64,000 nucleotides of DNA from Candidatus Onthomonas avicola (GTDB lineage: Bacteria > Bacillota > Clostridia > Oscillospirales > Oscillospiraceae), in the NCBI GenBank assembly GCA_018710845.1, contig DVJB01000048.1, forward strand, positions 1 to 64,000. Reading direction: 5' to 3'. Both the position numbers and the translations under genes were made by a program. This document shows, piece after piece, positions 1 through 64,000 of this stretch; the first letter of the stretch is position 1; each line of letters starts with the position of its first letter. The notes beneath the pieces were generated by a model. That model saw only the letters and a list, made by a program, of their open reading frames with translations. It had not been told where the DNA came from and did no database searches.

Positions 1-971
1 GCCCTGCGCGCCTCCTCCTGCTCCCGGGGAAGCAGCGTCCGGAGGAACCACTCCAGGTTTCCCGCCGACGTCGGGCTGCTCTCCTCCACCAAATAGTAGC
101 CGTCCATGCAGAACATGGAGTTGAGGTCCACCGTTCCATTGGTCACCGGAGCGCGCCGGATATATTCGTTGATGCTCCAGGTTCCGGCCACCATGCACAG
201 CTCCGCCTCGCTGACCAGACCGGAGGCGATGCCGCAGGCGTCCACATCAAACATCCCCGCCGCCACCGGAATCCCCTCCAGCAGGCCGGTGAGCAGGCTG
301 GCCTCCCTCGTCACCGTTCCGCAGCAGTCACACGAGCGGCGCAGCGGCGGCAGTTTTTCATACAGCTCCCCCAACCCAAAGCAGCTCAGCAGTTCCTGGT
401 CATAGTCTCCGGTCCCAAGATTGACCAGATTTCCACCCGAAAAATCGGTGTATTCCCCGTAGGCTTCGCCGGTGAGCCGGTAGCGGATATAGTCCTTGAC
501 GGCAAAGACATACCTCGTCCGCTCCAGTACCTCCGGCCGCTCATCCCGCAGCCAGGCCAGCAGGCTCACCGGCTGACAGGCCAGGATGGTCTGGGCAGTC
601 TTGGGATAGATCCGCTCTGCCGTCCCATCCTCCTTCCAGTGTTTGGGATAGGCCCAAGCGCGCATGTCCGTGGAGAGGATCCCGGGAGCGGTTGGACGTC
701 CCTGCCCGTCTACCAGATAAAGCCCCTTTCCATGTCCGGACAGGGAGACGCCGGCAATCTGCTGCGGCGCGATTCCGCTCTTCTCCACCGCCCGGCGCAC
801 CGCCTGGGCATTGACGCGCCACAGTTCATCCATATCCCGCTCAGCGTAACCCGGACGCGGCGTCAGCGTCACCACCGGCACGCTGGCTTTGGCAATCTGC
901 ACGCCGTTTTCGTCAAACAGCGCCGCCTTGACAAAGGTACCGCCGTTGTCAATTCCCATCAGATATCTCAT
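1..971 (-). CDS. FGGY-family carbohydrate kinase, 3' end cut by window edge
   Basis: ATP-dependent sugar kinase; about 323 N-terminal residues are visible and the C-terminal lobe lies beyond base 1. The start MRYLMGIDNGGT carries the FGGY phosphate-binding DNGGT motif, and the GILSTDMRAWAYP and EESSPTSAGNLEWF blocks resemble L-xylulokinase (LyxK) relatives. It lies 74 bases downstream of the isomerase gene on the same strand, so the pair probably isomerises an aldose and phosphorylates the ketose. A full-length paralogue, clearly similar along the whole visible length, sits at 59143-60657. The sugar is not determined by sequence; L-rhamnulose, L-xylulose and D-ribulose are all possible for this family. 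ATG start chosen because the family motif begins immediately after it. Confidence 0.88.
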   Translation of the reverse strand, partial: MRYLMGIDNGGTFVKAALFDENGVQIAKASVPVVTLTPRPGYAERDMDELWRVNAQAVRRAVEKSGIAPQQIAGVSLSGHGKGLYLVDGQGRPTAPGILSTDMRAWAYPKHWKEDGTAERIYPKTAQTILACQPVSLLAWLRDERPEVLERTRYVFAVKDYIRYRLTGEAYGEYTDFSGGNLVNLGTGDYDQELLSCFGLGELYEKLPPLRRSCDCCGTVTREASLLTGLLEGIPVAAGMFDVDACGIASGLVSEAELCMVAGTWSINEYIRRAPVTNGTVDLNSMFCMDGYYLVEESSPTSAGNLEWFLRTLLPREQEEARR

Positions 972-1045
972 GGTCTATTTGCACCTCCGTACCTGCCGGC
1001 GGTTCTTCCGGGCGGTTGTCCACCCCCGTCCGCACTCCGCCGCGC

Positions 1046-2272
1046 TCAGCCGCGCAGACGCTCCAGCCAATCGCCGCCCGGGACGTCCTCCATCTCGCAG
1101 AACATATCCCAGACCAGACTGGCCGGCATACTCTTGCTCTCCTCCATCAGCACCAGGCGCCGGGTCAGGTCCCCTTCCGCCTCCGCCCGAATCAGCGTCT
1201 CCGACGGCTCGAGCAGCGCCAGCATCAGCGCCCGCCGCGTCGCCCGCGCACCGGTGACCGTGGCCGCAATCCGATCGACGCTGGCATCGAAATAGTCCGT
1301 CCCGATATGGACCCTCCGCAGACCGTCCCGCCCGCGGACGATCTCCTGCATGATGGCGCGCGTCTCGTCGTCCACGATGGGAACATGGTCACTGTCCCAG
1401 CGGACCGGACGGCTGACATGGAGCATGACCTCCTGTCCGAAGACGAGATAGGAGGAGAGTTTGGCCGCCACCGACTCCGTGGGGTGGAAATGGCCCGCAT
1501 CCAGGCAAATGATACAGTTCTGGCGGCTCATCACATAGTTCGTATAGAACTCATGTGAGCCGGTGACGTAGGCCTCGCTGCCAATGCCAAAAAGCTTGCT
1601 CTCCACTGAGTCAATATTATATTCCTTCGCAATTGGCTGGGCAAAAATTTGATCCAGAGAGTCGATCAGGCGTTCGCGGGGAGCGCACTTGTCCATCGTG
1701 CAGTCTTTATACCCATCCGGAATCCAGTGGTTGGTGATGCAGGGCTGTCCCAGCTCGCGGCCAAAGCGCTCTCCCACCAGACGGCTTCGCTTGCCATGCT
1801 CAATCCAAAACTGTCGCACCGATTCGTCCGCGCTGCTGAGCGTAAACCCGGAGTCCGCCATGGGATCATTGAAATACGTCGGGTTATAGTCCAGCCCTAT
1901 CCCGCGCTCGCGCGCAAAGGCAATCCAGCCGTCAAAGTGCTCCGGTCCGATCTCACAGCGCGAGAGCTTGGGCCCGTCGTGGTAGATCGCATGGAGCGCC
2001 AGCTTTGTCTTTCCCGGTATCAGGTCGAGTGCCCGGCTGAGATTGGACATGTACTCCTCCCGCGACCGCGGCTTTCCCGGCGCATTGCCGGTCGCGGCAA
2101 GTCCCCCGGAGAGGACGGCGTCAAAGTCCTCCAATCCCGTCAAATCATCAATCTGCCAGCAGTGCAGGCTGATCGGCGTCTCGCGCAGAATGCGCAGCAC
2201 CCGATCTGTGTCAACGCCCAAGGCGGCATACTGTTCCTTGGCAATTCGGTAGTTTTGCTCTGCTTTGCTCAT
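1046..2272 (-). CDS. rhaA: L-rhamnose isomerase family protein (408 aa)
   Basis: Cytoplasmic metal-dependent aldose-ketose isomerase; RhaA converts L-rhamnose to L-rhamnulose, and family members also act on L-mannose, L-lyxose, D-ribose or D-allose. Recognisable RhaA blocks are HCWQIDD near the N-terminus, SGGLAATGNAPGKPR, ALHAIYHDG, GLDYNPTYF, FGIGSEAYVTGSHEFY, LDAGHFHPTE (metal-site region) and LHVSRPVRWDSDH. The ATG at 2272 follows AGAAGGGAGG at good spacing; a longer frame upstream is rejected because it runs through the promoter. Length matches the family. It leads an operon with the kinase at 1-971 and is divergent from the nucleoside hydrolase. A second 408-residue copy is at 56796-58022. 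Confidence 0.9.
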   Translation of the reverse strand: MSKAEQNYRIAKEQYAALGVDTDRVLRILRETPISLHCWQIDDLTGLEDFDAVLSGGLAATGNAPGKPRSREEYMSNLSRALDLIPGKTKLALHAIYHDGPKLSRCEIGPEHFDGWIAFARERGIGLDYNPTYFNDPMADSGFTLSSADESVRQFWIEHGKRSRLVGERFGRELGQPCITNHWIPDGYKDCTMDKCAPRERLIDSLDQIFAQPIAKEYNIDSVESKLFGIGSEAYVTGSHEFYTNYVMSRQNCIICLDAGHFHPTESVAAKLSSYLVFGQEVMLHVSRPVRWDSDHVPIVDDETRAIMQEIVRGRDGLRRVHIGTDYFDASVDRIAATVTGARATRRALMLALLEPSETLIRAEAEGDLTRRLVLMEESKSMPASLVWDMFCEMEDVPGGDWLERLRG

Positions 2273-2342
2273 ATTTGATTCCTCCCTTCTGAGCAGTGGC
2301 TGATTCCATTTCTCATCAGCCAGTCTTCTATGCGGCAAAGAC

Positions 2343-2371
2343 ATTTTAACATGTAGTTGCATTTTTGTAAA
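2343..2371 (-). promoter_or_regulatory. Promoter of the rhaA-kinase operon
   Basis: On the minus strand TTTACA (2371-2366) and TAAAAT (2348-2343) are separated by 17 bases, about 70 bases before the rhaA start. It lies in the AT-rich divergent gap 2273-2620, which otherwise holds only the opposite promoter and the operator-like motifs listed here. Confidence 0.65.
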
Positions 2372-2383
2372 TACTTTCTCATT

Positions 2384-2392
2384 TTTACTAAA
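2384..2392. promoter_or_regulatory. Operator-like TTTACTAAA, upstream of the rhaA -35
   Basis: TTTACTAAA is a near-perfect palindrome (TTTA-C-TAAA). The identical nonamer recurs at 8697-8705 upstream of the ABC transporter promoter. Candidate binding site for the LacI-family protein at 8941-9969; this assignment is inference. Confidence 0.4.
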
Positions 2393-2549
2393 TAATTTAT
2401 TTTCTATTGCCCATGCGCCTCTAAAACGCTGTTGCAACTGTCCTCCTTTTCCTCTATTTTTAATACAGCGAAGCAGTGGGAGGTCACTTTCGCAACAAAT
2501 GCGATAGCCGCTCCTCTATTTTTCACTTGCCAGGAGTCCTTTTGTTTAG

Positions 2550-2563
2550 TTAATTTTAGTGTT
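2550..2563. promoter_or_regulatory. Operator-like TTAATTTTAGTGTT before the nucleoside hydrolase promoter
   Basis: TTAATTTTAGT (2550-2560) is the exact reverse complement of ACTAAAATTAA at 8886-8896 in the lacI-type gene promoter. TTTTAGTGTT (2554-2563) recurs at 8664-8673 inside the ABC transporter promoter. It sits just upstream of the -35 element at 2568. Confidence 0.45.
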
Positions 2564-2567
2564 CTCG

Positions 2568-2596
2568 TTGACTATTTTACAAATCATCTGTATAAT
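2568..2596 (+). promoter_or_regulatory. Sigma-A promoter of the nucleoside hydrolase gene
   Basis: TTGACT (2568-2573), a 17-base spacer and a perfect TATAAT (2591-2596) lie 25 bases before the start codon, so the untranslated leader is short. Confidence 0.85.
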
Positions 2597-2620
2597 AAGG
2601 TCAGAAAGGAGGCGCTGAAG

Positions 2621-3559
2621 ATGAGACGCCTGATCATTGACACAGACACCGGTTCCGATGATGTTTGGGCCATTATCGCCGCACTGCGCGCAACAGAAGA
2701 GGTCCGGGTGGAGGCCATCACCGTTGTCTGCGGAAACGTCCCTCTGGAGCTGTGCGTCAAAAACGCGTTGATCGCCTGCGAAGTTGCAAACACCTATTAT
2801 CCCCCCGTCTACCGCGGGATGTCCTGCCCCCTTGTGCGGGAAAAGCTGTTTACCGCCGATTATGTGCACGGCAGCGACGGCCTGGGGGAGATGCATCTGC
2901 CCGATCCCGAGCACCGTCCGGCAGAGGGCCATGCCGTGGACGCGATCATCGACCTTGTCACCGCCAACCCCGGAGAGCTGGAAATCATCACCCTTGGCCC
3001 GCTGACCAATCTGGCTATGGCGCTCCGAAAGGAGCCAGCCATCGCGCAGCAGATCAAAAAGCTCTGGATCATGGGCGGCACCGGCTTTGACCAGGGGAAC
3101 GCCACACCGGCGGCGGAGTTCAACATTTATGTCGATCCGGAGGCGGCGAGCATTGTCCTGCATGCCGGCGTCGACGCCGTCTGGGTCACCTGGGACGTCG
3201 CGCGTTCCGGCACCGAGATCACCCCGAAGGATGTCTCCTGGCTTCTGGAGCAGCATCACCCGGTCGCCGACTTCTGCTACCGCTGCACCCAGTCCTTGCG
3301 GGAATACGACCAGAAGAAATTTGGCCACGAATCTTTCGGCATCATCGACAGCGTCATTATGATGGCACTGCTCTATCCGGATATCATGCGGGACGTCTAC
3401 GATGCCTACTGCGAGGTAGAGCTCAATCGCGGGATCGCCTATGGTTACTTCTCCATCGACAAGCACCACCAGCTGCACAAACCCAGTAACGCGACCATCT
3501 GCTCTGTCGTAGACGCGGCGGCGTATAAACGCCATCTCTTCCAACTGCTCACACGCTGA
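2621..3559 (+). CDS. Inosine/uridine-preferring nucleoside hydrolase family (312 aa)
   Basis: Hydrolyses the N-glycosidic bond of ribonucleosides to a free base and ribose. The calcium/ribose-binding motif DTDTGSDD is at residues 7-14, and the family blocks ITLGPLTNLA, IMGGT and PAAEFNIYVDPEAA follow; length is normal. The ATG at 2621 follows AGAAAGGAGG; the frame extends further upstream but only through the promoter. It is divergent from the rhaA-kinase operon and faces, tail to tail, a BMP-type transporter operon of the class that often carries nucleosides. Together they suggest uptake and hydrolysis of a nucleoside-like compound. Substrate preference (purine or pyrimidine) cannot be read from sequence. 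Confidence 0.92.
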   Translation: MRRLIIDTDTGSDDVWAIIAALRATEEVRVEAITVVCGNVPLELCVKNALIACEVANTYYPPVYRGMSCPLVREKLFTADYVHGSDGLGEMHLPDPEHRPAEGHAVDAIIDLVTANPGELEIITLGPLTNLAMALRKEPAIAQQIKKLWIMGGTGFDQGNATPAAEFNIYVDPEAASIVLHAGVDAVWVTWDVARSGTEITPKDVSWLLEQHHPVADFCYRCTQSLREYDQKKFGHESFGIIDSVIMMALLYPDIMRDVYDAYCEVELNRGIAYGYFSIDKHHQLHKPSNATICSVVDAAAYKRHLFQLLTR

Positions 3560-3625
3560 GGCAGCATCGCCGCATAGCGCCGCTCCGACTGGCTCGGGCG
3601 GACAGATTCTCTCCCCTTCGACTGG

Positions 3626-3672
3626 AAAACCCTCCCGCCGCCGGTCTCTCCGGCTGGAACGGGAGGGTTTTT
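3626..3672. terminator. Bidirectional intrinsic terminator
   Basis: AAAACCCTCCCG (3626-3637) pairs with CGGGAGGGTTTT (3660-3671) and ends in a T run. A-tract and T-tract flank the stem, so it can stop both the nucleoside hydrolase gene and the converging ABC operon. Confidence 0.85.
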
Positions 3673-3683
3673 GTCTCAGTAAA

Positions 3684-4625
3684 TCACTTCTTATAGGCGA
3701 AGTATTTTCCCTCTGCCCGAGGTGCGCGCGAGGATTTGGAGAAAAAGATCAGCACCAACAGCGTGACCACATACGGGAAGATCCGCAGGAAAAGGGGCGG
3801 TACCGCCGCCAGCGAGGGCCAAAGCGTGGAAATCTGTGCCACTGTCAGCGCCATACCGAAGAACAGCGTGGCAAAGAGCACCCCAAATGTGCGCCACTGC
3901 CCGAAAATCAGGCCCGCAAGGGCGACAAAGCCCAATCCGTTCACATTTCCGGTCGACTGCCCGGCAATGGTCAGCGCGTAAATCGCCCCGCCCAGTCCGG
4001 CAAACGCCCCGGAGATCATCACACCGGCATACCGGATACGGGCGACGTGAATGCCCGCCGCCTCGGCAGACTCCGGATACTCTCCGCAGGCGCGCAGGCG
4101 CAGCCCAAACGGCGTCCGCTCAATCACGTACCAGGAGAGCACCGTCAAGCCGAACACCAGCCATGTCGTCACATAGGTATTGCGGAAGAGAATCGGGCCA
4201 ATCACTGGCAGAGAGGAGAGGATCGGCACATCAAACCGCGGCAGGCTGTTAATAACGATAATGCTCACTCCCACGATCTGCCGCGACAGGTAGACGCCCA
4301 GCGCCGCCGCCAGCAGGTTCAGCGCTGTGCCGCAGATGGTCTGGTTTGCGTTGAGCTGAATGCTCGCAAACGCCAGCAGCAGGGAAAAGAGAATCCCAAC
4401 CACGATTGCGAGCAAAATGCCGATCGAGGCCGCCGCATTGTATCCGCACAGCTCCGTCAACAGCGTCACGCACAGGGCACCGGAGAGGGCGCCGAAAATC
4501 ATAATGCCGTCCAGCGCAATATTGATAATGCCGCACCGCTCGGCAAACATGCCCCCCAGGGCGGTGATCAAAATCGGGATGGCATACGCGATGGCGTAGG
4601 GCGCCATATTCAGCAAAGTGCTCAC
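3684..4625 (-). CDS. ABC transporter permease, BMP/NupQ type (313 aa)
   Basis: Integral membrane subunit of a BMP-family sugar/nucleoside importer. It has about eight to nine hydrophobic segments and the family signatures RCGIINIALDGIM near residue 30 and RLRACGEYPESAEAAGI near residue 180, the cytoplasmic loop that docks on the ATPase. The GTG start overlaps the preceding permease stop by four bases (GTGA), indicating translational coupling. It is last in an operon of binding protein, ATPase, permease, permease and is followed by the bidirectional terminator at 3626. It resembles Bacillus NupQ; nucleoside transport is likely because the neighbour is a nucleoside hydrolase, but ribose-type sugars are possible. 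Confidence 0.88.
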   Translation of the reverse strand: MSTLLNMAPYAIAYAIPILITALGGMFAERCGIINIALDGIMIFGALSGALCVTLLTELCGYNAAASIGILLAIVVGILFSLLLAFASIQLNANQTICGTALNLLAAALGVYLSRQIVGVSIIVINSLPRFDVPILSSLPVIGPILFRNTYVTTWLVFGLTVLSWYVIERTPFGLRLRACGEYPESAEAAGIHVARIRYAGVMISGAFAGLGGAIYALTIAGQSTGNVNGLGFVALAGLIFGQWRTFGVLFATLFFGMALTVAQISTLWPSLAAVPPLFLRIFPYVVTLLVLIFFSKSSRAPRAEGKYFAYKK

Positions 4626-5743
4626 TGTACCTCTCCTCCTCTCTCGCCCGGTGTCTTCCCCGCCTTTGCCCGCTGCCGGCGCCGCTTCACCCAGGCGGAC
4701 AGCCGGTCAAAGTACAGGTCCACCAGTTTGCTGATGGCGGCAAAATAGATGATAATCGCAATGATGGTGTCGGCAATCTCCGGGGCCACGTGGATCATGG
4801 CGTTCATGAATCCTTTGCCGGTCTGCAAAATGGCGAAAAAGATGGCGGCAAAGATCACACCCACCGGAGAGAGATTTCCCAGCAACGCCACTGCAATGCC
4901 GTCAAAGCCCTGAGACGGCTGGACACCAATGCGGATGGAGCTGGAGTAGCCGCAGTAATACGCCACTCCGGCCAGACCGGCCAGCGCCCCGGCAATCGCC
5001 ATGGCCAGGACCGTGTTTCGTCCCACGCTGATGCCGCCATACTCGGCGGCCTCTGCGTTAAAGCCGACCGCCTTCATATTGTAGCCCGTCACTGTATACT
5101 TCAGCAAGAACTGCACAAAAAGGACGGAGGCAAGCGCGATCACGAACGCCCAGTTGAAGCTGCTGCTGCCCGTCAGTTCATAGAGCCATGGGGAGCGAAG
5201 CGAGGCTGCGTCCGGGATCGTCTGCGACTCGGTGAGCATGCTGGGAGACTGAAAGAAGTCGGATACGATATAATAGACGCTCCAATGGGCGATCCAGTTC
5301 ATCATAATGCCGGAAACCACCTCATTGACGTTAAAGCGGGATTTCAAAAGTCCCTGGATTCCACCCCAGATTGCCCCGGCCAGCAGGCCCGCGAGTACGA
5401 CAGCGGGCATGAGAATCACGCGCGGCGCATCCAGTGTCAGCGCGACAATTACACTGGCCAGCCCGGCGATCATCATCTGCCCCGTCGCGCCAATGTTAAA
5501 CAGTCCCGTCTTATAGGCAAATGTGACCGACAGACCGGTAAAAATCAGGGGAATGGCGTTGGCAAAGGTGTTAAACAGCCGCGTCACGGTAGACAGGCCG
5601 CCCTGGAACAAATATAGAAAGCACTCCAGCGGATTCGCCTGGCTCGCCAGCAGCAAAAACGCCCCCATGACAAAGCCAAACAGAATGGCCAGGATAGACA
5701 CCAGCAGCGGCCGGAGCCAGGCGGCCTTTCCTTTTTTAACCAT
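4622..5743 (-). CDS. ABC transporter permease, BMP/NupP type (373 aa)
   Basis: First permease of the BMP-type importer. Hydrophobic segments alternate with the family motifs KTGLFNIGATGQM near residue 85 and NVNEVVSGIMMNWIA near residue 140; the loop with KAVGFNAEAAEYGGI near residue 225 is the predicted ATPase contact. A basic C-terminal tail (VKRRRQRAKAGK) is cytoplasmic. The start overlaps the ATPase gene end by eight bases and its stop overlaps the next permease start, so the three genes are tightly coupled. It most resembles NupP/YufP proteins. The pair of different permeases implies a heterodimeric channel. Confidence 0.88.
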   Translation of the reverse strand: MVKKGKAAWLRPLLVSILAILFGFVMGAFLLLASQANPLECFLYLFQGGLSTVTRLFNTFANAIPLIFTGLSVTFAYKTGLFNIGATGQMMIAGLASVIVALTLDAPRVILMPAVVLAGLLAGAIWGGIQGLLKSRFNVNEVVSGIMMNWIAHWSVYYIVSDFFQSPSMLTESQTIPDAASLRSPWLYELTGSSSFNWAFVIALASVLFVQFLLKYTVTGYNMKAVGFNAEAAEYGGISVGRNTVLAMAIAGALAGLAGVAYYCGYSSSIRIGVQPSQGFDGIAVALLGNLSPVGVIFAAIFFAILQTGKGFMNAMIHVAPEIADTIIAIIIYFAAISKLVDLYFDRLSAWVKRRRQRAKAGKTPGERGGEVQ

Positions 5744-7265
5744 GTCGTTCCTCCTTCCGGGCGACTCCGGCCATCATCAGTCCCACGTTGGATTCGTTGG
5801 CATCCGCCTGTGCCAGCTCCCCAATCAGGCAGCCATTGTTCACCGCGATAATCCGGTCAGAGAGCTCCAACACCTCGTCCAGCTCCAAAGAGACAAGCAG
5901 AATTGCCTTTCCCCGCCGGCGTTCTTCCAGCAGGCGGCGATGGATATACTCGATGGACCCGACATCCAGTCCGCGGGTGGGCTGCACGGCAATCAGCAGG
6001 CGGTGCTCTTTTTCCAGTTCCCGCCCGATAATCGCCTTTTGCTGATTTCCGCCGGAAAGACTGCCGGCCGTTGAGGCCGTCCCCTCGCTGGAGCGAATGT
6101 CAAAGTTTTCTATGATTTGCTCCGCATGGCGGTGCATCTCCGCCCGGCATAGCAGGCCATGCCTGGAAAAAGGAGGGTCAGCGCATGTGCCCAGCACCAG
6201 ATTCTCTTCCAGGGTAAAATCCAGCACCAATCCCCGGCGCTGGCGGTCCTCAGGGATATGGGAAAGTCCGGCGTGAATCCGTTCCTGCACCGACAGGTGC
6301 GTGATCTCCCGTTCCCCAAGCCAGATCTGTCCGCCGCAGGACGGACGCAGGCCGGCGATGGCCTCCACCAGCTCTGTCTGGCCGTTTCCGTCCACGCCCG
6401 CGATTCCGACAATCTCTCCCTCTCTCACCTGAAAGGAAAAATGTTTCAGCCCCATGGCGCCCAAATTGTTTTTGACGCTCAGGTCTTCCACGCGCAGGAC
6501 GCAGGCCCCGGCGTCTTGCGGCTCCTTGTCCAGCTGAAAGGAGACCTTTCTTCCCACCATCTGGTCCGCCATCTGCTGCGAGCTCGTCTCCTGAACCGAG
6601 ACCGTGTCCACCAGCTTCCCGCGTCGGATAATCGCACAGCGGTCTGCTACCTGCTTGATCTCCTTGAGCTTATGCGTAATCAAAATGATCGACTTGCCCT
6701 GTGCGGCCAGATTCCGCATGATCTGCATCAGCTCGTCGATCTCACGCGGCATCAGCACCGCCGTCGGCTCATCAAAGATCAGAATCTCCGCATCGCGGTA
6801 CAGCATCTTCAATATCTCTGTCCGCTGCTGCATGCCGACTGTGATCGACTCAATCCGCGCATCCGGGTCAATCTCCAACCCATAGGTCTCCGACAGCTCC
6901 CGCACACGCTTCGCTGCCTGTTTTAAATTGATATAGCAGAAATTACCCGGCTCCTGACCGAGCACGATGTTTTCCGTCACAGTAAAGTTGTGTACCAGCT
7001 TAAAATGCTGGTGCACCATGCCAATCCCCAGGCGATTGGCGTCACGGGGATTCTTGATGTCCGCCTTTTTGCCGTGAATCAGAATCTCTCCTTCATCGGC
7101 GGCATAGAGCCCCATCAGTATATTCATCAATGTCGTCTTCCCCGCGCCGTTCTCCCCCAGCAGGGCCAGGATCTCGCCCCGGTGCAGCTGCAGCGAAATG
7201 TGATCATTGGCACGCAGTCCGGGAAAATCCTTCACAATTCCCCGCATTTCCAACACAACGTCCAT
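5736..7265 (-). CDS. Sugar/nucleoside ABC transporter ATP-binding protein, two ABC domains (509 aa)
   Basis: Cytoplasmic ATPase of the BMP-type importer, with two tandem nucleotide-binding domains as in NupO and RbsA. The N-terminal domain has Walker A LGENGAGKTTLMN near residue 35 and Walker B LIFDEPTAVL. The C-terminal domain has a degenerate Walker A (GVDGNGQTEL), usual for this family, then LSGGNQQKAIIGRE near residue 400 and a variant Walker B (LLIAVQPTRGLDVG). AAGGAGG precedes the ATG at 7265. It lies 95 bases after the binding-protein gene, with a hairpin between them that could lower ATPase and permease expression relative to the binding protein. Confidence 0.92.
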   Translation of the reverse strand: MDVVLEMRGIVKDFPGLRANDHISLQLHRGEILALLGENGAGKTTLMNILMGLYAADEGEILIHGKKADIKNPRDANRLGIGMVHQHFKLVHNFTVTENIVLGQEPGNFCYINLKQAAKRVRELSETYGLEIDPDARIESITVGMQQRTEILKMLYRDAEILIFDEPTAVLMPREIDELMQIMRNLAAQGKSIILITHKLKEIKQVADRCAIIRRGKLVDTVSVQETSSQQMADQMVGRKVSFQLDKEPQDAGACVLRVEDLSVKNNLGAMGLKHFSFQVREGEIVGIAGVDGNGQTELVEAIAGLRPSCGGQIWLGEREITHLSVQERIHAGLSHIPEDRQRRGLVLDFTLEENLVLGTCADPPFSRHGLLCRAEMHRHAEQIIENFDIRSSEGTASTAGSLSGGNQQKAIIGRELEKEHRLLIAVQPTRGLDVGSIEYIHRRLLEERRRGKAILLVSLELDEVLELSDRIIAVNNGCLIGELAQADANESNVGLMMAGVARKEERHG

Positions 7266-7313
7266 CTGAGTGAATACCTCCTTCCCTCCGCAGACAGGCC
7301 GTTCCGAAGGAAA

Positions 7314-7343
7314 AGAGAGGCGGAGGTCACCCCCTGCCTCTCT
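7314..7343 (-). terminator. Intercistronic hairpin, likely partial terminator
   Basis: On the minus strand AGAGAGGC pairs with GCCTCTCT, followed by TTTCC. It stands between the binding-protein gene and the ATPase gene, a common position for an attenuating or mRNA-stabilising hairpin. Confidence 0.5.
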
Positions 7344-7360
7344 CTCGCCTTTCCTCCGTA

Positions 7361-8542
7361 TCAGTTCCAGGCAGTGACGTCAACCATTTCCTTGCTGACG
7401 ACATACTCCCCGCTGGCAATCTTCTCCGTCATCTCATCCACGAGCGCCTGGGTCTCTTCGCTGAAGTTGGGATTCACTTCCGGGCAGGAGAGCGCTCCGC
7501 TGGCCACGTCCAGCACCAGATACTCCCCTCCGGGGTAGTTCCCGTTCAGATACTGCTCGATCACGTAGTATGCGGAGTTTCCGACCTGCTTCATGGTAGT
7601 CGTCATGGTAACGGAGTGCTCCCCGTCCGAGAGCAGGCCGTCCTCGTACTGGTCAGAGTCGCAGCCGACCACCCAGACGGACTCTCCGTTTTCCGCGCGG
7701 GACTTGGCCTCGTTAAACGCACCCAAGCTGGTAGAACCCGCCGCGGCATAAATCAGATTGATGCCATTTTCATACATCTGCGCGGCAATCTGCTGGCCGA
7801 GCGCCGCATCGCTGTAGGTGCCGCTCCAGACAAAGTTGTCCGCGTTCAGGTGAATATCGGTGCCATAGTTTTCGTTGGCGTAGATGACCCCCTGCATAAA
7901 GCCGGTGATGAAGAGCTTCGTATGATCGGTCTCCACGCCGAACAGGCCGCCAAACTCTCCCTCTTTCAGCTGCAGAGCGGAGCCAAAGCCAGCCAGGAAG
8001 CCACCCTGTTCCGCGTCGTAGTCAATCGCCACCGTGTTATCGGCAATATAATAAGTATCCGCATCTGCGTCCTGCGGCGCGGTGTCGATGGTGACAAACA
8101 TGACGTCCGGATAGAGGCTCTGCGCCTCAAAGGCCGCCTGCTGGAAGCTGAAACCGGGCATCACAATCATCTGATATCCGGCGTCCACCAGATCCCCGAT
8201 CGCTTCCACTGTGGCCGTGGTGGAGTCGTCGCTGGACTGCAGATAGCCGATCTCCACACCGAGCTCCTCCTCCGCCCGCTGCAGGCCTTCCCAGGCAGAC
8301 TGAATAAAGGATTTGTCATCAATCGAAGAGGTGCCGCAGCACAGGCCGACCTTCAGTGTTGTCTGTCCCGCTTCGTCGGACGCGGTCTCCGTCTCCTCCT
8401 CTGTGCCCGTGCCCGTCTCCTCTTCAGAGGCTTGTCCTCCATCCGCAGGCTGGTCGTCCGGTGTGTCAGTGTTGCCCCCGCAGGCTGTCAGACAGGCCAG
8501 CAGCAGGCAGATGCTCACAAACAGGCTAAGCAGTTTTTTCAT
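7361..8542 (-). CDS. BMP-family substrate-binding lipoprotein of ABC transporter (393 aa)
   Basis: Extracytoplasmic binding protein for the importer encoded downstream. A signal peptide ends in the lipobox LTAC with Cys21 as the lipidated residue; a Glu/Thr-rich linker to about residue 65 tethers the domain to the membrane. The BMP domain follows: LKVGLCCGTSSIDDKSF, the GYQMIVMPGFSF region, GLFGVETDHTKLFITGF and NLIYAAAGSTSLGAF. The ATG at 8542 follows GGGAGGT; a longer frame is rejected because it reads through the leader. Family ligands are nucleosides and related sugars. It is transcribed from the promoter at 8652-8680 and is divergent from the LacI-type regulator. Confidence 0.92.
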   Translation of the reverse strand: MKKLLSLFVSICLLLACLTACGGNTDTPDDQPADGGQASEEETGTGTEEETETASDEAGQTTLKVGLCCGTSSIDDKSFIQSAWEGLQRAEEELGVEIGYLQSSDDSTTATVEAIGDLVDAGYQMIVMPGFSFQQAAFEAQSLYPDVMFVTIDTAPQDADADTYYIADNTVAIDYDAEQGGFLAGFGSALQLKEGEFGGLFGVETDHTKLFITGFMQGVIYANENYGTDIHLNADNFVWSGTYSDAALGQQIAAQMYENGINLIYAAAGSTSLGAFNEAKSRAENGESVWVVGCDSDQYEDGLLSDGEHSVTMTTTMKQVGNSAYYVIEQYLNGNYPGGEYLVLDVASGALSCPEVNPNFSEETQALVDEMTEKIASGEYVVSKEMVDVTAWN

Positions 8543-8651
8543 TATAATACCTCCCATTTCATCGCCACATATTTCCCCTGTGGCATAAATTGACCCTTTG
8601 CCGCCCATCCGGGCGGCCCTCCGATGTGTTTCCTCCCTCTTGTTTTGTCAT

Positions 8652-8680
8652 AGTCTATCATTGTTTTAGTGTTTTGTCAA
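8652..8680 (-). promoter_or_regulatory. Promoter of the BMP-ABC transporter operon
   Basis: On the minus strand TTGACA (8680-8675), a 17-base spacer and TAGACT (8657-8652). The spacer contains the TTTTAGTGTT motif (8664-8673), so a bound repressor would block RNA polymerase. Confidence 0.75.
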
Positions 8681-8705
8681 TCTATTTTATTTACAATTTA
8701 CTAAA
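8664..8705. promoter_or_regulatory. Two operator-like TTTAGT motifs in the transporter promoter region
   Basis: TTTTAGTGTT at 8664-8673 lies between the -35 and -10 elements. TTTACTAAA at 8697-8705 lies upstream of the -35. Each is shared exactly with the rhaA/nucleoside hydrolase gap (2554-2563 and 2384-2392). Two sites about 33 bases apart would allow cooperative or looped repression. Confidence 0.45.
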
Positions 8706-8859
8706 ATATCGGTGATGATTTTATCTCCGTCGCCGTGTCCGCGACAAAGCGTTCCTGCTTTTGGCCGTTCACCTCTCTTTTCTCTGACGGGTTCACTTTC
8801 TTGTCTTTGCCCTATATTGGGGAATGGTAAGATTCCTCTCTCAATTTCCGGCAATGCAA

Positions 8860-8896
8860 TTGACAGTCCGGTTTTGCCATGCTAAACTAAAATTAA
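8860..8896 (+). promoter_or_regulatory. Promoter and operator-like site of the LacI-type gene
   Basis: TTGACA (8860-8865), a 17-base spacer and TAAACT (8883-8888). The 11-mer ACTAAAATTAA (8886-8896) overlaps the -10 and probable start point and matches 2550-2560 in inverse orientation, suggesting autoregulation. The rest of 8543-8940 shows nothing further. Confidence 0.6.
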
Positions 8897-8940
8897 TCTA
8901 TCAAAGACTATTTTGGGGGAAGGGAGAAACAGAGATTACC

Positions 8941-9969
8941 GTGAACCTAAAAGAAATTGCTGCCGCTGCGCGAGTCTCGCCGTCTACCGTCTCGCTGGTA
9001 CTCAACGGGAAGAACGGCGTCGGAGCGCAGAAGCGTGCTGAGATTACCCGTCTGCTGACAGAAAACGGGTACAGCATTCAGCCCCGACGCGACAGCGAGC
9101 GCCCACGCTCCATCTGCTTCCTTAAGTTTTCCCGGCACGGAAATTTAGTAAACGGCAACGCAGATTTTGTTGCCAATATTCTTGATGCGGTCGAGCTGGA
9201 ATGCCGCCGTCTGGGCTATGAGTTCCGGGTCGTCGTCTTTCACGGCGATCAGTTTGCCGAGATCATTGATAAAGTACACTCCAACATGCCTGACGGCATT
9301 TTGCTGCTTGGTACCGAGCTGGCCGAGGCAGACATCCCCCTTCTCTCGCTCATTCAGGCCCCTCTGGTTATCGTGGACAATGAGTTGGAGCATTACAATT
9401 ATTCCTGCGTAGACATGGATAACGTTGAGGCATCCTATCAAATTGCTCGTTATCTCCATCAGATGGGGCATACAGATATCGGCTACCTTTATAATAGAAT
9501 GCCGAGTTTCAACTGTGCCGCGCGGTTTGCCGCCTTTCGGGCGGCGTTGTCCCAGTTCAGGCTGCAGCTGCCCGAGGCGAAAATTATCCGCGTCTCTCCC
9601 TCCCTTACCGGCACCTGCCAGGAGATTCTGGACTATCTGAACGGCGGAGGTCAGCTCCCCCGCGCGCTGGTCGCGACAAACGATACGATCGCGCTGGGAG
9701 CGCTCAAGGCATTCCAGGCCTTTGGGCTTCGGGTGCCGGAGGACATCTCCATCATCGGATTTGACAACATCCAATTTTCCAGCGTCTCCTTTCCGTCTCT
9801 TACCACCATTGCCGTCTCCTGCCGGGATATGGGCACTTGGGCAGTCCGCCTGTTACATGAGCAAATTCTCTCCCCAGGAGATTCCGCCGTCAAAATTCGC
9901 GTCGGCGTGTCGCTTGTCGAGCGGGAGAGCGTCCTGGACTGCCGGACAGAAGCGGCGGAGGAAATCTAA
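8941..9969 (+). CDS. LacI-family transcriptional regulator (342 aa)
   Basis: DNA-binding repressor with an N-terminal helix-turn-helix (NLKEIAAAARVSPSTVSLVL, residues 2-21) and a periplasmic-binding-protein-like effector domain ending in EDISIIGFDNIQFSSVSFP and a late LTTIAVSCRDMGTWAVRLL block. The GTG at 8941 is chosen because the helix-turn-helix begins at the next codon, as in all LacI proteins; upstream in-frame ATG codons would add a promoter-encoded tail. A GGGAG ribosome site lies rather far upstream. It is divergent from the BMP-ABC operon, and shared motifs suggest control of that operon, the nucleoside hydrolase, rhaA-kinase and itself. Effector unknown; a pentose or nucleoside is reasonable. 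Confidence 0.88.
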   Translation: MNLKEIAAAARVSPSTVSLVLNGKNGVGAQKRAEITRLLTENGYSIQPRRDSERPRSICFLKFSRHGNLVNGNADFVANILDAVELECRRLGYEFRVVVFHGDQFAEIIDKVHSNMPDGILLLGTELAEADIPLLSLIQAPLVIVDNELEHYNYSCVDMDNVEASYQIARYLHQMGHTDIGYLYNRMPSFNCAARFAAFRAALSQFRLQLPEAKIIRVSPSLTGTCQEILDYLNGGGQLPRALVATNDTIALGALKAFQAFGLRVPEDISIIGFDNIQFSSVSFPSLTTIAVSCRDMGTWAVRLLHEQILSPGDSAVKIRVGVSLVERESVLDCRTEAAEEI

Positions 9970-10059
9970 CGCATCTCGGAGAAGCCTCGCCTGCACCCCC
10001 TCTTCGTCAGCAGGAAAATTGTCCGGCCAGTCCTTCCGTCCAATCCCGTCCATTATCTT

Positions 10060-10090
10060 CCCGTGTCCGCATTTCCGGACACGGGTTTTT
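10060..10090 (+). terminator. Intrinsic terminator after the LacI-type gene
   Basis: CCCGTGTCCG (10060-10069), a six-base loop and CGGACACGGG (10076-10085), then five T. The remaining gap 10091-10208 shows no further feature. Confidence 0.9.
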
Positions 10091-10208
10091 ACATGTCTCA
10101 GACGCCTTTTCGGCGTCATCATCTGCACCTCAGCTCAAAAAACAGTCAGCACACCCAAGAGACGGGACTCCTTTCGCTGTTGTATTGATTTTCCCTGTAA
10201 TCTATAAA

Positions 10209-10293
10209 ATGCTGCCACGTCAAATCGCTCTGCCTGCCAAAGAACTTTGCGCCGTTGGACATTCTTCCCATTTTCAAGCAAGGCCTAACAACG
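10209..10293 (+). repeat. Dispersed imperfect repeat, copy A
   Basis: This 85-base segment aligns with 46379-46460 in the same orientation. Shared blocks include ATGCTG, CGTCAAATCGC, the central GACAT and ATTTTCAA-CAAGG, with scattered substitutions and one three-base gap. Both copies are intergenic and lie just upstream of a gene. Function unknown. Confidence 0.6.
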
Positions 10294-10310
10294 GGGGAAA
10301 ATATTGCAGA

Positions 10311-10339
10311 GCATAGCGTGCCGAAGCGGGGACATGCTA
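10311..10339 (+). promoter_or_regulatory. Sigma-G promoter of the spore protein gene
   Basis: GCATA (10311-10315), a 17-base spacer and CATGCTA (10333-10339) fit the sigma-G consensus GMATR - CATNMTA exactly. This implies expression in the forespore. Confidence 0.8.
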
Positions 10340-10407
10340 TAGGTGGACATTCCGAGAGGGAAATGGCCAACGCAAACCCAATGAAAAAGAAAAGGAGATG
10401 TTCGATT

Positions 10408-10602
10408 ATGTCCAGCAGCAAGCAGTCTCTGGTGCCCAGCGCGCGCGAGGCGCTCGACAAGTTCAAGATGGAGGCCGCCTCTGAGGTCGGCGTCAACCTC
10501 AAGCAGGGCTACAACGGCGACCTGACGAGCAAGCAGGCGGGTTCCGTCGGCGGTCAGATGGTCAAAAAGATGATCGAGGCCTACGAAAACGGCCTGAAGT
10601 AA
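10408..10602 (+). CDS. Alpha/beta-type small acid-soluble spore protein (64 aa)
   Basis: Coats and protects DNA in dormant spores and is degraded by the GPR protease on germination. The sequence has the family pattern: a LVPSAREALDKFKMEAASEV helix, the conserved LTSKQAGSVGGQMVKKMIE block and a short C-terminus. The ATG at 10408 follows AAGGAG at proper spacing; an in-frame ATG at 10381 would start within the untranslated leader. It is monocistronic between a sigma-G promoter and a terminator. Its presence says the organism can form endospores. Confidence 0.93.
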   Translation: MSSSKQSLVPSAREALDKFKMEAASEVGVNLKQGYNGDLTSKQAGSVGGQMVKKMIEAYENGLK

Positions 10603-10640
10603 GTCTGTGCGCTTTGCGCGCATCTGACCCCTTGAAAATG

Positions 10641-10678
10641 CTGGCCCCGGCGGATCGTCGGGGCCAGTCAACGTTTTC
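10641..10678 (+). terminator. Terminator of the spore protein gene
   Basis: CTGGCCCCG (10641-10649) pairs with CGGGGCCAG (10659-10667), followed by a weak T-rich tail ending in GTTTT. Confidence 0.7.
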
Positions 10679-10934
10679 AAACGCCTAAAAATATGCTAGG
10701 GCTGTCAGCAGGTCAAATTTAACTCCCTCTAAGGGAACCATCCAACAAATTCCAGCATACATCTTAGCAACACGCCTTGTTTCACCGGCAAAAAAAGTTT
10801 CAAAGCGCTTCCTGTTCTCGACCGGCAAAATCTGCGTGTAAATCTACACGTTTTAACAGTTTTTGCATCTCTTTTAAAGCATTTTACCCCCGGATGATTG
10901 TCCCGCCCGGGCCAAACTGCGCCGCCTTTTCCAG

Positions 10935-10964
10935 TTGCATCCCATCACCTTCATCCGATATAAT
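10935..10964 (+). promoter_or_regulatory. Promoter of the dehydrogenase-oxidoreductase operon
   Basis: TTGCAT (10935-10940), an 18-base spacer and a perfect TATAAT (10959-10964). A roughly 95-base leader follows, with a small CTCCCA/TGGGAG hairpin. The gap from 10679 to 10934 shows no gene. Confidence 0.65.
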
Positions 10965-11064
10965 AGGGACAGAAAGATGCATTGCAGCGCAGTGCCCAGT
11001 GAGATTCTCCCACGCCTTGGGAGCTCATTTGCAGAAAAATGACAGGCAGAAAGAGGGCAGTGAT

Positions 11065-12216
11065 ATGGAGACAAGACCTTATGTGTCGTGGGAGCTGGTC
11101 AGCCGGTTTATGACCGACGTATTTCAGGCCTACGGCGTGCCGGAAGAGGACGCGATAATCTGTACCGACGTTCTGCTCGAATCCGACCGCCGTGGCATCG
11201 AGAGCCACGGCTGCAACCGTTTTAAGCCGATCTATCTCGACCGGATTCGGGATGGCACGCTGCTTCCGGTGACCAAGATCGACATCCTTCGGGAGACACC
11301 CACCACGATCGTCATGGACGCCAATAACGGCATGGGCATGGTTGCCAGCTATCGGATGATGGAGCGGCTCATAGAAAAGGCAAAGACCTACGGCATGGCC
11401 GGCGGCGCAATCTGCAACTCCACCCACTACGGCATCGCGGGCTACTGGACGGGGATGGCAGAGAAGGCCGGAATGATCGGCATCTCCGGCACCAACGCCC
11501 GTCCCTCCGTCGCGCCCACCTTCGGTGTCGAACCGATGATGGGCACCAACCCTCTCACCTTTACTCTCCCGACAGACGAGGCGTTCCCCTTTCAGCTTGA
11601 CTGCGCCACCTCTACCATTCAAAATGGCAAGATCGAGTTCTACGCGCGCTCCGGCAAGCCTACCCCTGCCGGCCTGGTCATAACGGAGGACGGCAGCACC
11701 ATGACTGACTCCGGTCAAATCTTGCAGGAAATGCGCGCGGGCCGGTGCGCGCTGCTCCCGCTGGGCGGGCTCGGGGAGGAGACCGGCGGCTACAAGGGAT
11801 ATGGATTTACCACTGTTGTGGAGATTCTCTCCGCTGCCCTGGCCGGCGGTCCTTTCCTAAAGGACCTCAGCGGGACGGACAAAAACGGGAACAAGCGCAT
11901 GTACCGGCTGGGCCATTTCTTCTTTGTCATCAACCCGGAGTTTTTCCTGGGGCTGGACACCTTCCGAAAGACAGCCGGGGATATCTGCCGGGGTCTGCGC
12001 GATTCGAAAAAGGTCCCAGGCGCCGAGCGCATCTATACCGCAGGAGAAAAGGAATATCTGGCATGGCAGGAACGAAAGGACAAAGGCGTGCCGCTGGGCG
12101 AGTCGCTCCAACGGGAGTTTATCGCCCTGCGCGACGCGTGCGGCCTGCCCTATCGCTTCCCCTTTGAGGATGAGGCGTCCGCCGTCTCACCGGCCGCGAA
12201 AGAGGCGGAGGCGTAA
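11065..12216 (+). CDS. Malate/L-lactate dehydrogenase-like oxidoreductase, Ldh_2 family (383 aa)
   Basis: NAD(P)H-dependent 2-oxoacid reductase of the YbjC/YiaK/ureidoglycolate dehydrogenase fold. Characteristic blocks are ADRRGIESHG-type ESDRRGIESHGCNRF near residue 50, NSTHYGIAGYW near residue 125, FGVEPMMGTNPLTFTLPT near residue 160 and GGYKGYGFTTVVEILSAAL near residue 245. The ATG at 11065 follows AGAGGGCAGTG; longer in-frame starts pass through the promoter. It is three bases from the Gfo/Idh/MocA gene, so they are one operon. The family includes 2,3-diketo-L-gulonate reductase, which in E. coli works beside an L-xylulokinase, but the substrate here is unknown. Confidence 0.85.
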   Translation: METRPYVSWELVSRFMTDVFQAYGVPEEDAIICTDVLLESDRRGIESHGCNRFKPIYLDRIRDGTLLPVTKIDILRETPTTIVMDANNGMGMVASYRMMERLIEKAKTYGMAGGAICNSTHYGIAGYWTGMAEKAGMIGISGTNARPSVAPTFGVEPMMGTNPLTFTLPTDEAFPFQLDCATSTIQNGKIEFYARSGKPTPAGLVITEDGSTMTDSGQILQEMRAGRCALLPLGGLGEETGGYKGYGFTTVVEILSAALAGGPFLKDLSGTDKNGNKRMYRLGHFFFVINPEFFLGLDTFRKTAGDICRGLRDSKKVPGAERIYTAGEKEYLAWQERKDKGVPLGESLQREFIALRDACGLPYRFPFEDEASAVSPAAKEAEA

Positions 12217-12219
12217 CGG

Positions 12220-13188
12220 ATGGAAAAATTTCGCTGGGCCTTCATCGGCGCCGGTACGCTTGCCAAATCGGTAGCCCGTGAGATTACCGCCTCCGGCCGC
12301 CACGAAATTGCCTCCGTCTACACCCGCAGGGCGAAAAAGTGTGAACAGTTCGCGCGCAGGTACGGCGCGCTGGCGGCCAGAGACGCCCGGGAGGCCATCT
12401 CCGCTCCCGGGGTGGACGCCGTCTATATCGTGACACCGCATACCAGCCACTATGAATATGCGCGCCTCTCCCTCTCGCTGGGAAAGCCAGTCCTCTGCGA
12501 GAAACCGCTCACCACCAGCGCCGCGCTGGCGGAGGAGCTGACCGCGCTGGCCCAGGAGCGGCGGGTCTATCTTGCCGAGGGCATGTGGACCTGGTTTTCT
12601 CCGGTGGCGCACCAGGTCAAGCGGTGGCTGGATGCCGGAGAATATGGCGAAATTCAGGCGCTCACCATCACCTATCACATGAATGCAATCCACTATGCCC
12701 CGCGGGTCACCGATCCGAACACGGCCGGCGGCGCGCTCCTGGATGTCGGGATCTATCCGATCACATATCTCTACCGCCTGTTTGACGCCCCGACCGGCAT
12801 CCGTTGCGAGGGTATCCTGAAAGGCGGCATTGATCTCGGGGAGGAGGTACATCTGACCTTTGCCGACGGGAAGACCTATACGGCAAGCGTCTCCATTGCG
12901 GACCTGAGAGGTCTGGAGCGCCTGAAAATCCGCGGCAGCAGGGCAAAGACCGACCTGTTCTTTTACCACAGCGCAAACGCCGTAACACTGCACCGCATCG
13001 GTGGCAGGCACGAGACCTTCCGCGCCGACGGCAGCATTTTGAATGAGTTTGACCGGGTCGCCTCCGAAATTCGGGAGGGGCGAATCGAGAGCCGCTATGT
13101 CCCGCATCGGGCAACGGTGGATGTGCTCAGGATTCTGGATGAGTGCCGGAGGCAGATGGGGCTGGTTTACCCGTTTGAGCGGGACTGA
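12220..13188 (+). CDS. Gfo/Idh/MocA-family oxidoreductase (322 aa)
   Basis: NAD(P)-dependent sugar or polyol dehydrogenase. The N-terminal Rossmann fold starts WAFIGAGTLAKSVA, followed by VYIVTPHTSHYEYARL and the family lysine motif GKPVLCEKPLT near residue 90. The C-terminal alpha/beta domain holds GGALLDVGIYPITYLYRLF near residue 170, containing the usual DxGxY catalytic region. It follows the Ldh_2 gene by three bases with GGCGGAGG as ribosome site. Members act on dihydrodiols, myo-inositol, glucose or sugar acids; none can be preferred here. Confidence 0.88.
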   Translation: MEKFRWAFIGAGTLAKSVAREITASGRHEIASVYTRRAKKCEQFARRYGALAARDAREAISAPGVDAVYIVTPHTSHYEYARLSLSLGKPVLCEKPLTTSAALAEELTALAQERRVYLAEGMWTWFSPVAHQVKRWLDAGEYGEIQALTITYHMNAIHYAPRVTDPNTAGGALLDVGIYPITYLYRLFDAPTGIRCEGILKGGIDLGEEVHLTFADGKTYTASVSIADLRGLERLKIRGSRAKTDLFFYHSANAVTLHRIGGRHETFRADGSILNEFDRVASEIREGRIESRYVPHRATVDVLRILDECRRQMGLVYPFERD

Positions 13189-13260
13189 GCGGACAATCCG
13201 TCCCCCGCCGTCATGCGCGAAAAGTGACCGAAAAAAGTGAGATCGTATTCCATACCGGAA

Positions 13261-13303
13261 ATATGCCCGTCGGCGAGAGATTTCTGCCGCCGGGCATATT
13301 TTG
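13261..13303 (+). terminator. Intrinsic terminator after the oxidoreductase operon
   Basis: ATATGCCCG (13261-13269) pairs with CGGGCATAT (13291-13299), with an inner GGCG/CGCC stem and a short T tail. Confidence 0.75.
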
Positions 13304-13351
13304 CGTTTTCCAGAGGAACCCCTCATCTCTGCCCACCGGCAGAGAATGCCT

Positions 13352-13410
13352 GCCGTTTGTGCGGCACAAACGGCTGATCTGAGACCAGATCAGAGCGCAA
13401 ACGGTTTTTT
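13352..13410 (+). promoter_or_regulatory. Tandem hairpins with alternative pairing and a T6 tail
   Basis: GCCGTTTGTG (13352-13361) pairs with CACAAACGGC (13365-13374), and CTGATCTG (13374-13381) with CAGATCAG (13386-13393). Alternatively CCGTTTGTGC (13353-13362) can pair with GCGCAAACGG (13395-13404), just before six T. This looks like a terminator with a competing fold, or a nested terminator, upstream of the GH3 promoter. Confidence 0.45.
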
Positions 13411-13496
13411 CGATGCCGCTCCGGCCGAAAAACGGGGCGCTATTTTGCCTGCGTCGATCCTTTTATTCCGGTACAAAGCCAGTATTTCCTGTTTTA

Positions 13497-13525
13497 TTGT
13501 CGAAATAAGTGCATCCTTTTATACT
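13497..13525 (+). promoter_or_regulatory. Promoter of the GH3-permease genes
   Basis: TTGTCG (13497-13502), 17-base spacer, TATACT (13520-13525), about 130 bases before the GH3 start. Confidence 0.65.
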
Positions 13526-13653
13526 GTGAACAAGAAATCCGAGCGGAGCATGATCTGCCCTGAATCACGCGGAGTGGAGAAAGGAGGGCCGGACAGAGAG
13601 GGCAAAGCCCCCGAGACGGATTTGACACAGACTGAAAGGAGATAGTGAACGAG

Positions 13654-16600
13654 ATGAGTAAAAAGCGCGCGATTACCGGCATCACGATCATCGCCATTTT
13701 GCTGGTGATCACCATGCTGATGAATGTGCTGCTAAACAGCTTCGGCGAGACGCTGGCGAGCTACCTGGGCGGGAGCGTCACGGTGGAGTCAGACGACGGA
13801 AGCGTCACCACAGATGAGATGGAGCTCCTGGCCGAGGGCCGCGAGATCGTGACCGAGCTGGAGGGCGAGGGCGCCGTCCTGCTGCGCAATGAGAACAACA
13901 CCCTGCCGCTGGAAAAGGGGACCAAGGTCACCATCCTGGGAGCCATGTCCTACAACTACATCAACGGCGGCACCGGCTCGGCCGGCGGCAAGTATGACGA
14001 GTACACCTACACCATGATGGAGGCCTTTGAGGGCACCAAGGAGGACGGCTCTGACAGCGCGAGCACCGAGCTGTACCTGGACGTGAACGACAAGGCCTGG
14101 GAGTGGCTGGAGCAGGCGGTCGGCGGCGGCCGGAACATGGACACCACCGAGGACTACTACGGCCACATCGGCACCGGTGAGCTGGCCTCCTTCGTCGGCT
14201 CAGACTACGCCGAGAACAAGGACGCCTACGGCAACGGCGACTGGGGCGGCTACAGCCGCGTCTGCGAGTTTGCCCGCGAGGTCTATGAGCGGGACATGGA
14301 TCAGTTTATGGAGGACGGCTATAACGACGTGGTCATCGTCACCTTCGGCCGCTCCGGCGCGGAGGGTGCGTCCCCGGTGATGGACTACGACGGAGACGGC
14401 GTGGCCTCCACCGGCACCACCTACCTCCAGCTCAGCCAGGATGAGAAGGACCTGCTCCAGTTCTGCAACGAGAACTACGAGACCACCATCGTGCTCATCA
14501 ACTCCTCGGCGGCCATGGAGCTCGGCGAGATCGAGCAGGAGGAGTACGGCGTGGACGCCTGCCTGTGGATCGGCCATCCCGGCGAGGCCGGCCTGGTCGC
14601 CGTGGCGCAGATTCTGACCGGTGAGGTCAACCCCTCCGGCCATCTGGCAGACACCTATGCCTATGACATGTCCACCATGCCCGCCTTCTACAACAACGAC
14701 GACAACACCTACACCAACGTCGAGGAGATCGTCAACGCCACCGGCAACAGCGCCAACTTCGGCTATTATCAGTATGAGGAGGGCATCTACGTCGGCTACC
14801 GCTTCTATGAGACGGCGGACGCCGAGGGCTACTTTGACAGCGAGGCGTTCACCAGCCACGAGTGGAAGAACGGCTACGCCTCCGGCTATGACGAGGTGGT
14901 GCAGTACCCCTTCGGCTACGGCCTGAGCTATACCACCTTCTCCTATGAGGTGACCGCGAGCGACGTCTCCCTGGAGGCTCACGGCACCAACAGCATCACC
15001 GTGCAGGTCACCAACACCGGCGACACCTACTCCGGCAAGGACGTCGTGCAGATCTATATGGAGGCCCCCTATGACACGGACGACACCTGCGGCATCGCGG
15101 GCACCGGCCTCCAGAAGTCCAGCAAAGTCCTCGTGGGCTATGCCAAGACCAGTGAGCTCGCCCCCGGCGCGTCGGAGGAGGTCACCATCACCTTCAACAC
15201 AGACGACCTGGCCTCCTTTGACAGCTACGGCCACGGCTGCTATGTGCTCGAGCTGGGCGACTACATCTTCCACATCGGCGAGGACGCCCACAACGACGGC
15301 TGTGACCCCGTCACCGCCACTCTGGACGCCTCCTACTACTACGACGACACTGGCGTCGGCGCACGCGACAGCGACGCCCAAGTAGCTTCTGTCTCCCTGA
15401 GCGACGTGGACGCCGGCGACGGCAATATGCTCGACGGCTATCTGGACCGCTCCGACTTTGCCGGCGGCATGGAGGTCATCATGCAGCATGAGTCCAGCTG
15501 CAAGACGGAGGCTCTGTCCGACGCGGCGGTAGCCGCCCTCGGCGTGGAGGCCCTCGGGTCTGTGGACTACACCTACGAGACGTACGAAAATGGCGAGAAG
15601 GTCACCAAGACGGTGACGAAGTATGTCGGCGGCTCGAGCTACCTGGTCTACAGCGACGAGCCCACCTGGGAGGGACTGGACCAGGACGATGAGCGCTACC
15701 TCTACGACGACGAGATCGAGGACCACGCGATTGAGTATGATAAGGTCTACTACGTTGTGGTGGATGACAACGGCGAGCCCGTCCTGGACGAGAACGGAGA
15801 CTATCAGGTGACAGAGGAGGAGACCTCCATGCGCCTGGACGTGAACGCCTCCGTCCTGAAGGAGGCCTCCTATGACAGTGAGATCTGGGCCTATCTGGTG
15901 GATCAGACCTCTCTGGACGAGCAGATCAGCATTGCCGGCGGCATGGGCTGGCAAACCCCGGCGGTGGAGTCGCTCAACAAGGAGCAGACCGGCGTCGTGG
16001 ACGGCCCGGGCGAGTCGGGCAACGGCAACAACAGCTATGGCGTGAACACCTGGTTTACCTCCGCAGTGGTCAACGCCTCCACCTGGAACCCCAACCTGCT
16101 CTATCGGATGGGCGTGGTCTATGCCCACCAGTCCATTAAGAACGGCCTGACCGGCGCGTATGCCCCGGCCATGAACACCCACCGCACTCCCTTCGGCGGC
16201 CGCAACTTTGAGTACTTCTCCGAGGACGGCTTCCTGGGCGGCACGCTGGGCGCGGCAGAGGTCGCCGGCCTCCAGTCCCAGGGCATCTCCGTGTTCATCA
16301 AGCACATGGCGATGAACGACAATGACACCAACCGCGACGGTAACCTCACCTGGTTCTCTGAGCAGTCCGCCCGCGAGATCTATCTGAAGGACTACGAGAT
16401 CTGCGTCAAGTACACCTACGTCTATGACGAGGAGACGGATACCGGCTCCTTCGTGCGCGGCGAGGGCGCGCTCGGCATCATGGGTTCGCTCAACCGCGAC
16501 GGCGTGTCCATGTTCCATCAGGGACTGTATCAGACCATCGTGCGCGGCGAGTGGGACTTCAACGGCATGATCATCACCGACGGCGTCGGCCCCTATGCCT

Positions 16601-16929
16601 GGGTCATGACCCCCGGCGCCGGCCTCTTCGGCGGCGTGGAGGGCCAGCTCGGCGGCTCTACGGTGGACGCCTACTACGAGTATGAGGGCGACACCACCTC
16701 TACCAATTACGGCCGTTATCTCCTTCGCCTGGCAGCCAAGCACATGCTCTATCAGTTCTGCCACACCGGCGGCTCTGACACCAGCAGCGTCACCGTCACC
16801 CGCGACGAGAGCTGGAGAAACTACTGGACCGCGGCCAACGTCGTGCTGATTGCCGGCATGGTGGTCACGGCGGGCGTCTGCTTCGTCCTGCCGCTGGCGC
16901 GCAAGAGGAAGACCACAAAGGCCAACTGA
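13654..16929 (+). CDS. Membrane-anchored glycoside hydrolase family 3 protein, reversed domain order (1091 aa)
   Basis: Predicted exo-beta-glycosidase (beta-glucosidase-like) on the cell surface. An N-terminal hydrophobic segment (residues 5-30) and a C-terminal one (about 1058-1080) before RKRK anchor it. Domain order is reversed against classical GH3: the alpha/beta sandwich (ILGAMSYNYINGGTGSAGG) and fibronectin-like module (GYGLSYTTFSYEV) come first, then the TIM-barrel half with NTHRTPFGGRNFEYFSEDG, FIKHMAMND and the predicted nucleophile Asp976 in IITDG, where most relatives have TDW or TDY. An acidic tyrosine-rich insert lies around residues 650-720. Start: ATG 13654 is preferred to GTG 13645, which is only three bases from AGGAG. 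A second such enzyme is at 51507-54371. Confidence 0.88.
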   Translation: MSKKRAITGITIIAILLVITMLMNVLLNSFGETLASYLGGSVTVESDDGSVTTDEMELLAEGREIVTELEGEGAVLLRNENNTLPLEKGTKVTILGAMSYNYINGGTGSAGGKYDEYTYTMMEAFEGTKEDGSDSASTELYLDVNDKAWEWLEQAVGGGRNMDTTEDYYGHIGTGELASFVGSDYAENKDAYGNGDWGGYSRVCEFAREVYERDMDQFMEDGYNDVVIVTFGRSGAEGASPVMDYDGDGVASTGTTYLQLSQDEKDLLQFCNENYETTIVLINSSAAMELGEIEQEEYGVDACLWIGHPGEAGLVAVAQILTGEVNPSGHLADTYAYDMSTMPAFYNNDDNTYTNVEEIVNATGNSANFGYYQYEEGIYVGYRFYETADAEGYFDSEAFTSHEWKNGYASGYDEVVQYPFGYGLSYTTFSYEVTASDVSLEAHGTNSITVQVTNTGDTYSGKDVVQIYMEAPYDTDDTCGIAGTGLQKSSKVLVGYAKTSELAPGASEEVTITFNTDDLASFDSYGHGCYVLELGDYIFHIGEDAHNDGCDPVTATLDASYYYDDTGVGARDSDAQVASVSLSDVDAGDGNMLDGYLDRSDFAGGMEVIMQHESSCKTEALSDAAVAALGVEALGSVDYTYETYENGEKVTKTVTKYVGGSSYLVYSDEPTWEGLDQDDERYLYDDEIEDHAIEYDKVYYVVVDDNGEPVLDENGDYQVTEEETSMRLDVNASVLKEASYDSEIWAYLVDQTSLDEQISIAGGMGWQTPAVESLNKEQTGVVDGPGESGNGNNSYGVNTWFTSAVVNASTWNPNLLYRMGVVYAHQSIKNGLTGAYAPAMNTHRTPFGGRNFEYFSEDGFLGGTLGAAEVAGLQSQGISVFIKHMAMNDNDTNRDGNLTWFSEQSAREIYLKDYEICVKYTYVYDEETDTGSFVRGEGALGIMGSLNRDGVSMFHQGLYQTIVRGEWDFNGMIITDGVGPYAWVMTPGAGLFGGVEGQLGGSTVDAYYEYEGDTTSTNYGRYLLRLAAKHMLYQFCHTGGSDTSSVTVTRDESWRNYWTAANVVLIAGMVVTAGVCFVLPLARKRKTTKAN

Positions 16930-17024
16930 CCATATCCCCTGAGACAGGATCAGCCATTGCAACAACCGGCGGCGGGCGGAAATTCCGCCCGCCGTCGCTG
17001 ACAAACCGTTAGGAGGAATCCCCT

Positions 17025-18575
17025 GTGGCACAGAAAGAACAACAGCCGGCGGCAGCCGCCGTCCGGAAGAGCGGACCGGTCAGCTCCGCTCTGGACAAGG
17101 TGTTCCATTTCACCGAGCGGGGCAGCACGATGAAATCGGAGATCGGCGCGGGCCTCGGATCATTCTGCATCGCGGTGTGCGCCCTGCTGATGAACACGCA
17201 GATCATCGGCTCGGCCTACGGCAACTATGCCGGCTCCTACCTGGCCGTGGGCCTGCTGTGCTTTGCCGGCACGCTGCTGCTCGGCATCATCTGTAACCTG
17301 CCGCTGCAGCAGACGGCCAATATGGGCCTCAGCTCAGTGCTCATCTCCATGCTGGGGACGGACACCGGCCTGACCTACGCCAACCTGATGGCCGTCACCT
17401 TTGTGGCCGCCGTCGTCTATCTGGCGCTCGTCCTGAGCCCGGCCCGCCGCGTCCTGGTGGACGCGCTGCCGGACGGGGTGAAAAAGGCGCTTCCGGTGGG
17501 CATCGGCCTGTACATCATGTATACCGGCCTGAAAAATGCCGGCATTCTAAATGCCGAGGGCGCCATGACCCGCGCCTCTGACCTCACGACGCTCAACATC
17601 TACTACTTCTGGCTGATGATCGCGGCCGTTTTCCTGTTCATCCTCTTCAAAGCCCTGCGTCGGAAGAAGCCCGCTTTTGCCACCTTCGGCATCCTGATCG
17701 GCGCGATGTGGATCGGCGGCATCATCTTCTTTATGGATTACTTCATCGGCGGGCAGACTGCCTCCGTCGTGGTCTACGAGCGCCTGAACCTGGTGGTCGC
17801 CACCGATGGGGCGGACCCGTACAACATCGTCACCGGCCTGCAGTCGCTGCAGACCGGCGCCCTGTTCACGGAGGGCTTTGACTTCTCGGCCTATACCGCG
17901 GCCGGCGGCTCGGTCCCGCTGCTGTTTGTGCAGGGCATCTTCACCTTTGTCCTGATGGGCCTGTACAGCAATCTGGGCAATGCCCGCGCCACGGCGGTCG
18001 CCGGCGGCTATGAGGAAGAATCCTATGCCGCCCAGGGTGAGCGCAGGGCGCTGGTGCTCGGCGCAGCGCTCAACGTGGCAGCTCCGGTGCTCGGCGCCTC
18101 CCCCACCTCGGTGGGCAGTCAGTCCGCCGTGGGCGCCGGAGACGGGGGAAAGACCGGTCTGAGTTCGGTCGCCGCGAGCGTCGGATGGCTGATCGCACTG
18201 TTTACCTGGGTCTTCTTTATGCTCTTTGCCACCTCTACCAACGGCGTCGGCATGTGGGTCGGCGAGACGGAGACCAAGCTGGCAGCTTACGTGCAGGACG
18301 GCTTTGCCTTTGCCGACCTGATTATGGTTCTGGTAGGCGCGACCATGCTGCGCGGGGTGCGCGCCTGCGATCCCTCCCGCCGGAGTGAGTGGATCCCCTT
18401 TGCCGCCACCCTGGGAACAATCGCCTTCCTTGGCGATATCGCGCTGGGTGTCGGCGTGGGCTGCGTCGCCTGCGTGCTCTGCAAGGCGGTCAGCCAGGAG
18501 CGCCGGGAACTGAATGTCTCCTCCCTGGTGCTCAGCACCATCATGCTGGCCTACGTGATCCTCGCCCTCCTCTGA
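17025..18575 (+). CDS. AzgA/NCS2-like nucleobase permease (516 aa)
   Basis: Polytopic membrane transporter, with about 12 hydrophobic segments. FHFTERGSTMKSEIGAGLG at residues 27-45 matches the start of AzgA (guanine/hypoxanthine permease) proteins, as do the ALPDGVKKALPVGIGLYI block near residue 148 and the late GASPTSVGSQSAVGAGDGGK region corresponding to the conserved purine-binding helix turn. The GTG at 17025 follows AGGAGGAATC. It lies 95 bases behind the GH3 gene in the same direction and may share its transcript, an odd pairing. It is divergent enough from true AzgA that a different substrate is possible. Confidence 0.72.
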   Translation: MAQKEQQPAAAAVRKSGPVSSALDKVFHFTERGSTMKSEIGAGLGSFCIAVCALLMNTQIIGSAYGNYAGSYLAVGLLCFAGTLLLGIICNLPLQQTANMGLSSVLISMLGTDTGLTYANLMAVTFVAAVVYLALVLSPARRVLVDALPDGVKKALPVGIGLYIMYTGLKNAGILNAEGAMTRASDLTTLNIYYFWLMIAAVFLFILFKALRRKKPAFATFGILIGAMWIGGIIFFMDYFIGGQTASVVVYERLNLVVATDGADPYNIVTGLQSLQTGALFTEGFDFSAYTAAGGSVPLLFVQGIFTFVLMGLYSNLGNARATAVAGGYEEESYAAQGERRALVLGAALNVAAPVLGASPTSVGSQSAVGAGDGGKTGLSSVAASVGWLIALFTWVFFMLFATSTNGVGMWVGETETKLAAYVQDGFAFADLIMVLVGATMLRGVRACDPSRRSEWIPFAATLGTIAFLGDIALGVGVGCVACVLCKAVSQERRELNVSSLVLSTIMLAYVILALL

Positions 18576-18584
18576 CCCTTCGCC

Positions 18585-18610
18585 CTCCCGCCCCGGCGTC
18601 CGGGGCGGGA
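18585..18610 (+). terminator. Terminator-like hairpin and left copy of a 26-base direct repeat
   Basis: CCCGCCCCGG and CCGGGGCGGG pair around a CGT loop just after the permease stop. The same 26 bases recur with one mismatch at 18825-18850, bracketing the hairpin-rich element. Confidence 0.65.
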
Positions 18611-18824
18611 CAGACTGTCGAAAAAGGTCTCACCGAGTTTGGCTCAAAGAGCCAAATAGAGTTCAGTTTATTTTTGGCACGGGCATGTACCGGGCCAAAA
18701 ATACTGATAGTCCGACGAGTGTGCGGATTTTTGGAACAAAAATCCGTGCGCGTGGGAGGACTGCAAATTCGCGCAAATGCTTGCATTTGCGCGAGGCTGT
18801 CAAAAACACTTTTTTGACAGCCTC
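18611..18824 (+). mobile_element. MITE-like hairpin-rich element, copy 1
   Basis: A 214-base noncoding element with imperfect terminal inverted repeats: AGACTGTCGAAAAAGG at the left end against AGGCTGTCAAAAAAGT at the right end. Inside are a TTGGCTC/GAGCCAA hairpin, a conserved TTTTTGG-ACGGGC-TGTACCGG-CCAAAAA block (about 18670-18712), then hairpins at 18721-18750 and 18763-18795 and the terminal GAGGCTGTC/GACAGCCTC hairpin. It is bracketed by 26-base direct repeats. The reverse complement of 29540-29780 shares the scaffold but has different hairpin sequences at the same places. No protein is encoded. Confidence 0.65.
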
Positions 18825-18850
18825 CTCCCGCCCCGGCGTCCGGGACGGGA
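18825..18850 (+). repeat. Right copy of the 26-base direct repeat
   Basis: Repeats 18585-18610 with a single G-to-A difference, itself a stem-loop. This is either a long target duplication or a duplicated terminator created when the element inserted. Confidence 0.7.
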
Positions 18851-18862
18851 GGGGCAAAGTCA

Positions 18863-18908
18863 TCCGCAGGCAGACAGGAAGCCTGCTTGTCTGTCTGCGG
18901 ACGGTTTT
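18863..18908 (+). terminator. Strong stem-loop with short T tail
   Basis: TCCGCAGGCAGAC (18863-18875) pairs with GTCTGTCTGCGGA (18889-18901), with one mismatch, followed by CGGTTTT. It lies between the element and the kinase promoter; nothing else is seen up to 19084. Confidence 0.6.
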
Positions 18909-19084
18909 GCATTCCGTCCGGGCCGCAGCGTCGCCTCTCCTCCTTTTACGCCGCCTCCTAAGCACGCGTGTCTGTCTTGTGCGGCGCCGGCTCAACCAGT
19001 CCTTCCGCTCCGGAGCAACTTTTGCCAGGGGTCTGCTCCGGAGCGGGGGGAATTCCACAATCTGGAAAAACGGAGGTCCCTCTC

Positions 19085-19113
19085 TTGCCCGCCTCGCCGT
19101 TTGCGAGTATAAT
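19085..19113 (+). promoter_or_regulatory. Promoter of the two-component operon
   Basis: TTGCCC (19085-19090), 17-base spacer, perfect TATAAT (19108-19113). Confidence 0.65.
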
Positions 19114-19153
19114 GGAGTTGTCTCAGACCGTCAGAAGAGAGAGGACCCGGACC

Positions 19154-20509
19154 ATGCTGGACTATTTTCAGACTTATTATCTTGAGGTGGGCTATGGCCC
19201 CGGCTACATCGCGACCAACATCACCTACGTCATCGCCGTGGTCCTGCTGCTGGGCAGCATCGAGCGCAGCGCCCGGAACCTGCTGCTGCGGGCGGCCGAG
19301 AGTCTGCTCCTCTGGGCCGGTGCGGTGATCTTCTGCAGCGTCTACTACTGTTTGATTGGCCACGCAGGGATGGACCGGCTGATGATGGCGCTGATCATCG
19401 TGTGTTATGCGGTGTTTCGCAGCCGCTACTCGGTGATCACGCGCGTCGTGCGCAGCTGCACCTTCTATGCTTGTACTATCTTGGCCATTCCCATCTCCGA
19501 GCCGGTCGGAGAGGCGATTGAGGAGATCGACGCCAGCTTTACCTGGGCCGAGCACCTCACCTGGGTCATTATGGTCATCATGATGGCCCTCACCCTGATC
19601 GTGCTGCGGCGCTTTTCCACGGAGGGGCTGACGTTTGTCCCGGTTTTTCCCGCCGTGTTGGTCGCCTCCCTCTCCGGGGTCGCTGTGGCCTTGCAGTTGA
19701 TCTACGAATGGATCGGCAGCGATAAGCTCTACAATATTATTGTGGCCGGGTGCTTCTGGCTGGTGGAGCTCTTCCACGTCTACCTCTTCCACCTTGTCTG
19801 CCGGGAATACGACCAAAACCTTGAGCTGCTCGCCCTCCAGCAAAAGGAGGAACTTAACCGGGAGCTGATGGAATTCTCCCAGGAGAACTACCTGGAGATG
19901 CACATGATCCGCCACGAGATCAAAAATCATCTCTCCTATCTCAAGACAATGGCGGAGACCGGAGATCTGGAGCACCTGCGAAGCTATCTCGGCACGGTGC
20001 TGGGAGAGACGGAGAAGCTCTTTCAGTTCGTCGAGTGCGGGAATGACACGATCAACGGCGTGATGAACCACGCCGTGCGCCAGGCCCGTGCGCGCGACGT
20101 AGCGGTGGAACACACACTGATCGTGCCGCCCAGCCTGCCGTACCGGGAGACGGACCTGTGCAGCCTGCTGTCCAACCTGATGGACAACGCCATTGAGGGG
20201 GCAGCCCAGTCCGGCAGTCACAACCCGGTGGTCACAGTCCGCATCCGGCCGCAGCGGGGCTATCTCTTTTTCCGGGTGACCAACCCGGTGGACTCGCAAA
20301 TCCCCGCTTCCCGACGGCTGAGCCTGCGCACGACGAAGAAGGACGACCGGCTGCACGGCTTTGGAACCCGCATGATCCGCCGCATTGCCGAGCGGTATCA
20401 GGGAAGCGTGAAATATGCCATTCGGGACGGTCAGTTTATTGCCGACGTGATGCTCTATTTGCCGGGAGGCGAAGAACATGGGTCAGAAAATCTACCTGGC
20501 GATCTGTGA
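19154..20509 (+). CDS. GHKL-type sensor histidine kinase, AgrC-like (451 aa)
   Basis: Membrane sensor kinase of the AgrC/ComD class. Residues about 15-225 form roughly six membrane helices for signal sensing. A coiled linker (QNLELLALQQKEELNRELME) leads to the H-box MIRHEIKNHLSYL with phospho-acceptor His254. The ATPase domain has an N-box (LLSNLMDNAIEGA) and G-box (HGFGTRMIRRIAERYQG). The start at 19154 follows AGAGAGG. The response regulator gene begins inside its last 32 bases, so expression is coupled. AgrC relatives often sense secreted peptides, but no peptide gene is visible nearby, so the signal is unknown. Confidence 0.88.
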   Translation: MLDYFQTYYLEVGYGPGYIATNITYVIAVVLLLGSIERSARNLLLRAAESLLLWAGAVIFCSVYYCLIGHAGMDRLMMALIIVCYAVFRSRYSVITRVVRSCTFYACTILAIPISEPVGEAIEEIDASFTWAEHLTWVIMVIMMALTLIVLRRFSTEGLTFVPVFPAVLVASLSGVAVALQLIYEWIGSDKLYNIIVAGCFWLVELFHVYLFHLVCREYDQNLELLALQQKEELNRELMEFSQENYLEMHMIRHEIKNHLSYLKTMAETGDLEHLRSYLGTVLGETEKLFQFVECGNDTINGVMNHAVRQARARDVAVEHTLIVPPSLPYRETDLCSLLSNLMDNAIEGAAQSGSHNPVVTVRIRPQRGYLFFRVTNPVDSQIPASRRLSLRTTKKDDRLHGFGTRMIRRIAERYQGSVKYAIRDGQFIADVMLYLPGGEEHGSENLPGDL

Positions 20510-21203
20510 TGACGAGACGGCCGTGCTGGATATCGTCTCCGGTGCGGTGACCAGCGCCTTCCGCAAGCGCGGCGTGCAAGCCGTGGTGGAAACCTTTCGC
20601 CAGAGCCGGGAGTTGGAGGCGCGGATGGAGACGCAGGCCTTTGACCTCCTGCTGCTTGATATCGACATGCCGGGGATGGACGGGATCGCATTTGCCAGGC
20701 GGCTCCGGGCCTCCGGCAGCCGGGTGGATATCATCTTCGTCTCCAACCGGGAGGACCGCGTCTTTGACGCCCTGCGGACCAATCCGGGCGGATTTATTCG
20801 CAAGAGCCGCTTCCTGGAGGACGTCCCCGCCATGATCGACACCTATATGAAGGGCCGAAGCCGCCGGGAACGCCGGCCAAAGCTGACCGTTCAGAATCGG
20901 GACGGCATGCGCGCGATCCCCCTGGACCAGATTGTCTACGTGGAGGGCGGCGGCAAAGTGCAACAGCTGCACCTGGCCGCGCAGGCAGAGCCGCTGCCGG
21001 TGAGAAGGCCGATGCAGGAACTGGAGACAGAACTCGGCCCGTCCGGTTTTCTGCGAATCCACAAGGGCTATCTGGCCAATTACCGCTTTATCCACTGTCT
21101 GGAAGAGGACTGCGCGCTGCTGACCAATGGGGAGCGGATTCCTATGAGCCGCCGCCGGGTCAAGGAGATCCGTGAGCGCTATCTGGAGCTGATGCAGGAC
21201 TGA
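20478..21203 (+). CDS. LytTR-family response regulator (241 aa)
   Basis: Receiver plus LytTR DNA-binding domain, partner of the overlapping kinase. The receiver has the acidic pair Asp11-Asp12, phospho-acceptor Asp61 in LLLLDIDMPGMDG and the FVSN switch strand near residue 95. The LytTR domain starts near residue 140 (LTVQNRDGMRAIPLDQIVYV) and ends with RIHKGYLANYRFI and MSRRRVKEIRERY, the usual DNA-contact region. It overlaps the kinase gene by 32 bases and is followed by a terminator. LytTR proteins bind direct repeats of promoters; targets cannot be named here. Confidence 0.9.
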   Translation: MGQKIYLAICDDETAVLDIVSGAVTSAFRKRGVQAVVETFRQSRELEARMETQAFDLLLLDIDMPGMDGIAFARRLRASGSRVDIIFVSNREDRVFDALRTNPGGFIRKSRFLEDVPAMIDTYMKGRSRRERRPKLTVQNRDGMRAIPLDQIVYVEGGGKVQQLHLAAQAEPLPVRRPMQELETELGPSGFLRIHKGYLANYRFIHCLEEDCALLTNGERIPMSRRRVKEIRERYLELMQD

Positions 21204-21219
21204 CGGCAAGAGGTACTGC

Positions 21220-21253
21220 TCCCTCCGCGGCCCAACGGCTGCGGAGGGATTTT
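21220..21253 (+). terminator. Terminator of the two-component operon
   Basis: TCCCTCCGC (21220-21228) pairs with GCGGAGGGA (21241-21249), followed by TTTT. Confidence 0.8.
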
Positions 21254-21266
21254 GTATCGAAAGCGC

Positions 21267-21322
21267 TTGACAGGAAGCGTTGCTCCTGTTATACTATAAC
21301 AGTGTTATATAACATCGTTATA
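21267..21322 (+). promoter_or_regulatory. Promoter with two overlapping palindromic operators
   Basis: TTGACA (21267-21272), 17-base spacer, TATACT (21290-21295). Two palindromes TATAAC-N3-GTTATA lie at 21295-21309 and 21308-21322, sharing two bases and covering the start point. This is the expected layout for an autoregulated TetR repressor binding as two dimers. A weak cre-like GAAAGCGCTTGA overlaps the -35. Confidence 0.8.
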
Positions 21323-21336
21323 TCCGAGGTATATTC

Positions 21337-21948
21337 ATGTCCCCTGAATCGACGTTGGAGCGTATCCATCAGGCGGCCCGGAAGGAATTCCGGGCGCGAG
21401 GCTTTCGCGCCGCCTCCCTGCGCAGCATTGTGAAATCCGTCGGGATGACCACCGGCGCGTTTTATGGCTATTACAGGAGCAAAGAGGACCTCTTTGCGGC
21501 GCTTGTGGGAGCACACTACGACTATCTTATCGGGCGGTTTCGCCAGGCACAGGAGGAATTCGCCCGCCTGCCCCGGGAACGGCAGCCCGAGGTGTTGGGG
21601 GATATCTCCGGCCTGTGTATGTTCGACATGCTCCACTACGCCTATGACCATCTGGAGGACTGTCAGTTGCTGCTGTGCAGCGCGGAGGGGACCCGCTTTG
21701 CCGGACTGATTGACGAGATGGTGGAGATCGAGGTGAACGCCACCCACGCCTATCAGGCGGTACTGAATGAGCTGGGACGGCCCTCCCCGGAGATCGACCT
21801 GCGCCTGGAGCACATTTTGATCACCGGAATGTTCCACACATTTTTTGAGCTGATTATCCATGAGATGCCCCTGCCGGAGGCTGAACGCTACCTGCGGGAG
21901 ATGCGTGCCTTTTATACGGCGGGCTGGATGAAAATTATGGGGCAGTAA
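21337..21948 (+). CDS. TetR-family transcriptional regulator (203 aa)
   Basis: Homodimeric repressor with an N-terminal helix-turn-helix: RIHQAARKEFRARGFRAASL and SIVKSVGMTTGAFYGYYRSK in residues 5-50, typical of TetR proteins. The C-terminal ligand domain is not specific to a known subgroup. The start at 21337 follows CCGAGG and lies directly behind the twin palindromes, so it probably represses itself and the two ABC genes that follow. Ligand unknown; TetR regulators next to exporter pairs usually respond to the exported compound. Confidence 0.88.
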   Translation: MSPESTLERIHQAARKEFRARGFRAASLRSIVKSVGMTTGAFYGYYRSKEDLFAALVGAHYDYLIGRFRQAQEEFARLPRERQPEVLGDISGLCMFDMLHYAYDHLEDCQLLLCSAEGTRFAGLIDEMVEIEVNATHAYQAVLNELGRPSPEIDLRLEHILITGMFHTFFELIIHEMPLPEAERYLREMRAFYTAGWMKIMGQ

Positions 21949-21968
21949 GGCCCTATAATTTTTCCCCA

Positions 21969-21990
21969 TTTGTTAGTTATCGCTAACAAA
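21969..21990 (+). promoter_or_regulatory. Perfect inverted repeat between TetR and ABC genes
   Basis: TTTGTTAG (21969-21976) and CTAACAAA (21983-21990) are separated by TTATCG. It resembles an operator (or a small mRNA hairpin) before the first ABC gene; it differs from the TATAAC palindromes. Confidence 0.45.
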
Positions 21991-22059
21991 GAAGCTGATA
22001 TCAGGAGGTTTTTCCATCTCCTATATCATAAAACTGTACCATCAAAGGAGGAGTCCCCG

Positions 22060-23829
22060 TTGAAGAGGCAATCCAATCTGCAGCGCCTGCTGGGATATGC
22101 GGGCGCCCACAAATATCTGACCTACGCTTCCTGGATTCTATCCGCCGTCAGCGCGCTGATCGCGCTGGTGCCCTACTGGTACATCTGGCGGATCATCCGG
22201 GAGGTGCTGGCAGTCGCTCCGGATTTCGGGCAGGCGCAGGGCCTGGTCCACAACGGCTGGATGGCGGTACTGTTTGCGGTGGCGGCCGTACTGGTCTATA
22301 TCGCCGGGCTGATGTGCTCCCACATGGGGGCTTTCCGCATCGCCACCAACCTGCGCCTGGCCATGCTGGAACACATCATCAGGCTTCCGCTGGGAGCCGC
22401 GGAGGCCTTCGGCAGTGGCAAACTGCGCAAGATCGTCAACGAGTCCAGCGCCGCCACCGAGACCTACCTGGCCCATCAGCTGCCCGACCGGGCGGGCGCC
22501 ATCGCCACGCCCTGCGGTCTGCTGGCGCTGCTGCTCGTATTTGACTGGCGGCTGGGACTGTTGAGCCTGGTCCCCGTCCTTTTGGGATTTCTGATTATGA
22601 TGGCGATGACCGGGCCGCGAATGCAGCAGAAGATGAAGGAATACCAAGACGCGCTGGACGATATGTCCAACGAAGCGGTGGAATACGTCCGGGGCATTCC
22701 GGTGGTCAAGACCTTCGGCCAGACCATCTTCTCCTTCAAGAAATTCAAAGGCTCTATCGACCGCTATCAGAAGTGGGTGATCGCCTATACGAAGGAGCTG
22801 CGCACGCCTATGATGTGTTACACGGCGGCAGTCAACGGGGTGTTCGTCTTCCTGATTGCCGGGGCGCTGCTGTTCACACGCGATGGCGTGACGGCGCAGT
22901 TTCTGCTGAACCTGATGTTCTACATCATCATCACCCCTATCATCTCGGTGACGCTGACCCGGATCATGTTCCAGAGTGAGAACGCCATGATCGTAGATGA
23001 CGCGCTCCAGCGGATCGACAGCATTCTGAACCTCCGGCCGTTGCCGGAGGCGCAGCGTCCCCAGCACCCCAGGGACGCCTCGGTGGAGCTCTCGCACGTC
23101 CGGTTCAGCTATGACGGGCAGAAGGATGCGCTCCGGGACATCTCCCTGGCCATTCCCGCCGGGCAGACGGTGGCCTTCGTCGGGCCGTCCGGCGGCGGCA
23201 AGACCACCCTGGCCAACGTGATCTCCCGCTTTTTTGACCCGCAGGGCGGTGCGGTCCGCATCGGCGGCGTGGATGTGCGCGACATCTCCAAAGAGGAACT
23301 GATGAATACGGTCTCTTTCGTGTTCCAAAACAGTCGGCTCCTCAAGGACTCTATCCTAGAAAATGTGCGTCTGGGCAGGCCGGAGGCTACGCGTGAGGAG
23401 GTGCTGGCCGCCCTGGAAAACGCCCAATGCGCCGATATCCTGGAAAAGCTCCCCAACGGCGTGGATACTGTCATCGGCACAAAAGGAGTCTACCTCTCTG
23501 GCGGGGAGCAGCAGCGCATCGCCATCGCCCGGGTGATGCTGAAAAATGCCCCTATCCTCATCTTGGACGAGGCGACTGCCTTCGCCGACCCCGATAACGA
23601 GACAAAGGTGCAGTCAGCCTTCTCCCGCCTGTCTCAGGGTAAGACGGTGATCATGATCGCCCACCGGCTCTCCACCGTCGCCAATGTGGACCGTATCTAT
23701 GTGATTCAGAACGGCGCCATCGCCGAGAGCGACTCCAGCCGGGAGCTGATGGAGCGCGACGGCCTGTTCCGGCGGATGTGGGAGAACTATCAGACCTCGG
23801 TTCAGTGGAAGGTCGCAAAGGAGGCGTGA
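22060..23829 (+). CDS. ABC exporter half-transporter, permease plus ATPase (589 aa)
   Basis: First half of a heterodimeric type IV ABC exporter. Six membrane helices occupy residues about 20-315; the coupling region includes VEYVRGIPVVKTFGQ. The ATPase domain has Walker A GPSGGGKTTL near residue 380, signature LSGGEQQRIAIAR near residue 480 and Walker B ILILDEATAFADPDNE. The start is TTG at 22060 directly after AAAGGAGGAG; the frame continues upstream through the operator-like repeat, which argues against an earlier start. Its partner begins four bases after its stop. Substrate could be a drug, peptide or siderophore; sequence does not decide. Confidence 0.87.
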   Translation: MKRQSNLQRLLGYAGAHKYLTYASWILSAVSALIALVPYWYIWRIIREVLAVAPDFGQAQGLVHNGWMAVLFAVAAVLVYIAGLMCSHMGAFRIATNLRLAMLEHIIRLPLGAAEAFGSGKLRKIVNESSAATETYLAHQLPDRAGAIATPCGLLALLLVFDWRLGLLSLVPVLLGFLIMMAMTGPRMQQKMKEYQDALDDMSNEAVEYVRGIPVVKTFGQTIFSFKKFKGSIDRYQKWVIAYTKELRTPMMCYTAAVNGVFVFLIAGALLFTRDGVTAQFLLNLMFYIIITPIISVTLTRIMFQSENAMIVDDALQRIDSILNLRPLPEAQRPQHPRDASVELSHVRFSYDGQKDALRDISLAIPAGQTVAFVGPSGGGKTTLANVISRFFDPQGGAVRIGGVDVRDISKEELMNTVSFVFQNSRLLKDSILENVRLGRPEATREEVLAALENAQCADILEKLPNGVDTVIGTKGVYLSGGEQQRIAIARVMLKNAPILILDEATAFADPDNETKVQSAFSRLSQGKTVIMIAHRLSTVANVDRIYVIQNGAIAESDSSRELMERDGLFRRMWENYQTSVQWKVAKEA

Positions 23830-23833
23830 AGCC

Positions 23834-25567
23834 ATGATCCAAAAGCTGCAAAAAAAGTATGCCCTCTCCGAACAGGGGGCAAAGGACCTGGTCAAGGGCT
23901 GTATCGCCTGCGTGTTTCAGAACATCACCTTTATGCTTCCGGTAGGGCTGCTCTATGCTCTGGTGGGCGACCTGCTGGACGGAGGCGTACCCGCCGGTAA
24001 GGCCGCATTCTGCGCGGTGGGCTGCGCGGCGTGCGTGGGACTGATCCTGCTGTCCACCTACCTCCAGTACAACGCCACCTACTTTGCCACCTATGTGGAG
24101 AGCGGCGTGCGCCGGATCTCCCTGGCCGAGCAGCTGCGAAAGATTCCGCTGTCCTTCTTCGGCAAGAAGGACTTAGCCGACCTGACCAGCACCATTATGG
24201 CGGACTGCACCTTTTTGGAGCAGAGCTTCTCTCATTTTATCCCAGAGTTAGCCGGCTCTATCATTTCCACCGTGCTGATCTCCGTCAGTCTGCTGCTGTT
24301 TGACTGGCGGATGGCGCTGGCAGCCCTGTGGGTCCTTCCGGTCTCCTTCGCCATTGTGGGCGGCTCGGCCGGGGTGCAGGAGCGGCTGAATCAAAAGGCA
24401 ATGGACGCGAAAATGGCCTGCGCGGACGGCATTCAGGAGTGCATTGAAACCGTTCGGGACCTGAAGGCCAACAACGCGGAGGATGCCTATCTGCGCGGGC
24501 TGGAACGGAAGATCCGCGCGGTGGAGCACCGCTCCATCATCAACGAGTTTGGCCTCGCGGCCTTTGTGGTCAGTGCTTCGCTGATATTGAAGCTGGGCAT
24601 CGCCACGGTGGCGCTAGTGGGGTCCGTCCTGCTCGTGCGCGGGGAGCTGGACATCCTGACCTTCTTTCTGTTCCTACTGCTGGTCTCCCGCCTGTACGAC
24701 CCGCTGCAGAGTGCGCTGCAAAACCTGGCGGCAGTCATCAGTACCCGCACAAATATCGCCCGGATGAACGAGATTCTGGACCAGCCCATCCAACAGGGTG
24801 AGAGCCAGCTCACCAACCAGGGGTATGATATCCGTTTTGACCATGTGGGCTTTGCCTACAATACCGGCGAAACAGTCTTGCAGGACGTCTCCTTTACCGC
24901 CAGGCAGGGAGAGGTGACCGCGCTGGTAGGTCCCTCCGGCGGCGGAAAGACTACGGTGTCCCGGCTGGCCGCCCGGTTCTGGGACCTGGACAAGGGAAAA
25001 ATTACCGTGGGCGGGATGGATATCTCCAAGATTGACCCGGAGGCGCTCCTCTCCCTCTATTCTATCGTATTTCAGGATGTCACCCTGTTTGACAACACCA
25101 TTCTGGAAAACATCCGCATCGGCAACAAGGATGCCACCGACGCGGAGGTGCTGGCCGCGGCCAGACTCGCCAATGTGGACGAATTTGCGGAAAAGCTGCC
25201 GGACAAATGGAACAGCAATATCGGAGAAAACGGCTGTGAGCTCTCCGGCGGGGAGCGCCAGCGGATCTCCATTGCCCGCGCCTTCCTGAAAAACGCCCCC
25301 ATCATTTTGCTTGACGAGGCGACTGCCTCTCTCGACGTGGAGAATGAGACGTTAATCCAGACCGCCCTCTCCCGCCTGATCCGGGACAAGACAGTGCTCG
25401 TCATCGCCCATCGGATGCGCACGGTGGCCGGGGCGGACAAGATCGTGGTGCTTGACGGCGGCGCAGTCGCGGAAGAGGGCGCTCCCGGCGAGCTGCTGCG
25501 GCAGGGCGGTACTTACGCGCGCATGGTCAAGCTCCAGACAGAGAGCCAGAACTGGACACTGGCATAA
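23834..25567 (+). CDS. ABC exporter half-transporter, partner subunit (577 aa)
   Basis: Second half of the heterodimeric exporter, with six N-terminal helices and the ECIETVRDLKANNAED coupling block near residue 205. The ATPase domain has Walker A GPSGGGKTTVSR near residue 370, signature LSGGERQRISIAR near residue 475 and a fully canonical Walker B IILLDEATASLDVENE. The ATG follows AAAGGAGGCG. The pair follows a TetR regulator as in many multidrug or iron-siderophore exporters of Clostridia. It is read with the preceding gene as one complex in the cytoplasmic membrane. Confidence 0.88.
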   Translation: MIQKLQKKYALSEQGAKDLVKGCIACVFQNITFMLPVGLLYALVGDLLDGGVPAGKAAFCAVGCAACVGLILLSTYLQYNATYFATYVESGVRRISLAEQLRKIPLSFFGKKDLADLTSTIMADCTFLEQSFSHFIPELAGSIISTVLISVSLLLFDWRMALAALWVLPVSFAIVGGSAGVQERLNQKAMDAKMACADGIQECIETVRDLKANNAEDAYLRGLERKIRAVEHRSIINEFGLAAFVVSASLILKLGIATVALVGSVLLVRGELDILTFFLFLLLVSRLYDPLQSALQNLAAVISTRTNIARMNEILDQPIQQGESQLTNQGYDIRFDHVGFAYNTGETVLQDVSFTARQGEVTALVGPSGGGKTTVSRLAARFWDLDKGKITVGGMDISKIDPEALLSLYSIVFQDVTLFDNTILENIRIGNKDATDAEVLAAARLANVDEFAEKLPDKWNSNIGENGCELSGGERQRISIARAFLKNAPIILLDEATASLDVENETLIQTALSRLIRDKTVLVIAHRMRTVAGADKIVVLDGGAVAEEGAPGELLRQGGTYARMVKLQTESQNWTLA

Positions 25568-25574
25568 CACACAA

Positions 25575-25606
25575 GCGCCGCCCCGGCCCAAGCCGGAGAC
25601 GGCGCC
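25575..25606 (+). terminator. Stem-loop after the ABC exporter operon
   Basis: GCGCCG (25575-25580) pairs with CGGCGC (25600-25605), with an inner CCGG/CCGG stem. There is no T run, so termination is uncertain. AGCGTGTCGACAA just after it (25608-25620) matches the end of the element at 29540. Confidence 0.4.
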
Positions 25607-25707
25607 AAGCGTGTCGACAACGGTTGACAATGCTGAGCGGCCGGAGCAATCGCTCCGACCGCTCATTCTGTGCCGCATGCCCACAAATCAGGCTTTCTCC
25701 CCGCCGC

Positions 25708-26301
25708 TCAATCTTTCACCCCAGGTGCCGGCAACGGCAAAATCTCCGCCCCGAGCAGCGCGGCCTCGTCGGCGCGGTGGGTGGTAAAGATCAGCAGACG
25801 GCCCGCGCGGCGGCGGCTTACCCACTCCGCCGTGCGCGCGCGGCTGTCCCCGTCCAGGCCGGTGAACGGCTCGTCAAGCAACAGCACGTCGGACGGGGCC
25901 AGCACTGCCCGGGCGATCGCCACGCGGCGCTTCATCCCGCCGGAGAGCTCCCGCACCGGCTGGCGCAGGCAGGCGGGAGGCAGGATCTCTCCCAGCGCCG
26001 CCGCCAGCGCCGCGCGGTCCGCCCGACCGGGCTGGACCATCGCCGCGTTGGTCACCGGCGAGAGGTGCATGCACAGCCGGTCCTCCTGGAAGACCATCGC
26101 GCAGCGCGCCCGGTCAAAGCCCACGAGCTGCCCCGCGTCCGGGCGCTCCAGCCCGGCCAGCAGGCGGAAGAGAGTGGTCTTCCCAGCGCCCGAGGGGGCC
26201 ATCAGGCAGTAGCAGCCGCCCGGCGCGAAGGAGAGCGTCAGGTCGCGCAGAACGGTGTTCGCCCCGTAGCGGCGCGTCACATGCTCACATCCGTAGATCA
26301 T
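25708..26301 (-). CDS. ABC transporter ATP-binding protein, SsuB/TauB-like (197 aa)
   Basis: ATPase of a nitrate/sulfonate/thiamine-precursor-type importer. Walker A APSGAGKTTLFRLLAG is near residue 35, Q-loop VFQEDRLCMHLSP near residue 70, signature LSGGMKRRVAIARA near residue 115 and Walker B VLLLDEPFTGLD near residue 140. At 197 residues it is shorter than the usual 240-260, lacking a C-terminal extension. ATG at 26301 is chosen because the ABC fold starts there (MIYGCEHVTRRYG); the coding start lies within the permease gene end, a 17-base overlap. It is last in a binding protein-permease-ATPase operon. Confidence 0.87.
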   Translation of the reverse strand: MIYGCEHVTRRYGANTVLRDLTLSFAPGGCYCLMAPSGAGKTTLFRLLAGLERPDAGQLVGFDRARCAMVFQEDRLCMHLSPVTNAAMVQPGRADRAALAAALGEILPPACLRQPVRELSGGMKRRVAIARAVLAPSDVLLLDEPFTGLDGDSRARTAEWVSRRRAGRLLIFTTHRADEAALLGAEILPLPAPGVKD

Positions 26302-27055
26302 CCGTCCCCTCCAGCGCGCGGCCCACCCGGCCGAGCAGTGCCAAAAAGAGCCGCTCAAAGGCCAGGCTGAGCAGAATGATGACAAAGGTCCAGGCAAAGA
26401 GCTGGTCAATTTCCAGGTAGATCTTGGCAAAGTAGAGCTCCTGGCCGATGGAGTGCAGCGGCGTGCCGATCACCTCCGCCGCCACGCCAGACTTCCAGCT
26501 CAGGCCAAGGGCGAGCTGGCAGCCGCTCGTGAGAGAGGGCATCAGGGCGGGCAGGTAGAGATAGCGCGCCCGCCGCCAGCCGTTCATCCGGAACACCCTG
26601 GCCATCTCCAGCAGGGCGCCGTCCACCCGCCCGAGGCCCTCGCGTGTCTGGACGTAGAGGATAGGAAAGACGATGACAAACACGATGACGAAGGTCAGTT
26701 GGTCCGACCCCACCCAGACCAGGGCGAGGATGACAAAGCAGACCACCGGCACCGACTTCATCGCCGTCACCGCCGGGGCGAGCAGGTCAGCTAGCAGCGG
26801 ACAGCGCACGCTCGCCGCTCCGAGACCGGCCCCGGCAGCAAAGGCGAGTAGGAAGCCGCCCGCAATCCGCAGCCCAGTGAAGAGCACCGTCTGCCAGAAT
26901 GCCGCCGTCCGTCCCATCGTGCCCAGCGCGGCCAGGGCCTCCAGCGGCCCGGCGAGGACGACCGGCTCATCCACCCACCAGCTCGCCGCCTGCCAGAGGA
27001 CCAGCCAGCCGAGGACGATGAGCAGCCGCTTCCAGCGCGAGAGCAGCTCAGCCAA
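26285..27055 (-). CDS. ABC transporter permease, SsuC/TauC-like (256 aa)
   Basis: Membrane subunit with about six helices and the family loop WRRARYLYLPALMPSLTSG near residue 170, the EAA-type ATPase contact, followed by GLSWKSGVAAEVIG. No ATG lies near the family start; a TTG at 27055, overlapping the stop of the binding-protein gene by eight bases, gives a normal length and fits translational coupling. A long in-frame extension upstream is a shadow of the binding-protein gene. The substrate is set by the upstream lipoprotein and remains unknown. Confidence 0.85.
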   Translation of the reverse strand: MAELLSRWKRLLIVLGWLVLWQAASWWVDEPVVLAGPLEALAALGTMGRTAAFWQTVLFTGLRIAGGFLLAFAAGAGLGAASVRCPLLADLLAPAVTAMKSVPVVCFVILALVWVGSDQLTFVIVFVIVFPILYVQTREGLGRVDGALLEMARVFRMNGWRRARYLYLPALMPSLTSGCQLALGLSWKSGVAAEVIGTPLHSIGQELYFAKIYLEIDQLFAWTFVIILLSLAFERLFLALLGRVGRALEGTDDLRM

Positions 27056-28160
27056 GATAGTAGAAGTCGTCGCCCGGCAGTGTGCCGCCCACGGATGCCG
27101 GATCGAGGTCATAGAGCACCTGCAGATAGGCAGAGACCATCGCGCGCATCTCCTCTCCGTCGATGTAGGTGACGTTGCAGGAGGGGATGGCCTGTTCCGC
27201 GACAGCGGCGCTGGCCATGATGCCGTAGTCCTCCACGAGCTGGGCCACAGTGGCCACGTCCTCCGAGACGTAGGAGGTGCTCGCCTCGTGCTCGGCGAGG
27301 AAGGTGGCGACCGCCTCCGGGTGCTCCTCAAGGAAGGCGGTGCGCACGACGGTCACGCCGGTGAGCAGGTCGGTGTCACAGACCGCGCCCCACTCCGCCG
27401 TCAGGTCAAGCACGACGGAAAAGCCCTCCAGCTGGCCCAGCGCGGCGGTGACCGACGGCTGCGGCAGCAGGCCGACGCCCTCCGGGTCGGCGGTCAGCGC
27501 GGCGATCACCTCGGTGGCCTCCGACTGGTACTCCACCGTCACGTCCTCCAGGCTCATGTCGTGCCGGCTGAGCAGGTATTGCAGGACGTAGTCCGGGCTG
27601 GTGCCCTGACCGGGCAGATAGATCGTCTTGCCCGCCAGATCTTCGATCGAGGCGATGGAGTCGTCTGCTGAGATGACGTAGAGCACACCAAGGGTGTTCA
27701 CATCCAAGCAGGTCACGCCGCCCTCCAGGCGGTTATACCAGATGGACGCGGCGTTGGCAGGGATGAGGGCGATGTCCAGCTCCTCGTTCACCACTGCCGT
27801 CAGCAGGGCGGAGGCGTCCGCCTCCAGCGTGAAGGCATAGCTCCCCTCGCTCCGGCCCGCCTCACTGTCCGAGCGGAGCTTGGCCAGGCCGATGGAAGTC
27901 GGACCCATCAGCGAGCCGATGCGGACGGTCACTTCGTCCGTCCCGGCAGACGAGGTATCCGCCTCCTCCGGCTCCGTCTCCTCGGGGGACGCCTCTTCTT
28001 CCGTGGCGGCGTCTCCCTCGTCTGTCTCCGTCCCGGCGTCTGTGGCGGTGTCCTCCGTAGCGGTGTCGCCGCTGTCGACGGACTCCTCCGCCGGCGCGCC
28101 GCAGGCCGCGAGCGCCAGCGTCATGGCCAGCGCCAGCAGCAGAGCAAGCAGTTTCTTCAT
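27048..28160 (-). CDS. NMT1/SsuA-like substrate-binding lipoprotein (370 aa)
   Basis: Extracytoplasmic binding protein. The signal peptide ends in LAAC with Cys20 as lipid anchor, then a long acidic Glu/Thr/Asp linker runs to about residue 75. The binding domain shows VRIGSLMGPTSIGLAKL, ELDIALIPANAASIWYN, the IEDLAGKTIYLPGQGTSPDY block typical of NMT1/THI5-like proteins, and a normal C-terminus. Family ligands include alkanesulfonates, nitrate, and pyrimidine precursors of thiamine. The start follows GAGGAGG. An unusual leader with an intrinsic terminator precedes it (28161-28343), which suggests metabolite-dependent control. Confidence 0.87.
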   Translation of the reverse strand: MKKLLALLLALAMTLALAACGAPAEESVDSGDTATEDTATDAGTETDEGDAATEEEASPEETEPEEADTSSAGTDEVTVRIGSLMGPTSIGLAKLRSDSEAGRSEGSYAFTLEADASALLTAVVNEELDIALIPANAASIWYNRLEGGVTCLDVNTLGVLYVISADDSIASIEDLAGKTIYLPGQGTSPDYVLQYLLSRHDMSLEDVTVEYQSEATEVIAALTADPEGVGLLPQPSVTAALGQLEGFSVVLDLTAEWGAVCDTDLLTGVTVVRTAFLEEHPEAVATFLAEHEASTSYVSEDVATVAQLVEDYGIMASAAVAEQAIPSCNVTYIDGEEMRAMVSAYLQVLYDLDPASVGGTLPGDDFYYLG

Positions 28161-28343
28161 GTCATTTTCCTCCTCTGAAATGGTCTCCTCTCAGGCGTCC
28201 GTTCCGGCCGGAGGGCCGCACGAGCCGCATAGGCGCATAGAAAAACCCTCCTGCCGCGAGCAAGAGGGCACTTCCGTAACGTGCAGAAGGCTCCGTCTTC
28301 CCCCGCAGAGATTTCTTTGGCGTCAGAACAGAACTGAGATTTC
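28161..28343 (-). promoter_or_regulatory. Long leader with intrinsic terminator; candidate riboswitch or attenuator
   Basis: The predicted transcript begins near 28343. On the minus strand it contains GGCG...CGCC (an outer stem), a CTTC...GAAG hairpin, then CCCTC-TTGC/GCA-GAGGG (28268-28246) followed by five T (28245-28241), which is a terminator about 80 bases before the start codon. I looked for TPP, FMN, SAM, cobalamin, glycine, guanidine-I and T-box signatures by eye and found none. The class is unassigned. Confidence 0.5.
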
Positions 28344-28349
28344 GCCCCT

Positions 28350-28378
28350 ATCCTATCACATCGCACGGCCGGTTGCAA
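28350..28378 (-). promoter_or_regulatory. Promoter of the SsuABC-like operon
   Basis: TTGCAA (28378-28373), 17-base spacer, TAGGAT (28355-28350) on the minus strand. Confidence 0.65.
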
Positions 28379-28423
28379 CCCTTTGTTTGACAAGGTAAAC
28401 TTTCAGTTGTAACTGAGTTTTAT

Positions 28424-28452
28424 TTGACACCGGTGCCGGGAGATGATACCAT
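28424..28452 (+). promoter_or_regulatory. Promoter of asnA
   Basis: TTGACA (28424-28429), 17-base spacer, TACCAT (28447-28452). A second TTGACA at 28387-28392 and a small palindrome TCAGTTGTAACTGA lie upstream. Confidence 0.55.
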
Positions 28453-28504
28453 AGAATCAACCGCCGCGCCGCGGCGCGAATTGATTGGAAACGGAGTCCT
28501 GTCT

Positions 28505-29515
28505 ATGCCCAGCTATATCCCGCAAGGTTACGCCCCCCTTCTCGGGCTTTACGATACGCAGAAAGCCATCGGCCTGATCAAGCGCCTGTTTGAGGACCAC
28601 CTGTGCGGCGCGCTGTCGCTTCACCGCGTCACCGCTCCGCTGTTTGTAGAGGCCTCCACCGGCCTGAACGACGACCTCAACGGCGTCGAGCGTCCAGTCA
28701 GCTTCGACATCCCCGCCGCCGGAGCTGAGGCGCAGGTGGTCCACTCGCTGGCCAAGTGGAAGCGCATGGCCCTCTACCGCTACGGCTTCCACGCCGGGAC
28801 CGGCCTGCTCACCGATATGAACGCGATCCGCCGGGACGAGGAGCTGGACAATCTGCACTCCGTCTACGTCGACCAGTGGGATTGGGAAAAGGTAATCGCG
28901 CCGCGCGACCGCACGGAGGAATACCTGCGCGCCACGGTGCGCGCCATTGTCGGCGCCATCTGTGCCACTCAGACCGGCCTGCGCAACGTCTATGGCCGCA
29001 CCTGCTCCCTGCCGCAGCTGGAGGAGGAGGTCACCTTTGTCACCAGCCAGGAGCTGGAGGACCGTTACCCTGACCTCACCCCGCGCGAGCGGGAAAACGC
29101 CTTCGTCCGCGAGCACCACACCACCTTCGTCCAGAACATCGGCGGCGCGCTGCGCTCTGGCCAGGTGCATGACGGACGCGCCCCCGACTACGACGACTGG
29201 AACCTCAACGGCGATATCCTCTTCTGGAACGACGTGCTCGGCCAGGCGTTTGAGGTCTCCTCCATGGGCATCCGCGTCAGCCCCGAGGTGCTCGACCGGC
29301 AGCTCACCCTCGCCGGCTGTGACGACCGCCGTCAGCTCCCCTTCCACCGCATGCTGCTGGAGGGACACCTTCCGCAGACGATCGGCGGCGGCATCGGCCA
29401 ATCCCGCCTGTGCATGCTGCTGCTCGGCAAGGCACACATCGGCGAGGTGCAGTCCTCCGTCTGGGACCGCGGCACCGTGCGCGTCTGCCGTGAGGCGGCC
29501 GTGCCGCTGCTGTGA
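28505..29515 (+). CDS. asnA: Aspartate-ammonia ligase (336 aa)
   Basis: Cytoplasmic enzyme making L-asparagine from L-aspartate, ammonia and ATP. Class II aminoacyl-tRNA-synthetase-like fold with AsnA blocks: RVTAPLFVEASTGLNDDLNG near residue 40, VVHSLAKWKRMALYRY near residue 80, VYVDQWDWEKVI near residue 115, and the C-terminal LPQTIGGGIGQSRLCMLLL. Length matches the family. ATG at 28505 follows GGAG at eight bases; the longer frame would start within the promoter. It is monocistronic, and the hairpin-rich element begins 25 bases after its stop. Confidence 0.95.
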   Translation: MPSYIPQGYAPLLGLYDTQKAIGLIKRLFEDHLCGALSLHRVTAPLFVEASTGLNDDLNGVERPVSFDIPAAGAEAQVVHSLAKWKRMALYRYGFHAGTGLLTDMNAIRRDEELDNLHSVYVDQWDWEKVIAPRDRTEEYLRATVRAIVGAICATQTGLRNVYGRTCSLPQLEEEVTFVTSQELEDRYPDLTPRERENAFVREHHTTFVQNIGGALRSGQVHDGRAPDYDDWNLNGDILFWNDVLGQAFEVSSMGIRVSPEVLDRQLTLAGCDDRRQLPFHRMLLEGHLPQTIGGGIGQSRLCMLLLGKAHIGEVQSSVWDRGTVRVCREAAVPLL

Positions 29516-29539
29516 GGAGCACATACAGATGAGAAAACT

Positions 29540-29780
29540 AGCGTGTCGACAAAGTCGACACGCTCGAACAAAATCTACGATTTTGTTCGAAAAGTGCGGC
29601 CGACCCGCGCGCCCCTTCGGGGCGCACTCCCGGCCTCCCTGTGTTTTTGGGCCGGTACACGCCCGTCCCAAAAACGATATTTCACTCTATTTTGTTGCTG
29701 TCGCAACAAAACTCCTGCGGAGAGCTTTCTGAACTTTTTACCCGTGTTTGAAATTGGTAAGGATACTTTTTCGACAGACT
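29540..29780 (-). mobile_element. MITE-like hairpin-rich element, copy 2
   Basis: A 241-base noncoding element, opposite in orientation to 18611-18824. Read on the minus strand it begins AGTCTGTCGAAAAAG and ends in an inverted relative of that end (AGCGTGTCGACAAAG on the plus strand). It shares the AATAGAGT block and the TTTTTGG-ACGGGC-TGTACCGG-CCAAAAA scaffold with copy 1. Hairpins at 29540-29563, 29564-29592 and 29607-29625 occupy the equivalent places but have different sequences. GAAAACT flanks both sides (29533-29539 and 29781-29787). Confidence 0.65.
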
Positions 29781-29781
29781 G

Positions 29782-29820
29782 AAAACTGCCCGGTTCTACC
29801 GAAAGGAACCGGGCAGTTTT
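29782..29820. terminator. Bidirectional intrinsic terminator
   Basis: AAAACTGCCCGGTTC (29782-29796) pairs perfectly with GAACCGGGCAGTTTT (29806-29820). It follows the NiaR-like gene on the minus strand and faces asnA on the other side. Confidence 0.9.
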
Positions 29821-29833
29821 CATTCTTGTCCGT

Positions 29834-30358
29834 TTAGTTCTCCCCCTGTCCCTCGAGCAGGATACCTGCCTCACGCAGGGCGCGGCAGACGCGCAGATAG
29901 CTCTCCCGGTCGGGGCAGAGCAGGGTGTGCAGATGCAGTCCGTCGGTCAGCAGACTCAGCGGCGAGGCCTTCGCGCGCCCGGCCTGCTCCAAAAACTGCC
30001 CGACATCATACCGGGAGGCGAGCTGAAGCTGTCCCACCAGCTGCCCATAGAGTGGGTGCTCCACGATGACGTCGAGCACAGTGCAGCCGTTGTCCACACA
30101 CAGGTACAGCTCTCGGCCCATGTCCTCAGGGCTGTGGTGGCAGGCAATGGTGTACCTCTCCCCCGCGGCGGGCCGACGCAGCAGATAGCCGCGCGGCGTG
30201 GCGTCGATCTCCTCTCCTCCGGCGCGCAGCAGGGCGATATCCCCCACAACAATCTGTCGGCTGACGGAAAACTGCCGGGCCAGCGTGGTCGCACTCAGCG
30301 GCGCGCTGGTATTGCGCAGCCGGGCCAGAATCTCCGTCCGGCGCTCTGCGGCATGCAT
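29834..30358 (-). CDS. NiaR-like transcriptional regulator, HTH_11 plus 3H domain (174 aa)
   Basis: Predicted niacin-responsive repressor. The N-terminal winged helix-turn-helix (RRTEILARLRNTSAPLSATT and LARQFSVSRQIVVGDIALLR) is followed by the 3H domain, named for three conserved histidines: IACHHSPEDM near residue 75, DVIVEHPLYGQLV near residue 100 and DGLHLHTLLCPD near residue 145. These may bind a metal and nicotinic acid. ATG at 30358 lies eight bases after AGGGAGG; a GTG three codons earlier is possible. It is divergent from the MATE gene, which may be a target or merely a neighbour; no niacin transporter is in the window. Confidence 0.85.
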   Translation of the reverse strand: MHAAERRTEILARLRNTSAPLSATTLARQFSVSRQIVVGDIALLRAGGEEIDATPRGYLLRRPAAGERYTIACHHSPEDMGRELYLCVDNGCTVLDVIVEHPLYGQLVGQLQLASRYDVGQFLEQAGRAKASPLSLLTDGLHLHTLLCPDRESYLRVCRALREAGILLEGQGEN

Positions 30359-30431
30359 GCGCTGCACCTCCCTGTTCTCACTTCTGCATCAGCTTACTCG
30401 AACCGGACGGAAATGTCAAGCGGGGAACCTA

Positions 30432-30460
30432 TTGACAAGGACTCTATAGAACTCTATAAT
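30432..30460 (+). promoter_or_regulatory. Promoter of the MATE gene with a tandem ACTCTATA repeat
   Basis: TTGACA (30432-30437), 17-base spacer, TATAAT (30455-30460). ACTCTATA occurs at 30441-30448 and 30451-30458, spaced one helical turn, and could be a regulator site. Confidence 0.8.
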
Positions 30461-30533
30461 GAGCTGGTCACGGGAATTTTTTTGTATTTTCCCGATTTTT
30501 GTCCTCCGGGAAGCGGAGGAGAGGAGGATCGCT

Positions 30534-31928
30534 GTGTCTCGGGGAACGGTTGCGGGGCAGGAGAACAAGATGGGGGTTATGCCGGTCAACCGGCTGCTGC
30601 TGACAATGTCTGTGCCCCTCATGATCTCTATGCTGGTGCAGGCGCTTTACAATGTGGTAGACAGTATGTTTGTCGCCCAGCTGAGTGAGAACGCGCTGAC
30701 GGCGGTCTCACTGGCCTTTCCGGTACAGAACCTGATGATCTCTGTCGCCACCGGCACAGGTGTTGGCGTCAACGCGCTGTTGTCCAAGAGCCTGGGCCAA
30801 AAGCGGTTTGACAAGGCCAGCCGTGTGGCTCACAACGGCGTCCTGCTTGCCATCTTCAGTTACGCGGCCTTCGCCGTCCTGGGACTCACCTGTTCCGAGT
30901 TGTTTTTCCGCCTCCAGACCGACGTGGAGGAGATCATCGCCTATGGCCGGGACTATATGGTGATCTGCTCCCTCTTCTCCTTCGGCCTATTCGGTCAGAT
31001 CATCCTGGAGCGGCTGGTACAGTCCACTGGCCGGACGGTCTACAGCATGATAACCCAGGCGCTGGGGGCCATTCTGAACATCATTTTTGACCCCATCCTG
31101 ATTTTCGGATGGTTTGGCTTTCCGGCAATGGGCGTCGCCGGCGCGGCGGCGGCCACTGTGTTCGGGCAGATCGTCGCCATGCTCGTCGGGGTGGTCATCA
31201 ACCAGAAGAAAAACGTGGAAATCCCCCTGTCTCTGACCGCTCTGCGCCCGGATGGCCGGACGATCCGCGATATCTACGCCATCGGTGTGCCGTCCATTAT
31301 CATGTCCTCCATCGGCTCGGTGATGACCTTTGGGATGAACCAGATTCTGATCGGCTTCTCCACCACTGCGGCGGCGGTGTTTGGCATATACTTCAAGCTG
31401 CAGAGCTTTGCCTTTATGCCGGTCCTCGGTCTGAATAACGGCATGGTGCCTATCATCGCCTACAACTACGGCGCCCGCCGTCCGGAGCGCATTGTCCGCA
31501 CGATCTGGCTGAGCGTGTGCTACGCGGTGCTCATCATGCTCCTGTCGCTGGCGGTGTTCCACCTGATTCCGGACCAGCTGCTGCTGATTTTCAACGCCTC
31601 GGATCACATGCTCGCCATCGGCGTGCCCGCGCTGCGGATCATCAGCCTAAGTTTTCTGTTGGCCGGGTTCACCGTCGTCATCTCCTCTGTCTTTCAGGCC
31701 TTTGCCCACGGTATGCTCAGCATGATCCTCTCGCTGGTGCGTCAGCTCGTCGCGCTGCTGCCGCTGGCCTTCCTGTTCTCCCTCACGGGAAATCTGGAGC
31801 TGATCTGGTGGTCCTTCCCGCTGGCGGAGCTGGTATGCGCCGTGCTGAGCGCGCTCTTCCTGATCCGGCTCAACCGGACCGAGATCGCACCCCTGCGCCG
31901 CGCGGCAGAACAATCCTCCGGTGTCTGA
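30534..31928 (+). CDS. MATE-family efflux transporter (464 aa)
   Basis: Twelve-helix sodium- or proton-driven multidrug/metabolite exporter. N-terminal NRLLLTMSVPLMISMLVQAL, VVDSMFVAQLSENALTAVSL and the GTGVGVNALLSKSLG motif are characteristic of the DinF/NorM-like group, as is the second-half repeat beginning RDIYAIGVPSIIMSSIG near residue 240. The GTG at 30534 follows GAGGAGGATC; upstream in-frame ATGs would lie at the -10 element. Monocistronic, ending at the terminator 32071. Substrate unknown. Confidence 0.9.
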   Translation: MSRGTVAGQENKMGVMPVNRLLLTMSVPLMISMLVQALYNVVDSMFVAQLSENALTAVSLAFPVQNLMISVATGTGVGVNALLSKSLGQKRFDKASRVAHNGVLLAIFSYAAFAVLGLTCSELFFRLQTDVEEIIAYGRDYMVICSLFSFGLFGQIILERLVQSTGRTVYSMITQALGAILNIIFDPILIFGWFGFPAMGVAGAAAATVFGQIVAMLVGVVINQKKNVEIPLSLTALRPDGRTIRDIYAIGVPSIIMSSIGSVMTFGMNQILIGFSTTAAAVFGIYFKLQSFAFMPVLGLNNGMVPIIAYNYGARRPERIVRTIWLSVCYAVLIMLLSLAVFHLIPDQLLLIFNASDHMLAIGVPALRIISLSFLLAGFTVVISSVFQAFAHGMLSMILSLVRQLVALLPLAFLFSLTGNLELIWWSFPLAELVCAVLSALFLIRLNRTEIAPLRRAAEQSSGV

Positions 31929-32070
31929 TCTTCCCCGGCGCGCCGCCGCAAGGACATCTGTCCCGGCTATCACAAGTTCCGGATGAGGATGTCCAAACAA
32001 AGCCCCATCAAAAATTCTCCCGTCTGGTCCAAGCAGCAACCTTCTGGGCTGAGACGGCTCCATTGTGGTG

Positions 32071-32124
32071 AAAACGGTGTTCCCGGATGAGTTTCTCATC
32101 CTTTTCGGGAACACCGTTTTTCTC
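32071..32124 (+). terminator. Intrinsic terminator after the MATE gene
   Basis: AAAACGGTGTTCCCG (32071-32085) pairs perfectly with CGGGAACACCGTTTT (32106-32120), with an inner GATGAG/CTCATC stem. No feature is seen between 31929 and 32070 or 32125 and 32222. Confidence 0.88.
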
Positions 32125-32222
32125 TGAAAGCCGGATTTATTGCCAAACTGTAAACCAGTCTTTCCGTTTCCTTTCCTGCACTTTTTATTGCTCCAAAAAA
32201 ATATTTATTCTTCGCAAAATAC

Positions 32223-32251
32223 TTGACAATCTATTTTATAAACGTTAGTAT
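32223..32251 (+). promoter_or_regulatory. Promoter before the gene remnant and lipoprotein
   Basis: TTGACA (32223-32228), 17-base spacer, TAGTAT (32246-32251), in an AT-rich stretch. Confidence 0.6.
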
Positions 32252-32464
32252 TGCAACTACCAACAATTCAGTCCTTTCAGGACATCAGATGCTGGAAGCC
32301 GGTGAGCAACGGAATCTACTGTGGTCTCGAATGAAGTGCTATACACTGCTGCTGGCTGCACAGCATCAGACAACATTAAGACCACGATTTTGCAAAATGG
32401 CATCCCTGCCATAGTTGATGGCGAGAAAGATTCCTATTATTTAAATTTAGGAACCGGCTATTAA
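32252..32464 (+). pseudogene. Possible frameshifted remnant of an unknown gene
   Basis: A stop-free frame ending TILQNGIPAIVDGEKDSYYL-NLGTGY-TAA (stop 32462-32464) reads like protein back to about 32306. Upstream the protein-like reading (NNSVLSGHQMLEAG) continues in the other frame, so a frameshift near 32300 would join them. There is no ribosome site or start codon. It is less GC-rich than its neighbours. The protein is not recognised; chance cannot be excluded. Confidence 0.3.
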
Positions 32465-32508
32465 CGTTCCTTTTCTTGACATTTAACAAAAAGGAGGCAA
32501 CGAGGATC

Positions 32509-33288
32509 ATGAAGAGATTGACTGCTATCGTCGTTCTGCTGCTGATATTGCTGCTCTGCTGCGCCGCCTGCGGCCAGACACCCGCCGCCAGCTCAGAGCC
32601 GGAAGATCCTCCAGCCCCGTCCACCCCGTCAGAGGAGGCGGAGGATACCCCGGACACATCCGCTCCGTCAGAGGAGACGGACACCCCGGAGGAGCCAGAG
32701 CCTCAGGAGCCCTCCCAGGAGGAGGCCCCCGAAGAGCCCAGTGCGGCGATAGAGCCCGGCTCCCTGGCTGGGCAGCTGAATTTGGAGGCCGGCCTGCTGA
32801 CGCCAGAGGAGGTGACGGTACTGGAGAGCCTGTACGGGACCACGCAGGACGAGCTGATGGCGGCCCTGTCCATCACCGAGGAGAATGTAGAGCGCAGGGA
32901 GGACAGCATGCTCACCCTCTCGGAGACGCGGGAGATCCAGGGCGAGGAGTGCATGCAGACATTTCTCTTTTCTCTCGACGACCAGTGGCCCGGCCTGTAT
33001 GGGATGCAAATGCCTATGGCGTCATTGACGGAGGACTCGGATATCGCCGGCGTGACAGCGGCAATTCTGGAAACCGCCCGTGAGCTCTACGGCGAGCCGG
33101 ACACCTATCCCGGTCTGACCAGCATCTCCGACTGGCTGGAGGACCCCTCTGAAGAGCAGGGTCTCGTCTCGGAGACATGGGCACTGGGCCAAGAAAGCCG
33201 GTGCACGATCCAATTGCACCAGGGAAATGTTACGCTCATCACAATCTCCTATCAGCTGGATGTGGACACCTCCGGCGGACTGGGCTGA
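32509..33288 (+). CDS. Hypothetical lipoprotein with acidic Pro/Glu-rich linker (259 aa)
   Basis: A signal peptide with 17 hydrophobic residues ends in CAAC, Cys21 being the predicted lipid anchor. Residues 25-95 are Pro/Glu/Ser/Thr-rich, a surface tether. The rest (about 165 residues, beginning LAGQLNLEAGLLTPEEVTVL) is a compact domain with no motif I recognise; the block YGTTQDELMAALSITEENVE is helical. ATG at 32509 lies after AAAGGAGGCAACGAGG. It is probably monocistronic, facing an acyl-CoA synthetase gene across a hairpin. Function unknown. Confidence 0.75.
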   Translation: MKRLTAIVVLLLILLLCCAACGQTPAASSEPEDPPAPSTPSEEAEDTPDTSAPSEETDTPEEPEPQEPSQEEAPEEPSAAIEPGSLAGQLNLEAGLLTPEEVTVLESLYGTTQDELMAALSITEENVERREDSMLTLSETREIQGEECMQTFLFSLDDQWPGLYGMQMPMASLTEDSDIAGVTAAILETARELYGEPDTYPGLTSISDWLEDPSEEQGLVSETWALGQESRCTIQLHQGNVTLITISYQLDVDTSGGLG

Positions 33289-33352
33289 CCATCCCTGGAG
33301 GGCAGATGAAAGTGCTGCCGCTGTGCGTATAGAATCGATTTTTCATAGAAAG

Positions 33353-33384
33353 GCGCCGGACGGGGGACCTCTCCCCGCCCGGCG
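33353..33384. terminator. GC-rich hairpin between convergent genes
   Basis: GCGCCGGACGGGG (33353-33365) pairs with CCCCGCCCGGCGC (33372-33384), with one mismatch. It lies between the lipoprotein and acyl-CoA synthetase gene ends. Confidence 0.6.
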
Positions 33385-33397
33385 CGGCCTGTTTCGT

Positions 33398-35044
33398 TCA
33401 CTTGTTCTGATGGACCTGATAGCGCTTGATCTTGCGCGTGGCGGTCTTTTCAAACTCGCTTGTGCGGAATTTGATCTTGTGAATCTTCTTGAAGTTGGGC
33501 AGCTCGCTGTTGAGCTGCTTCACGCCCTCCTCAATTGCCTTGCGGGCTTCCGCCTCGGAGAGCTCCGTCTCATCCGGGAAGATCTCCGCCGTGATCGCCT
33601 TGTCCTCCTCATAGGCGACCACCTCCGCCACCTCGGGGATGCGCAAAATCAGCTGCTCCAGCTCCTCCGGGGAGACGTTCTCCCCGTTGGCGAGAATGAT
33701 GAGATTTTTCTTGCGTCCGGTGATGAAGAGAAATCCGTCCTCGTCCAGATAGCCGAGGTCGCCGGTGCGGTACCATCCGTCCTCAAATGCCTCCTCGGTG
33801 GACGCCTCGTCATGGTAGTAGCCCATCATGACGTTATCGCCGCGGACCTGAATCTCCCCGATGCCGTGTTCGTCCACATTGGCAATGCGAATGCTCACGC
33901 CAGGCAGAACCTGCCCTACGCTGCCGTCACGGTGGTAATGATTGCGGTTGACGGAGAGGACGGGAGAGCACTCCGTGATGCCGTAGCCGTTGAGAATCTC
34001 CACACCGAGGGAGCGAAACTCCTTGACATAGCGCGCATCCAGCGCCGCGCCGCCGCAGATGATATACTCCAGATTGCCGCCAAACTTGGAGAGCACGGAC
34101 TGGAAGAGCTTGCGCCGCTGATCAATCCCCACCTTGAGCAGGGCGTTGCTGAGCGCCATGCCGCGGCGCAGGGTCTTCTCCTGGCCCTGCTTGCGGGCAG
34201 TGCGCCAGATGGTCTTGGAGAAGGTCTCCACAAACAGCGGGACGAGGAAGAGGGTGCCCGGCTTGGCGATCGGAATCTCTTTCATAAAATCGGCCAGACT
34301 GGAGTTGATAAAGAGCGGGCGCTGATAGTGAAACGGCATCATCACCGCCGTGACCAGTCCAAACGCATGGTGGAACGGGAGCACCGCCATCACGCTGCCC
34401 TCCGTCGGGCAGAAGTTCTGCACGGCAAAGTTGATGTCAGAGGCCATATTCCGCTGGCTGAGCATGACCGCCTTGCTCATGCCGCTCGTTCCGGAGGTAA
34501 AGAAGATGGTCGCCAGGGCGTCCGCGTCCGTCTCCAGGCGGTCATAGGGGCGGCGGCCCCGCTCATAGAACCGGCGGCCCTTCTCCATCCACTCATCCAT
34601 CGCGTCCAGGCACATCAGCCGGACACGGCCGAGCTTCTTTTTCCCCGTCTCCGCAACGCTGCGGCAGGCGGCGCTGGTGACGATGACGTCCGCCTCGCTC
34701 TGCGCGAGCAGGATCCCCACCTCCGCGGCCGTCTGCTCCTTGGCCAGCAGGACGGCTACGTTGCCACTGGTGACGATGGCAAAATAGGCCAGGAGCCACT
34801 GGTAGGAGTTCTCCCCCATCAGGGCGATCTTCCGTCCACGTACACCGCGCTTGAGCAGGTAGCTGCCCAGCCAGCGCACCTCCTGATAAAAGTCCCGATA
34901 GGTCTTCTCCACCAGCGTCTTGTGCTTTACCATATAGCGAAAGGCGATCTCGTCCGGCACGGTGACCGCCTTCTGCTCCAGCATCTGCCGGATATTTTCC
35001 AGTTTCGGCAGATAGTGATATAATGGATAGTCTCGGTTCTTCAT
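33398..35044 (-). CDS. AMP-binding long-chain acyl-CoA synthetase-like enzyme (548 aa)
   Basis: Acyl-adenylate-forming enzyme of the ANL superfamily. The P-loop-like A3 motif IFFTSGTSGMSKAVMLSQ is near residue 190, FHHAFG near 235, the adenine-binding block LNGYGITECSPVLS near 355, GWYRTGDLGYLDEDGFLFI near 435, the hinge GRKKNLI near 455 and the C-terminal catalytic lysine in EKTATRKIKRY. It therefore should activate a carboxylic acid, most likely a fatty acid, to the CoA or carrier-protein thioester. ATG at 35044 starts normally. It stands alone behind the promoter at 35114-35143. Confidence 0.9.
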   Translation of the reverse strand: MKNRDYPLYHYLPKLENIRQMLEQKAVTVPDEIAFRYMVKHKTLVEKTYRDFYQEVRWLGSYLLKRGVRGRKIALMGENSYQWLLAYFAIVTSGNVAVLLAKEQTAAEVGILLAQSEADVIVTSAACRSVAETGKKKLGRVRLMCLDAMDEWMEKGRRFYERGRRPYDRLETDADALATIFFTSGTSGMSKAVMLSQRNMASDINFAVQNFCPTEGSVMAVLPFHHAFGLVTAVMMPFHYQRPLFINSSLADFMKEIPIAKPGTLFLVPLFVETFSKTIWRTARKQGQEKTLRRGMALSNALLKVGIDQRRKLFQSVLSKFGGNLEYIICGGAALDARYVKEFRSLGVEILNGYGITECSPVLSVNRNHYHRDGSVGQVLPGVSIRIANVDEHGIGEIQVRGDNVMMGYYHDEASTEEAFEDGWYRTGDLGYLDEDGFLFITGRKKNLIILANGENVSPEELEQLILRIPEVAEVVAYEEDKAITAEIFPDETELSEAEARKAIEEGVKQLNSELPNFKKIHKIKFRTSEFEKTATRKIKRYQVHQNK

Positions 35045-35113
35045 CTCTGTGCCGCATCCTCTCTCCTCTGGCGTTTTTTCTGCGCGTCTGAGCGCGCTCC
35101 AAGATATAAATGT

Positions 35114-35143
35114 ATCATATCATACCTCTCTCGGACTTGTCAA
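35114..35143 (-). promoter_or_regulatory. Promoter of the acyl-CoA synthetase gene
   Basis: TTGACA (35143-35138), 18-base spacer, TATGAT (35119-35114) on the minus strand; a second overlapping TATGAT is at 35124-35119. Confidence 0.6.
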
Positions 35144-35191
35144 AACAATCCGGGCCTTTTCACCTGCCCCGGCGCGCAGGCCGTCTCCCCA

Positions 35192-35220
35192 TTGCGCCCG
35201 CCCTGAGATTCTGTTACACT
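35192..35220 (+). promoter_or_regulatory. Promoter of the dihydrouridine synthase gene
   Basis: TTGCGC (35192-35197), 17-base spacer, TACACT (35215-35220), 32 bases before the start. Confidence 0.5.
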
Positions 35221-35252
35221 TTTCCCGTTACAGAGAGAGGAGCGATCTGTCT

Positions 35253-36212
35253 ATGGAGATCTATTGCGCCCCGCTCGAGGGGGTCACCGGCAGTCTGTAC
35301 CGCCGGGCGCACGCGGCGCTCTTTTCCGGCGTCGATGTCTATTATATCCCGTTTCTGACCCCGCGCGAGGGGACGCTGTTTGACCGGCACGACCTGCGGG
35401 AGGCCGACCCGGAGGAAAACCGGGGAATCCCCACCATCCCCCAGCTGCTGACCAACCGCGCGGACGCCTTTCTGGCCGGAGCGGAGCGGCTGGCGGACCT
35501 GGGCTACCGTGAAGTCAACTTGAACCTCGGCTGCCCGGCGCGCACGGTGGTGAGCAAGGGAAAGGGAGCCGGTCTGCTCGGCCGGCCGGAAGAGCTGGAG
35601 CGGCTGCTGGACGGCATCTTTGCTCACACGCCGCTGCCCGTGTCCGTCAAGACCCGCCTCGGCGTGGCGGAGGAGTCGGAATTTCCCGCCCTGCTCGACC
35701 TCTTCCGGCGCTATCCGCTCGCGCGGCTGATTGTCCACGCGCGGCTGCTCACCGACGGCTACACCGGGCCCGTCCGCTGGGAGAGCTTTCGCCTGGCGGC
35801 GGAAGACCCTCCCTGGCCGGTATGCTATAACGGCGACCTGTTCACCGCAGAGGACCTGCGCGCCTTTCAGGCCAACTTCCCCGCCGTTCAGTCCGTCATG
35901 CTTGGGCGGGGGCTGGTCTGTAATCCCGCCCTGGCGCGGATGATGCGCGGCGGCAACGGCCTCACCCGGGAGGAGCTGGCCGCCTTCCACGCCCAGCTCT
36001 ACGCCAACGCCCGCGCGTGGCTCTCCGGAGATCGGCATGTGCTCTGCTGGATGAAGGAGCTCTGGCACTACCTCGGCTGCCTCTTCCCCGACGCGCAGCG
36101 CGAGCACAAGGCCATCCGGAAGGCACAGCGCGCGGCGGAGTACGAGGCGGCGGTCCGCCATCTCCTCGCCGTGGGAGAGCTCCGGACGGAACCGGGGTAC
36201 CGGCGGGGATAA
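35253..36212 (+). CDS. dus: tRNA-dihydrouridine synthase (319 aa)
   Basis: FMN-dependent reductase that converts uridines in the tRNA D-loop to dihydrouridine. TIM-barrel blocks: CAPLEGVTGSLYRRAH at the N-terminus, VNLNLGCPARTVVSKGKGAG with the catalytic cysteine near residue 90, SVKTRLG near 135, LIVHARLLTDGYTGPV near 165 and VMLGRGLVCNPALARM near 220 (phosphate of FMN). The C-terminal helical domain contacts tRNA. ATG at 35253 follows GAGAGAGGAG; a longer frame begins inside the divergent promoter. It stands on its own, divergent from the acyl-CoA synthetase. Confidence 0.92.
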   Translation: MEIYCAPLEGVTGSLYRRAHAALFSGVDVYYIPFLTPREGTLFDRHDLREADPEENRGIPTIPQLLTNRADAFLAGAERLADLGYREVNLNLGCPARTVVSKGKGAGLLGRPEELERLLDGIFAHTPLPVSVKTRLGVAEESEFPALLDLFRRYPLARLIVHARLLTDGYTGPVRWESFRLAAEDPPWPVCYNGDLFTAEDLRAFQANFPAVQSVMLGRGLVCNPALARMMRGGNGLTREELAAFHAQLYANARAWLSGDRHVLCWMKELWHYLGCLFPDAQREHKAIRKAQRAAEYEAAVRHLLAVGELRTEPGYRRG

Positions 36213-36229
36213 CGCGCGGCAGTTTATGG

Positions 36230-36280
36230 TTGACAAGAGAGGGCCCGGGTGCTATCATTAAATCGTAAGTAGTAAGTAAT
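36230..36280 (+). promoter_or_regulatory. Promoter with downstream AAGTAGTAAGTAATAAGTAG repeats
   Basis: TTGACA (36230-36235), 17-base spacer, TATCAT (36253-36258). Directly after comes a short tandem array of AAGTA units (about 36266-36285) at the start of the leader, a possible regulator site or slippery tract. Confidence 0.7.
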
Positions 36281-36344
36281 AAGTAGCCAGTGAATATCCG
36301 TCGTGAAACGGTCCCACTTTTCAAACGATTTCAGGAGGCTCCCC

Positions 36345-37013
36345 ATGAAAGACTTGTCCCTCACCCAGGAATACCTGCTCTGCGCGCTTAACGAGAAGGG
36401 CGCCATTCCCAGCTTCAGCACAGAAAAGCGCACCTGTCTGATCGCCGCGGCCCTGCTGGAGCTACAGATGGAGAACTGCATTTCCCTGCAGGGGAAGAAG
36501 GCCGTCGCCGTCCGCCCCCTGCCGGAGGAGCGGGGCTATCTGCGCCCGCTGTATGACTTTGTCGCCGCCGCCACCTCCTGTCAGACGGAACGAATTTTGC
36601 GAGAATTCACCTTTTCCTTCTCTGACAGACACATCAATGACCTGATCGCCGCGGTGGGCCGTTCGCTGGAGACACTCGGCTGCGCCTCCGCCTCGGAGCA
36701 GGGGCTGCTGCGGAAGAAGGAGGTCTATCTCCCGCAGCGCGAGGCGGTCAATATGGTGATTGACAAGGTGCGTGCCGAGCTGCTGGAGGACGGCGAAGTG
36801 ACAGAGGACGCCGCCGCCATCGCCGTCCTGCTCGACAAGGCCAAGATGCTCCAATTCTACTTCTCCAAATTTGAACAGCAGGAGCTCAAGGAGCGGCTGG
36901 CACAGCTGGCCCACAGCGCCCACGGCGCCGCAGTGCAGGAGATGCTGGATTACGTCGATGGGCTGATGGCTATGGTCGCCATCCTGACGGTTACCGTCGG
37001 CGCCACCAACTGA
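36345..37013 (+). CDS. GPP34 (GOLPH3-like) family protein (222 aa)
   Basis: Bacterial relative of Golgi phosphoprotein 3. The family start LTQEYLLCALNEKGAIPSF is at residues 5-23, followed by LIAAALLELQMENCISLQGK and the helical core ending in EQQELKERLAQLAHSA. In eukaryotes GPP34 binds phosphatidylinositol 4-phosphate and glycosyltransferases; in bacteria its role is unknown, perhaps on membranes. The ATG follows TCAGGAGG. A MerR-like gene starts 12 bases after its stop, implying one operon of two genes ending at 37289. Confidence 0.75.
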   Translation: MKDLSLTQEYLLCALNEKGAIPSFSTEKRTCLIAAALLELQMENCISLQGKKAVAVRPLPEERGYLRPLYDFVAAATSCQTERILREFTFSFSDRHINDLIAAVGRSLETLGCASASEQGLLRKKEVYLPQREAVNMVIDKVRAELLEDGEVTEDAAAIAVLLDKAKMLQFYFSKFEQQELKERLAQLAHSAHGAAVQEMLDYVDGLMAMVAILTVTVGATN

Positions 37014-37025
37014 CTGAGGCATTGT

Positions 37026-37280
37026 ATGTCCCGTCAGAGAAGTATGGAGATCATCCTGCGGTCGGAATATGTCACCATCGGCGAGCTGGTGCGGCTGACG
37101 GATGTCCGCTACAGTACCCTGAAGTTCTACACCGAGCAGGGATTGCTCCCCTTTGAACAGGCAGAGGAGAACCTGACGCGCCGCTACCGCCGGGAGGAGA
37201 GCGTGGCGCGCATCCAGCTCATCCGCAGCCTGCGCGCACAGGGGGAGACCATTCCGCAGATCAAGGCCCGCCTGCTGTGA
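37026..37280 (+). CDS. Short MerR-like helix-turn-helix protein (84 aa)
   Basis: A winged helix-turn-helix of the MerR class only: YVTIGELVRLTDVRYSTLKF and YTEQGLLPFEQAEENLTRRY, then ESVARIQLIRSLRAQGETIP. It lacks the dimerisation coiled coil and effector domain of full MerR regulators (110-140+ residues). A phage excisionase-like fold is an alternative, but the operon with GPP34 favours a small regulator of that pair. The ATG at 37026 lacks a strong ribosome site, consistent with coupling to the upstream gene. Confidence 0.75.
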   Translation: MSRQRSMEIILRSEYVTIGELVRLTDVRYSTLKFYTEQGLLPFEQAEENLTRRYRREESVARIQLIRSLRAQGETIPQIKARLL

Positions 37281-37288
37281 GAGGGCCT

Positions 37289-37330
37289 GCGCCGGGAGAG
37301 GGCATTCGTTCCTCTCCCGGCGCTTTTCTT
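37289..37330 (+). terminator. Terminator of the GPP34-MerR operon
   Basis: GCGCCGGGAGAGG (37289-37301) pairs perfectly with CCTCTCCCGGCGC (37311-37323), followed by TTTTCTTT. Confidence 0.92.
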
Positions 37331-37484
37331 TCGGCGGCGCCAGGCGGGCGGAGGGGCCTTTCCTGTCATGCCGTGTTGGCTTTTCTGCAATCCATCCAGG
37401 AGTGCGGCCAGCTTGTCCCGCAAGTACGGCGGCAGCAAGTTCAGTTGGCAAAGAGGCGTGAGGACGGCATTTTGCCGCAGGCAC

Positions 37485-37520
37485 AAAAAACGTCGGAGCA
37501 AAGCGAACTTTGCTCCGACG
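37485..37520 (-). terminator. Terminator of the tRNA gene
   Basis: CGTCGGAGCAAAG (37491-37503) and CTTTGCTCCGACG (37508-37520) pair perfectly around a four-base loop; on the minus strand six T follow. Confidence 0.93.
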
Positions 37521-37523
37521 GGA

Positions 37524-37608
37524 CGCAGCGGGTGGGATTCGAACCCACGGTACCAGAGGTACACCTGATTTCGAGTCAGGCTCGTTATGACCACTTCGAT
37601 ACCGCTGC
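37524..37608 (-). tRNA. tRNA-Ser (anticodon CGA)
   Basis: The acceptor arms GCAGCGG and CCGCTGC pair, with G as discriminator base, as expected for serine. The anticodon stem CCTGA/TCAGG encloses CTCGAAA with anticodon CGA; a long variable arm (GTACC...GGTAC) marks a class II tRNA; the T arm is GTGGG-TTCGAAT-CCCAC. The 3' CCA is not encoded. It would read UCG codons. Confidence 0.95.
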
Positions 37609-37837
37609 CTGTATGCATCCGGGCGCCGAGGCGCTCGGAATGGGATTATTATGCCACAAGCCGGGCAAAATTGCAACACCCAATCTCAGGCTCTCCCCAT
37701 TTAAGACAAGAGTTAATTTCAGTGGGAGTCAAAGTTGATTCTATAAACATACAAAGCAAGGCCCACTGGCATTTTGGCAGCGTGGCCATTTGTTTTTACT
37801 CCTTCTCATTGTGTTTCCGGGAACTAAATGGACTTGT

Positions 37838-38490
37838 CAACAACCATTGAGAGGAAAAGTGCGAGAAAAAAGAATCCGTGTATTCACCTGATAGAGCTTC
37901 TCGTTCTTCAGGGTGGCGAAAAAGCCCTCTATCTTGGCATTATCACTGCAGCACCCCCGTGCCGCTCATGCTCTGAATGGCTCTATATCATTTCAGTGCC
38001 GCCCAGAAGGGAAGGCTGATGAACTGACTGCCGCGGTCAGAGTGGACAATCATATCTCCGGTGCCGGGCATCTTCTCCAACGCTTTCATGCATAGCTCTG
38101 CGCGTATATGCTCGTCCGTCCGAAAGCCCTGGATACTGCCGCCCAAACAGTTCAGCACGGTCGCCAGGTACAGCTTCCCATCCTGGCATGGAATCTCGGC
38201 AATATCCGTAAGCAGCTTTTTGTTTGGCTTTTCGGCACGAAAGTCCTGATGGATTAAGTTACCAGACCGTTCTGCCTGTAAATCCACCTTAGTTATACCA
38301 TGCACACGCCATTTTGACGGATTGTCAAATGATACTCCTGGCAGATGAAGAACAGACTGTTCTTGCTCACTTCTTCCGGCATTTTGCAAAACCGTGGGCC
38401 TTCTGCAACATCTATGATAGCGATCCAGTCCAGTTTGACGGTTACGCACAAGAACAACAAATCTGGCTGCGAGCTCCGCTTTGAACGCAT
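37838..38490 (-). pseudogene. Decayed IS3-family transposase (orfB)
   Basis: Fragments of an rve-type DDE transposase are visible: VHGITKVDLQAERSG, RAEKPNKKLLTDIAEIPCQD (first Asp of DDE), DMIVHSDRGSQF (second Asp) and SDNAKIEGFFATLKNEKLYQ (Glu region). They are broken by a TGA after FWAALK (about 37986), by a frameshift at the G run near 37960, and by a further frameshift near 38300, upstream of which HLTIRQNG continues in another frame. No terminal repeats were recognised. The gap 37609-37837 shows nothing else. Confidence 0.8.
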
Positions 38491-38592
38491 ACTGCCCTAT
38501 TTCTCTCCACCCTTTTGTGCCCGGTCTTTCGACAGGGTTCTCTTCCCAACGTGCTGCACAGACATCCTCTTTAAATAGCACCAACCGGGAAA

Positions 38593-38616
38593 GAGGCACC
38601 CCGTCAGAGGTGCCTC
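38593..38616 (-). terminator. Terminator after the lectin-domain gene
   Basis: GAGGCACC (38593-38600) pairs with GGTGCCTC (38609-38616); on the minus strand TTTCCC follows. It closes the minus-strand zinc-ribbon gene set. Confidence 0.65.
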
Positions 38617-38652
38617 CGGCTTTGCCTATACGCTTTCCACAAGCCGCGCAAA

Positions 38653-39495
38653 TCAGCTCTCTTCCGAGCGGACAGTGTTCCATTCACAGATGAATCGCGT
38701 GGTGTCGTAGCCGAATTCCGAGTCGTTCCAGGTACCGTCTTCATAGGAAAACTCCGCATAGTCCTCCTTATGGCTGTCCGAGTTCGGCTGTTGCTCCCCC
38801 AGAGCGTTGACTCCCCAATTCTCATAGCTGGAGCTGTCTCCGTCTACCCACTCCCAAACATCCTCTGAGATGGAATCGCTGTATCCAAAAAATGCACAGG
38901 TATGGCGTCCGCCGCAGGCGTATTCGTGCAGCGCATCGTTTTCTTCCTGATCATTGATAACCGCCAGATATCCTCCGCGCTGCTCACAGTAGAGCTGCGC
39001 CTCCTCCCAGCTGGTTACCCCAACACTGCCGTCAAATACATAATAGGTGTGCCCACCATATTCCAGTGTCCCGGATTCCGGAATATCACATTCCAAATCA
39101 TCCCCGGAATTGGCGGTCGTTTCTTCCTCTCCCGTCAGGGTCTCGTCTGTCTCCTCCGGCTTCCCGGAAGCATCTTGTCCAGCATCTTCCGTCGTATCCG
39201 GCAGCGCTGCTGTGCCGTCCTCTGTCCCAGAGGAAGTCTCCGTCTGAGCGCCAACGTTCTCCACAGCGGTCAGCTCCTGATCTTCCGCAAAGGGCAAGAA
39301 CCCCCACTCTCCGCCGACCAGATAGACAGTCAGCACCACCAACAGTGCCGCGCATACAATGCACAACACGCTCAGCAGCACAACGGGCCAATGGTATTTT
39401 TTCGCACTTCGCCCGAATGGCACAAGTTCCGTACCACAATTACTGCAGAAGCGGCCCGTTTCCGGACGCTCCGCATGACATTTGGGACAATACAT
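38653..39495 (-). CDS. Zinc-ribbon membrane protein with C-type lectin-like domain (280 aa)
   Basis: The N-terminal zinc ribbon (CPKCHAERPETGRFCSNCG, residues 3-21) is cytoplasmic, a membrane helix (residues 34-60, VVLLSVLCIVCAALLVVLTV) follows, then an acidic linker to about residue 145. The outer domain begins GHTYYVFDGSVGVTSWEEAQ and has C-type lectin hallmarks: LYCEQRGGYLAVINDQEEND, GEQQPNSDSHKEDYAEF and DGTWNDSEF...FICEW. The usual first-to-last cysteine pair appears present. This predicts recognition of a glycan or protein outside the cell. It is last of five minus-strand genes. Strong architecture call, unknown ligand. Confidence 0.82.
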   Translation of the reverse strand: MYCPKCHAERPETGRFCSNCGTELVPFGRSAKKYHWPVVLLSVLCIVCAALLVVLTVYLVGGEWGFLPFAEDQELTAVENVGAQTETSSGTEDGTAALPDTTEDAGQDASGKPEETDETLTGEEETTANSGDDLECDIPESGTLEYGGHTYYVFDGSVGVTSWEEAQLYCEQRGGYLAVINDQEENDALHEYACGGRHTCAFFGYSDSISEDVWEWVDGDSSSYENWGVNALGEQQPNSDSHKEDYAEFSYEDGTWNDSEFGYDTTRFICEWNTVRSEES

Positions 39496-39628
39496 AAGCT
39501 CCCCCCTCTGCCGTCAGAACCACGCTGCGGCAAAATCCGCCTTGCCAAACGCCGGGTCGTGTTCGGCGATGCCAAAACGCTCTGCACGGGCCACCCCATC
39601 CAACGGTGGCCCGTGTTGTAGTCATGCC

Positions 39629-40702
39629 TCAGCGCCAGCCCATCCGCTCCTCGTAGTTGACAATCACGTCGATATTTTCCAGCTCAATCTCGCTAAGCTG
39701 ACTGGCATCCAAGGAGTCAAAGTTAGGGTCTGGCGTATACCAGCTTTTGCTCTCGAAATACTCAGCATATTCCGGTGTGGTGAAGATATGCCCGTGCCGG
39801 GCATAAATCTCATTGCGTGCGAGCGCGACCTCCTCCCGCGTCATGCCATAAAGTTCGCTCTCAGCGATCACGCGGGTGTCAGTTGGCAGAAGATACTCGT
39901 CTGTACTATCCAGAGCACCACTGTCCTCTGCCTCTGTTTCATCCTCCTCAGACGTCACCACGTCTGACTGGTATACCGTGACGATACAGCGCGCCGAAAC
40001 CCCGCCGCACTCCGCGACGACGGCCGTACTGCCCACTCCCAGCGCCGTCACCGCTGCCGTCTCGCCACTGGCCGCGAGGGAGAGTATTGACACATCTTCC
40101 ACCGTCCAAGTCACTGTGCCGCCCTCAGCCTGCGCCGTGATGGACGCCATCTCCCCGTTTTCCAAATAGAGGGAGCTGACACTGAGCGTGATACTCGGAG
40201 CTGCGTCCTCTTCCGGACTCTCAGACGGCTCTGTCTGTGCCACTGCCTCTGCGTCCTCTTCCGGCTCTTCCAACGTCTCCGGCTCCGTCTCATCCGAGGA
40301 GATCTCCGTGGCCTCTGGCTCAGCGGCGTATGGCCAACCCGTCGTCAGAAAGACGATGCCGACGCCCACAGCCACGACCAGCAACGCCGCCAACGCGACT
40401 CCCGCCGGGAATAGCCATCTTGGCACGTCGCCCTTTCCGCCCTGTTCGGACAGCTTCTGACCACCCAGTTCCTCCATATTCCGGAAGGAATTGCTCAGTT
40501 TTGCGCCGCACTGGGTACAAAATTTCACATTTGCAGGAAGCTTTGCGCCGCAGGCCGGGCATCTCTCTTCCGCCTGCGGCTGTCTGCCCGGACCAGGCTT
40601 GCGGTCCGACGCAGGCGCAGGCTGCGTCACCCGCTTCCCGCAGCCGGTGCAAAAACGCGCGTTGTCAGACAACATCCTCCCACAAAACGGGCACTGCTTC
40701 AT
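39629..40702 (-). CDS. Zinc-ribbon membrane protein with Ig-like and YARHG domains (357 aa)
   Basis: Two zinc ribbons in the cytoplasmic part (CPFCGRMLSDNARFCTGCG at 4-22 and CPACGAKLPANVKFCTQCG near 48-66), a membrane helix near residues 95-118, an acidic linker, then an Ig-like Big_2-type domain (ITLSVSSLYLENGEMASITA ... VGSTAVVAECGGVSA, about 170-245). The C-terminus is a YARHG domain: LARNEIYARHGHIFTTPEYA and YFESKSWYTPDPNFD, a module found on bacterial surfaces with unknown ligand. It lies 24 bases before the next gene (40726-41013 starts upstream on the same strand). It most likely displays a sensor or adhesive head. Confidence 0.85.
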   Translation of the reverse strand: MKQCPFCGRMLSDNARFCTGCGKRVTQPAPASDRKPGPGRQPQAEERCPACGAKLPANVKFCTQCGAKLSNSFRNMEELGGQKLSEQGGKGDVPRWLFPAGVALAALLVVAVGVGIVFLTTGWPYAAEPEATEISSDETEPETLEEPEEDAEAVAQTEPSESPEEDAAPSITLSVSSLYLENGEMASITAQAEGGTVTWTVEDVSILSLAASGETAAVTALGVGSTAVVAECGGVSARCIVTVYQSDVVTSEEDETEAEDSGALDSTDEYLLPTDTRVIAESELYGMTREEVALARNEIYARHGHIFTTPEYAEYFESKSWYTPDPNFDSLDASQLSEIELENIDVIVNYEERMGWR

Positions 40703-40725
40703 CTCCAGCCCTCCTCAATGGTCTG

Positions 40726-41013
40726 TCAGCTCAGCGAACCGCCGCACGCCCCGCAAAACCGGCTGCCCGCCTTGACCGGCGCGCCGCAAGCCGGGCAGAA
40801 CGAGCCCCGAGAAGGCGCTGACCGACGAAGCCGCGTGATCTCGTCAAACAGTGGCAGCAGTTCGGGCAGTGGGTCTTCAAAACGGCCCTCATAGTACTCT
40901 CTTCCCAGCTCCTGATAGGCCCTGGCCAGTTCGCCCGTCTCATCTTTCCCGGCAACCGGAACGGTCTCCGGCTCCTCTTGCCATAGGCCGTAGTTGGCCC
41001 CTTCTCTCTGCAC
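40726..41013 (-). CDS. Small zinc-ribbon protein (95 aa)
   Basis: A cytoplasmic protein with a helical segment (GELARAYQELGREYYEGRFE) and a C-terminal zinc ribbon, CPACGAPVKAGSRFCGACGG. The helical part resembles the N-terminal part of the protein at 41502-42413 (AKAVLERSYATLGRRYYQS), so the two are related. A GTG at 41013 after GGAAGGGG is chosen; the frame is open further upstream but overlaps the membrane protein gene. No membrane helix. Function unknown; role likely inside the cell with the other zinc-ribbon proteins. Confidence 0.6.
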   Translation of the reverse strand: MQREGANYGLWQEEPETVPVAGKDETGELARAYQELGREYYEGRFEDPLPELLPLFDEITRLRRSAPSRGSFCPACGAPVKAGSRFCGACGGSLS

Positions 41014-41062
41014 TTCTATCGCACCCCTTCCCGGTTGGCTTTCTGGCTGTATATTGCATCCG

Positions 41063-41449
41063 TTAGTAAGAACAAGCAAACTGACCAGTGAATAGGCCAG
41101 TACATCTACGAAGGATAAAATAGGCCGCCGCCGCGCCAAAACATATCAGATAGACCAAATTGGGGAAGTTGAAATACCCGATCAGCCGAATCAGCTCCGT
41201 CAGAGCCAGCAGCACAAACGCGATAGACAGCCAAAGCCGTCCATCCACCGCGAAACAGAGAAACAACCCCAGCAAAAACACCAGGTGGACGAGCGGTGAG
41301 AGCACGTAGTAGAAGTCAAGATAGCTGATACTGTTGATGAGCAGGAGGACCGGCTCGATCAGCAGCAACACTGGCGCCGCCGGCAAAATCTGTGCCAGCA
41401 GTGCATTCCGATGCACATAATTTCCCATTGCGTTCTGAATTTCTCTCAT
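41063..41449 (-). CDS. Small polytopic membrane protein (128 aa)
   Basis: About four hydrophobic helices: ILPAAPVLLLIEPVLLLINS, LVHLVFLLGLFLCFAV, RLWLSIAFVLLALTELIRLI and NLVYLICFGAAAAYFIL. No motif is recognised. ATG at 41449 follows GGGGAGAAAA. It is second in the minus-strand set of the signalling cluster, 52 bases after the five-ribbon protein gene. Probably a scaffold or auxiliary membrane subunit; function unknown. Confidence 0.7.
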   Translation of the reverse strand: MREIQNAMGNYVHRNALLAQILPAAPVLLLIEPVLLLINSISYLDFYYVLSPLVHLVFLLGLFLCFAVDGRLWLSIAFVLLALTELIRLIGYFNFPNLVYLICFGAAAAYFILRRCTGLFTGQFACSY

Positions 41450-41501
41450 TTTTCTCCCCTCTCCTTCTGGTCAAGGTTATCTGCCAATACGGCGGTTTCT
41501 T

Positions 41502-42413
41502 TTATTCTCTGCGCAGCGGCGCCGGGGAACCACACTGATTGCAGAAGCTCTCGTCCGGCGCGATGGTATTTCCACACTTGGGGCAGGTCCTCTGACCATC
41601 TGCCGCGACGTCCTCATCTGTCTCCGGGGTCCACAGCCGCGTCCCCGGTTCTTCCGGCCATTCCTGCTCATCCGGTCGCCGGAACGGGGGCTGCGGCCCT
41701 TCCGCGGGTCTGCCCGGCTGGAGCGGTCGCTGCGTGTCATGGGGCTCCCGCCTGTCATGCGGCAGCTGCGCGTTCTCCTCCGGCGCGCCGTCCTGCCCAA
41801 TGCTCAGGCCGCAGCTGGGGCAGCGGCGTTCTCCCGGCCGTACGGCAGCTCCACAGTTGGGGCAAACGCGCTCCGCCGTGGGCTTGGCCTGTCTCGCCCG
41901 CGGTACCGGCGCGCCGCATTCCGGGCAATACTCCGCATCCGGCTCCTCCACCTTTCCGCCACAGGCGCTGCAGAAGCGGACAGGCGCAGACTCCGTCCCG
42001 GATCGCGCCCCTCCGTTCACCGGGTGACCGCAGTACTTGCAAAACAGGGCATCCTTTGTGATCAGCTTCCTGCAGTGCGGGCAGGGAATCTGGTCCTCTC
42101 CAGCCACCCGCTTTCCGCAGTTGCTGCAGAAGAGAACTTGATTGGAGATAATCTCCCCGCAGTATGGGCACCGCCTCTGCCCCCTCGCGGCCAAAACCTC
42201 CTGTTCGCACGCCTTGACCTTCTGTTCTTCGGCCGCGATGGCGCGAAACAGCGTTTCTTCCTCTGGTCCCGGCGCCGCGCCTTGGCAGCTCTGATAATAC
42301 CGTCGGCCCAGCGTGGCATAGCTTCTCTCCAGCACGGCTTTGGCCTGCTCCAACTGCGCCTCCAACGCGCCAGTTCCCACGCCTCTGCCGCTCCATCTGT
42401 CGAGCAGTCCCAT
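41502..42413 (-). CDS. Multi-zinc-ribbon cytoplasmic protein (303 aa)
   Basis: An N-terminal coiled segment (LEAQLEQAKAVLERSYATLG) is followed by five zinc ribbons: CPYCGEIISNQVLFCSNCG, CPHCRKLITKDALFCKYCG, CSACGGKVEEPDAEYCPECG, CPNCGAAVRPGERRCPSCG and, after a Pro/Arg-rich disordered stretch, CPKCGNTIAPDESFCNQCG at the C-terminus. No membrane helix. It is first of the minus-strand gene set and divergent from the kinase operon. Such arrays usually bind protein or nucleic acid; a cytosolic hub for the zinc-ribbon membrane proteins is an inference. ATG at 42413 chosen by GGAGAGAGGAAG. Confidence 0.78.
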   Translation of the reverse strand: MGLLDRWSGRGVGTGALEAQLEQAKAVLERSYATLGRRYYQSCQGAAPGPEEETLFRAIAAEEQKVKACEQEVLAARGQRRCPYCGEIISNQVLFCSNCGKRVAGEDQIPCPHCRKLITKDALFCKYCGHPVNGGARSGTESAPVRFCSACGGKVEEPDAEYCPECGAPVPRARQAKPTAERVCPNCGAAVRPGERRCPSCGLSIGQDGAPEENAQLPHDRREPHDTQRPLQPGRPAEGPQPPFRRPDEQEWPEEPGTRLWTPETDEDVAADGQRTCPKCGNTIAPDESFCNQCGSPAPLRRE

Positions 42414-42887
42414 CTTCCTCTCTCCTCTCCAGATACGGCGCAAATACTCCTGCAAACCGATCAGATTCTATCTGGGGTTAAATCCCTTTTCTTTCGAACA
42501 TGTTCCCTGTTTTTAATCAAGGCTTGGCTCGGATCCCGACAGTCCGTCGGGCGCAGCCGGCGGGAGGCATTGCTGCAATTTCAGTATTCGTCTTCGGCTC
42601 CTAGTCTGACTGCGGACCGGGCATGTCTGTGGCGGGCCTTAGATGCAGGAAGAGCACTTCCGCGCCCATCAGTATCAGAATCCTCAGAACAGCCATCATG
42701 ACCGTCCCGTCCGTCTGCCGCTCTGTGGGTTGATCGCGCGATATCCGTTGCCCGGTCTAAAACAGCAATTTGCTTTTAAATTACATTTTAATTCCTCCCT
42801 CCATGCTTGTCAATTATTGTTTTTATTCATGTCTTTCATAAATCGAGTCCTTAATTTACAAATGCTCTTTTAACGCAGAAATCAGTG
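42414..42887. other. Divergent intergenic control region
   Basis: A 573-base gap in all separates the two gene sets of the signalling cluster. 42414-42760 is mixed with a small CCCGAC/GTCGGG hairpin (42535-42551). 42770-42906 is markedly AT-rich and carries the kinase promoter. I could not identify a convincing minus-strand promoter. A 32-codon minus-strand frame near 42600-42700 is too weak to call. Confidence 0.5.
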
Positions 42888-42906
42888 TGATATAATTCAG
42901 TTATAT
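42888..42906 (+). promoter_or_regulatory. Extended -10 promoter with palindrome, kinase operon
   Basis: TGATATAAT (42888-42896) is a TG-extended -10 with only a weak -35. ATATAA (42890-42895) and TTATAT (42901-42906) form an inverted repeat over the -10 and start region, suggesting repressor control. Confidence 0.55.
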
Positions 42907-42986
42907 TTGGTTGTTTTTCCCAGTTGGAGACGGCTTGTTTTCAGCACGTCGGAACATATGCAGTTTCCTGCAGAAAGGAGTCGCCC

Positions 42987-43184
42987 ATGGCAGACCATTA
43001 TCTCTCCCACTGGCTTCCCGCCGCGCAGCTGGAAATTCCGCCGCTGACGCACACCGGCTTTCCCACCTCCGTCCTGCGCCGCACACCGGTTGAACCGCTC
43101 CCCTCCCCAAAGGATGGAGAGGAACCGAAGACCATCCTGTTCACAGGGGATACTCCGCCCCGCAGAGAGGGGGATTCCGGATGA
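42987..43184 (+). CDS. Small hypothetical protein preceding the kinase (65 aa)
   Basis: ATG at 42987 after AGAAAGGAG. The peptide starts MADHYLSHWLPAAQLEIPPL, is rich in Pro and Thr, and ends in a charged tail (PRREGDSG). No membrane helix or known domain. Its stop overlaps the kinase start by four bases (ATGA), so the two are translated together. A Thr/Ser-bearing small protein at this place could be a kinase substrate or regulator; this is inference. Confidence 0.65.
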   Translation: MADHYLSHWLPAAQLEIPPLTHTGFPTSVLRRTPVEPLPSPKDGEEPKTILFTGDTPPRREGDSG

Positions 43185-45196
43185 TAGACACACGCCTCTT
43201 CCCCGATGTCTATGACATCCAGGAGCGTCTCGGTTCCGGCACCGGCGGCGTGGTCTACAAGGCCTATCACAGGCGCCTGCGTCAAACGGTGGTCATAAAG
43301 CAGATTCGGACGGACAGAATTTCCGGCGCGCTCCAGCGGCGCGAGGTAGACATCCTGAAAAACTTGCATCACCCCTATCTGCCTCAGGTATTCGACTTCC
43401 TGACCCTCTCAGATGGCAGTGTCTACACCGTCATGAGCTATATTCCCGGCCAGTCCCTTCGCCAGGCGGCGGAATCCGGCCGCGCCTTCTCCCAGCGCGA
43501 GCTGGTGCGCTGGGGGATGCAGCTTTGCAGCGCGCTCAACTGCCTGCACACGCAGCGGCCGCCCATTCTTCACGCCGATGTCAAGCCGGACAACATCATG
43601 CTCACGCCGGAGGGAGATATCTGCCTGATCGACTTCAATGTCTCCCTGTATCTTGACGGCGGCGCGGTGCTCGGCTATACCGAGGGCTACACCTCTCCGG
43701 AGCAGCACCTGATCGCTCTGCGCCAGCGTTCCCGGCAGCCCATTCCACCAAATCTCAAGTTGAACCCAACGGCCGACATCTACAGCGTCGGCGCCACGCT
43801 CTACCGCCTGGCAACTGGGCAGCGGCTGTCCTCCAACGGCGCTCTGCCCGACCTGGATCTGCTGGCCGGGCACACCAGCGAGGCGTTTGCACGGGTGATT
43901 GGCAAGTCTCTCGCCTTTCGACCGGCCGACCGTTTCCCCAGCGCCAAGGCATTCTTTGACGCGCTGCAAAGTCTCGCCCGTCAAGACAGGCGTTACCGCC
44001 GCCTGCTGACCCGGCAGCGCGTGCTGCGCCTGGTCTGGACCTGCCTGCTCTCATGTGCGCTGATGACCGGCGGCTTTGGTGCCTATCTGGTGCAGTCCGG
44101 GCTGGTTGATCAGTACAACCTGCTTGTCTCCCAGCAGGTCACCGCGCTGGAGACGGGAGATGAAGCCACGGCTGAGCTCGCCTATCGGGAGGCGTCCGCC
44201 CTGCTGCCCGGCGAGCTGGAAAGTTATTATCAACGGGCACGCGGACTCTACTTACAGCAGGAATATCAGGCCTGCATAGATTATATCAACTACGACATTC
44301 TGGAAAATGAACAGCTCGATCTCCTGCAAGCTCGGACAGCGGACGTCTACTATCTCAAAGCGGAGTCCCTCTTCGCACTGGAGGACTACAGTGCGGCAGT
44401 TACCGCCTATCAGCAGCTCTTCTCTGTCGGCGGCTATTATGTCGAATATTACCGCGACTACGCCATCACACTGGCCTACGCCGGGCAGCCCGAGCAAGCG
44501 GAGATCATGCTGGAGACGGCGCGGGAGCACGGACTGGAGGAGGACTTTATCTACTACATCACCGGTGAGATTGAACGCGCCCTGGACCACCCTGTTCAGG
44601 CGGAGGAGGCGTTTGCCCAGTGCATCACCGTCTCGGACAACAACGAGCTCCAGGCCCGCGCCTATGTCATGCGCAGCCAGTGCCTGGAGGAGCAGGGAGA
44701 GACAGCTCAGAGCCGCGCCGTGTTGCTGGAGGCAGCGCAGGTGCTCCCTGCCCAGGAGCTGCTTCTGGTCTACGAGCGGCTGATCCAGGCCGATATTGAT
44801 CTGGGCAGTCAAACCGGGGACTCATCCTACTGGGAAGAGGCAGTGACCTACTCCCACCAAGTGCTTCGCCAGGGCTGGGGAACATATGACACATACGACA
44901 ACCTCGCCGTGCTCTACACCCAGCTCGGGCAGGCGGACCAGGCCGAGGGCATTTTGGAGGAGATGCTGTCCCAGTTCGGCGAGGACTATAACATCTACAA
45001 GCGCTATGCCTTTTTGGAGCGCAACCGGCAGAGCGCCCTGCCCAACGCCGAACGGGACTATACGCAGTTTGCCGCCTATTACGAACAGGCGGTCTCGCTC
45101 TATGAGGCTCAATTGGAGGGCAACGACACCGACCCGGAGATGCAGCTGCTCCAGTCAGACTACAACACCATTCGGGAGGGAGGATGGCTGTCATGA
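43181..45196 (+). CDS. Membrane Ser/Thr protein kinase with C-terminal TPR-like repeats (671 aa)
   Basis: Eukaryotic-type kinase domain, residues about 10-270: glycine loop LGSGTGGVVYK, ATP lysine Lys40 in VVIKQI, catalytic loop HADVKPDN (131-138), DFN (151-153) in place of DFG, and an SPEQ motif in place of APE. HAD replaces the common HRD, so an RD-type activation switch is absent, but catalytic Asp133, Lys135, Asn138 and Asp151 are retained. A membrane helix (about 285-304) follows, then an outer region of helical TPR-like repeats to the end, for example AVTAYQQLFSVGGYYVEYYR. It begins the operon with the 65-residue protein. No PASTA repeats, so it does not look like PrkC. Confidence 0.9.
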   Translation: MIDTRLFPDVYDIQERLGSGTGGVVYKAYHRRLRQTVVIKQIRTDRISGALQRREVDILKNLHHPYLPQVFDFLTLSDGSVYTVMSYIPGQSLRQAAESGRAFSQRELVRWGMQLCSALNCLHTQRPPILHADVKPDNIMLTPEGDICLIDFNVSLYLDGGAVLGYTEGYTSPEQHLIALRQRSRQPIPPNLKLNPTADIYSVGATLYRLATGQRLSSNGALPDLDLLAGHTSEAFARVIGKSLAFRPADRFPSAKAFFDALQSLARQDRRYRRLLTRQRVLRLVWTCLLSCALMTGGFGAYLVQSGLVDQYNLLVSQQVTALETGDEATAELAYREASALLPGELESYYQRARGLYLQQEYQACIDYINYDILENEQLDLLQARTADVYYLKAESLFALEDYSAAVTAYQQLFSVGGYYVEYYRDYAITLAYAGQPEQAEIMLETAREHGLEEDFIYYITGEIERALDHPVQAEEAFAQCITVSDNNELQARAYVMRSQCLEEQGETAQSRAVLLEAAQVLPAQELLLVYERLIQADIDLGSQTGDSSYWEEAVTYSHQVLRQGWGTYDTYDNLAVLYTQLGQADQAEGILEEMLSQFGEDYNIYKRYAFLERNRQSALPNAERDYTQFAAYYEQAVSLYEAQLEGNDTDPEMQLLQSDYNTIREGGWLS

Positions 45197-45348
45197 CCAG
45201 AACCATTTTGCTCGGACTGATTCTGATTGCATTTGGACTGCTCCTTGCCCTGATCTGTTTGGTCCTGCTGATTACCAGCCGCCGCCGCTTCGCGCGCCAG
45301 CGGGAACGTCTGCTGGAGGAGATCGAAAGGGGGTTTGACGTATCATGA
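45193..45348 (+). CDS. Small single-pass membrane protein (51 aa)
   Basis: ATG at 45193 overlaps the kinase stop (ATGA) and lies nine bases after GGGAGG. The peptide starts MTRTILLGLILIAFGLLLAL, one membrane helix, then a basic-amphipathic tail (RRRFARQRERLLEEIERGF). The next gene overlaps its stop by four bases. The close coupling on both sides supports a true gene. It may be a small subunit of the kinase or FHA-like membrane complex; no family recognised. Confidence 0.7.
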   Translation: MTRTILLGLILIAFGLLLALICLVLLITSRRRFARQRERLLEEIERGFDVS

Positions 45349-46328
45349 GACGCTTTTCCCGCGTGGCAATGACGCTGCTCTTCCCCGTCTCGCTGCTCAC
45401 GGCGCTGCTGCCACTGGTCCAATTCGGCCCGGCCCGGCTGAGTCTGCTTGACCTGGGACATCTCATGCTTGGCCATATGCCCATCCTGCCACTCTACAGC
45501 GAAATTCTCACACGGCTGGGCATATACCTCACCCCGTTTCTCTATCCCATCATCGTCTTGGCTGGCGCGGTCCTGCTGGCAGCGCTCGTCTCCCTCTTTC
45601 TGCCGGAAAAGGGCGCGTTTTATCTGGCTCTGGTTTTTCCGCCGGTATTAAATGTAGGGGTCTTTTTTCTCTTCCAACAGATGTGGGACAAACTGGAAGA
45701 GGTACGCCCAGCGCTCCCCTTTTTCTCACTGGAGGATACGCTGACGCTGCAAGGCGCAACCGTGCTGATCTGGGGACTGATCTGGGTGCTCATCATCCTG
45801 CTGGCCCTGCTCGGCCTGTCACTCACGCTGGCAGCCCAGGCGCAGACGGATTGGACCGACATTCTTCCCGAAATGATCGATCCGCCCACCGGTCCGGAGC
45901 GCGATGCGGATGAGCAGCAGTATCGCCAGCAGGTGGAGACGCTGGAGCGAACTCCCCCTTCCCTGGAGCCATTTCCCCGAGAGGAGACACCCTCGAGCTC
46001 TCCCGCCCCGGCCTGCAGGGACTTCTCTGGCGCAGTGCTCGGGCAGTCCGGCCGGTTCCTGGGCATGGCCTATCCCTTACAGGAGCGCCGCGCGGTCTAT
46101 TTTACTTATGACGGGAGAGAAGTCTTTCTCCAGGACAGGCAAGGACTTGGAGCGTTGGCCGAGGTCTATTATGTCAAGCAATACCAAGAATATTGCCTCC
46201 AGCCGTTGGAGCGGCAGGCTGTATTTCTGGTCAGCGGCCAGCCACTCGGAGCGGGACGGCGCTACTTCCTTCCGCGGGGAACAGAGCTCTATCTGCTTGG
46301 GCAAGGCCACGCCTTCTCCCTGGCCTAG
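45345..46328 (+). CDS. Membrane protein with degenerate C-terminal FHA-like domain (327 aa)
   Basis: About four hydrophobic helices in residues 7-165 (for example FLYPIIVLAGAVLLAALVSL), then a Pro/Glu/Arg linker. The last 95 residues align by eye with forkhead-associated domains of Firmicutes: GAVLGQSGRFLGMAYPL at the start, YYVKQYQEYCLQPLERQ in the core and YFLPRGTELYLLGQGHAFSL at the end. The phosphothreonine-binding GR...SRxH residues are not seen (VYFTYDG and GLGALAEV in those places), so phospho-binding may be lost. It is coupled by ATGA overlap to the 51-residue gene and follows a Ser/Thr kinase, which supports the FHA reading. Confidence 0.65.
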   Translation: MRRFSRVAMTLLFPVSLLTALLPLVQFGPARLSLLDLGHLMLGHMPILPLYSEILTRLGIYLTPFLYPIIVLAGAVLLAALVSLFLPEKGAFYLALVFPPVLNVGVFFLFQQMWDKLEEVRPALPFFSLEDTLTLQGATVLIWGLIWVLIILLALLGLSLTLAAQAQTDWTDILPEMIDPPTGPERDADEQQYRQQVETLERTPPSLEPFPREETPSSSPAPACRDFSGAVLGQSGRFLGMAYPLQERRAVYFTYDGREVFLQDRQGLGALAEVYYVKQYQEYCLQPLERQAVFLVSGQPLGAGRRYFLPRGTELYLLGQGHAFSLA

Positions 46329-46378
46329 GCATTGTCTGAAAATAGATGACATGCCTGGACAACGGGTCTTTTTCTGCC

Positions 46379-46460
46379 ATGCTGCGTCAAATCGCCTTGC
46401 CCGGCAAAAAATCCCTCGCTGCCAGACATATTCCATATTTTCAAACAAGGGCCTACACCG
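46379..46460 (+). repeat. Dispersed imperfect repeat, copy B
   Basis: Aligns with 10209-10293. It fills most of the gap between the FHA-like gene and the zinc-ribbon/TPR gene; it carries CGTCAAATCGCCTTGCCCGG and ends ATTTTCAAACAAGGGCCTAC. Function unknown. Confidence 0.6.
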
Positions 46461-46500
46461 TCTGCTTTTATGATTCTAAGAGAGAACGAGGAGATTTCCT

Positions 46501-48126
46501 ATGAATTGCAGCCACTGCGGCGCCAATGCGCCGGACACCGCGAAATTCTGCACCCGTTGCGGCCAGCCGCTCGCCCCTCCTTCCCCGCCGCCGCAAAGGC
46601 CATCTCCCCTCCGCCCGCTGGCCATCGTCCTGGCCGTCCTCATTGTCGCCCTCGGCGTAGTCATTGCCCTGATTCTCGCCCAGCGCAGCGGCGGTACGCG
46701 CAGCTATGACGAGTGCATGGCCCTCGCCGCCCGCTACTTAGAGGAGCTGGACTATGAGCAGGCAGAGGCCCTCTACCTCGAAGCCATTCAGATCGATCCC
46801 AGACAAGCCGCCGCTTACCGCGAGCTGGCTCAAATGTATATTGACCAGGGCCGGGAAGAGGAGGCCCTCTCCCTCCTCGAGCAGGGTCTTGCCCAGACCG
46901 GCAGCGAGGAGCTGCAAGCTATCTACGACGAGCTGAACGCCCGGCTCTATCCCCCAGAACCAGAACCGGAGCCCAGCTTATGGCAAGAAGCGGAGAACGC
47001 CTATATGGTCTTTCTGACGGAAGGTGGTTATCTGGACGACTGCGCCGGCTGGGAGGATTATCAGCCGGAAACCTATTCCCTGCTGGACATTGACGGAGAT
47101 GGTACACCGGAGCTGCTGATCCACTCCGGCGGCAGCAGTGAGAGCGATCCCTTCTCCTATACCCTGCTATACGGTTTCCAGGACAGCAACATCGTGCTGG
47201 CGGAGTCCATCTATCACTACTCCTCACTCCGCTACTCCTCCGTCTATCACGTCATCTGTTACAGCGAACTGCGCAATGGGGTCAATATGGGACACATGGC
47301 CTGCTATACCTATTCGCCCTTCCAGCTTTCCCCGTCCATCTCGTTTAGTTGGCTGATGAACACAGAGATTGACGCGGTGGAATACTCCATTTGGACCACC
47401 GAAACCGAGACAGCAGAAGTTGTGCCGGAGACCGAGTATGACCGCATCCTGGAGAGCTACGCCTTCACCGAGCCGGAGCAGCTGCCGCTGCCGTCCGTTG
47501 AGACGGCCGGAAACGACCTCTCCGCCTACGCAGACGTTGTCCAGCAATATGAGCAAGAATACGGCACGCTGGACTTCCAGGAGGGTGGGTTTGAGACCTA
47601 TTACACCGGCGTGTTTCTCGTCGACCTGGTGGACCTGGACGCCGACGGGCTGGAGGAGCTGATTGTCGGCTATACCGCCCCTCCGCTGGTAAACTGGTCG
47701 GAGTATCCGGAGCTTCCCACGCTGGACGTCTGGAGGCTGGAAGAGGGCACCCCCGTCCTCGCCATGGAGGGCTTCAGTATGCCAGACAGCGACATCAGTT
47801 CTTGCTGTGAATATGCCTACTGGGAGGGCGCCTATTATCTGCCGACCGGCACGATTGTCGCCGACGACGATGTGACCTTCTGGACCATGGTAGACGGGGT
47901 CTTCACGCCTGCTATCACCCTGGAGCGTCCCATGGGAGGAGGCACCTCTTACATCAACGGAGAGGCGGTGAGTCAGGAGGAGGCCGACCAACTGTTTGAC
48001 GCGTTGCACGGCGGCGAAAACCACTACACCGGCTCCATCCGTGACGGTTATGTCAACCAATACCTCAGCCAAGAGGAGATGCCCGAGCGCCTGCGCGATG
48101 CATGCGCACAGCTCGGTCTGGAATGA
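46501..48126 (+). CDS. Zinc-ribbon/TPR membrane protein, paralogue 1 (541 aa)
   Basis: N-terminal zinc ribbon (CSHCGANAPDTAKFCTRCG, residues 3-21), Pro-rich hinge, one membrane helix (about 40-62, VLAVLIVALGVVIALILAQR), a TPR-like pair (YLEELDYEQAEALYLEAIQI, AAYRELAQMYIDQGREEEAL, residues 75-125), then a large outer domain. The outer part has two acidic DxDxDGxxE-type loops, LLDIDGDGTPELLIH and LVDLDADGLEELIVG, typical of FG-GAP or calcium-binding beta-propeller-like repeats. It lies downstream of the FHA-like gene in the same direction, 172 bases away, and 14 bases before its paralogue. Function unknown; sensor or scaffold likely. Confidence 0.8.
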   Translation: MNCSHCGANAPDTAKFCTRCGQPLAPPSPPPQRPSPLRPLAIVLAVLIVALGVVIALILAQRSGGTRSYDECMALAARYLEELDYEQAEALYLEAIQIDPRQAAAYRELAQMYIDQGREEEALSLLEQGLAQTGSEELQAIYDELNARLYPPEPEPEPSLWQEAENAYMVFLTEGGYLDDCAGWEDYQPETYSLLDIDGDGTPELLIHSGGSSESDPFSYTLLYGFQDSNIVLAESIYHYSSLRYSSVYHVICYSELRNGVNMGHMACYTYSPFQLSPSISFSWLMNTEIDAVEYSIWTTETETAEVVPETEYDRILESYAFTEPEQLPLPSVETAGNDLSAYADVVQQYEQEYGTLDFQEGGFETYYTGVFLVDLVDLDADGLEELIVGYTAPPLVNWSEYPELPTLDVWRLEEGTPVLAMEGFSMPDSDISSCCEYAYWEGAYYLPTGTIVADDDVTFWTMVDGVFTPAITLERPMGGGTSYINGEAVSQEEADQLFDALHGGENHYTGSIRDGYVNQYLSQEEMPERLRDACAQLGLE

Positions 48127-48140
48127 AGGAGGGAAACGCC

Positions 48141-49856
48141 GTGACCCACTGCCCTCACTGCGGTGCCGAGGTGCAAGACACCGCAAAATTCTGCGCCTAC
48201 TGCGGCCGGCCGCTCGCCCAGCCGCAAAATCCAACTCCGCCGGCCGAGACGCCGGTCCAATCGCCCGAGCAGCCGCCGCAAAGGTCATCTCCCCTCCGCC
48301 CGCTGGCCGTCGTCCTGGCCGTCCTCATCGTCGCCCTCGGCGTGGTCATTGCCCTGATTCTTGCCCAGCGCGGCGGCGGGGCGCGCAGCTACGACGAGTG
48401 CATGGCCCTCGCCGCCCGCTACCTGGAAGAACTGGACTATGAGCAGGCAGAGGCCCTTTATCTTGAGGCCATCCAGCTCGATCCCAGCCAAGCCGCCGCT
48501 TACCGCGAGCTGGCTCAACTATACATCGACCAGGGCCGGGAAGAGGAGGCCCTCGACGTCCTCGCACGGGGCTCTGAGGCAACCGGAAGCGAAGAATTGC
48601 AGGCGATATATGACGAGTTGCGCGCCGGTCTTGAGCCGGAGGAGGCGGAACCAGAACCAGTGCCGGAACCTGAGTCGAACCCGGAGAACGCAGACCAGAC
48701 AGAGGACCTTGCACTCTTTGCCGAATTCCTGCAAACGGTGCATGACAATCCCACCGACTATTTTGACCCGGCCGACAATCCGCAGGAAGAGATAGAGCGC
48801 TGCCGCTTTGCCGTCGCCGACATTGACCAGGACGACCTTTTGGAACTGATCATTCGTTTTGATTCCACCTATATGGCCGCACAGTATACCGGTGTCTGGG
48901 AGATTTCTGATGAGCGGCAAGTCGTACAGAAAGGAACACTGGGTACCGTATGCACCTTTTACGATAACGGGAATGTTCAGGTGGATCTCAGCCACAATCA
49001 GGGCGGCGGGGAAACCATCTGGCCGTATCAGCTCTTCCGCTACGACACCGCTTCCGGGCGCTATGTCTCCTTTGCCTCCGCCTCCTGTGTGGATGAGTGG
49101 GTTGACCCTTTCGACGAATACTCTGCCGGACAGGATTCCGACGGTGACGGCACCATCTATTACTTTGCGCAGGTCGGGGAAGACCCCCAGCCGCTCACCC
49201 TCGAACAGTATGAGGCGCTCGTCGATCAGTACATTCCCACCGAGGCCGAGATTCCACTCATCTGGATGGAATTGACAGAAGAGAACATCCGCCGTCTATT
49301 GGGTGAGACCAGAGTATCCACCGGACTGGCTGCCTACGATATTGTACTGGAGGAGTATTTCCGTGTACTCTCCGGAGAGTGCACCTTGGAAGAGTCCGGC
49401 ATCAATCTGTCCAGCTATCCGTATGGGATCTCACTCTCTAATCCTGTTGTTTCCGTTGGCCTGCAATCCATTTTCTACGACTGCCGCGATCTCAACCAGG
49501 ACGGAGTGACAGAACTAATTCTCGGTTCGGAGGATGGTTACATCTACGATGTCTGGACAATCCGCAGCCAGACCGCTGTTCCTGTCATCAGCGGGTATTA
49601 TCGCGCTGCTTGTAACGTCTGCGAGGGTGGAATCGTTGTCAGTTACACAGAAGGCGGCGTCTATGACCACGACTATAACTACTTCCGCTTTGACGATTTG
49701 GTTCATGGCATTGATGAACCCATCGACACGCTGACCCTGCATCCGGATGGTACCTATAGCCGCGGCAGCGAGACGCTGAGCGTCTCTGAAGCGGCCGAGC
49801 TTTATCCCCTCGTCACAGATTTTGACTGGCAGCAGTTCTATTCTGTACAGGAATAA
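48141..49856 (+). CDS. Zinc-ribbon/TPR membrane protein, paralogue 2 (571 aa)
   Basis: Same plan as the preceding gene: zinc ribbon (CPHCGAEVQDTAKFCAYCG), Pro-rich hinge, helix VLAVLIVALGVVIALILAQR, and a TPR-like pair. From about residue 45 to 145 it is nearly identical to paralogue 1, even in codons, while the outer domains differ, with one DLNQDGVTELILG loop near residue 450 and a VADIDQDDLLELII loop near 230. The GTG at 48141 follows AAGGAGGGAAACGCC, placing the start just before the zinc ribbon. It closes the plus-strand operon. It appears to be a recent tandem duplicate with an exchanged outer domain. Confidence 0.8.
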   Translation: MTHCPHCGAEVQDTAKFCAYCGRPLAQPQNPTPPAETPVQSPEQPPQRSSPLRPLAVVLAVLIVALGVVIALILAQRGGGARSYDECMALAARYLEELDYEQAEALYLEAIQLDPSQAAAYRELAQLYIDQGREEEALDVLARGSEATGSEELQAIYDELRAGLEPEEAEPEPVPEPESNPENADQTEDLALFAEFLQTVHDNPTDYFDPADNPQEEIERCRFAVADIDQDDLLELIIRFDSTYMAAQYTGVWEISDERQVVQKGTLGTVCTFYDNGNVQVDLSHNQGGGETIWPYQLFRYDTASGRYVSFASASCVDEWVDPFDEYSAGQDSDGDGTIYYFAQVGEDPQPLTLEQYEALVDQYIPTEAEIPLIWMELTEENIRRLLGETRVSTGLAAYDIVLEEYFRVLSGECTLEESGINLSSYPYGISLSNPVVSVGLQSIFYDCRDLNQDGVTELILGSEDGYIYDVWTIRSQTAVPVISGYYRAACNVCEGGIVVSYTEGGVYDHDYNYFRFDDLVHGIDEPIDTLTLHPDGTYSRGSETLSVSEAAELYPLVTDFDWQQFYSVQE

Positions 49857-50010
49857 TGACGAGGAGAAGCTCTATCAGGTGAATACACGGACGCTGACGA
49901 GAACGGAGATCAAATCCACTTTTCCGCTGCACCAGCTCTCACAAACTCCCCCGGATCAATGGCGCTCTCCCGACACCGGTATGCCACGGACCGAGCACAA
50001 AGCAGCAGCC

Positions 50011-51393
50011 TCAGATGGCCCGTCTCGCGGCTCTCAGCAGCGGTCTGAAATGAAGCGCAGCGACCGTGAGGAAGCAGGCGCCGGACCACAGCGGCCACAT
50101 AGGCGGCCGATACTTGACGATGGCGCACTGCATCCCCAGCAGCAGGCAGCACGGCAGAAAACTGGCAAGGTCCCACCGGATGCGCAGCATGGTCCGGGTG
50201 TGGAGGGCGCGCACGCCAAAAATCAGAATATAGCTCACCAATGTGGAGATTGCCGCCCCCATTGACCCCCAAATTGGGATGAAAAAAAGGTTCCCTCCCA
50301 CATTGACGGCTGCTCTCAAGAGGGTGGTGGCCAGGATCGCGCCGCTGCGCTGCTCTACCATGTAGATGGAGGAGAGAAAGGAGCCCAGGCAGGCAAAGGT
50401 AGTGGCCAGCGCCAGAATGGGCACGTACCGCCACGCCGCAAAATAGTCCGGCGCGGCCAGCAGCCGGGTGGAAATCTGCGCGGTCCAGATGACGCCGGAG
50501 GCGACCACGAGGGCAATGGCGGAGTAGACGGAATACACATTGGAGAAGAACCGCTCCTTTTCCTCCCTCGTCTGCTCTGCCAGGGCGGAAAACTGCCACG
50601 CGGAGGAAAAGGTATTGGCGATCGTCAACAGCACAGTCGGAATTTTATTTGCCACCGCGTAGATGCCGGTGGCGGCGCTTCCCGCCAGGAGAGCAATGAG
50701 GTAGCGGTCTGAAATATTGATGATCCAGCCGCAGAGATTGCTGGGAATCAGGGGCACGCTGTACCGCAACATTCGAACCGTGTCCCGGCGCGTGACGGAG
50801 GAGAGCCTCAGGTACCGCCATTGGCGGGCCCTGAGGAATACAAACGCCGTGGCAATCCCGTCTGCCAGAACATTTGCAAGCACATAGCCCGTAATGCCCG
50901 TGGAGAGCACCGCCAGCAGGAGGATGTTGAACACAATCGTCAGGACGGTACGGAGAATGCCGTCCAGCGCAAAGAGGCGCACATGGCCCATGGTCCTGGC
51001 GAACTGATTACAGACCGAGTGAAGATTGGCCGCCAGCACATAGAGCAGCACCAGCCACAGATAGCCGGAGAGAAACGTAATTCCCCTCAGCAGCGGGGAC
51101 GCCAGGAGCAGCAGAAAAAATCCGGCCAGGGTGGTCAATAGGCCGGCGGTGAAGACCCCGCTTTTATCGCTGGTCCGCTCCAACCCGTACCGAATCACCC
51201 CATTGGCAATTCCCACCGAGGCGATCGGGATGAGAAGGTTGCCGGTCTGAATCAGCAGGTCGGTAACGCCGTACTCCGCACTGGAAAGGACGCGGGTATA
51301 AAAAGGGGTCAGAAGAAAGGTCAAAAACCGGGCCCCAAATGTGCTCAGCCCAAACAGTACCGTATTGGAGATCAGTCTTTGGTATGGATTCAA
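50011..51393 (-). CDS. Polysaccharide biosynthesis flippase, Wzx/MOP superfamily (460 aa)
   Basis: Lipid-linked oligosaccharide flippase-type membrane protein with 12-14 helices. FGARFLTFLLTPFYTRVLSS at residues 19-38 and EYGVTDLLIQTG are the family start; the middle helices GWIINISDRYLIALLAGSAA fit the Wzx signature. TTG at 51393 follows AAGGAG and gives the best start; no ATG lies nearby. It is downstream of the GH3 gene on the same strand, 113 bases away. No glycosyltransferases are adjacent, so its glycan is unknown. Antibiotic or peptidoglycan precursor flipping is a weaker alternative. Confidence 0.85.
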   Translation of the reverse strand: MNPYQRLISNTVLFGLSTFGARFLTFLLTPFYTRVLSSAEYGVTDLLIQTGNLLIPIASVGIANGVIRYGLERTSDKSGVFTAGLLTTLAGFFLLLLASPLLRGITFLSGYLWLVLLYVLAANLHSVCNQFARTMGHVRLFALDGILRTVLTIVFNILLLAVLSTGITGYVLANVLADGIATAFVFLRARQWRYLRLSSVTRRDTVRMLRYSVPLIPSNLCGWIINISDRYLIALLAGSAATGIYAVANKIPTVLLTIANTFSSAWQFSALAEQTREEKERFFSNVYSVYSAIALVVASGVIWTAQISTRLLAAPDYFAAWRYVPILALATTFACLGSFLSSIYMVEQRSGAILATTLLRAAVNVGGNLFFIPIWGSMGAAISTLVSYILIFGVRALHTRTMLRIRWDLASFLPCCLLLGMQCAIVKYRPPMWPLWSGACFLTVAALHFRPLLRAARRAI

Positions 51394-51506
51394 GCGTGCG
51401 CTCTCCTTTCAGGCGGTACTCTGCCGGTGCGTGTGGTTGGAAGGAAAGATGGAGAAAAGGAGGAACGCCCAGAGAACCGTTTGTCAAATCAGGCGATGGA
51501 ATTGGC

Positions 51507-54371
51507 TCAGGACGCCGCGGCCGTCTTGCGCTTGGCGTAACCCTTGCGCACCACCAGCAGCTCCAAGGCGGCCAGGACCAGGACGATCACCATATCGACG
51601 ACGACCAAAATGATCTGCCAGGTCATGGGACCGGAGGAAAGGTTCTCCGGAGCCAGGCCGCGGCTGTTGACAGCGGTGTACAGAATGTCGTGGCAGGCCC
51701 GGCGCATCTGCTGCACCGTGGTTGGGTTGTCCGTGTCGGTGACGTAATTGGTGCCCACATCCCGGTTGATCAGGCAGGCGGACCCGCCGTTGTAGATCGA
51801 GCGGGTGGCGTCCATGTAGCCGAAGTCGGCGAAGTAGTCAGTCAGAACAATCCCACGATAGCCCCACTCATCGCGCAGGACGGTGTTCAGCAGGGCGCTG
51901 CAGGCGCCGGCCCACTGAGTGCCGATGTAGTTATAGGAGGACATGATCGCGGTGGTGCCGCCCTCCTTGACCGCCATCTCAAAGGGCTTGAGGTAGATCT
52001 CGCGGATGGCCTGCTCGTTGGACCAGGTGGTGAGCATCTCCCAGCGGTGGGTCTCCTGGTCGTTGAGGGCAAAGTGCTTGACGTAGGCGTAGACGCCGTG
52101 GTCCATGGCCGCGATGACCGTCTGCGTGACCAGCTTGCCGGAGAGGACGCCGTCTTCGGAGTAATACTCAAAGTTCCGTCCGGCAAAGGGGGTGCGGTGG
52201 ATATTCACAGCGGGGGCATACCAGCCGGAGACGTTCATCTCCTCGGCCATCATGCCGATGCCGTCGCCGAAGGTGTAGGCCAGCTCCTTGTTAAACGAGT
52301 TGGCGATCATCACCTCACAGGGGAAGCCGATGGAGCCGACCTGAGTAAAGTTGTTGTTCAGCGCGGCCGGGCCGTCGCAGTCCGTCGTGGCGGGCTTGTC
52401 GATGCTGGCGGCGGGCGCGGTCTGGTAGCCGCCCAGGGCAATCATGTTCACCATCTCGTCGATGGTCAGGTTATCCAGCAGGGTCTCCCAGCGCTCGTCG
52501 TCGTAATCCGCGCCGCGCAGCTCGTGAATCGTCATGCCGTTGTTCGCGCCGGTCTCCGGCATCACCGCGTCCGGGTCACTCTCCGGTTCAAAATTAGAGT
52601 TGTTGACAAAGAGCGCCTTGTCCTCCTCCGGCATGCTCATGGAGGCGGGAGCCGCAGTGGCCTCGGCCAGGTTGGCAAAGCCGTCCGCACGGGAGAGATA
52701 GGTCAGCTCGGCGCCGGCAGTGAAGTCAAACTGGTTGACCGCCGCCGTCTCGTCGGTGGAGCGGGGGTTGCTCTCGTCATAGACGACGGTGTTCTCCACC
52801 GTGTAGGTCTCGGAGTCGTAGACCACGTGGGAGTTCTCGTTGATGGAGATCACATAGTCGCCCGCCTCCAGGACATAACACCCGCTGCCGCGCTCGTCAT
52901 AGGATGCCATGTCCTCTACGGCGAAGGTGACGGAGACGGTCTCGGACGCGTTGGGCTCCAGCATCCCGGTCTTGCCGAACTCGATCAGGTTGGCGGCGGA
53001 CTTCTCAATCCCGCCGTTGGTGTAAGGCGGATTGTAGTAGACCTGCACCACGCTCTTGCCGGCCACGTCGCCGGTGTTGGTCACATTGACCTCCACCGTG
53101 ATCTGCCCGTCCGTCTCGGTCACAGAGGCGATCTCCTGAGAGAAGGTGGTGTAGGACAGGCCCTGTCCGAAGGGATAGGCGACCACCGCGTCATAGTCAA
53201 TCGCGCCCTCGACCGCCGCGGTCTCATAGAACTTATAGCCCACATAGATGCCCTCTACATAGTATACGAAGTGGGGCACGGTGCCGGGCACATAGGGGTC
53301 ACTGTCGGCAATCCGGAACTCGTCCATATTATCATAGGTGAAGGAGCCGAAGTTATTCCACCAGGGAGCGGCGGACATATCTCTCAGGAAGGTGTCGGCG
53401 GCCTTGCCGGAGGGGTTCACCGTGCCGTTGAGCACCTCGCCCAGCGCGTTAAAACCGTTTTGGCCGGGGCTGGGGCACCAGACAACGCCCTTGATCTGCG
53501 GATACTGGTCCAGGAAGTTCATCTCCAGGGTGTTCGCGCCGTTGTAGACCAATGTCACGTTCTCAAAATTGGAGCAGACCAGGTCCACCATGTCCCGCTC
53601 GCTCTGGCTCAGCTGCAGGTAGTGCGTGCCGGCGGGGAAATCCTCGTAATCCTCCGAGTTATTGGTGTAATTCAAGCCGGTGACATCCTTGGGCAGTTCG
53701 ATGTGCTCGCCGCCGGAACGGGCGATCACGATGATGGCCTGGTCGGAGAACTCTCTGGCGTTTGCCATCAGCTCATCGGGATAGGTGTCGGCGGCCGGCT
53801 CGGGCAACGTCCAATCCTGCGCCCACATGCCCACCTCGGGGCGGTCGGCGCGGTAATTGGTGTAGAAGTCGGACAGCTCGGTGTTGGTATTGAAGCCGGC
53901 GTTCTGCAATCCCTCCAGCAGGGAGACAATGTGGTAGTCGGCGTTCAGCGAGCCGGAGCCAGTGCCGCCGTAGACGGGATTGGTGGATGCCCAACCGAAG
54001 ACGTTGATGTTGGCGTCGGCATAGGGCAGAACGGACTCGTCATTTTCCAGCAGGACGATGCCCTCTTCGGCGATCGACTGCCCCATGGTCAGGACCTCCG
54101 CCGCCGTCTCGTCCGAGAGACTGCCCTCGCCCGAGGCCAGGGACAGGAGAGTATACATGGGGCCGGTACAGAACAGATTCAAAATCACCGCGATCGCCAG
54201 TACCATCGCCACGGCAGTCTGGGTGCGGATCAGATACTTGGTGTGCTTGGGCAGCTTCAGGCAGAGGACCATGACCAGGATGCCGACCACAAGCACTGCA
54301 CCCAGCGCAATAAAATAGGGCAGATTCTCGTTGATCAGGCTGATCACGTCGCTCCAGTTGATACTTAGCAT
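51507..54371 (-). CDS. Membrane-anchored glycoside hydrolase family 3 protein, reversed domain order (954 aa)
   Basis: Predicted surface beta-glycosidase. Two hydrophobic N-terminal segments (residues 15-40 and 52-75) and one C-terminal segment (about 912-935, IILVVVDMVIVLVLAALELL) anchor it. The alpha/beta sandwich comes first (GWASTNPVYGGTGSGSLNAD near 125), then the fibronectin-like part (GQGLSYTTFSQEI near 415), then the TIM-barrel half with NIHRTPFAGRNFEYYSEDG near 725, YVKHFALND near 770 and nucleophile Asp845 in IVLTDYFADFG. The same reversed order as the enzyme at 13654-16929, but a canonical TDY. ATG at 54371 follows GAGGAGGAG. Substrate unknown, probably a beta-glucoside. Confidence 0.9.
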   Translation of the reverse strand: MLSINWSDVISLINENLPYFIALGAVLVVGILVMVLCLKLPKHTKYLIRTQTAVAMVLAIAVILNLFCTGPMYTLLSLASGEGSLSDETAAEVLTMGQSIAEEGIVLLENDESVLPYADANINVFGWASTNPVYGGTGSGSLNADYHIVSLLEGLQNAGFNTNTELSDFYTNYRADRPEVGMWAQDWTLPEPAADTYPDELMANAREFSDQAIIVIARSGGEHIELPKDVTGLNYTNNSEDYEDFPAGTHYLQLSQSERDMVDLVCSNFENVTLVYNGANTLEMNFLDQYPQIKGVVWCPSPGQNGFNALGEVLNGTVNPSGKAADTFLRDMSAAPWWNNFGSFTYDNMDEFRIADSDPYVPGTVPHFVYYVEGIYVGYKFYETAAVEGAIDYDAVVAYPFGQGLSYTTFSQEIASVTETDGQITVEVNVTNTGDVAGKSVVQVYYNPPYTNGGIEKSAANLIEFGKTGMLEPNASETVSVTFAVEDMASYDERGSGCYVLEAGDYVISINENSHVVYDSETYTVENTVVYDESNPRSTDETAAVNQFDFTAGAELTYLSRADGFANLAEATAAPASMSMPEEDKALFVNNSNFEPESDPDAVMPETGANNGMTIHELRGADYDDERWETLLDNLTIDEMVNMIALGGYQTAPAASIDKPATTDCDGPAALNNNFTQVGSIGFPCEVMIANSFNKELAYTFGDGIGMMAEEMNVSGWYAPAVNIHRTPFAGRNFEYYSEDGVLSGKLVTQTVIAAMDHGVYAYVKHFALNDQETHRWEMLTTWSNEQAIREIYLKPFEMAVKEGGTTAIMSSYNYIGTQWAGACSALLNTVLRDEWGYRGIVLTDYFADFGYMDATRSIYNGGSACLINRDVGTNYVTDTDNPTTVQQMRRACHDILYTAVNSRGLAPENLSSGPMTWQIILVVVDMVIVLVLAALELLVVRKGYAKRKTAAAS

Positions 54372-54537
54372 TTTCACTCCTCCTCGTTTTCCATACGTCC
54401 ATACGCGTGAAAGCCCACGACTGTCCCTGCCGCAAGAGATCGCCCCTGTGTATTCCCCGTCTCTCCATCAGGACAGCACAGTGAGGCGGCACGGATTTTC
54501 GTTGTTTTCTACAAAACACAGCTTTCATGTCGATGCC

Positions 54538-54546
54538 AGTATACCA
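54538..54546 (-). promoter_or_regulatory. Extended -10 promoter of the GH3 gene
   Basis: TGGTATACT on the minus strand (54546-54538), with no good -35, about 165 bases before the GH3 start. Confidence 0.4.
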
Positions 54547-54723
54547 ATCTTTACAGTTTACGAGAAGTTCCAGTTGGTTCTCGTGTTATAACTCAAAGGT
54601 ATGGATCAAAAGTGCAATATACAGCGGTATTTCCCGTCTTTTGTCCGTTTCCAACGTCAGAACACGGTCCATCCAGCGCACAGAAAGCCGTATTTTCAGC
54701 ACAGCAGGACCCAAAATGCCCGG

Positions 54724-54767
54724 TCATGTGGGGAAGCGGGCCGTCTGCGGGACGCTTCCCCACATGA
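54724..54767. repeat. Long perfect stem-loop in the GH3-ASRT gap
   Basis: TCATGTGGGGAAGCG (54724-54738) and CGCTTCCCCACATGA (54753-54767) pair over 15 bases around a 14-base loop. No T run follows, so it is not an ordinary terminator. It is the main structure in the 508-base gap 54372-54879. Confidence 0.6.
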
Positions 54768-54824
54768 GCCGCAGAATTCTCCCGGCCCTGTGCAAGGTGA
54801 AAAAGAACCAGACCAGCGCACGTC

Positions 54825-54863
54825 AAAAGCGCCTGCCGATCATTCCGATCTGGCAGGCGCTTT
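54825..54863 (-). terminator. Terminator of the ASRT-family gene
   Basis: AAAGCGCCTGCC (54826-54837) pairs with GGCAGGCGCTTT (54852-54863); on the minus strand the stem ends in CTTTTG. Stem sequence supports termination in both directions. Confidence 0.8.
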
Positions 54864-54879
54864 GCGTTGTCCTGGAGAT

Positions 54880-55215
54880 TCACACGATGGTTGTCCCAAT
54901 GGCCAGGGCTGGCTGCGTGGTATCTACGCGGGTATACTGGACGGCAATTGGTTGGTCGCAATCCACGACAACCGCATAGGGTACCCCCCGCGGCACGGGA
55001 TCTCCCTCCAATTGATCCATCCGGATGTGGAGTGTGCGCTGTGCCGGGATCGTCCGTTCAATCCCGCTAAAGGGATCCCGGTCTTCAAAATACAGCGTGA
55101 GCGCGACCGTCACGGCCTTCAAATTGGTGTTGAGAATGCAGATCGCCTCATGGCTGACGTATTCGCCGTCGGTGGTGACTGCCGGCCAATAGCAGTCCGG
55201 AATAAGCCATTGCAT
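54880..55215 (-). CDS. Sensory rhodopsin transducer (ASRT) family protein (111 aa)
   Basis: Small all-beta protein of the Anabaena sensory rhodopsin transducer family. It starts WLIPDCYWPAVTTDGEYVSH, then EAICILNTNLKAVTVALTLY and the C-terminal AVQYTRVDTTQPALAIGTT, which match the family core. ATG at 55215 follows AAAGGAG; an upstream in-frame start is poor. No rhodopsin gene is present and a gut anaerobe would not need one. Relatives in Firmicutes often lie in sugar-catabolism neighbourhoods; here it faces the LacI-isomerase-kinase operon. A role as ligand-binding accessory protein of sugar metabolism is inferred. Confidence 0.82.
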   Translation of the reverse strand: MQWLIPDCYWPAVTTDGEYVSHEAICILNTNLKAVTVALTLYFEDRDPFSGIERTIPAQRTLHIRMDQLEGDPVPRGVPYAVVVDCDQPIAVQYTRVDTTQPALAIGTTIV

Positions 55216-55264
55216 CAAAATCGCTCCTTTCCCATGTGCTCTGTGTAGAGTGCTTACTGCTCTT

Positions 55265-55292
55265 ATCATAAATGAAAATTCAAAGAAGTCAA
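55265..55292 (-). promoter_or_regulatory. Promoter of the ASRT-family gene
   Basis: TTGACT (55292-55287), 16-base spacer, TATGAT (55270-55265) on the minus strand, within the AT-rich gap 55216-55657. Confidence 0.65.
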
Positions 55293-55527
55293 TTTCTACT
55301 CTTCAAAATTGAATAAAATTTAAAAATAGGAAAATATCAGGAAAACACTTTTGACACAGTCAGTGAGTGAGGCCTGCAAAAATTATTTTAGTCTAAATAT
55401 CTAAAATTTGTTCAAATAGTTTTATTTTCACCAACAATTAGAAGAGATTCCGCCAGCAAGAATCCAAAGCATATGCGACACATTGTGTCAATATATGCAC
55501 GAAATATACAAAAATAAGTGTTTGATA

Positions 55528-55584
55528 TTTACAAAACAAGGCGCAAATGCTATACTAATTAGCAGAAAACAGGAAAACGTTTTC
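55528..55584 (+). promoter_or_regulatory. Promoter and palindromic operator of the second LacI-type gene
   Basis: TTTACA (55528-55533), 17-base spacer, TATACT (55551-55556). GAAAACGTTTTC (55573-55584), a perfect 12-base palindrome with central CG typical of LacI-family operators, lies just after the start point and suggests autorepression. The weaker GAAAACACTTTTGA near 55340 faces the ASRT gene. Confidence 0.75.
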
Positions 55585-55657
55585 ATGCCATATTATTGTC
55601 AAAGCCACCTTGCGGCAATGGATCATTGCCCAGCGGCTGCGTATCGGGAGGTCCTGT

Positions 55658-56722
55658 ATGTCTAACATCAAAGAAGTGGCCCAAAGGGCAGGCGTCAGCA
55701 TCTCTACCGTTTCCCGCGTGATGAATAACAGCAAACGCGTCAGTCCTGAATTGGCGGAGAAAGTGCGGACCGTGGCCTTCGAGCTGGGATATAACGCCAA
55801 CCAGGCCGCACAGAGCCTCCGGGGCGCAAAGAGCAAACGTATTGCCGTGATTATCACCTCATTGTCGCGTACGTTTTTTACCAGCGTCCTGGAGGGGATC
55901 AACAAGATTGCGGATGACTGCGGCTATACCATTCTCCTGGCCGAGACGCACGACGACTTGACTCGGGAGATTGAGCTGGTTAACAATTTTGTATCCCAGT
56001 GGGTGGACGGGATTATTTTGGCCTCCAGCGCCTACGGAAAGGATCAGTTTACCAGAAATTACATCTCCAGTTTGGCCCGGCTGGAGAAAAAAGGACGCCG
56101 CGTCCCGGTCGTGACGCTGGAATACGCCTTTGAGCACTCGGATATTGACGCGGTCGTGATCGACAGCGAGAAGGCCGCGTACCATGCGGTGACGTATCTG
56201 ATCGAGCAGATCGGCCGACGGGATATCGTCCACATCTCCCTGCCCAGCACGCACTTCATGGGACGGCAGCGCATCACAGGCTATTTGCGGGCACTTCATG
56301 ACGCGGGAATCCCGATGCGCAGCGACTATATCATGCAGGGCGATTACACCACCTATTCCGGCTACCGGGTGGTCAAGCTGCTCATTCAGACGGGAAAGCA
56401 CTTTGACGCGGTCTTCTGCGCGAACGATCAGATGGCAGTCGGCGCGATCCTGGCCTGCAATGAGTGCGGGGTATCCATTCCCGACCAGGTGGCGATTGTG
56501 GGAAACGACGATATTTTTGCCGCCTCCCTGGTGCGTCCGTCGCTCACGTCCATCCAAGTGCCAAAGTATGAGCTGGGGATGTCCGCTATGCTGCGCCTTC
56601 AGGAGCGTCTGGAGGAGGACGCTCCGCACAGGCAGCGCATTGTCACGCTGGACACCCAGTTTGTTGAGCGCGGGTCCACGCTGAAGGGATATCAGGAGGA
56701 CCTGAAAAACCTGGTCTGGTGA
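55658..56722 (+). CDS. LacI-family transcriptional regulator (354 aa)
   Basis: Repressor with helix-turn-helix NIKEVAQRAGVSISTVSRVM (residues 3-22) including the YSTVSRV-type recognition helix, linker SLRGAKSKRIAVIITSLS, and an effector domain ending in DQVAIVGNDDIFAASLVRPS. ATG at 55658 follows GGGAGGTCCTGT; the longer frame begins inside the leader. It precedes the isomerase-reductase-kinase genes by 73 bases and probably shares their transcript, so it likely controls itself, that operon and the divergent ASRT gene. Effector unknown; a deoxyhexose or pentose fits. Confidence 0.9.
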   Translation: MSNIKEVAQRAGVSISTVSRVMNNSKRVSPELAEKVRTVAFELGYNANQAAQSLRGAKSKRIAVIITSLSRTFFTSVLEGINKIADDCGYTILLAETHDDLTREIELVNNFVSQWVDGIILASSAYGKDQFTRNYISSLARLEKKGRRVPVVTLEYAFEHSDIDAVVIDSEKAAYHAVTYLIEQIGRRDIVHISLPSTHFMGRQRITGYLRALHDAGIPMRSDYIMQGDYTTYSGYRVVKLLIQTGKHFDAVFCANDQMAVGAILACNECGVSIPDQVAIVGNDDIFAASLVRPSLTSIQVPKYELGMSAMLRLQERLEEDAPHRQRIVTLDTQFVERGSTLKGYQEDLKNLVW

Positions 56723-56795
56723 CCGATGTTCGCCGCCAGGTATTCCCTCACCCATAGTGTTTTTGAGATTGCCCGAGACAAAAGGAGGTATCACC

Positions 56796-58022
56796 ATGGG
56801 CAAAGTCGAACTGCGATATCAGATCGCAAAAGAGATGTACGCAGAGATGGGAGTAGACACAGACGCCATTTTACAGAAGCTGGCCGCGATTCCCATCTCC
56901 GTCCATTGCTGGCAGATTGACGATCTGCAGGGGTTTGAATTCCCGGATGCGGAGATGAGCGGAGGGATCGCCGCATTTGGCGACGCCCCCGGAAAACCCC
57001 GAAACCGGGAAGAGTTCATGGTCCAGTTGAATCGGGCATTGGATCTGATTCCCGGCCACACCAAGCTGGCCCTGCACGCCATCTATCTGGACAAGCACGG
57101 CAAAAATATCGCCCGCAACGAGATCGGCCCCTCCGAGTTTGTGGAATGGGTGGATTTTGCCAAGGAGCGCGGGATCGGTCTGGACTTTAATCCGACCTAT
57201 TTCTCTCACCCGGACTTCGACTCCAGCTCCACTCTGACCAACTCCGACGAGGGGATCCGCCGCTTCTGGATTGAGCACGGCATCGCCTGCCGGAGGATCG
57301 GCGACTACTTCGGCCGGGAGCTGGGCGAGATCTGCATCACCAACCACTGGATCGGCGACGGCAACAAAGATATCACTGTGGATAAGCTGCGCCCCCGCCT
57401 GATTCTGAAGGACTCCCTGGACCAAATCTTTGCTGAAAAGCTGGAGCACAATCTTGACTCCTGTGAATCGAAAGTGTTTGGATTGGGCAGCGAGTCCTAT
57501 GTCCCCGGTTCCCACGAGTTTTATACCGAGTATGCCGCCCACACCGGCAAGTGCATCGTCTGCATGGACGCCGGCCATTTTCACCCGACGGAGATGATCG
57601 GTCCAAAGTTCACCAGCTATCTGGCTTTCGGAGACGAGATTATGCTCCATGTCTCCCGCCCGGTTCGTTGGGATTCCGATCACGTGGTAATTTTGGATGA
57701 CCCTACCCGGGAGATTATGGAGGAGATTGCCACTTATGACGCCTACGACAAGGTTCATATCGGCACGGATTATTTTGACGCCTCGATTAACCGCATTGCG
57801 GCCATGGCGATTGGCGCACGCAGCGCGCGCAAGGCGCTTCTGTTGGCGATGCTGCGGCCTATTGAGACGCTGAAGCAATTGGAATACGAGGGCAACACCA
57901 CCAAGCGCCTGGCGCTGATAGAAGAGATGAAGACGATGCCGGCCGGGCTGGTCTGGGATTATTTTTGTGAGCGGGAAGGCGTGCCCGGCCGGGAATGGAT
58001 TCGGGATCTGGCCACTCGCTGA
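56796..58022 (+). CDS. rhaA: L-rhamnose isomerase family protein, second copy (408 aa)
   Basis: Same family and identical length as the gene at 1046-2272, with HCWQIDDLQGFE, the SGGIAAFGDAPGKPRNREEF block, GLDFNPTYFSHPDF, FGLGSESYVPGSHEFY, MDAGHFHPTE and LHVSRPVRWDSDH. The two proteins differ at many positions but have the same active-site blocks, so they may have different sugar preference or regulation. ATG at 56796 follows AAAAGGAGGT. It is followed by an aldo/keto reductase and a kinase in one operon. Isomerisation of L-rhamnose, or of a related aldose, to the ketose is the predicted step. Confidence 0.9.
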   Translation: MGKVELRYQIAKEMYAEMGVDTDAILQKLAAIPISVHCWQIDDLQGFEFPDAEMSGGIAAFGDAPGKPRNREEFMVQLNRALDLIPGHTKLALHAIYLDKHGKNIARNEIGPSEFVEWVDFAKERGIGLDFNPTYFSHPDFDSSSTLTNSDEGIRRFWIEHGIACRRIGDYFGRELGEICITNHWIGDGNKDITVDKLRPRLILKDSLDQIFAEKLEHNLDSCESKVFGLGSESYVPGSHEFYTEYAAHTGKCIVCMDAGHFHPTEMIGPKFTSYLAFGDEIMLHVSRPVRWDSDHVVILDDPTREIMEEIATYDAYDKVHIGTDYFDASINRIAAMAIGARSARKALLLAMLRPIETLKQLEYEGNTTKRLALIEEMKTMPAGLVWDYFCEREGVPGREWIRDLATR

Positions 58023-58055
58023 GCAGAATAGCATTGAAACAGAAAGGAGATTATA

Positions 58056-59036
58056 ATGAGACAAAATGTGATTCTTGCCCATACAGATTTAGCGGTATCG
58101 CCCATGGGGCTTGGCACCGTGGATGCCGGTGTGCGTTGGGGAAAGGACCCCGCGGATGCGGATCGGGTGTTTGGGACATTTGTCGATTGGGGCGGCAATC
58201 TGATCGACTGCGCGCATGTCTACGCCGACTGGCAGATTGTAGACGGACGGCAGGAGACCGCGCGGGCAGAGCGTGTCACCGGCGACTGGCTCCAGCGCCA
58301 CGGGAACCGGGATAAGATCGTGCTGATGACCAAGGGCGGCCACCCGGTCTATACGCACCCCAGCATGGACCTGCACATTAACCGGGTCACCCGGGCGGAT
58401 ATGCGGGGGGATCTGGAGGGCTCTCTGCGCATTCTGCGCACGGACTACATTGACATCTATTTTTATCACCGGGACGATCCGCGGATTTCTGTAGAAGAGA
58501 TGGTGGAGACCATGCAGGACTTTGTCCGCGAAGGAAAGATCCGCTATTTCGGCGTCTCCAACTGGTCGGCCAGCCGTCAGCGGGCGGCCGACGCCTATTG
58601 CCGGAAGATGGGCTATCGGGGCATTGTCGCCGATCAGGCGCTGCTCAATCTGGGAACAAAATATATGAGACCGCTGGCAGACGACACATTGGTCTATGTC
58701 AAAGGGGATCTATACGACTATCACCGCGAAAACCAGGAAAACCTGATGATGCCCTACATGGGCAACTGTTCCGGGTTCTTCCACCTCTACCATTCCAAAG
58801 GAGAGTCCGCGGTGTTGGACAGCCCCTATGCCACCGAGGGAAATCTGCGCATGGCCCGCCGTCTGCCCCAACTGATGGAAAAATACGGCTGTGCCGTGAC
58901 CAATCTGGTATTGGGTTACTTTACCCAGGAGTCCTTCCCTTGCGTGCCCCTCTACGGTCCATTGGACGCAGCGTCCGTGGCCGAGGCAGCAAAGACGTTT
59001 GATATCTCGTTTGACCCGGAGGACTATGTATTTTAA
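58056..59036 (+). CDS. Aldo/keto reductase (326 aa)
   Basis: NAD(P)H-dependent reductase with a TIM barrel. The first strand block MGLGTVDAGVRWG, the NLIDCAHVYADW segment carrying the catalytic Asp and Tyr, Lys of LMTKGGHPVY (residues 86-95), His in YIDIYFYHRDDP near 130 and GVSNWSASRQRAA near 165 are all visible. The cofactor end loop is GPLDAASVAEAAKTF. It lies between the isomerase and kinase genes, AGAAAGGAG before the ATG. It could reduce an aldose or lactaldehyde-like product of the same pathway, or act in the reverse direction as a sugar dehydrogenase; the substrate is not known. Confidence 0.9.
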   Translation: MRQNVILAHTDLAVSPMGLGTVDAGVRWGKDPADADRVFGTFVDWGGNLIDCAHVYADWQIVDGRQETARAERVTGDWLQRHGNRDKIVLMTKGGHPVYTHPSMDLHINRVTRADMRGDLEGSLRILRTDYIDIYFYHRDDPRISVEEMVETMQDFVREGKIRYFGVSNWSASRQRAADAYCRKMGYRGIVADQALLNLGTKYMRPLADDTLVYVKGDLYDYHRENQENLMMPYMGNCSGFFHLYHSKGESAVLDSPYATEGNLRMARRLPQLMEKYGCAVTNLVLGYFTQESFPCVPLYGPLDAASVAEAAKTFDISFDPEDYVF

Positions 59037-59142
59037 CGCCTGAGAGGTCGCCTCACGCAGGGCGCGCTTGCACACGAACGGCGGAATGCCCGGAAGGGAT
59101 GCGTTCTTCTGCCGATTGGAACGACACACGGAGGAAGCAGCG

Positions 59143-60657
59143 ATGAAATATCTGATGGGAATTGACAACGGCGGCACCTTTTCCAAAGCCGCCCTGTTTG
59201 ACGAAAATGGCCGCCAGATTGCAAAGGCAAGCGCGCCCACTGTCACTCTGACCCCAAAGCCGGGCTATACAGAACGGGACATGGAGGCTCTCTGGCGCGT
59301 AAATGCGCAGGTGATTCGAGAGGCCGTGGCCAAGAGCGGGGTTGACCCGGCGTGTATTGCAGGGGTCTCCTTTTCGGGCCACGGCAAGGGACTCTATCTC
59401 GTGGCGGAAGACGGCTCGCCAGCCGCGCCCGGAATTTTGTCCACTGATGCCCGGGCATGGGCCTATCCGAAGCGCTGGCTGTCCGACGGCACAGCGGAGA
59501 AGGTCTACGCAAAGACGTTCCAGACGATCCTGGCCTGCCAGCCCGTGAGCCTGCTGGCATGGTTTCGGGACCATCAGCCCGAGGTACTCAGGCGCACCCG
59601 GTATATCTTTTCCGTCAAGGACTATATCCGCTATCGCCTCACCGGCGAGGCCTACGGAGAATATACCGATTTTTCCGGCGGCAATCTGGTAAACCTGACC
59701 ACACAGTCTTATGATCGAGAGCTGCTGGCTTGTTTTGGCCTGGAGGGCATATATGACAAGCTGCCGCCGCTGCGCCATGCCGCAGACCTCTGCGGAACTG
59801 TCACGCAGCAGGCCAGCCGGGAGACCGGCCTGCCCGCCGGAATCCCGGTGGCAGCCGGGATGTTTGATGTGGATGCCTGCGGAATTGCCTCCGGCCTCGT
59901 GAGCGAGCGGGAGATGTGCATGGTCGCGGGCACTTGGAGCATCAACGAATTTATCTGCCGGCATCCCGTGACCAACGGCACGGTAGACCTGAACTCCATG
60001 TACTGTATCCCGGGCTACTATTTGGTCGAGGAGAGCAGCCCGACCTCCGCCGGAAATCTGGAATGGTTCATCCGTCATCTGCTCAGGAATGAGAAGGAGC
60101 AGCTGGAAGCCGCCGGAACGTCGATCTACGATCTGACCAACGCAAAGGTCGCCGCCATTGAACCGCAGGACTGCAATATCGTCTTTCTGCCCTTTTTGAA
60201 CGGGTCCAATGAAGATCCCCTGGCGAAAGGCACCTTTGTGGGGTTAACGGCGTTTCATAATCAGTGGCATATGCTGCGGGCGGTCTATGAGGGGATCGTT
60301 TTCAGCCATTTGACCCATGTGAAGAAGCTGCTGCGCAATCGCGAACAACCCGCCAGCATTCGCCTGGCCGGCGGCGCGGCAAACTCCCCGGTCTGGGTGC
60401 AGATGTTCGCCGACGCCCTTCAGATTCCGGTGGATACGATGGAGGACAAGGAACTTGGAGCGCAGGGGGCGGCCATCGCCGCCGGCATTGCCGCAGGCCT
60501 TTATCGCGACTACGAAGATGCCGTCCGTCGGACCACCCGCATCACCGGCACAACCGAGCCGCGAGCGGAATATCGCGCCATCTACGAGGAAAAATACGCC
60601 ACCTACCGTAAAGTGGTGGACTGCCTGAGCAGCGCCTGGGATCGATTCCAAAACTAG
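59143..60657 (+). CDS. FGGY-family carbohydrate kinase (504 aa)
   Basis: Full-length paralogue of the kinase at 1-971. DNGGT phosphate motif at residues 8-12, GVSFSGHGKGLYLV near residue 72, GILSTDARAWAYPKRW near 95, DVDACGI near 245 with the catalytic-base region, EESSPTSAGNLEWFIRHLL near 305 and the FGGY-C region RLAGGAANSPVWVQMFADAL near 405. It resembles L-xylulokinase/rhamnulokinase-type enzymes. ATG at 59143 follows GGAGGAAGC; an upstream frame is poor. It closes the LacI-rhaA-AKR-kinase operon and should phosphorylate the ketose made by the isomerase. Confidence 0.92.
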   Translation: MKYLMGIDNGGTFSKAALFDENGRQIAKASAPTVTLTPKPGYTERDMEALWRVNAQVIREAVAKSGVDPACIAGVSFSGHGKGLYLVAEDGSPAAPGILSTDARAWAYPKRWLSDGTAEKVYAKTFQTILACQPVSLLAWFRDHQPEVLRRTRYIFSVKDYIRYRLTGEAYGEYTDFSGGNLVNLTTQSYDRELLACFGLEGIYDKLPPLRHAADLCGTVTQQASRETGLPAGIPVAAGMFDVDACGIASGLVSEREMCMVAGTWSINEFICRHPVTNGTVDLNSMYCIPGYYLVEESSPTSAGNLEWFIRHLLRNEKEQLEAAGTSIYDLTNAKVAAIEPQDCNIVFLPFLNGSNEDPLAKGTFVGLTAFHNQWHMLRAVYEGIVFSHLTHVKKLLRNREQPASIRLAGGAANSPVWVQMFADALQIPVDTMEDKELGAQGAAIAAGIAAGLYRDYEDAVRRTTRITGTTEPRAEYRAIYEEKYATYRKVVDCLSSAWDRFQN

Positions 60658-60704
60658 CAGCCCAGTCCAGCCGAAAGAATCCATCACGTACCGCACAGGT
60701 ATAA

Positions 60705-61672
60705 AATCACCGTTTGGAGCCGTATTACTGCCATGAAAACGGATGGCCCGGGATAGACCCGGTAGTCCTGATCAAGATGGTGCTGATTCAGCACTTGTTT
60801 GGAATTGCGTCACTGCGGCAAACACACCGGGAAATCCAAGTAAACCTGGCATACCGGTGGTTTTTAGGGTATGGGCTGCTGGAAAAGATTCCACATTTTG
60901 CGACGGTGAGCTATGCGTTTTGCCGGCGGTTTCCGGAAGAATTGACGGAGGAAATCTTTGAGCATATTCTGAACAAGGCGCTGAACAACCGGATGGTAGA
61001 GCCCAGTGCAGTCTTTATAGACGGTACCCATATCAAGGCCAGCGCGAACAAGAAGAAATTCCAGAAAGAACAGGTGGCCAGGGCAGCAAAGGCGTATACC
61101 CGGCAGCTGCGGGAGGAAGTAAACGCAGAGCGGGAAAAGCTGGGAAAAAAGCCGATAGAAGATGACGATGATGAGGACGGCACACCGGGTGGAGGGACAG
61201 TAGAGAAGACGGTTTCCACCACGGACCGGGATGCCGGAATGTTTGTAAAAGGGGAGCATGAGCGGCAGTTTGCCTATGAGGCCCACACAGCATGTGACAA
61301 ACATGGATTTGTTCTGGGCGTGGAGGTAACAGCGGGAGATGTGCATGACAGCGCAGCCTGGGATGGTCTGTATGACCAAGTAAGCAAACGGTTTGAAGAA
61401 ACGAAGTTTGTCATCATGGATGCGGCGTATAAGACACCGTGGATTGCGAAAAAGGTATTGGAAGGCGGGAAGATTCCCGTTTTGCCCTATACGAGATACA
61501 CCGGGAAGAAGGAATGGTACAAGCCGTGGGAGTATGCCTACGACCCTGTACAGGACACCTTGCCATGAATCTGAAAAAGCTGGCCCTCTGGAACTGGAGG
61601 GCTGCCACCCTCCCATTTTTCCTCCGTATCATTTTCCCTTTTTATGCCAGAACCCCCGTTTTCGCTTCCTGA
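60705..61672 (+). pseudogene. Truncated and internally deleted IS1182-type transposase
   Basis: An IS5/IS1182 transposase core is readable: IDPVVLIKMVLIQHLFGI, YRWFLGYGLLEKIPHF, FIDGTHIKASANKKKF (catalytic Asp), HTACDKHGFVLGVEVTAGDV, and FVIMDAAYKTPWIAKKV (second Asp). It lacks the first about 50 residues: the frame is stopped at 60702. It then stops at 61566-61568, and the typical C-terminal tail (MNLKKLALWNWRA, 61565 onward) continues in another frame, so a stretch of the middle is deleted. Mobile element relic adjoining the kinase stop; element ends not recognised. Confidence 0.82.
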
Positions 61673-61696
61673 AAACAGGGGTTCTTTAACAGTCTG

Positions 61697-61735
61697 AAAT
61701 AGCGAGTGAAAATGAATTTCACTCGCTATTTTTGT
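61697..61735. terminator. Perfect 15-base hairpin with T tail
   Basis: AAATAGCGAGTGAAA (61697-61711) pairs perfectly with TTTCACTCGCTATTT (61717-61731), then TTTG. It could be the end structure of the relic IS or a terminator for the converging isomerase gene. The gap 61736-61837 shows nothing else. Confidence 0.75.
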
Positions 61736-61837
61736 ATCCTGTTTGTCAGCCGTTAAGGTTTCTCCTACTTCCTTATCAGTGTTCCCCGAGGCGGGTTCCC
61801 TTTTTTGACAATTTCGTTCCGCCAATCCGGCAAGTCG

Positions 61838-62761
61838 TCACAGGTACTGGGACAGATAGCGCCGGGAGAGCCTCAGCGCGCGCAGGACATCCTCGCGCGA
61901 GCCCTCGAACGCCTTATCCTCCACCTCCAGCACCGCATAGCCCTGGTAGCCAATGTCATTGAGCGCGGAGCAAAACGCGCTCCAGTCGACATCGCCCAGA
62001 CCGGGCAGCTTGGGAGACATATAGTCCAGCGGATAGGCCAGCACTCCGCATTCCCGCAGCCGGTCGGGGTACACCTTGATGTCCTTAAAATGGACGTGGA
62101 AGATGCGGTCCCGAAAGTCATAGACCGTCTTGAGGTAGTCCAGCCCCTGCCACACGTAGTGGCTGGGGTCAAAATTCAGCCCGAAAAACGGAGAGGGGAC
62201 AATCTCAAACAGTCTGCGATAGATCGCCGGGGTACACATCAAATTCTGTCCGCCCGGCCACTGATCCGCCCCAAAGAGCATAGGACAGTTTTCAATGGCA
62301 ACTCTGACCCCTCTCTCCTCGGCAAAGGCGATCAGCTCCGGCCAAATCTGCGCAAACAGCTCTACGTTTTCCTCTGTGGTTTTCCACTGATCGCGCCCGA
62401 TAAAGGTGCTGACCATATCAATTCCCAGCGTGGCGGAAGCCTGTATCACCGTCTTCAGATGGGCAATGGCCCGCGCGCGGCGTTCCAGATCATGGTCCAT
62501 CGGATTGGGATAATAGGCCAGCGAGGACAGCGCCACTCCCCTTTCCGCAGCGTAGTCGACAATATGGCGCGCATACACCGCATCTGTGCAGACCCGCTCG
62601 CAGTCGATATGGCTGACGCCGGCATAGCGCCGCTCCGCCCGGCCGGCCGGCCAGCAGGCCACCTCCAGACAGGAAAAGCCCATCTCGGCAGCGAGATCCA
62701 CCGCCTCCTCGTAGCTCCACCCATCCAGGATGGAGGTGAGCAGTCCGAGCCCTCTCCTCAT
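61838..62761 (-). CDS. Sugar phosphate isomerase/epimerase, AP endonuclease-2/xylose isomerase-like TIM barrel (307 aa)
   Basis: Metal-dependent TIM barrel of the xylose isomerase-like superfamily. LGLLTSILDGWSYEEAVDLA at the start, VRVAIENCPM near residue 165 (metal-binding Glu), PFFGLNFDPSHYVWQG near 200 (metal-site Asp, His) and IFHVHFKDIKVYPD near 235, GDVDWSAFCSAL and GYAVLEVEDKAFEG near 275 (last metal Glu). ATG at 62761 is preferred to a longer upstream frame because it follows GAGAGGAGGAG and overlaps the previous gene's stop by four bases (ATGA). It is third in an operon with a Gfo/Idh/MocA enzyme. Substrate unknown. Confidence 0.88.
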   Translation of the reverse strand: MRRGLGLLTSILDGWSYEEAVDLAAEMGFSCLEVACWPAGRAERRYAGVSHIDCERVCTDAVYARHIVDYAAERGVALSSLAYYPNPMDHDLERRARAIAHLKTVIQASATLGIDMVSTFIGRDQWKTTEENVELFAQIWPELIAFAEERGVRVAIENCPMLFGADQWPGGQNLMCTPAIYRRLFEIVPSPFFGLNFDPSHYVWQGLDYLKTVYDFRDRIFHVHFKDIKVYPDRLRECGVLAYPLDYMSPKLPGLGDVDWSAFCSALNDIGYQGYAVLEVEDKAFEGSREDVLRALRLSRRYLSQYL

Positions 62762-63813
62762 GTCAACTCCTCCTCTCCGGAGCAGAGAGAGACCGTTTTC
62801 CCCTCTCTGCTGGCAGTAATGGCCGCGAAGACGGCGCGCATGGCCGGCAGCACGCTCTGTCCGGACAGCTCCGGCTCCCGTCCCTGCACCAGGCAATCCA
62901 CCCACTGGGCGATCACGCCGGAGTCGCTCTGGTTGTCGTTGGTCTGAATGCTTCCCAGCTCATAGAACTGCCGCTCTCCGCTCTTTTTGATGATGACAAT
63001 CGCGTAGTTCGGGTCGTCATAGATGCGCATCATCCCCTCTGTCCCATAGAGGACGGTGGAATTGTCCTCCGCCCCGTAGTGGGTCCAGGATGCCTGCAGC
63101 ATGGCCATCACGCCGTTGTCCATCTCATAGATACAAAACGCATTGTCGTCCACGCCGATCAGCTCTCCACTCGGCGTGCGCTTGTCCAGCGTGGCCAGGC
63201 GCGCCGTGACGCGGCAGATGGTTCCCCCGCACAGGAATTGCAGCAGATCGGTCTTGTGAATGCCCAGATCCGCCATGACGCCCATTGCCGCCCGCTGCGG
63301 ATCGAAAAACCACGTCCCGTTCCCCGGGTCAATCGACCAGCTCTCCGGGCCGCCGTGGCCGAAGGTGGTGCGCGCGGTCAAAATGGTCCCGATCTCCCCG
63401 CGCGCCAGGAGCTCTCTGGCGCGGACATGGGCCGGCGCCAGTCGTTGATTCTGGCCGATCATCAGGAACCGGTGCGCCCGCGCCGCCTCGGCCACCATCC
63501 GCTCACAGTCCGCCAGCGTGGTCGCCATCGGCTTTTCACACAGCACATGCTTGCCTGCCCGCAGCGCGGCAATCGAGATGGACGCGTGGGCGTTATTGGC
63601 CGTACACACCGAGACCGCGTCAATCGAGTCGTCGGCCAGAAGCGCCTCCACCGAGGGATATGCCTTGCCCTGATACCGCTGCGCCAGTTCCTGCGCCCGC
63701 TCCTGGTTGAGATCGTAAAATCCGGCCAATACCGCGTCAGGATGTGCGGCATACTCCGGAATATGGCGGGTCTGCGCAATCTTGCCGCAGCCGATGATGC
63801 CAACTCGAATCAC
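62758..63813 (-). CDS. Gfo/Idh/MocA-family oxidoreductase (351 aa)
   Basis: NAD(P)-dependent sugar dehydrogenase with N-terminal Rossmann fold (VGIIGCGKIAQTRHIPEY), VSVCTANNAHASISIAALRA and the family GKHVLCEKPMA lysine motif near residue 90. The second domain has AAMGVMADLGIHKTDLLQFL near residue 175 with the DLGxH catalytic region. The GTG start at 63813 overlaps the upstream creatininase-like gene's TGA by four bases (GTGA) and follows GGGGAGGAGG. It lies directly before the epimerase; such pairs process inositols, keto-sugars or sugar acids. It is not closely similar to the oxidoreductase at 12220. Confidence 0.9.
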   Translation of the reverse strand: MIRVGIIGCGKIAQTRHIPEYAAHPDAVLAGFYDLNQERAQELAQRYQGKAYPSVEALLADDSIDAVSVCTANNAHASISIAALRAGKHVLCEKPMATTLADCERMVAEAARAHRFLMIGQNQRLAPAHVRARELLARGEIGTILTARTTFGHGGPESWSIDPGNGTWFFDPQRAAMGVMADLGIHKTDLLQFLCGGTICRVTARLATLDKRTPSGELIGVDDNAFCIYEMDNGVMAMLQASWTHYGAEDNSTVLYGTEGMMRIYDDPNYAIVIIKKSGERQFYELGSIQTNDNQSDSGVIAQWVDCLVQGREPELSGQSVLPAMRAVFAAITASREGKTVSLCSGEEELT

Positions 63814-64000
63814 TCTTTTCCCTCCTCCCCGTTCTCACGCTTCTGCTCCAGTTCCCGCAGAAAATCCCGGATTCGGTCCACCATATAGCGAAAGATCGCC
63901 TCCCCCTTTTCCGCCGATGCGAGAGAGGGCGCCCCCAGCACGCCGTTGCCCGGACTCAGCTCTGCCGTACTCCAGCCCGGAATGAACTCGCAGGTTCCGC
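63810..64000 (-). CDS. Creatininase-family amidohydrolase, C-terminal part only
   Basis: The window edge cuts the gene; only the last 62 or so residues are visible, beginning TCEFIPGWSTAELSPGNGVL and followed by GAPSLASAEKGEAIF, which matches the creatininase C-terminal pattern (SPxGVxGxPxxATAEKG). The end is a charged helix (IRDFLRELEQKRENGEEGKE). Family members are zinc amidohydrolases acting on creatinine or on formamide-type intermediates. It starts the operon with the Gfo/Idh/MocA and epimerase genes by a four-base overlap. The call rests on one motif and is moderate. Confidence 0.65.
   Translation of the reverse strand, partial: GTCEFIPGWSTAELSPGNGVLGAPSLASAEKGEAIFRYMVDRIRDFLRELEQKRENGEEGKE

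What the first reader, a model, noticed from the sequence alone, without database searches (positions are those of the whole stretch)
18611..29780. Hairpin-rich element in two copies with a conserved scaffold but different hairpin sequences
The segment 18611-18824 and the reverse complement of 29540-29780 share ends (AG-CTGTCGAAAAAG), an AATAGAGT block and a TTTTTGG-ACGGGC-TGTACCGG-CCAAAAA core. Between them the hairpins lie in the same order but have wholly different stems, for example TTGGCTC/GAGCCAA in one against TTTTGTTGC/GCAACAAAA in the other. Stem change with base pairing kept suggests that structure is selected, either as RNA or as DNA cruciforms. The imperfect terminal inverted repeats suggest a miniature mobile element. 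The family is not known to me.
Basis: seen in the sequence. Interest (0 to 1): 0.75.

Follow-up and report, generated by a model that had tools for sequence, protein, structure and literature searches.

The report
Jumping DNA carrying a folded RNA
The two copies belong to a large, apparently undescribed family of short mobile DNA elements, tens of copies per genome, that here land on the hairpins where genes stop being transcribed and carry a folded RNA whose shape is kept while its sequence changes.

Summary
Confirmed and much larger than reported. Window copies 18611-18823 (+) and 29541-29781 (-) are two subfamilies of one family; the window's genome holds up to 80 matches. A 160-position covariance model matches 48 of 394 genomes of the order, own genome included, in five families, with 51-76 matches in each of four genomes of one genus. 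No Rfam family matches. Covariation is strong: 60 diverse copies, 36 of 39 pairs with double changes, score 0.634 against 0.179 (sd 0.008) in shuffles. A conserved U.G pair and better folding of the + strand (55 of 61 copies) point to RNA. In the window's genome the ends match those of IS1182-family transposons, and 28 of 42 complete copies sit between two copies of a 20-39 bp sequence, mostly a strong hairpin: IS1182-type insertion at terminators. The RNA is absent from 30 IS1182 loci, and copies without the IS1182 end fold about as well. In another family of the order, copies at orthologous sites have had their sequence replaced.

The parts
18584..18610 (+). left copy of the target hairpin (27 bp)
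   Evidence: 26 of 27 letters identical to 18824-18850
18611..18823 (+). whole element, copy 1, subfamily A
   Evidence: limits from the ends and flanking duplication
18611..18625 (+). left terminal repeat CAGACTGTCGAAAAA
   Evidence: like the ends of IS1182-family transposons L148-L150; CAGANTGTCNAAAAAG with up to 2 mismatches has 74 + 55 hits in the genome against 5 + 9 for the control
18627..18794 (+). structured RNA domain, copy 1
   Evidence: model R1, 160.8 bits, positions 1-160; A copies of this genome are in the seed of R1
18638..18656 (+). helix P1
   Evidence: sequence; helix 1
18671..18701 (+). helix P2, core hairpin with loop GCRTGTA
18709..18762 (+). outer helix P3 (18709-18713 with 18758-18762) enclosing P4 (18719-18751, with U.G pairs)
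   Evidence: P3 is the weakest helix
18770..18793 (+). helix P5
18795..18822 (+). 3' hairpin made of the right terminal repeat (CTTTTTTGACAG at 18809-18820)
18824..18850 (+). right copy of the target hairpin
29534..29539 (-). short repeat AGTTTT beyond the 3' end of copy 2
   Evidence: could be chance
29541..29781 (-). whole element, copy 2, subfamily B
29564..29723 (-). structured RNA domain, copy 2
   Evidence: model R1, 134.6 bits, positions 1-160
29644..29674 (-). core hairpin, copy 2
29767..29781 (-). left terminal repeat CAGTCTGTCGAAAAA
29782..29820 (-). terminator-like hairpin with T-tract of the neighbouring gene (29836-30367, -), directly before copy 2; AGTTTT 29782-29787 is repeated beyond the element
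   Evidence: sequence; gene call
60708..61559 (+). decayed IS1182-family transposase (PF05598 + PF01609); a possible end CTTTTTTGACAA lies at 61800-61811

Best explanation
A non-autonomous (MITE-like) mobile element that carries a structured RNA. In the window's genome and several relatives of its family, an IS1182-family transposase acts in trans on the shared ends CAGNCTGTCRAAAA; it recognises transcription-terminator hairpins, joins the element at their feet, and repair duplicates the whole hairpin on both sides (shown: ends, duplications, hairpins; inferred: the transposase step). The interior is not made of terminal repeats. It is a conserved RNA of five helices with fixed unpaired letters (CCUCGCAGAG, AAAUAAA, the loop CRUGU, GUGC...GUGCGC), kept by selection on the transcribed + strand (shown: covariation, strand bias, conserved U.G wobble; inferred: transcription). 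Copies exchange hairpins with one another, which changes stems in blocks (seen at orthologous sites in one genus). The RNA most likely works by binding a protein through the CRUGU loop and the wobble helix (inference only); whether this serves the element's own spread or the host is not settled.
For: Ends: L148, L149 and L150 carry an open IS1182 transposase frame between ends with at most 1 mismatch to CAGNCTGTCNAAAAA; L149 is itself flanked by a 35-bp hairpin on both sides. Duplication: 28 of 42 copies with both ends (19 of 26 A, 9 of 16 B), 20-39 bp, median 30; 24 of 28 fold at or below the 1% level of random window stretches; random pairs of flanks score at most 11 in 99%, maximum 32 in a sample that listed B copies twice. 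One A copy sits in the 3' hairpin of a B copy and duplicates it (L130/L031). Gene-3' targeting: of 128 copies, 105 had both neighbours called: 33 convergent, 9 divergent. Structure: 93.5% of cells paired, covariation 0.319 against shuffled 0.123 (27 copies); 92.9% and 0.634 against 0.179 (60 copies, an alignment fitted to the model). RNA: U.G at one P4 pair in 52 of 60; + strand folds better (z) in 25 of 29 and 30 of 32. Breadth. IS1272, of the IS1182 family, is known to target terminator hairpins (PMC4923244, passages), and duplication of the stem-loop is one branch of a published model (PMC5678879, passage of the legend of Fig 13).
Against: Only one IS1182-family match, a remnant, was found in the window's genome with the one family model tried. 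No clean empty site was obtained. 14 of 42 complete copies lack the long duplication, and of four IS1182 elements seen with both ends only L149 shows it. In family f7 none of 19 testable copies has the IS1182 left end and the printed duplication scores there are near chance, 6-9 with one 15 far from the element, so IS1182 cannot be the whole story. There is no transcription evidence; orientation to neighbouring genes shows no sense preference (22 ++ against 41 --), which speaks against a simple 3'-UTR role. P3 pairs in only 75.6% and 70.1% of cells. Pairwise comparison of orthologs gives more broken than compensated pairs (233 broken, 124 double), because blocks are replaced. Related copies are not independent, so the sign tests overstate the number of events.
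Confidence: 0.68

Rival explanations
1. Host RNA at fixed sites: the RNA is useful to the host near the 3' ends of particular genes; occupancy is kept by selection and the sequence drifts by gene conversion among copies.
For: In genus g112, 18 comparisons of orthologous sites that carry an element in both genomes have flanks about 90-96% identical but element identity 0.63-0.93; in 12 of 18 the ortholog is less alike than the best paralog found in both genomes, in 14 of 18 in at least one. Copies without the IS1182 left end fold about as well as those with it (G198: -0.480 against -0.484 kcal/mol/nt; order set -0.456 against -0.487).
Against: Loci were fetched because they carry an element, so loss was not measured. 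No sense-orientation preference. Patchy presence: 48 of 394 genomes in the order, 2 of 398 in the phylum sample, both in the own family; both searches used strict filters and scored 7 candidates per genome.
Confidence: 0.25
2. DNA hairpins without RNA function: palindromes perfected by template switching (quasipalindrome correction) and spread by transposition.
For: Stems are long and near-perfect; whole hairpins swap as blocks; target, ends and interior are all hairpins.
Against: The U.G pair is conserved in 52 of 60; unpaired letters are conserved; the + strand folds better. An A.G mismatch in the core stem stays in 25 of 27 copies of alignment A1, where correction would remove it, but in only 13 of 60 of the wider set, where a standard pair mostly stands there. 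P3, whose arms are parted by a variable insert, has double changes at 5 of 5 pairs but is the least well paired helix (70.1%).
Confidence: 0.12
3. The folded strand, as RNA or single-stranded DNA, is part of the transposition machinery, for example a transposase-binding or target-choosing RNA.
For: It travels inside the element and keeps one architecture over five families.
Against: R1 has no match in 30 loci around IS1182 transposases or their fragments, and the RNA persists without the IS1182 end in f7.
Confidence: 0.15
4. Ordinary MITE whose hairpins are only terminal repeats and captured target hairpins.
For: The 3' hairpin contains the right terminal repeat; target hairpins are duplicated; an A copy sits in a B hairpin (L130).
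Against: The 160-position interior keeps one architecture over five families of the order.
Confidence: 0.08

Closest known systems
IS1272 / IS1182-family insertion sequences (PMC4923244: passages; PMC5678879: abstract, section list and passages)
   Same: Target terminator hairpins with little sequence preference; IS1182-family ends matching the element's ends were found here.
   Different: IS1272 is autonomous and is reported to delete or replace the hairpin, without duplication. Here 28 of 42 complete copies lie in a long duplication and the element encodes no transposase.
MITEs of bacteria (Correia elements, RUP, ERIC; recalled)
   Same: Short, non-autonomous, terminal inverted repeats, high copy number, ends shared with an autonomous IS.
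   Different: A conserved interior RNA with covarying helices and optional modules, kept over an order; present also without those ends.
BOX elements of Streptococcus pneumoniae (recalled)
   Same: Modular, high-copy, stem-loop forming intergenic repeats.
   Different: No sequence kinship tested; the present element has defined ends, hairpin duplications and a fixed five-helix scaffold.
Rfam families (TwoAYGGAY recalled as a lead for the proteobacterial hairpin loops)
   Same: Multi-hairpin structured RNA.
   Different: In the window the only gathering match is a tRNA; in five loci, four weak matches at E up to 1, none on an element.
REP/BIME elements moved by RAYT Y1 transposases (recalled)
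   Same: Dispersed palindromic intergenic repeats.
   Different: DDE-type ends and target duplication here; Y1 transposases were not searched for.

Membership tests
MITE of an IS1182-family transposon | terminal inverted repeats shared with an autonomous element of that family | tested here: met
   of 30 IS1182 loci, L148, L149 and L150 (open transposase) and L156 (broken transposase) have CAGNCTGTCNAAAAA at both ends with at most 1 mismatch, like the element's ends; the other loci were mostly fragments or lacked a second end. The carriers are other genomes of the same bacterial family
MITE of an IS1182-family transposon | no transposase gene inside | tested here: met
   element length 203-329 bp among copies with both ends
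MITE of an IS1182-family transposon | same target and target duplication as the autonomous element | tested here: inconclusive
   long duplication in 28 of 42 copies, but in only 1 (L149) of 4 IS1182 elements with both ends; by eye the other three abut a hairpin on one or both sides without duplication
MITE of an IS1182-family transposon | movement in trans by the transposase | not testable with these tools
   needs a transposition assay
MITE of an IS1182-family transposon | holds for the whole RNA family | tested here: not met
   0 of 19 testable f7 copies (of 20 loci) have the left end
known Rfam RNA family | score above the family's gathering threshold | tested here: not met
structured RNA under selection | covarying pairs beyond shuffles and slid controls | tested here: met
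   no tree-aware test was run
IS1272-type stem-loop replacement | target hairpin removed on insertion | tested here: not met
   long duplication on both sides in 28 of 42; the other 14 could include replacements, which was not examined
RNA-guided element RNAs (TnpB/IscB omega RNA, IS110 bridge RNA) | adjacent or cognate effector gene | not tested
   not searched

The most novel reading that the evidence does not exclude
An order-wide class of structured RNA, tens of copies per genome, that is held at fixed gene-end sites while its hairpins are continually replaced by exchange among copies. The RNA is the constant and the mobility apparatus (IS1182 ends in one family, none recognised in another) is interchangeable: a self-diversifying RNA repeat system with an unknown protein partner.
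Probability: 0.25. Interest if true: 0.92.

Novelty: new variant of a known kind. Interest (0 to 1): 0.74.

Why it matters
It would add a large, strongly supported structured-RNA family (hundreds of matches in the genomes searched here) that did not match Rfam 15, and it gives many natural examples of stem-loop duplication by what looks like IS1182-type insertion, a branch that was drawn as a model for IS1272. Orthologous sites with turned-over elements make it possible to ask directly whether a dispersed RNA repeat is kept for the host or for itself.

Tried and rejected
Rfam at gathering score and at E up to 1: nothing on the elements. Viral-contig scan with the core: 74 contigs, none with 3 or more flanking pairs, judged chance. 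Exact 21-letter core in genome contigs: 31 stretches; a good part are lone matches in what looks like coding DNA (for example L060, L064, L085), judged by eye. Exact 15-letter core in 400 genomes of the family: 5 genomes, of which G109 and G302 look like coding DNA; none of the 9 other genomes of the own genus, although R1 later matched two of these (G051, G139). Proteobacterial multi-hairpin repeats with the same core loop (G003-G005): R1 gives 10 matches at E 4e-6 to 2e-3 and one at 3.4 in 10 loci, none in L108 and L111, several from the core alone; homology left open. Seven transposase loci of G003-G005 (L120-L126) show no matching pair of ends. A first regex counted B copies twice (85 'copies'); corrected (42 with both ends). 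A first gene-orientation count by longest ORF was replaced by a codon-usage call. A first ortholog/paralog count picked wrong elements in multi-copy loci and was replaced, whose flank percentages are my averages of the BLAST pieces. Empty-site search: one candidate (L055/L059) did not align cleanly across the site. Pair counts on pairwise alignments of orthologs (124 double, 71 single kept, 233 broken, 1165 unchanged) were not used as a covariation test, because blocks are replaced and misaligned; they do not support compensation at single sites. Promoter scan of 18400-19000: one match, 18674-18702, 9 of 12, shuffles 0.0 (sd 0.2); it lies across the core hairpin and was not followed. Paper searches listed nothing that describes this family; PMC8040213 (3161 candidate structured RNAs) was looked at only for six terms, and its tables were not read, so it may contain this motif. 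Rows dropped: from 33 matches, L295 (own genome) and 3 weak matches on the other strand were left out; L181 (lacks P3/P4) was left out of alignment A1 (27 of 28 references).
Full report
The observation. Both segments are in the window as described. The core occurs twice, with 0 of 100 shuffles giving any, and both segments fold much better than shuffles. Exact limits are 18611-18823 (+) and 29541-29781 (-). The model built later matches both end to end (160.8 and 134.6 bits).

How many there are. The core with up to 3 mismatches has 46 forward and 15 reverse hits in the window's genome against 3 and 8 for the reversed control. Two subfamilies dominate: A (GGC..GCC core) and B (GGG..CCC core). 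Both can carry the same two optional modules: an insert in the core loop beginning ACCCCCCAGGGGGCC, and a hairpin insert near P3 (CCGAGCCGCCAACGGCGGCGACAAAGTGCCCTCGGGG). A relative (CASDSM records, 'uncultured Eubacteriales') has A, B and a third core class, CGG..CCG.

The RNA. I aligned 27 copies from five genomes. Of 39 pairs, 20 have double changes; covariation is 0.319 against 0.123 (sd 0.009) in shuffles and at most 0.105 in slid controls. Model R1 (160 positions) was built from this. It gives 80 matches in the window's genome, 77 in G198, 48 in G002, 37 in G001 and 14 in G250 at E up to 0.1, with 150 candidates scored per genome. In 394 genomes of the order 48 match at E up to 1e-3, own genome included, in families f1, f3, f7, f13 and f19; only 7 candidates were scored per genome there, so copy numbers are lower bounds. 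Four genomes of one genus have 51, 72, 74 and 76 at E up to 1e-4. In 398 genomes of the phylum 2 match at 1e-5, both in the own family. On 60 diverse copies 36 of 39 pairs have double changes and covariation is 0.634 against 0.179; that alignment is fitted to the model, which leans towards it, and P3 is its weakest helix (70.1% of cells paired). The consensus is CCUCGCAGAG-UUU-P1-AAAUAAA..AAU-P2 (loop R-CRUGU-R)-ACUUCUC-P3[AAGUGUGC-P4-GUGCGC]P3'-GCA-P5.

RNA or DNA. Palindromes in DNA should fold alike on both strands. Here the + strand folds better relative to its own shuffles in 25 of 29 copies from many genomes and 30 of 32 from G198. One P4 pair is U.G in 52 of 60, and the P1 foot is G.U in 38 of 58 with letters. 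An A.G mismatch in the core stem is kept in 25 of 27 copies of the first alignment but in only 13 of 60 of the wider one, so it is a feature of part of the family. Together these favour RNA. Related copies are not independent, and no expression data were available.

Mobility. Three IS1182-family elements with an open transposase in genomes of the same bacterial family have ends like the element's (L148, L149, L150; a fourth, L156, has a broken transposase), out of 30 loci that were mostly fragments. L149 has a 35-bp hairpin on both sides, the two copies differing only at the apex; by eye the other three abut hairpins without duplication. In the window's genome 28 of 42 complete copies lie between two copies of a 20-39 bp sequence, and in 24 of these 28 it is a stronger hairpin than 99% of random stretches. 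Some of the rest have short repeats of 6-10 bp exactly at the ends (for example L025, L034, L056, L132 and window copy 2), a length that random flank pairs also reach. One A element sits inside the 3' hairpin of a B element and has duplicated it (L130/L031). Of 128 copies, 105 had both neighbouring genes called: 33 convergent, 9 divergent, 22 in sense and 41 antisense to tandem genes; few divergent and many convergent pairs are expected for terminators. The window itself holds a decayed IS1182 transposase (60708-61559), the only match of that family model in this genome. IS1272, of the same family, is known to choose terminator hairpins but to remove them (PMC4923244, passages; PMC5678879, abstract and passages); a duplication branch is drawn in the model legend of the latter, and the pattern here fits that branch.

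The RNA is not simply part of the transposon. R1 finds nothing at E up to 1 in 30 IS1182 loci. Copies without the left end fold as well in G198 (21 without, 11 with) and slightly less well in the order set (19 without, 9 with, 1 not testable). In family f7 the IS1182 end is absent in 19 of 19 testable copies and no long duplication next to the element was seen; instead different hairpin modules follow P5.

Turnover at fixed sites. In four genomes of genus g112, 18 pairwise comparisons of sites that carry an element in both (several share a locus) have flanks about 90-96% identical. Element identity is 0.63-0.93; in 12 of 18 it is below that to the best paralog found in each genome, and in 4 of 18 the ortholog is at least as close as any paralog found; not all paralogs were in hand. 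Intergenic stretches at the seven sites printed are mosaics of hairpin modules in changing combinations. The simplest reading is vertical inheritance with exchange among copies, which changes stems in blocks. Because loci were chosen by carrying an element, the rate of loss is unknown.

Proteobacteria. The same 7-letter core loop occurs in other multi-copy hairpin elements (30 hits in G005, 9 in G004, 1 in G003 with up to 2 mismatches), with different ends (CAGGCTGTTGAAAAA in G005, by eye often beside TTAG or CTAG-like tetramers). R1 aligns P1 and P2 in order in the best of them, but the score is mostly core. Kinship is possible and not shown.

What it does. The evidence supports a mobile element of IS1182 type with a conserved RNA inside. 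The function of the RNA is inferred only: a fixed loop and a wobble helix suggest a protein partner. Lack of sense orientation argues against a plain 3'-UTR role. Selfish and host-serving readings both remain open; the next steps separate them.

Noticed in passing
L031/L130 (G000:C55, about 10690-11230): Nested insertion: a B element in a terminator, then an A element inside the B element's 3' hairpin, each with a hairpin duplication.
   Followed up: yes
L040, L041, L048, L049, L051-L057, L128-L132, L134, L137-L139: Optional insert in the core loop (ACCCCCCAGGGGGCC...GCCCCTGCGGGGC...ATTCACCTTG) shared by subfamilies A and B although their stems differ.
   Followed up: partly
L204-L219 (G005), L093-L117 (G004), L062: Hairpin elements in Proteobacteria, high-copy in G005, with the loop GCRTGTA, a hairpin capped GCAA or GTAA before it, and hairpins with GGA in the loop (CsrA/Rsm-like, recalled).
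   Followed up: partly
L345-L364, L411-L450 (family f7): Intergenic mosaics of several further hairpin modules (for example TTCGCGGCAAATTGGTAAG...GCCGCGAA, TTCACTTGAAATTGCGC...GTGAA) around the RNA, differing between species at the same site.
   Followed up: partly
L149 flanks: The two 35-bp hairpins beside this IS1182 transposon differ only at the apex (AAGATT against AATCTT), as if one were inverted.
   Followed up: no
L024/L070 and L029/L081: G000 and G001 carry an A element at the same gene end, each between hairpins that match within but not between genomes: independent insertion or conversion.
   Followed up: partly
L044: A sigma-70-like promoter (TTGACA...TATAAT) directly follows the 3' end of this element, whose own end also holds TTGACA.
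   Followed up: no
window 37524-37608 (-): tRNA, the only Rfam gathering match in the window.
   Followed up: no
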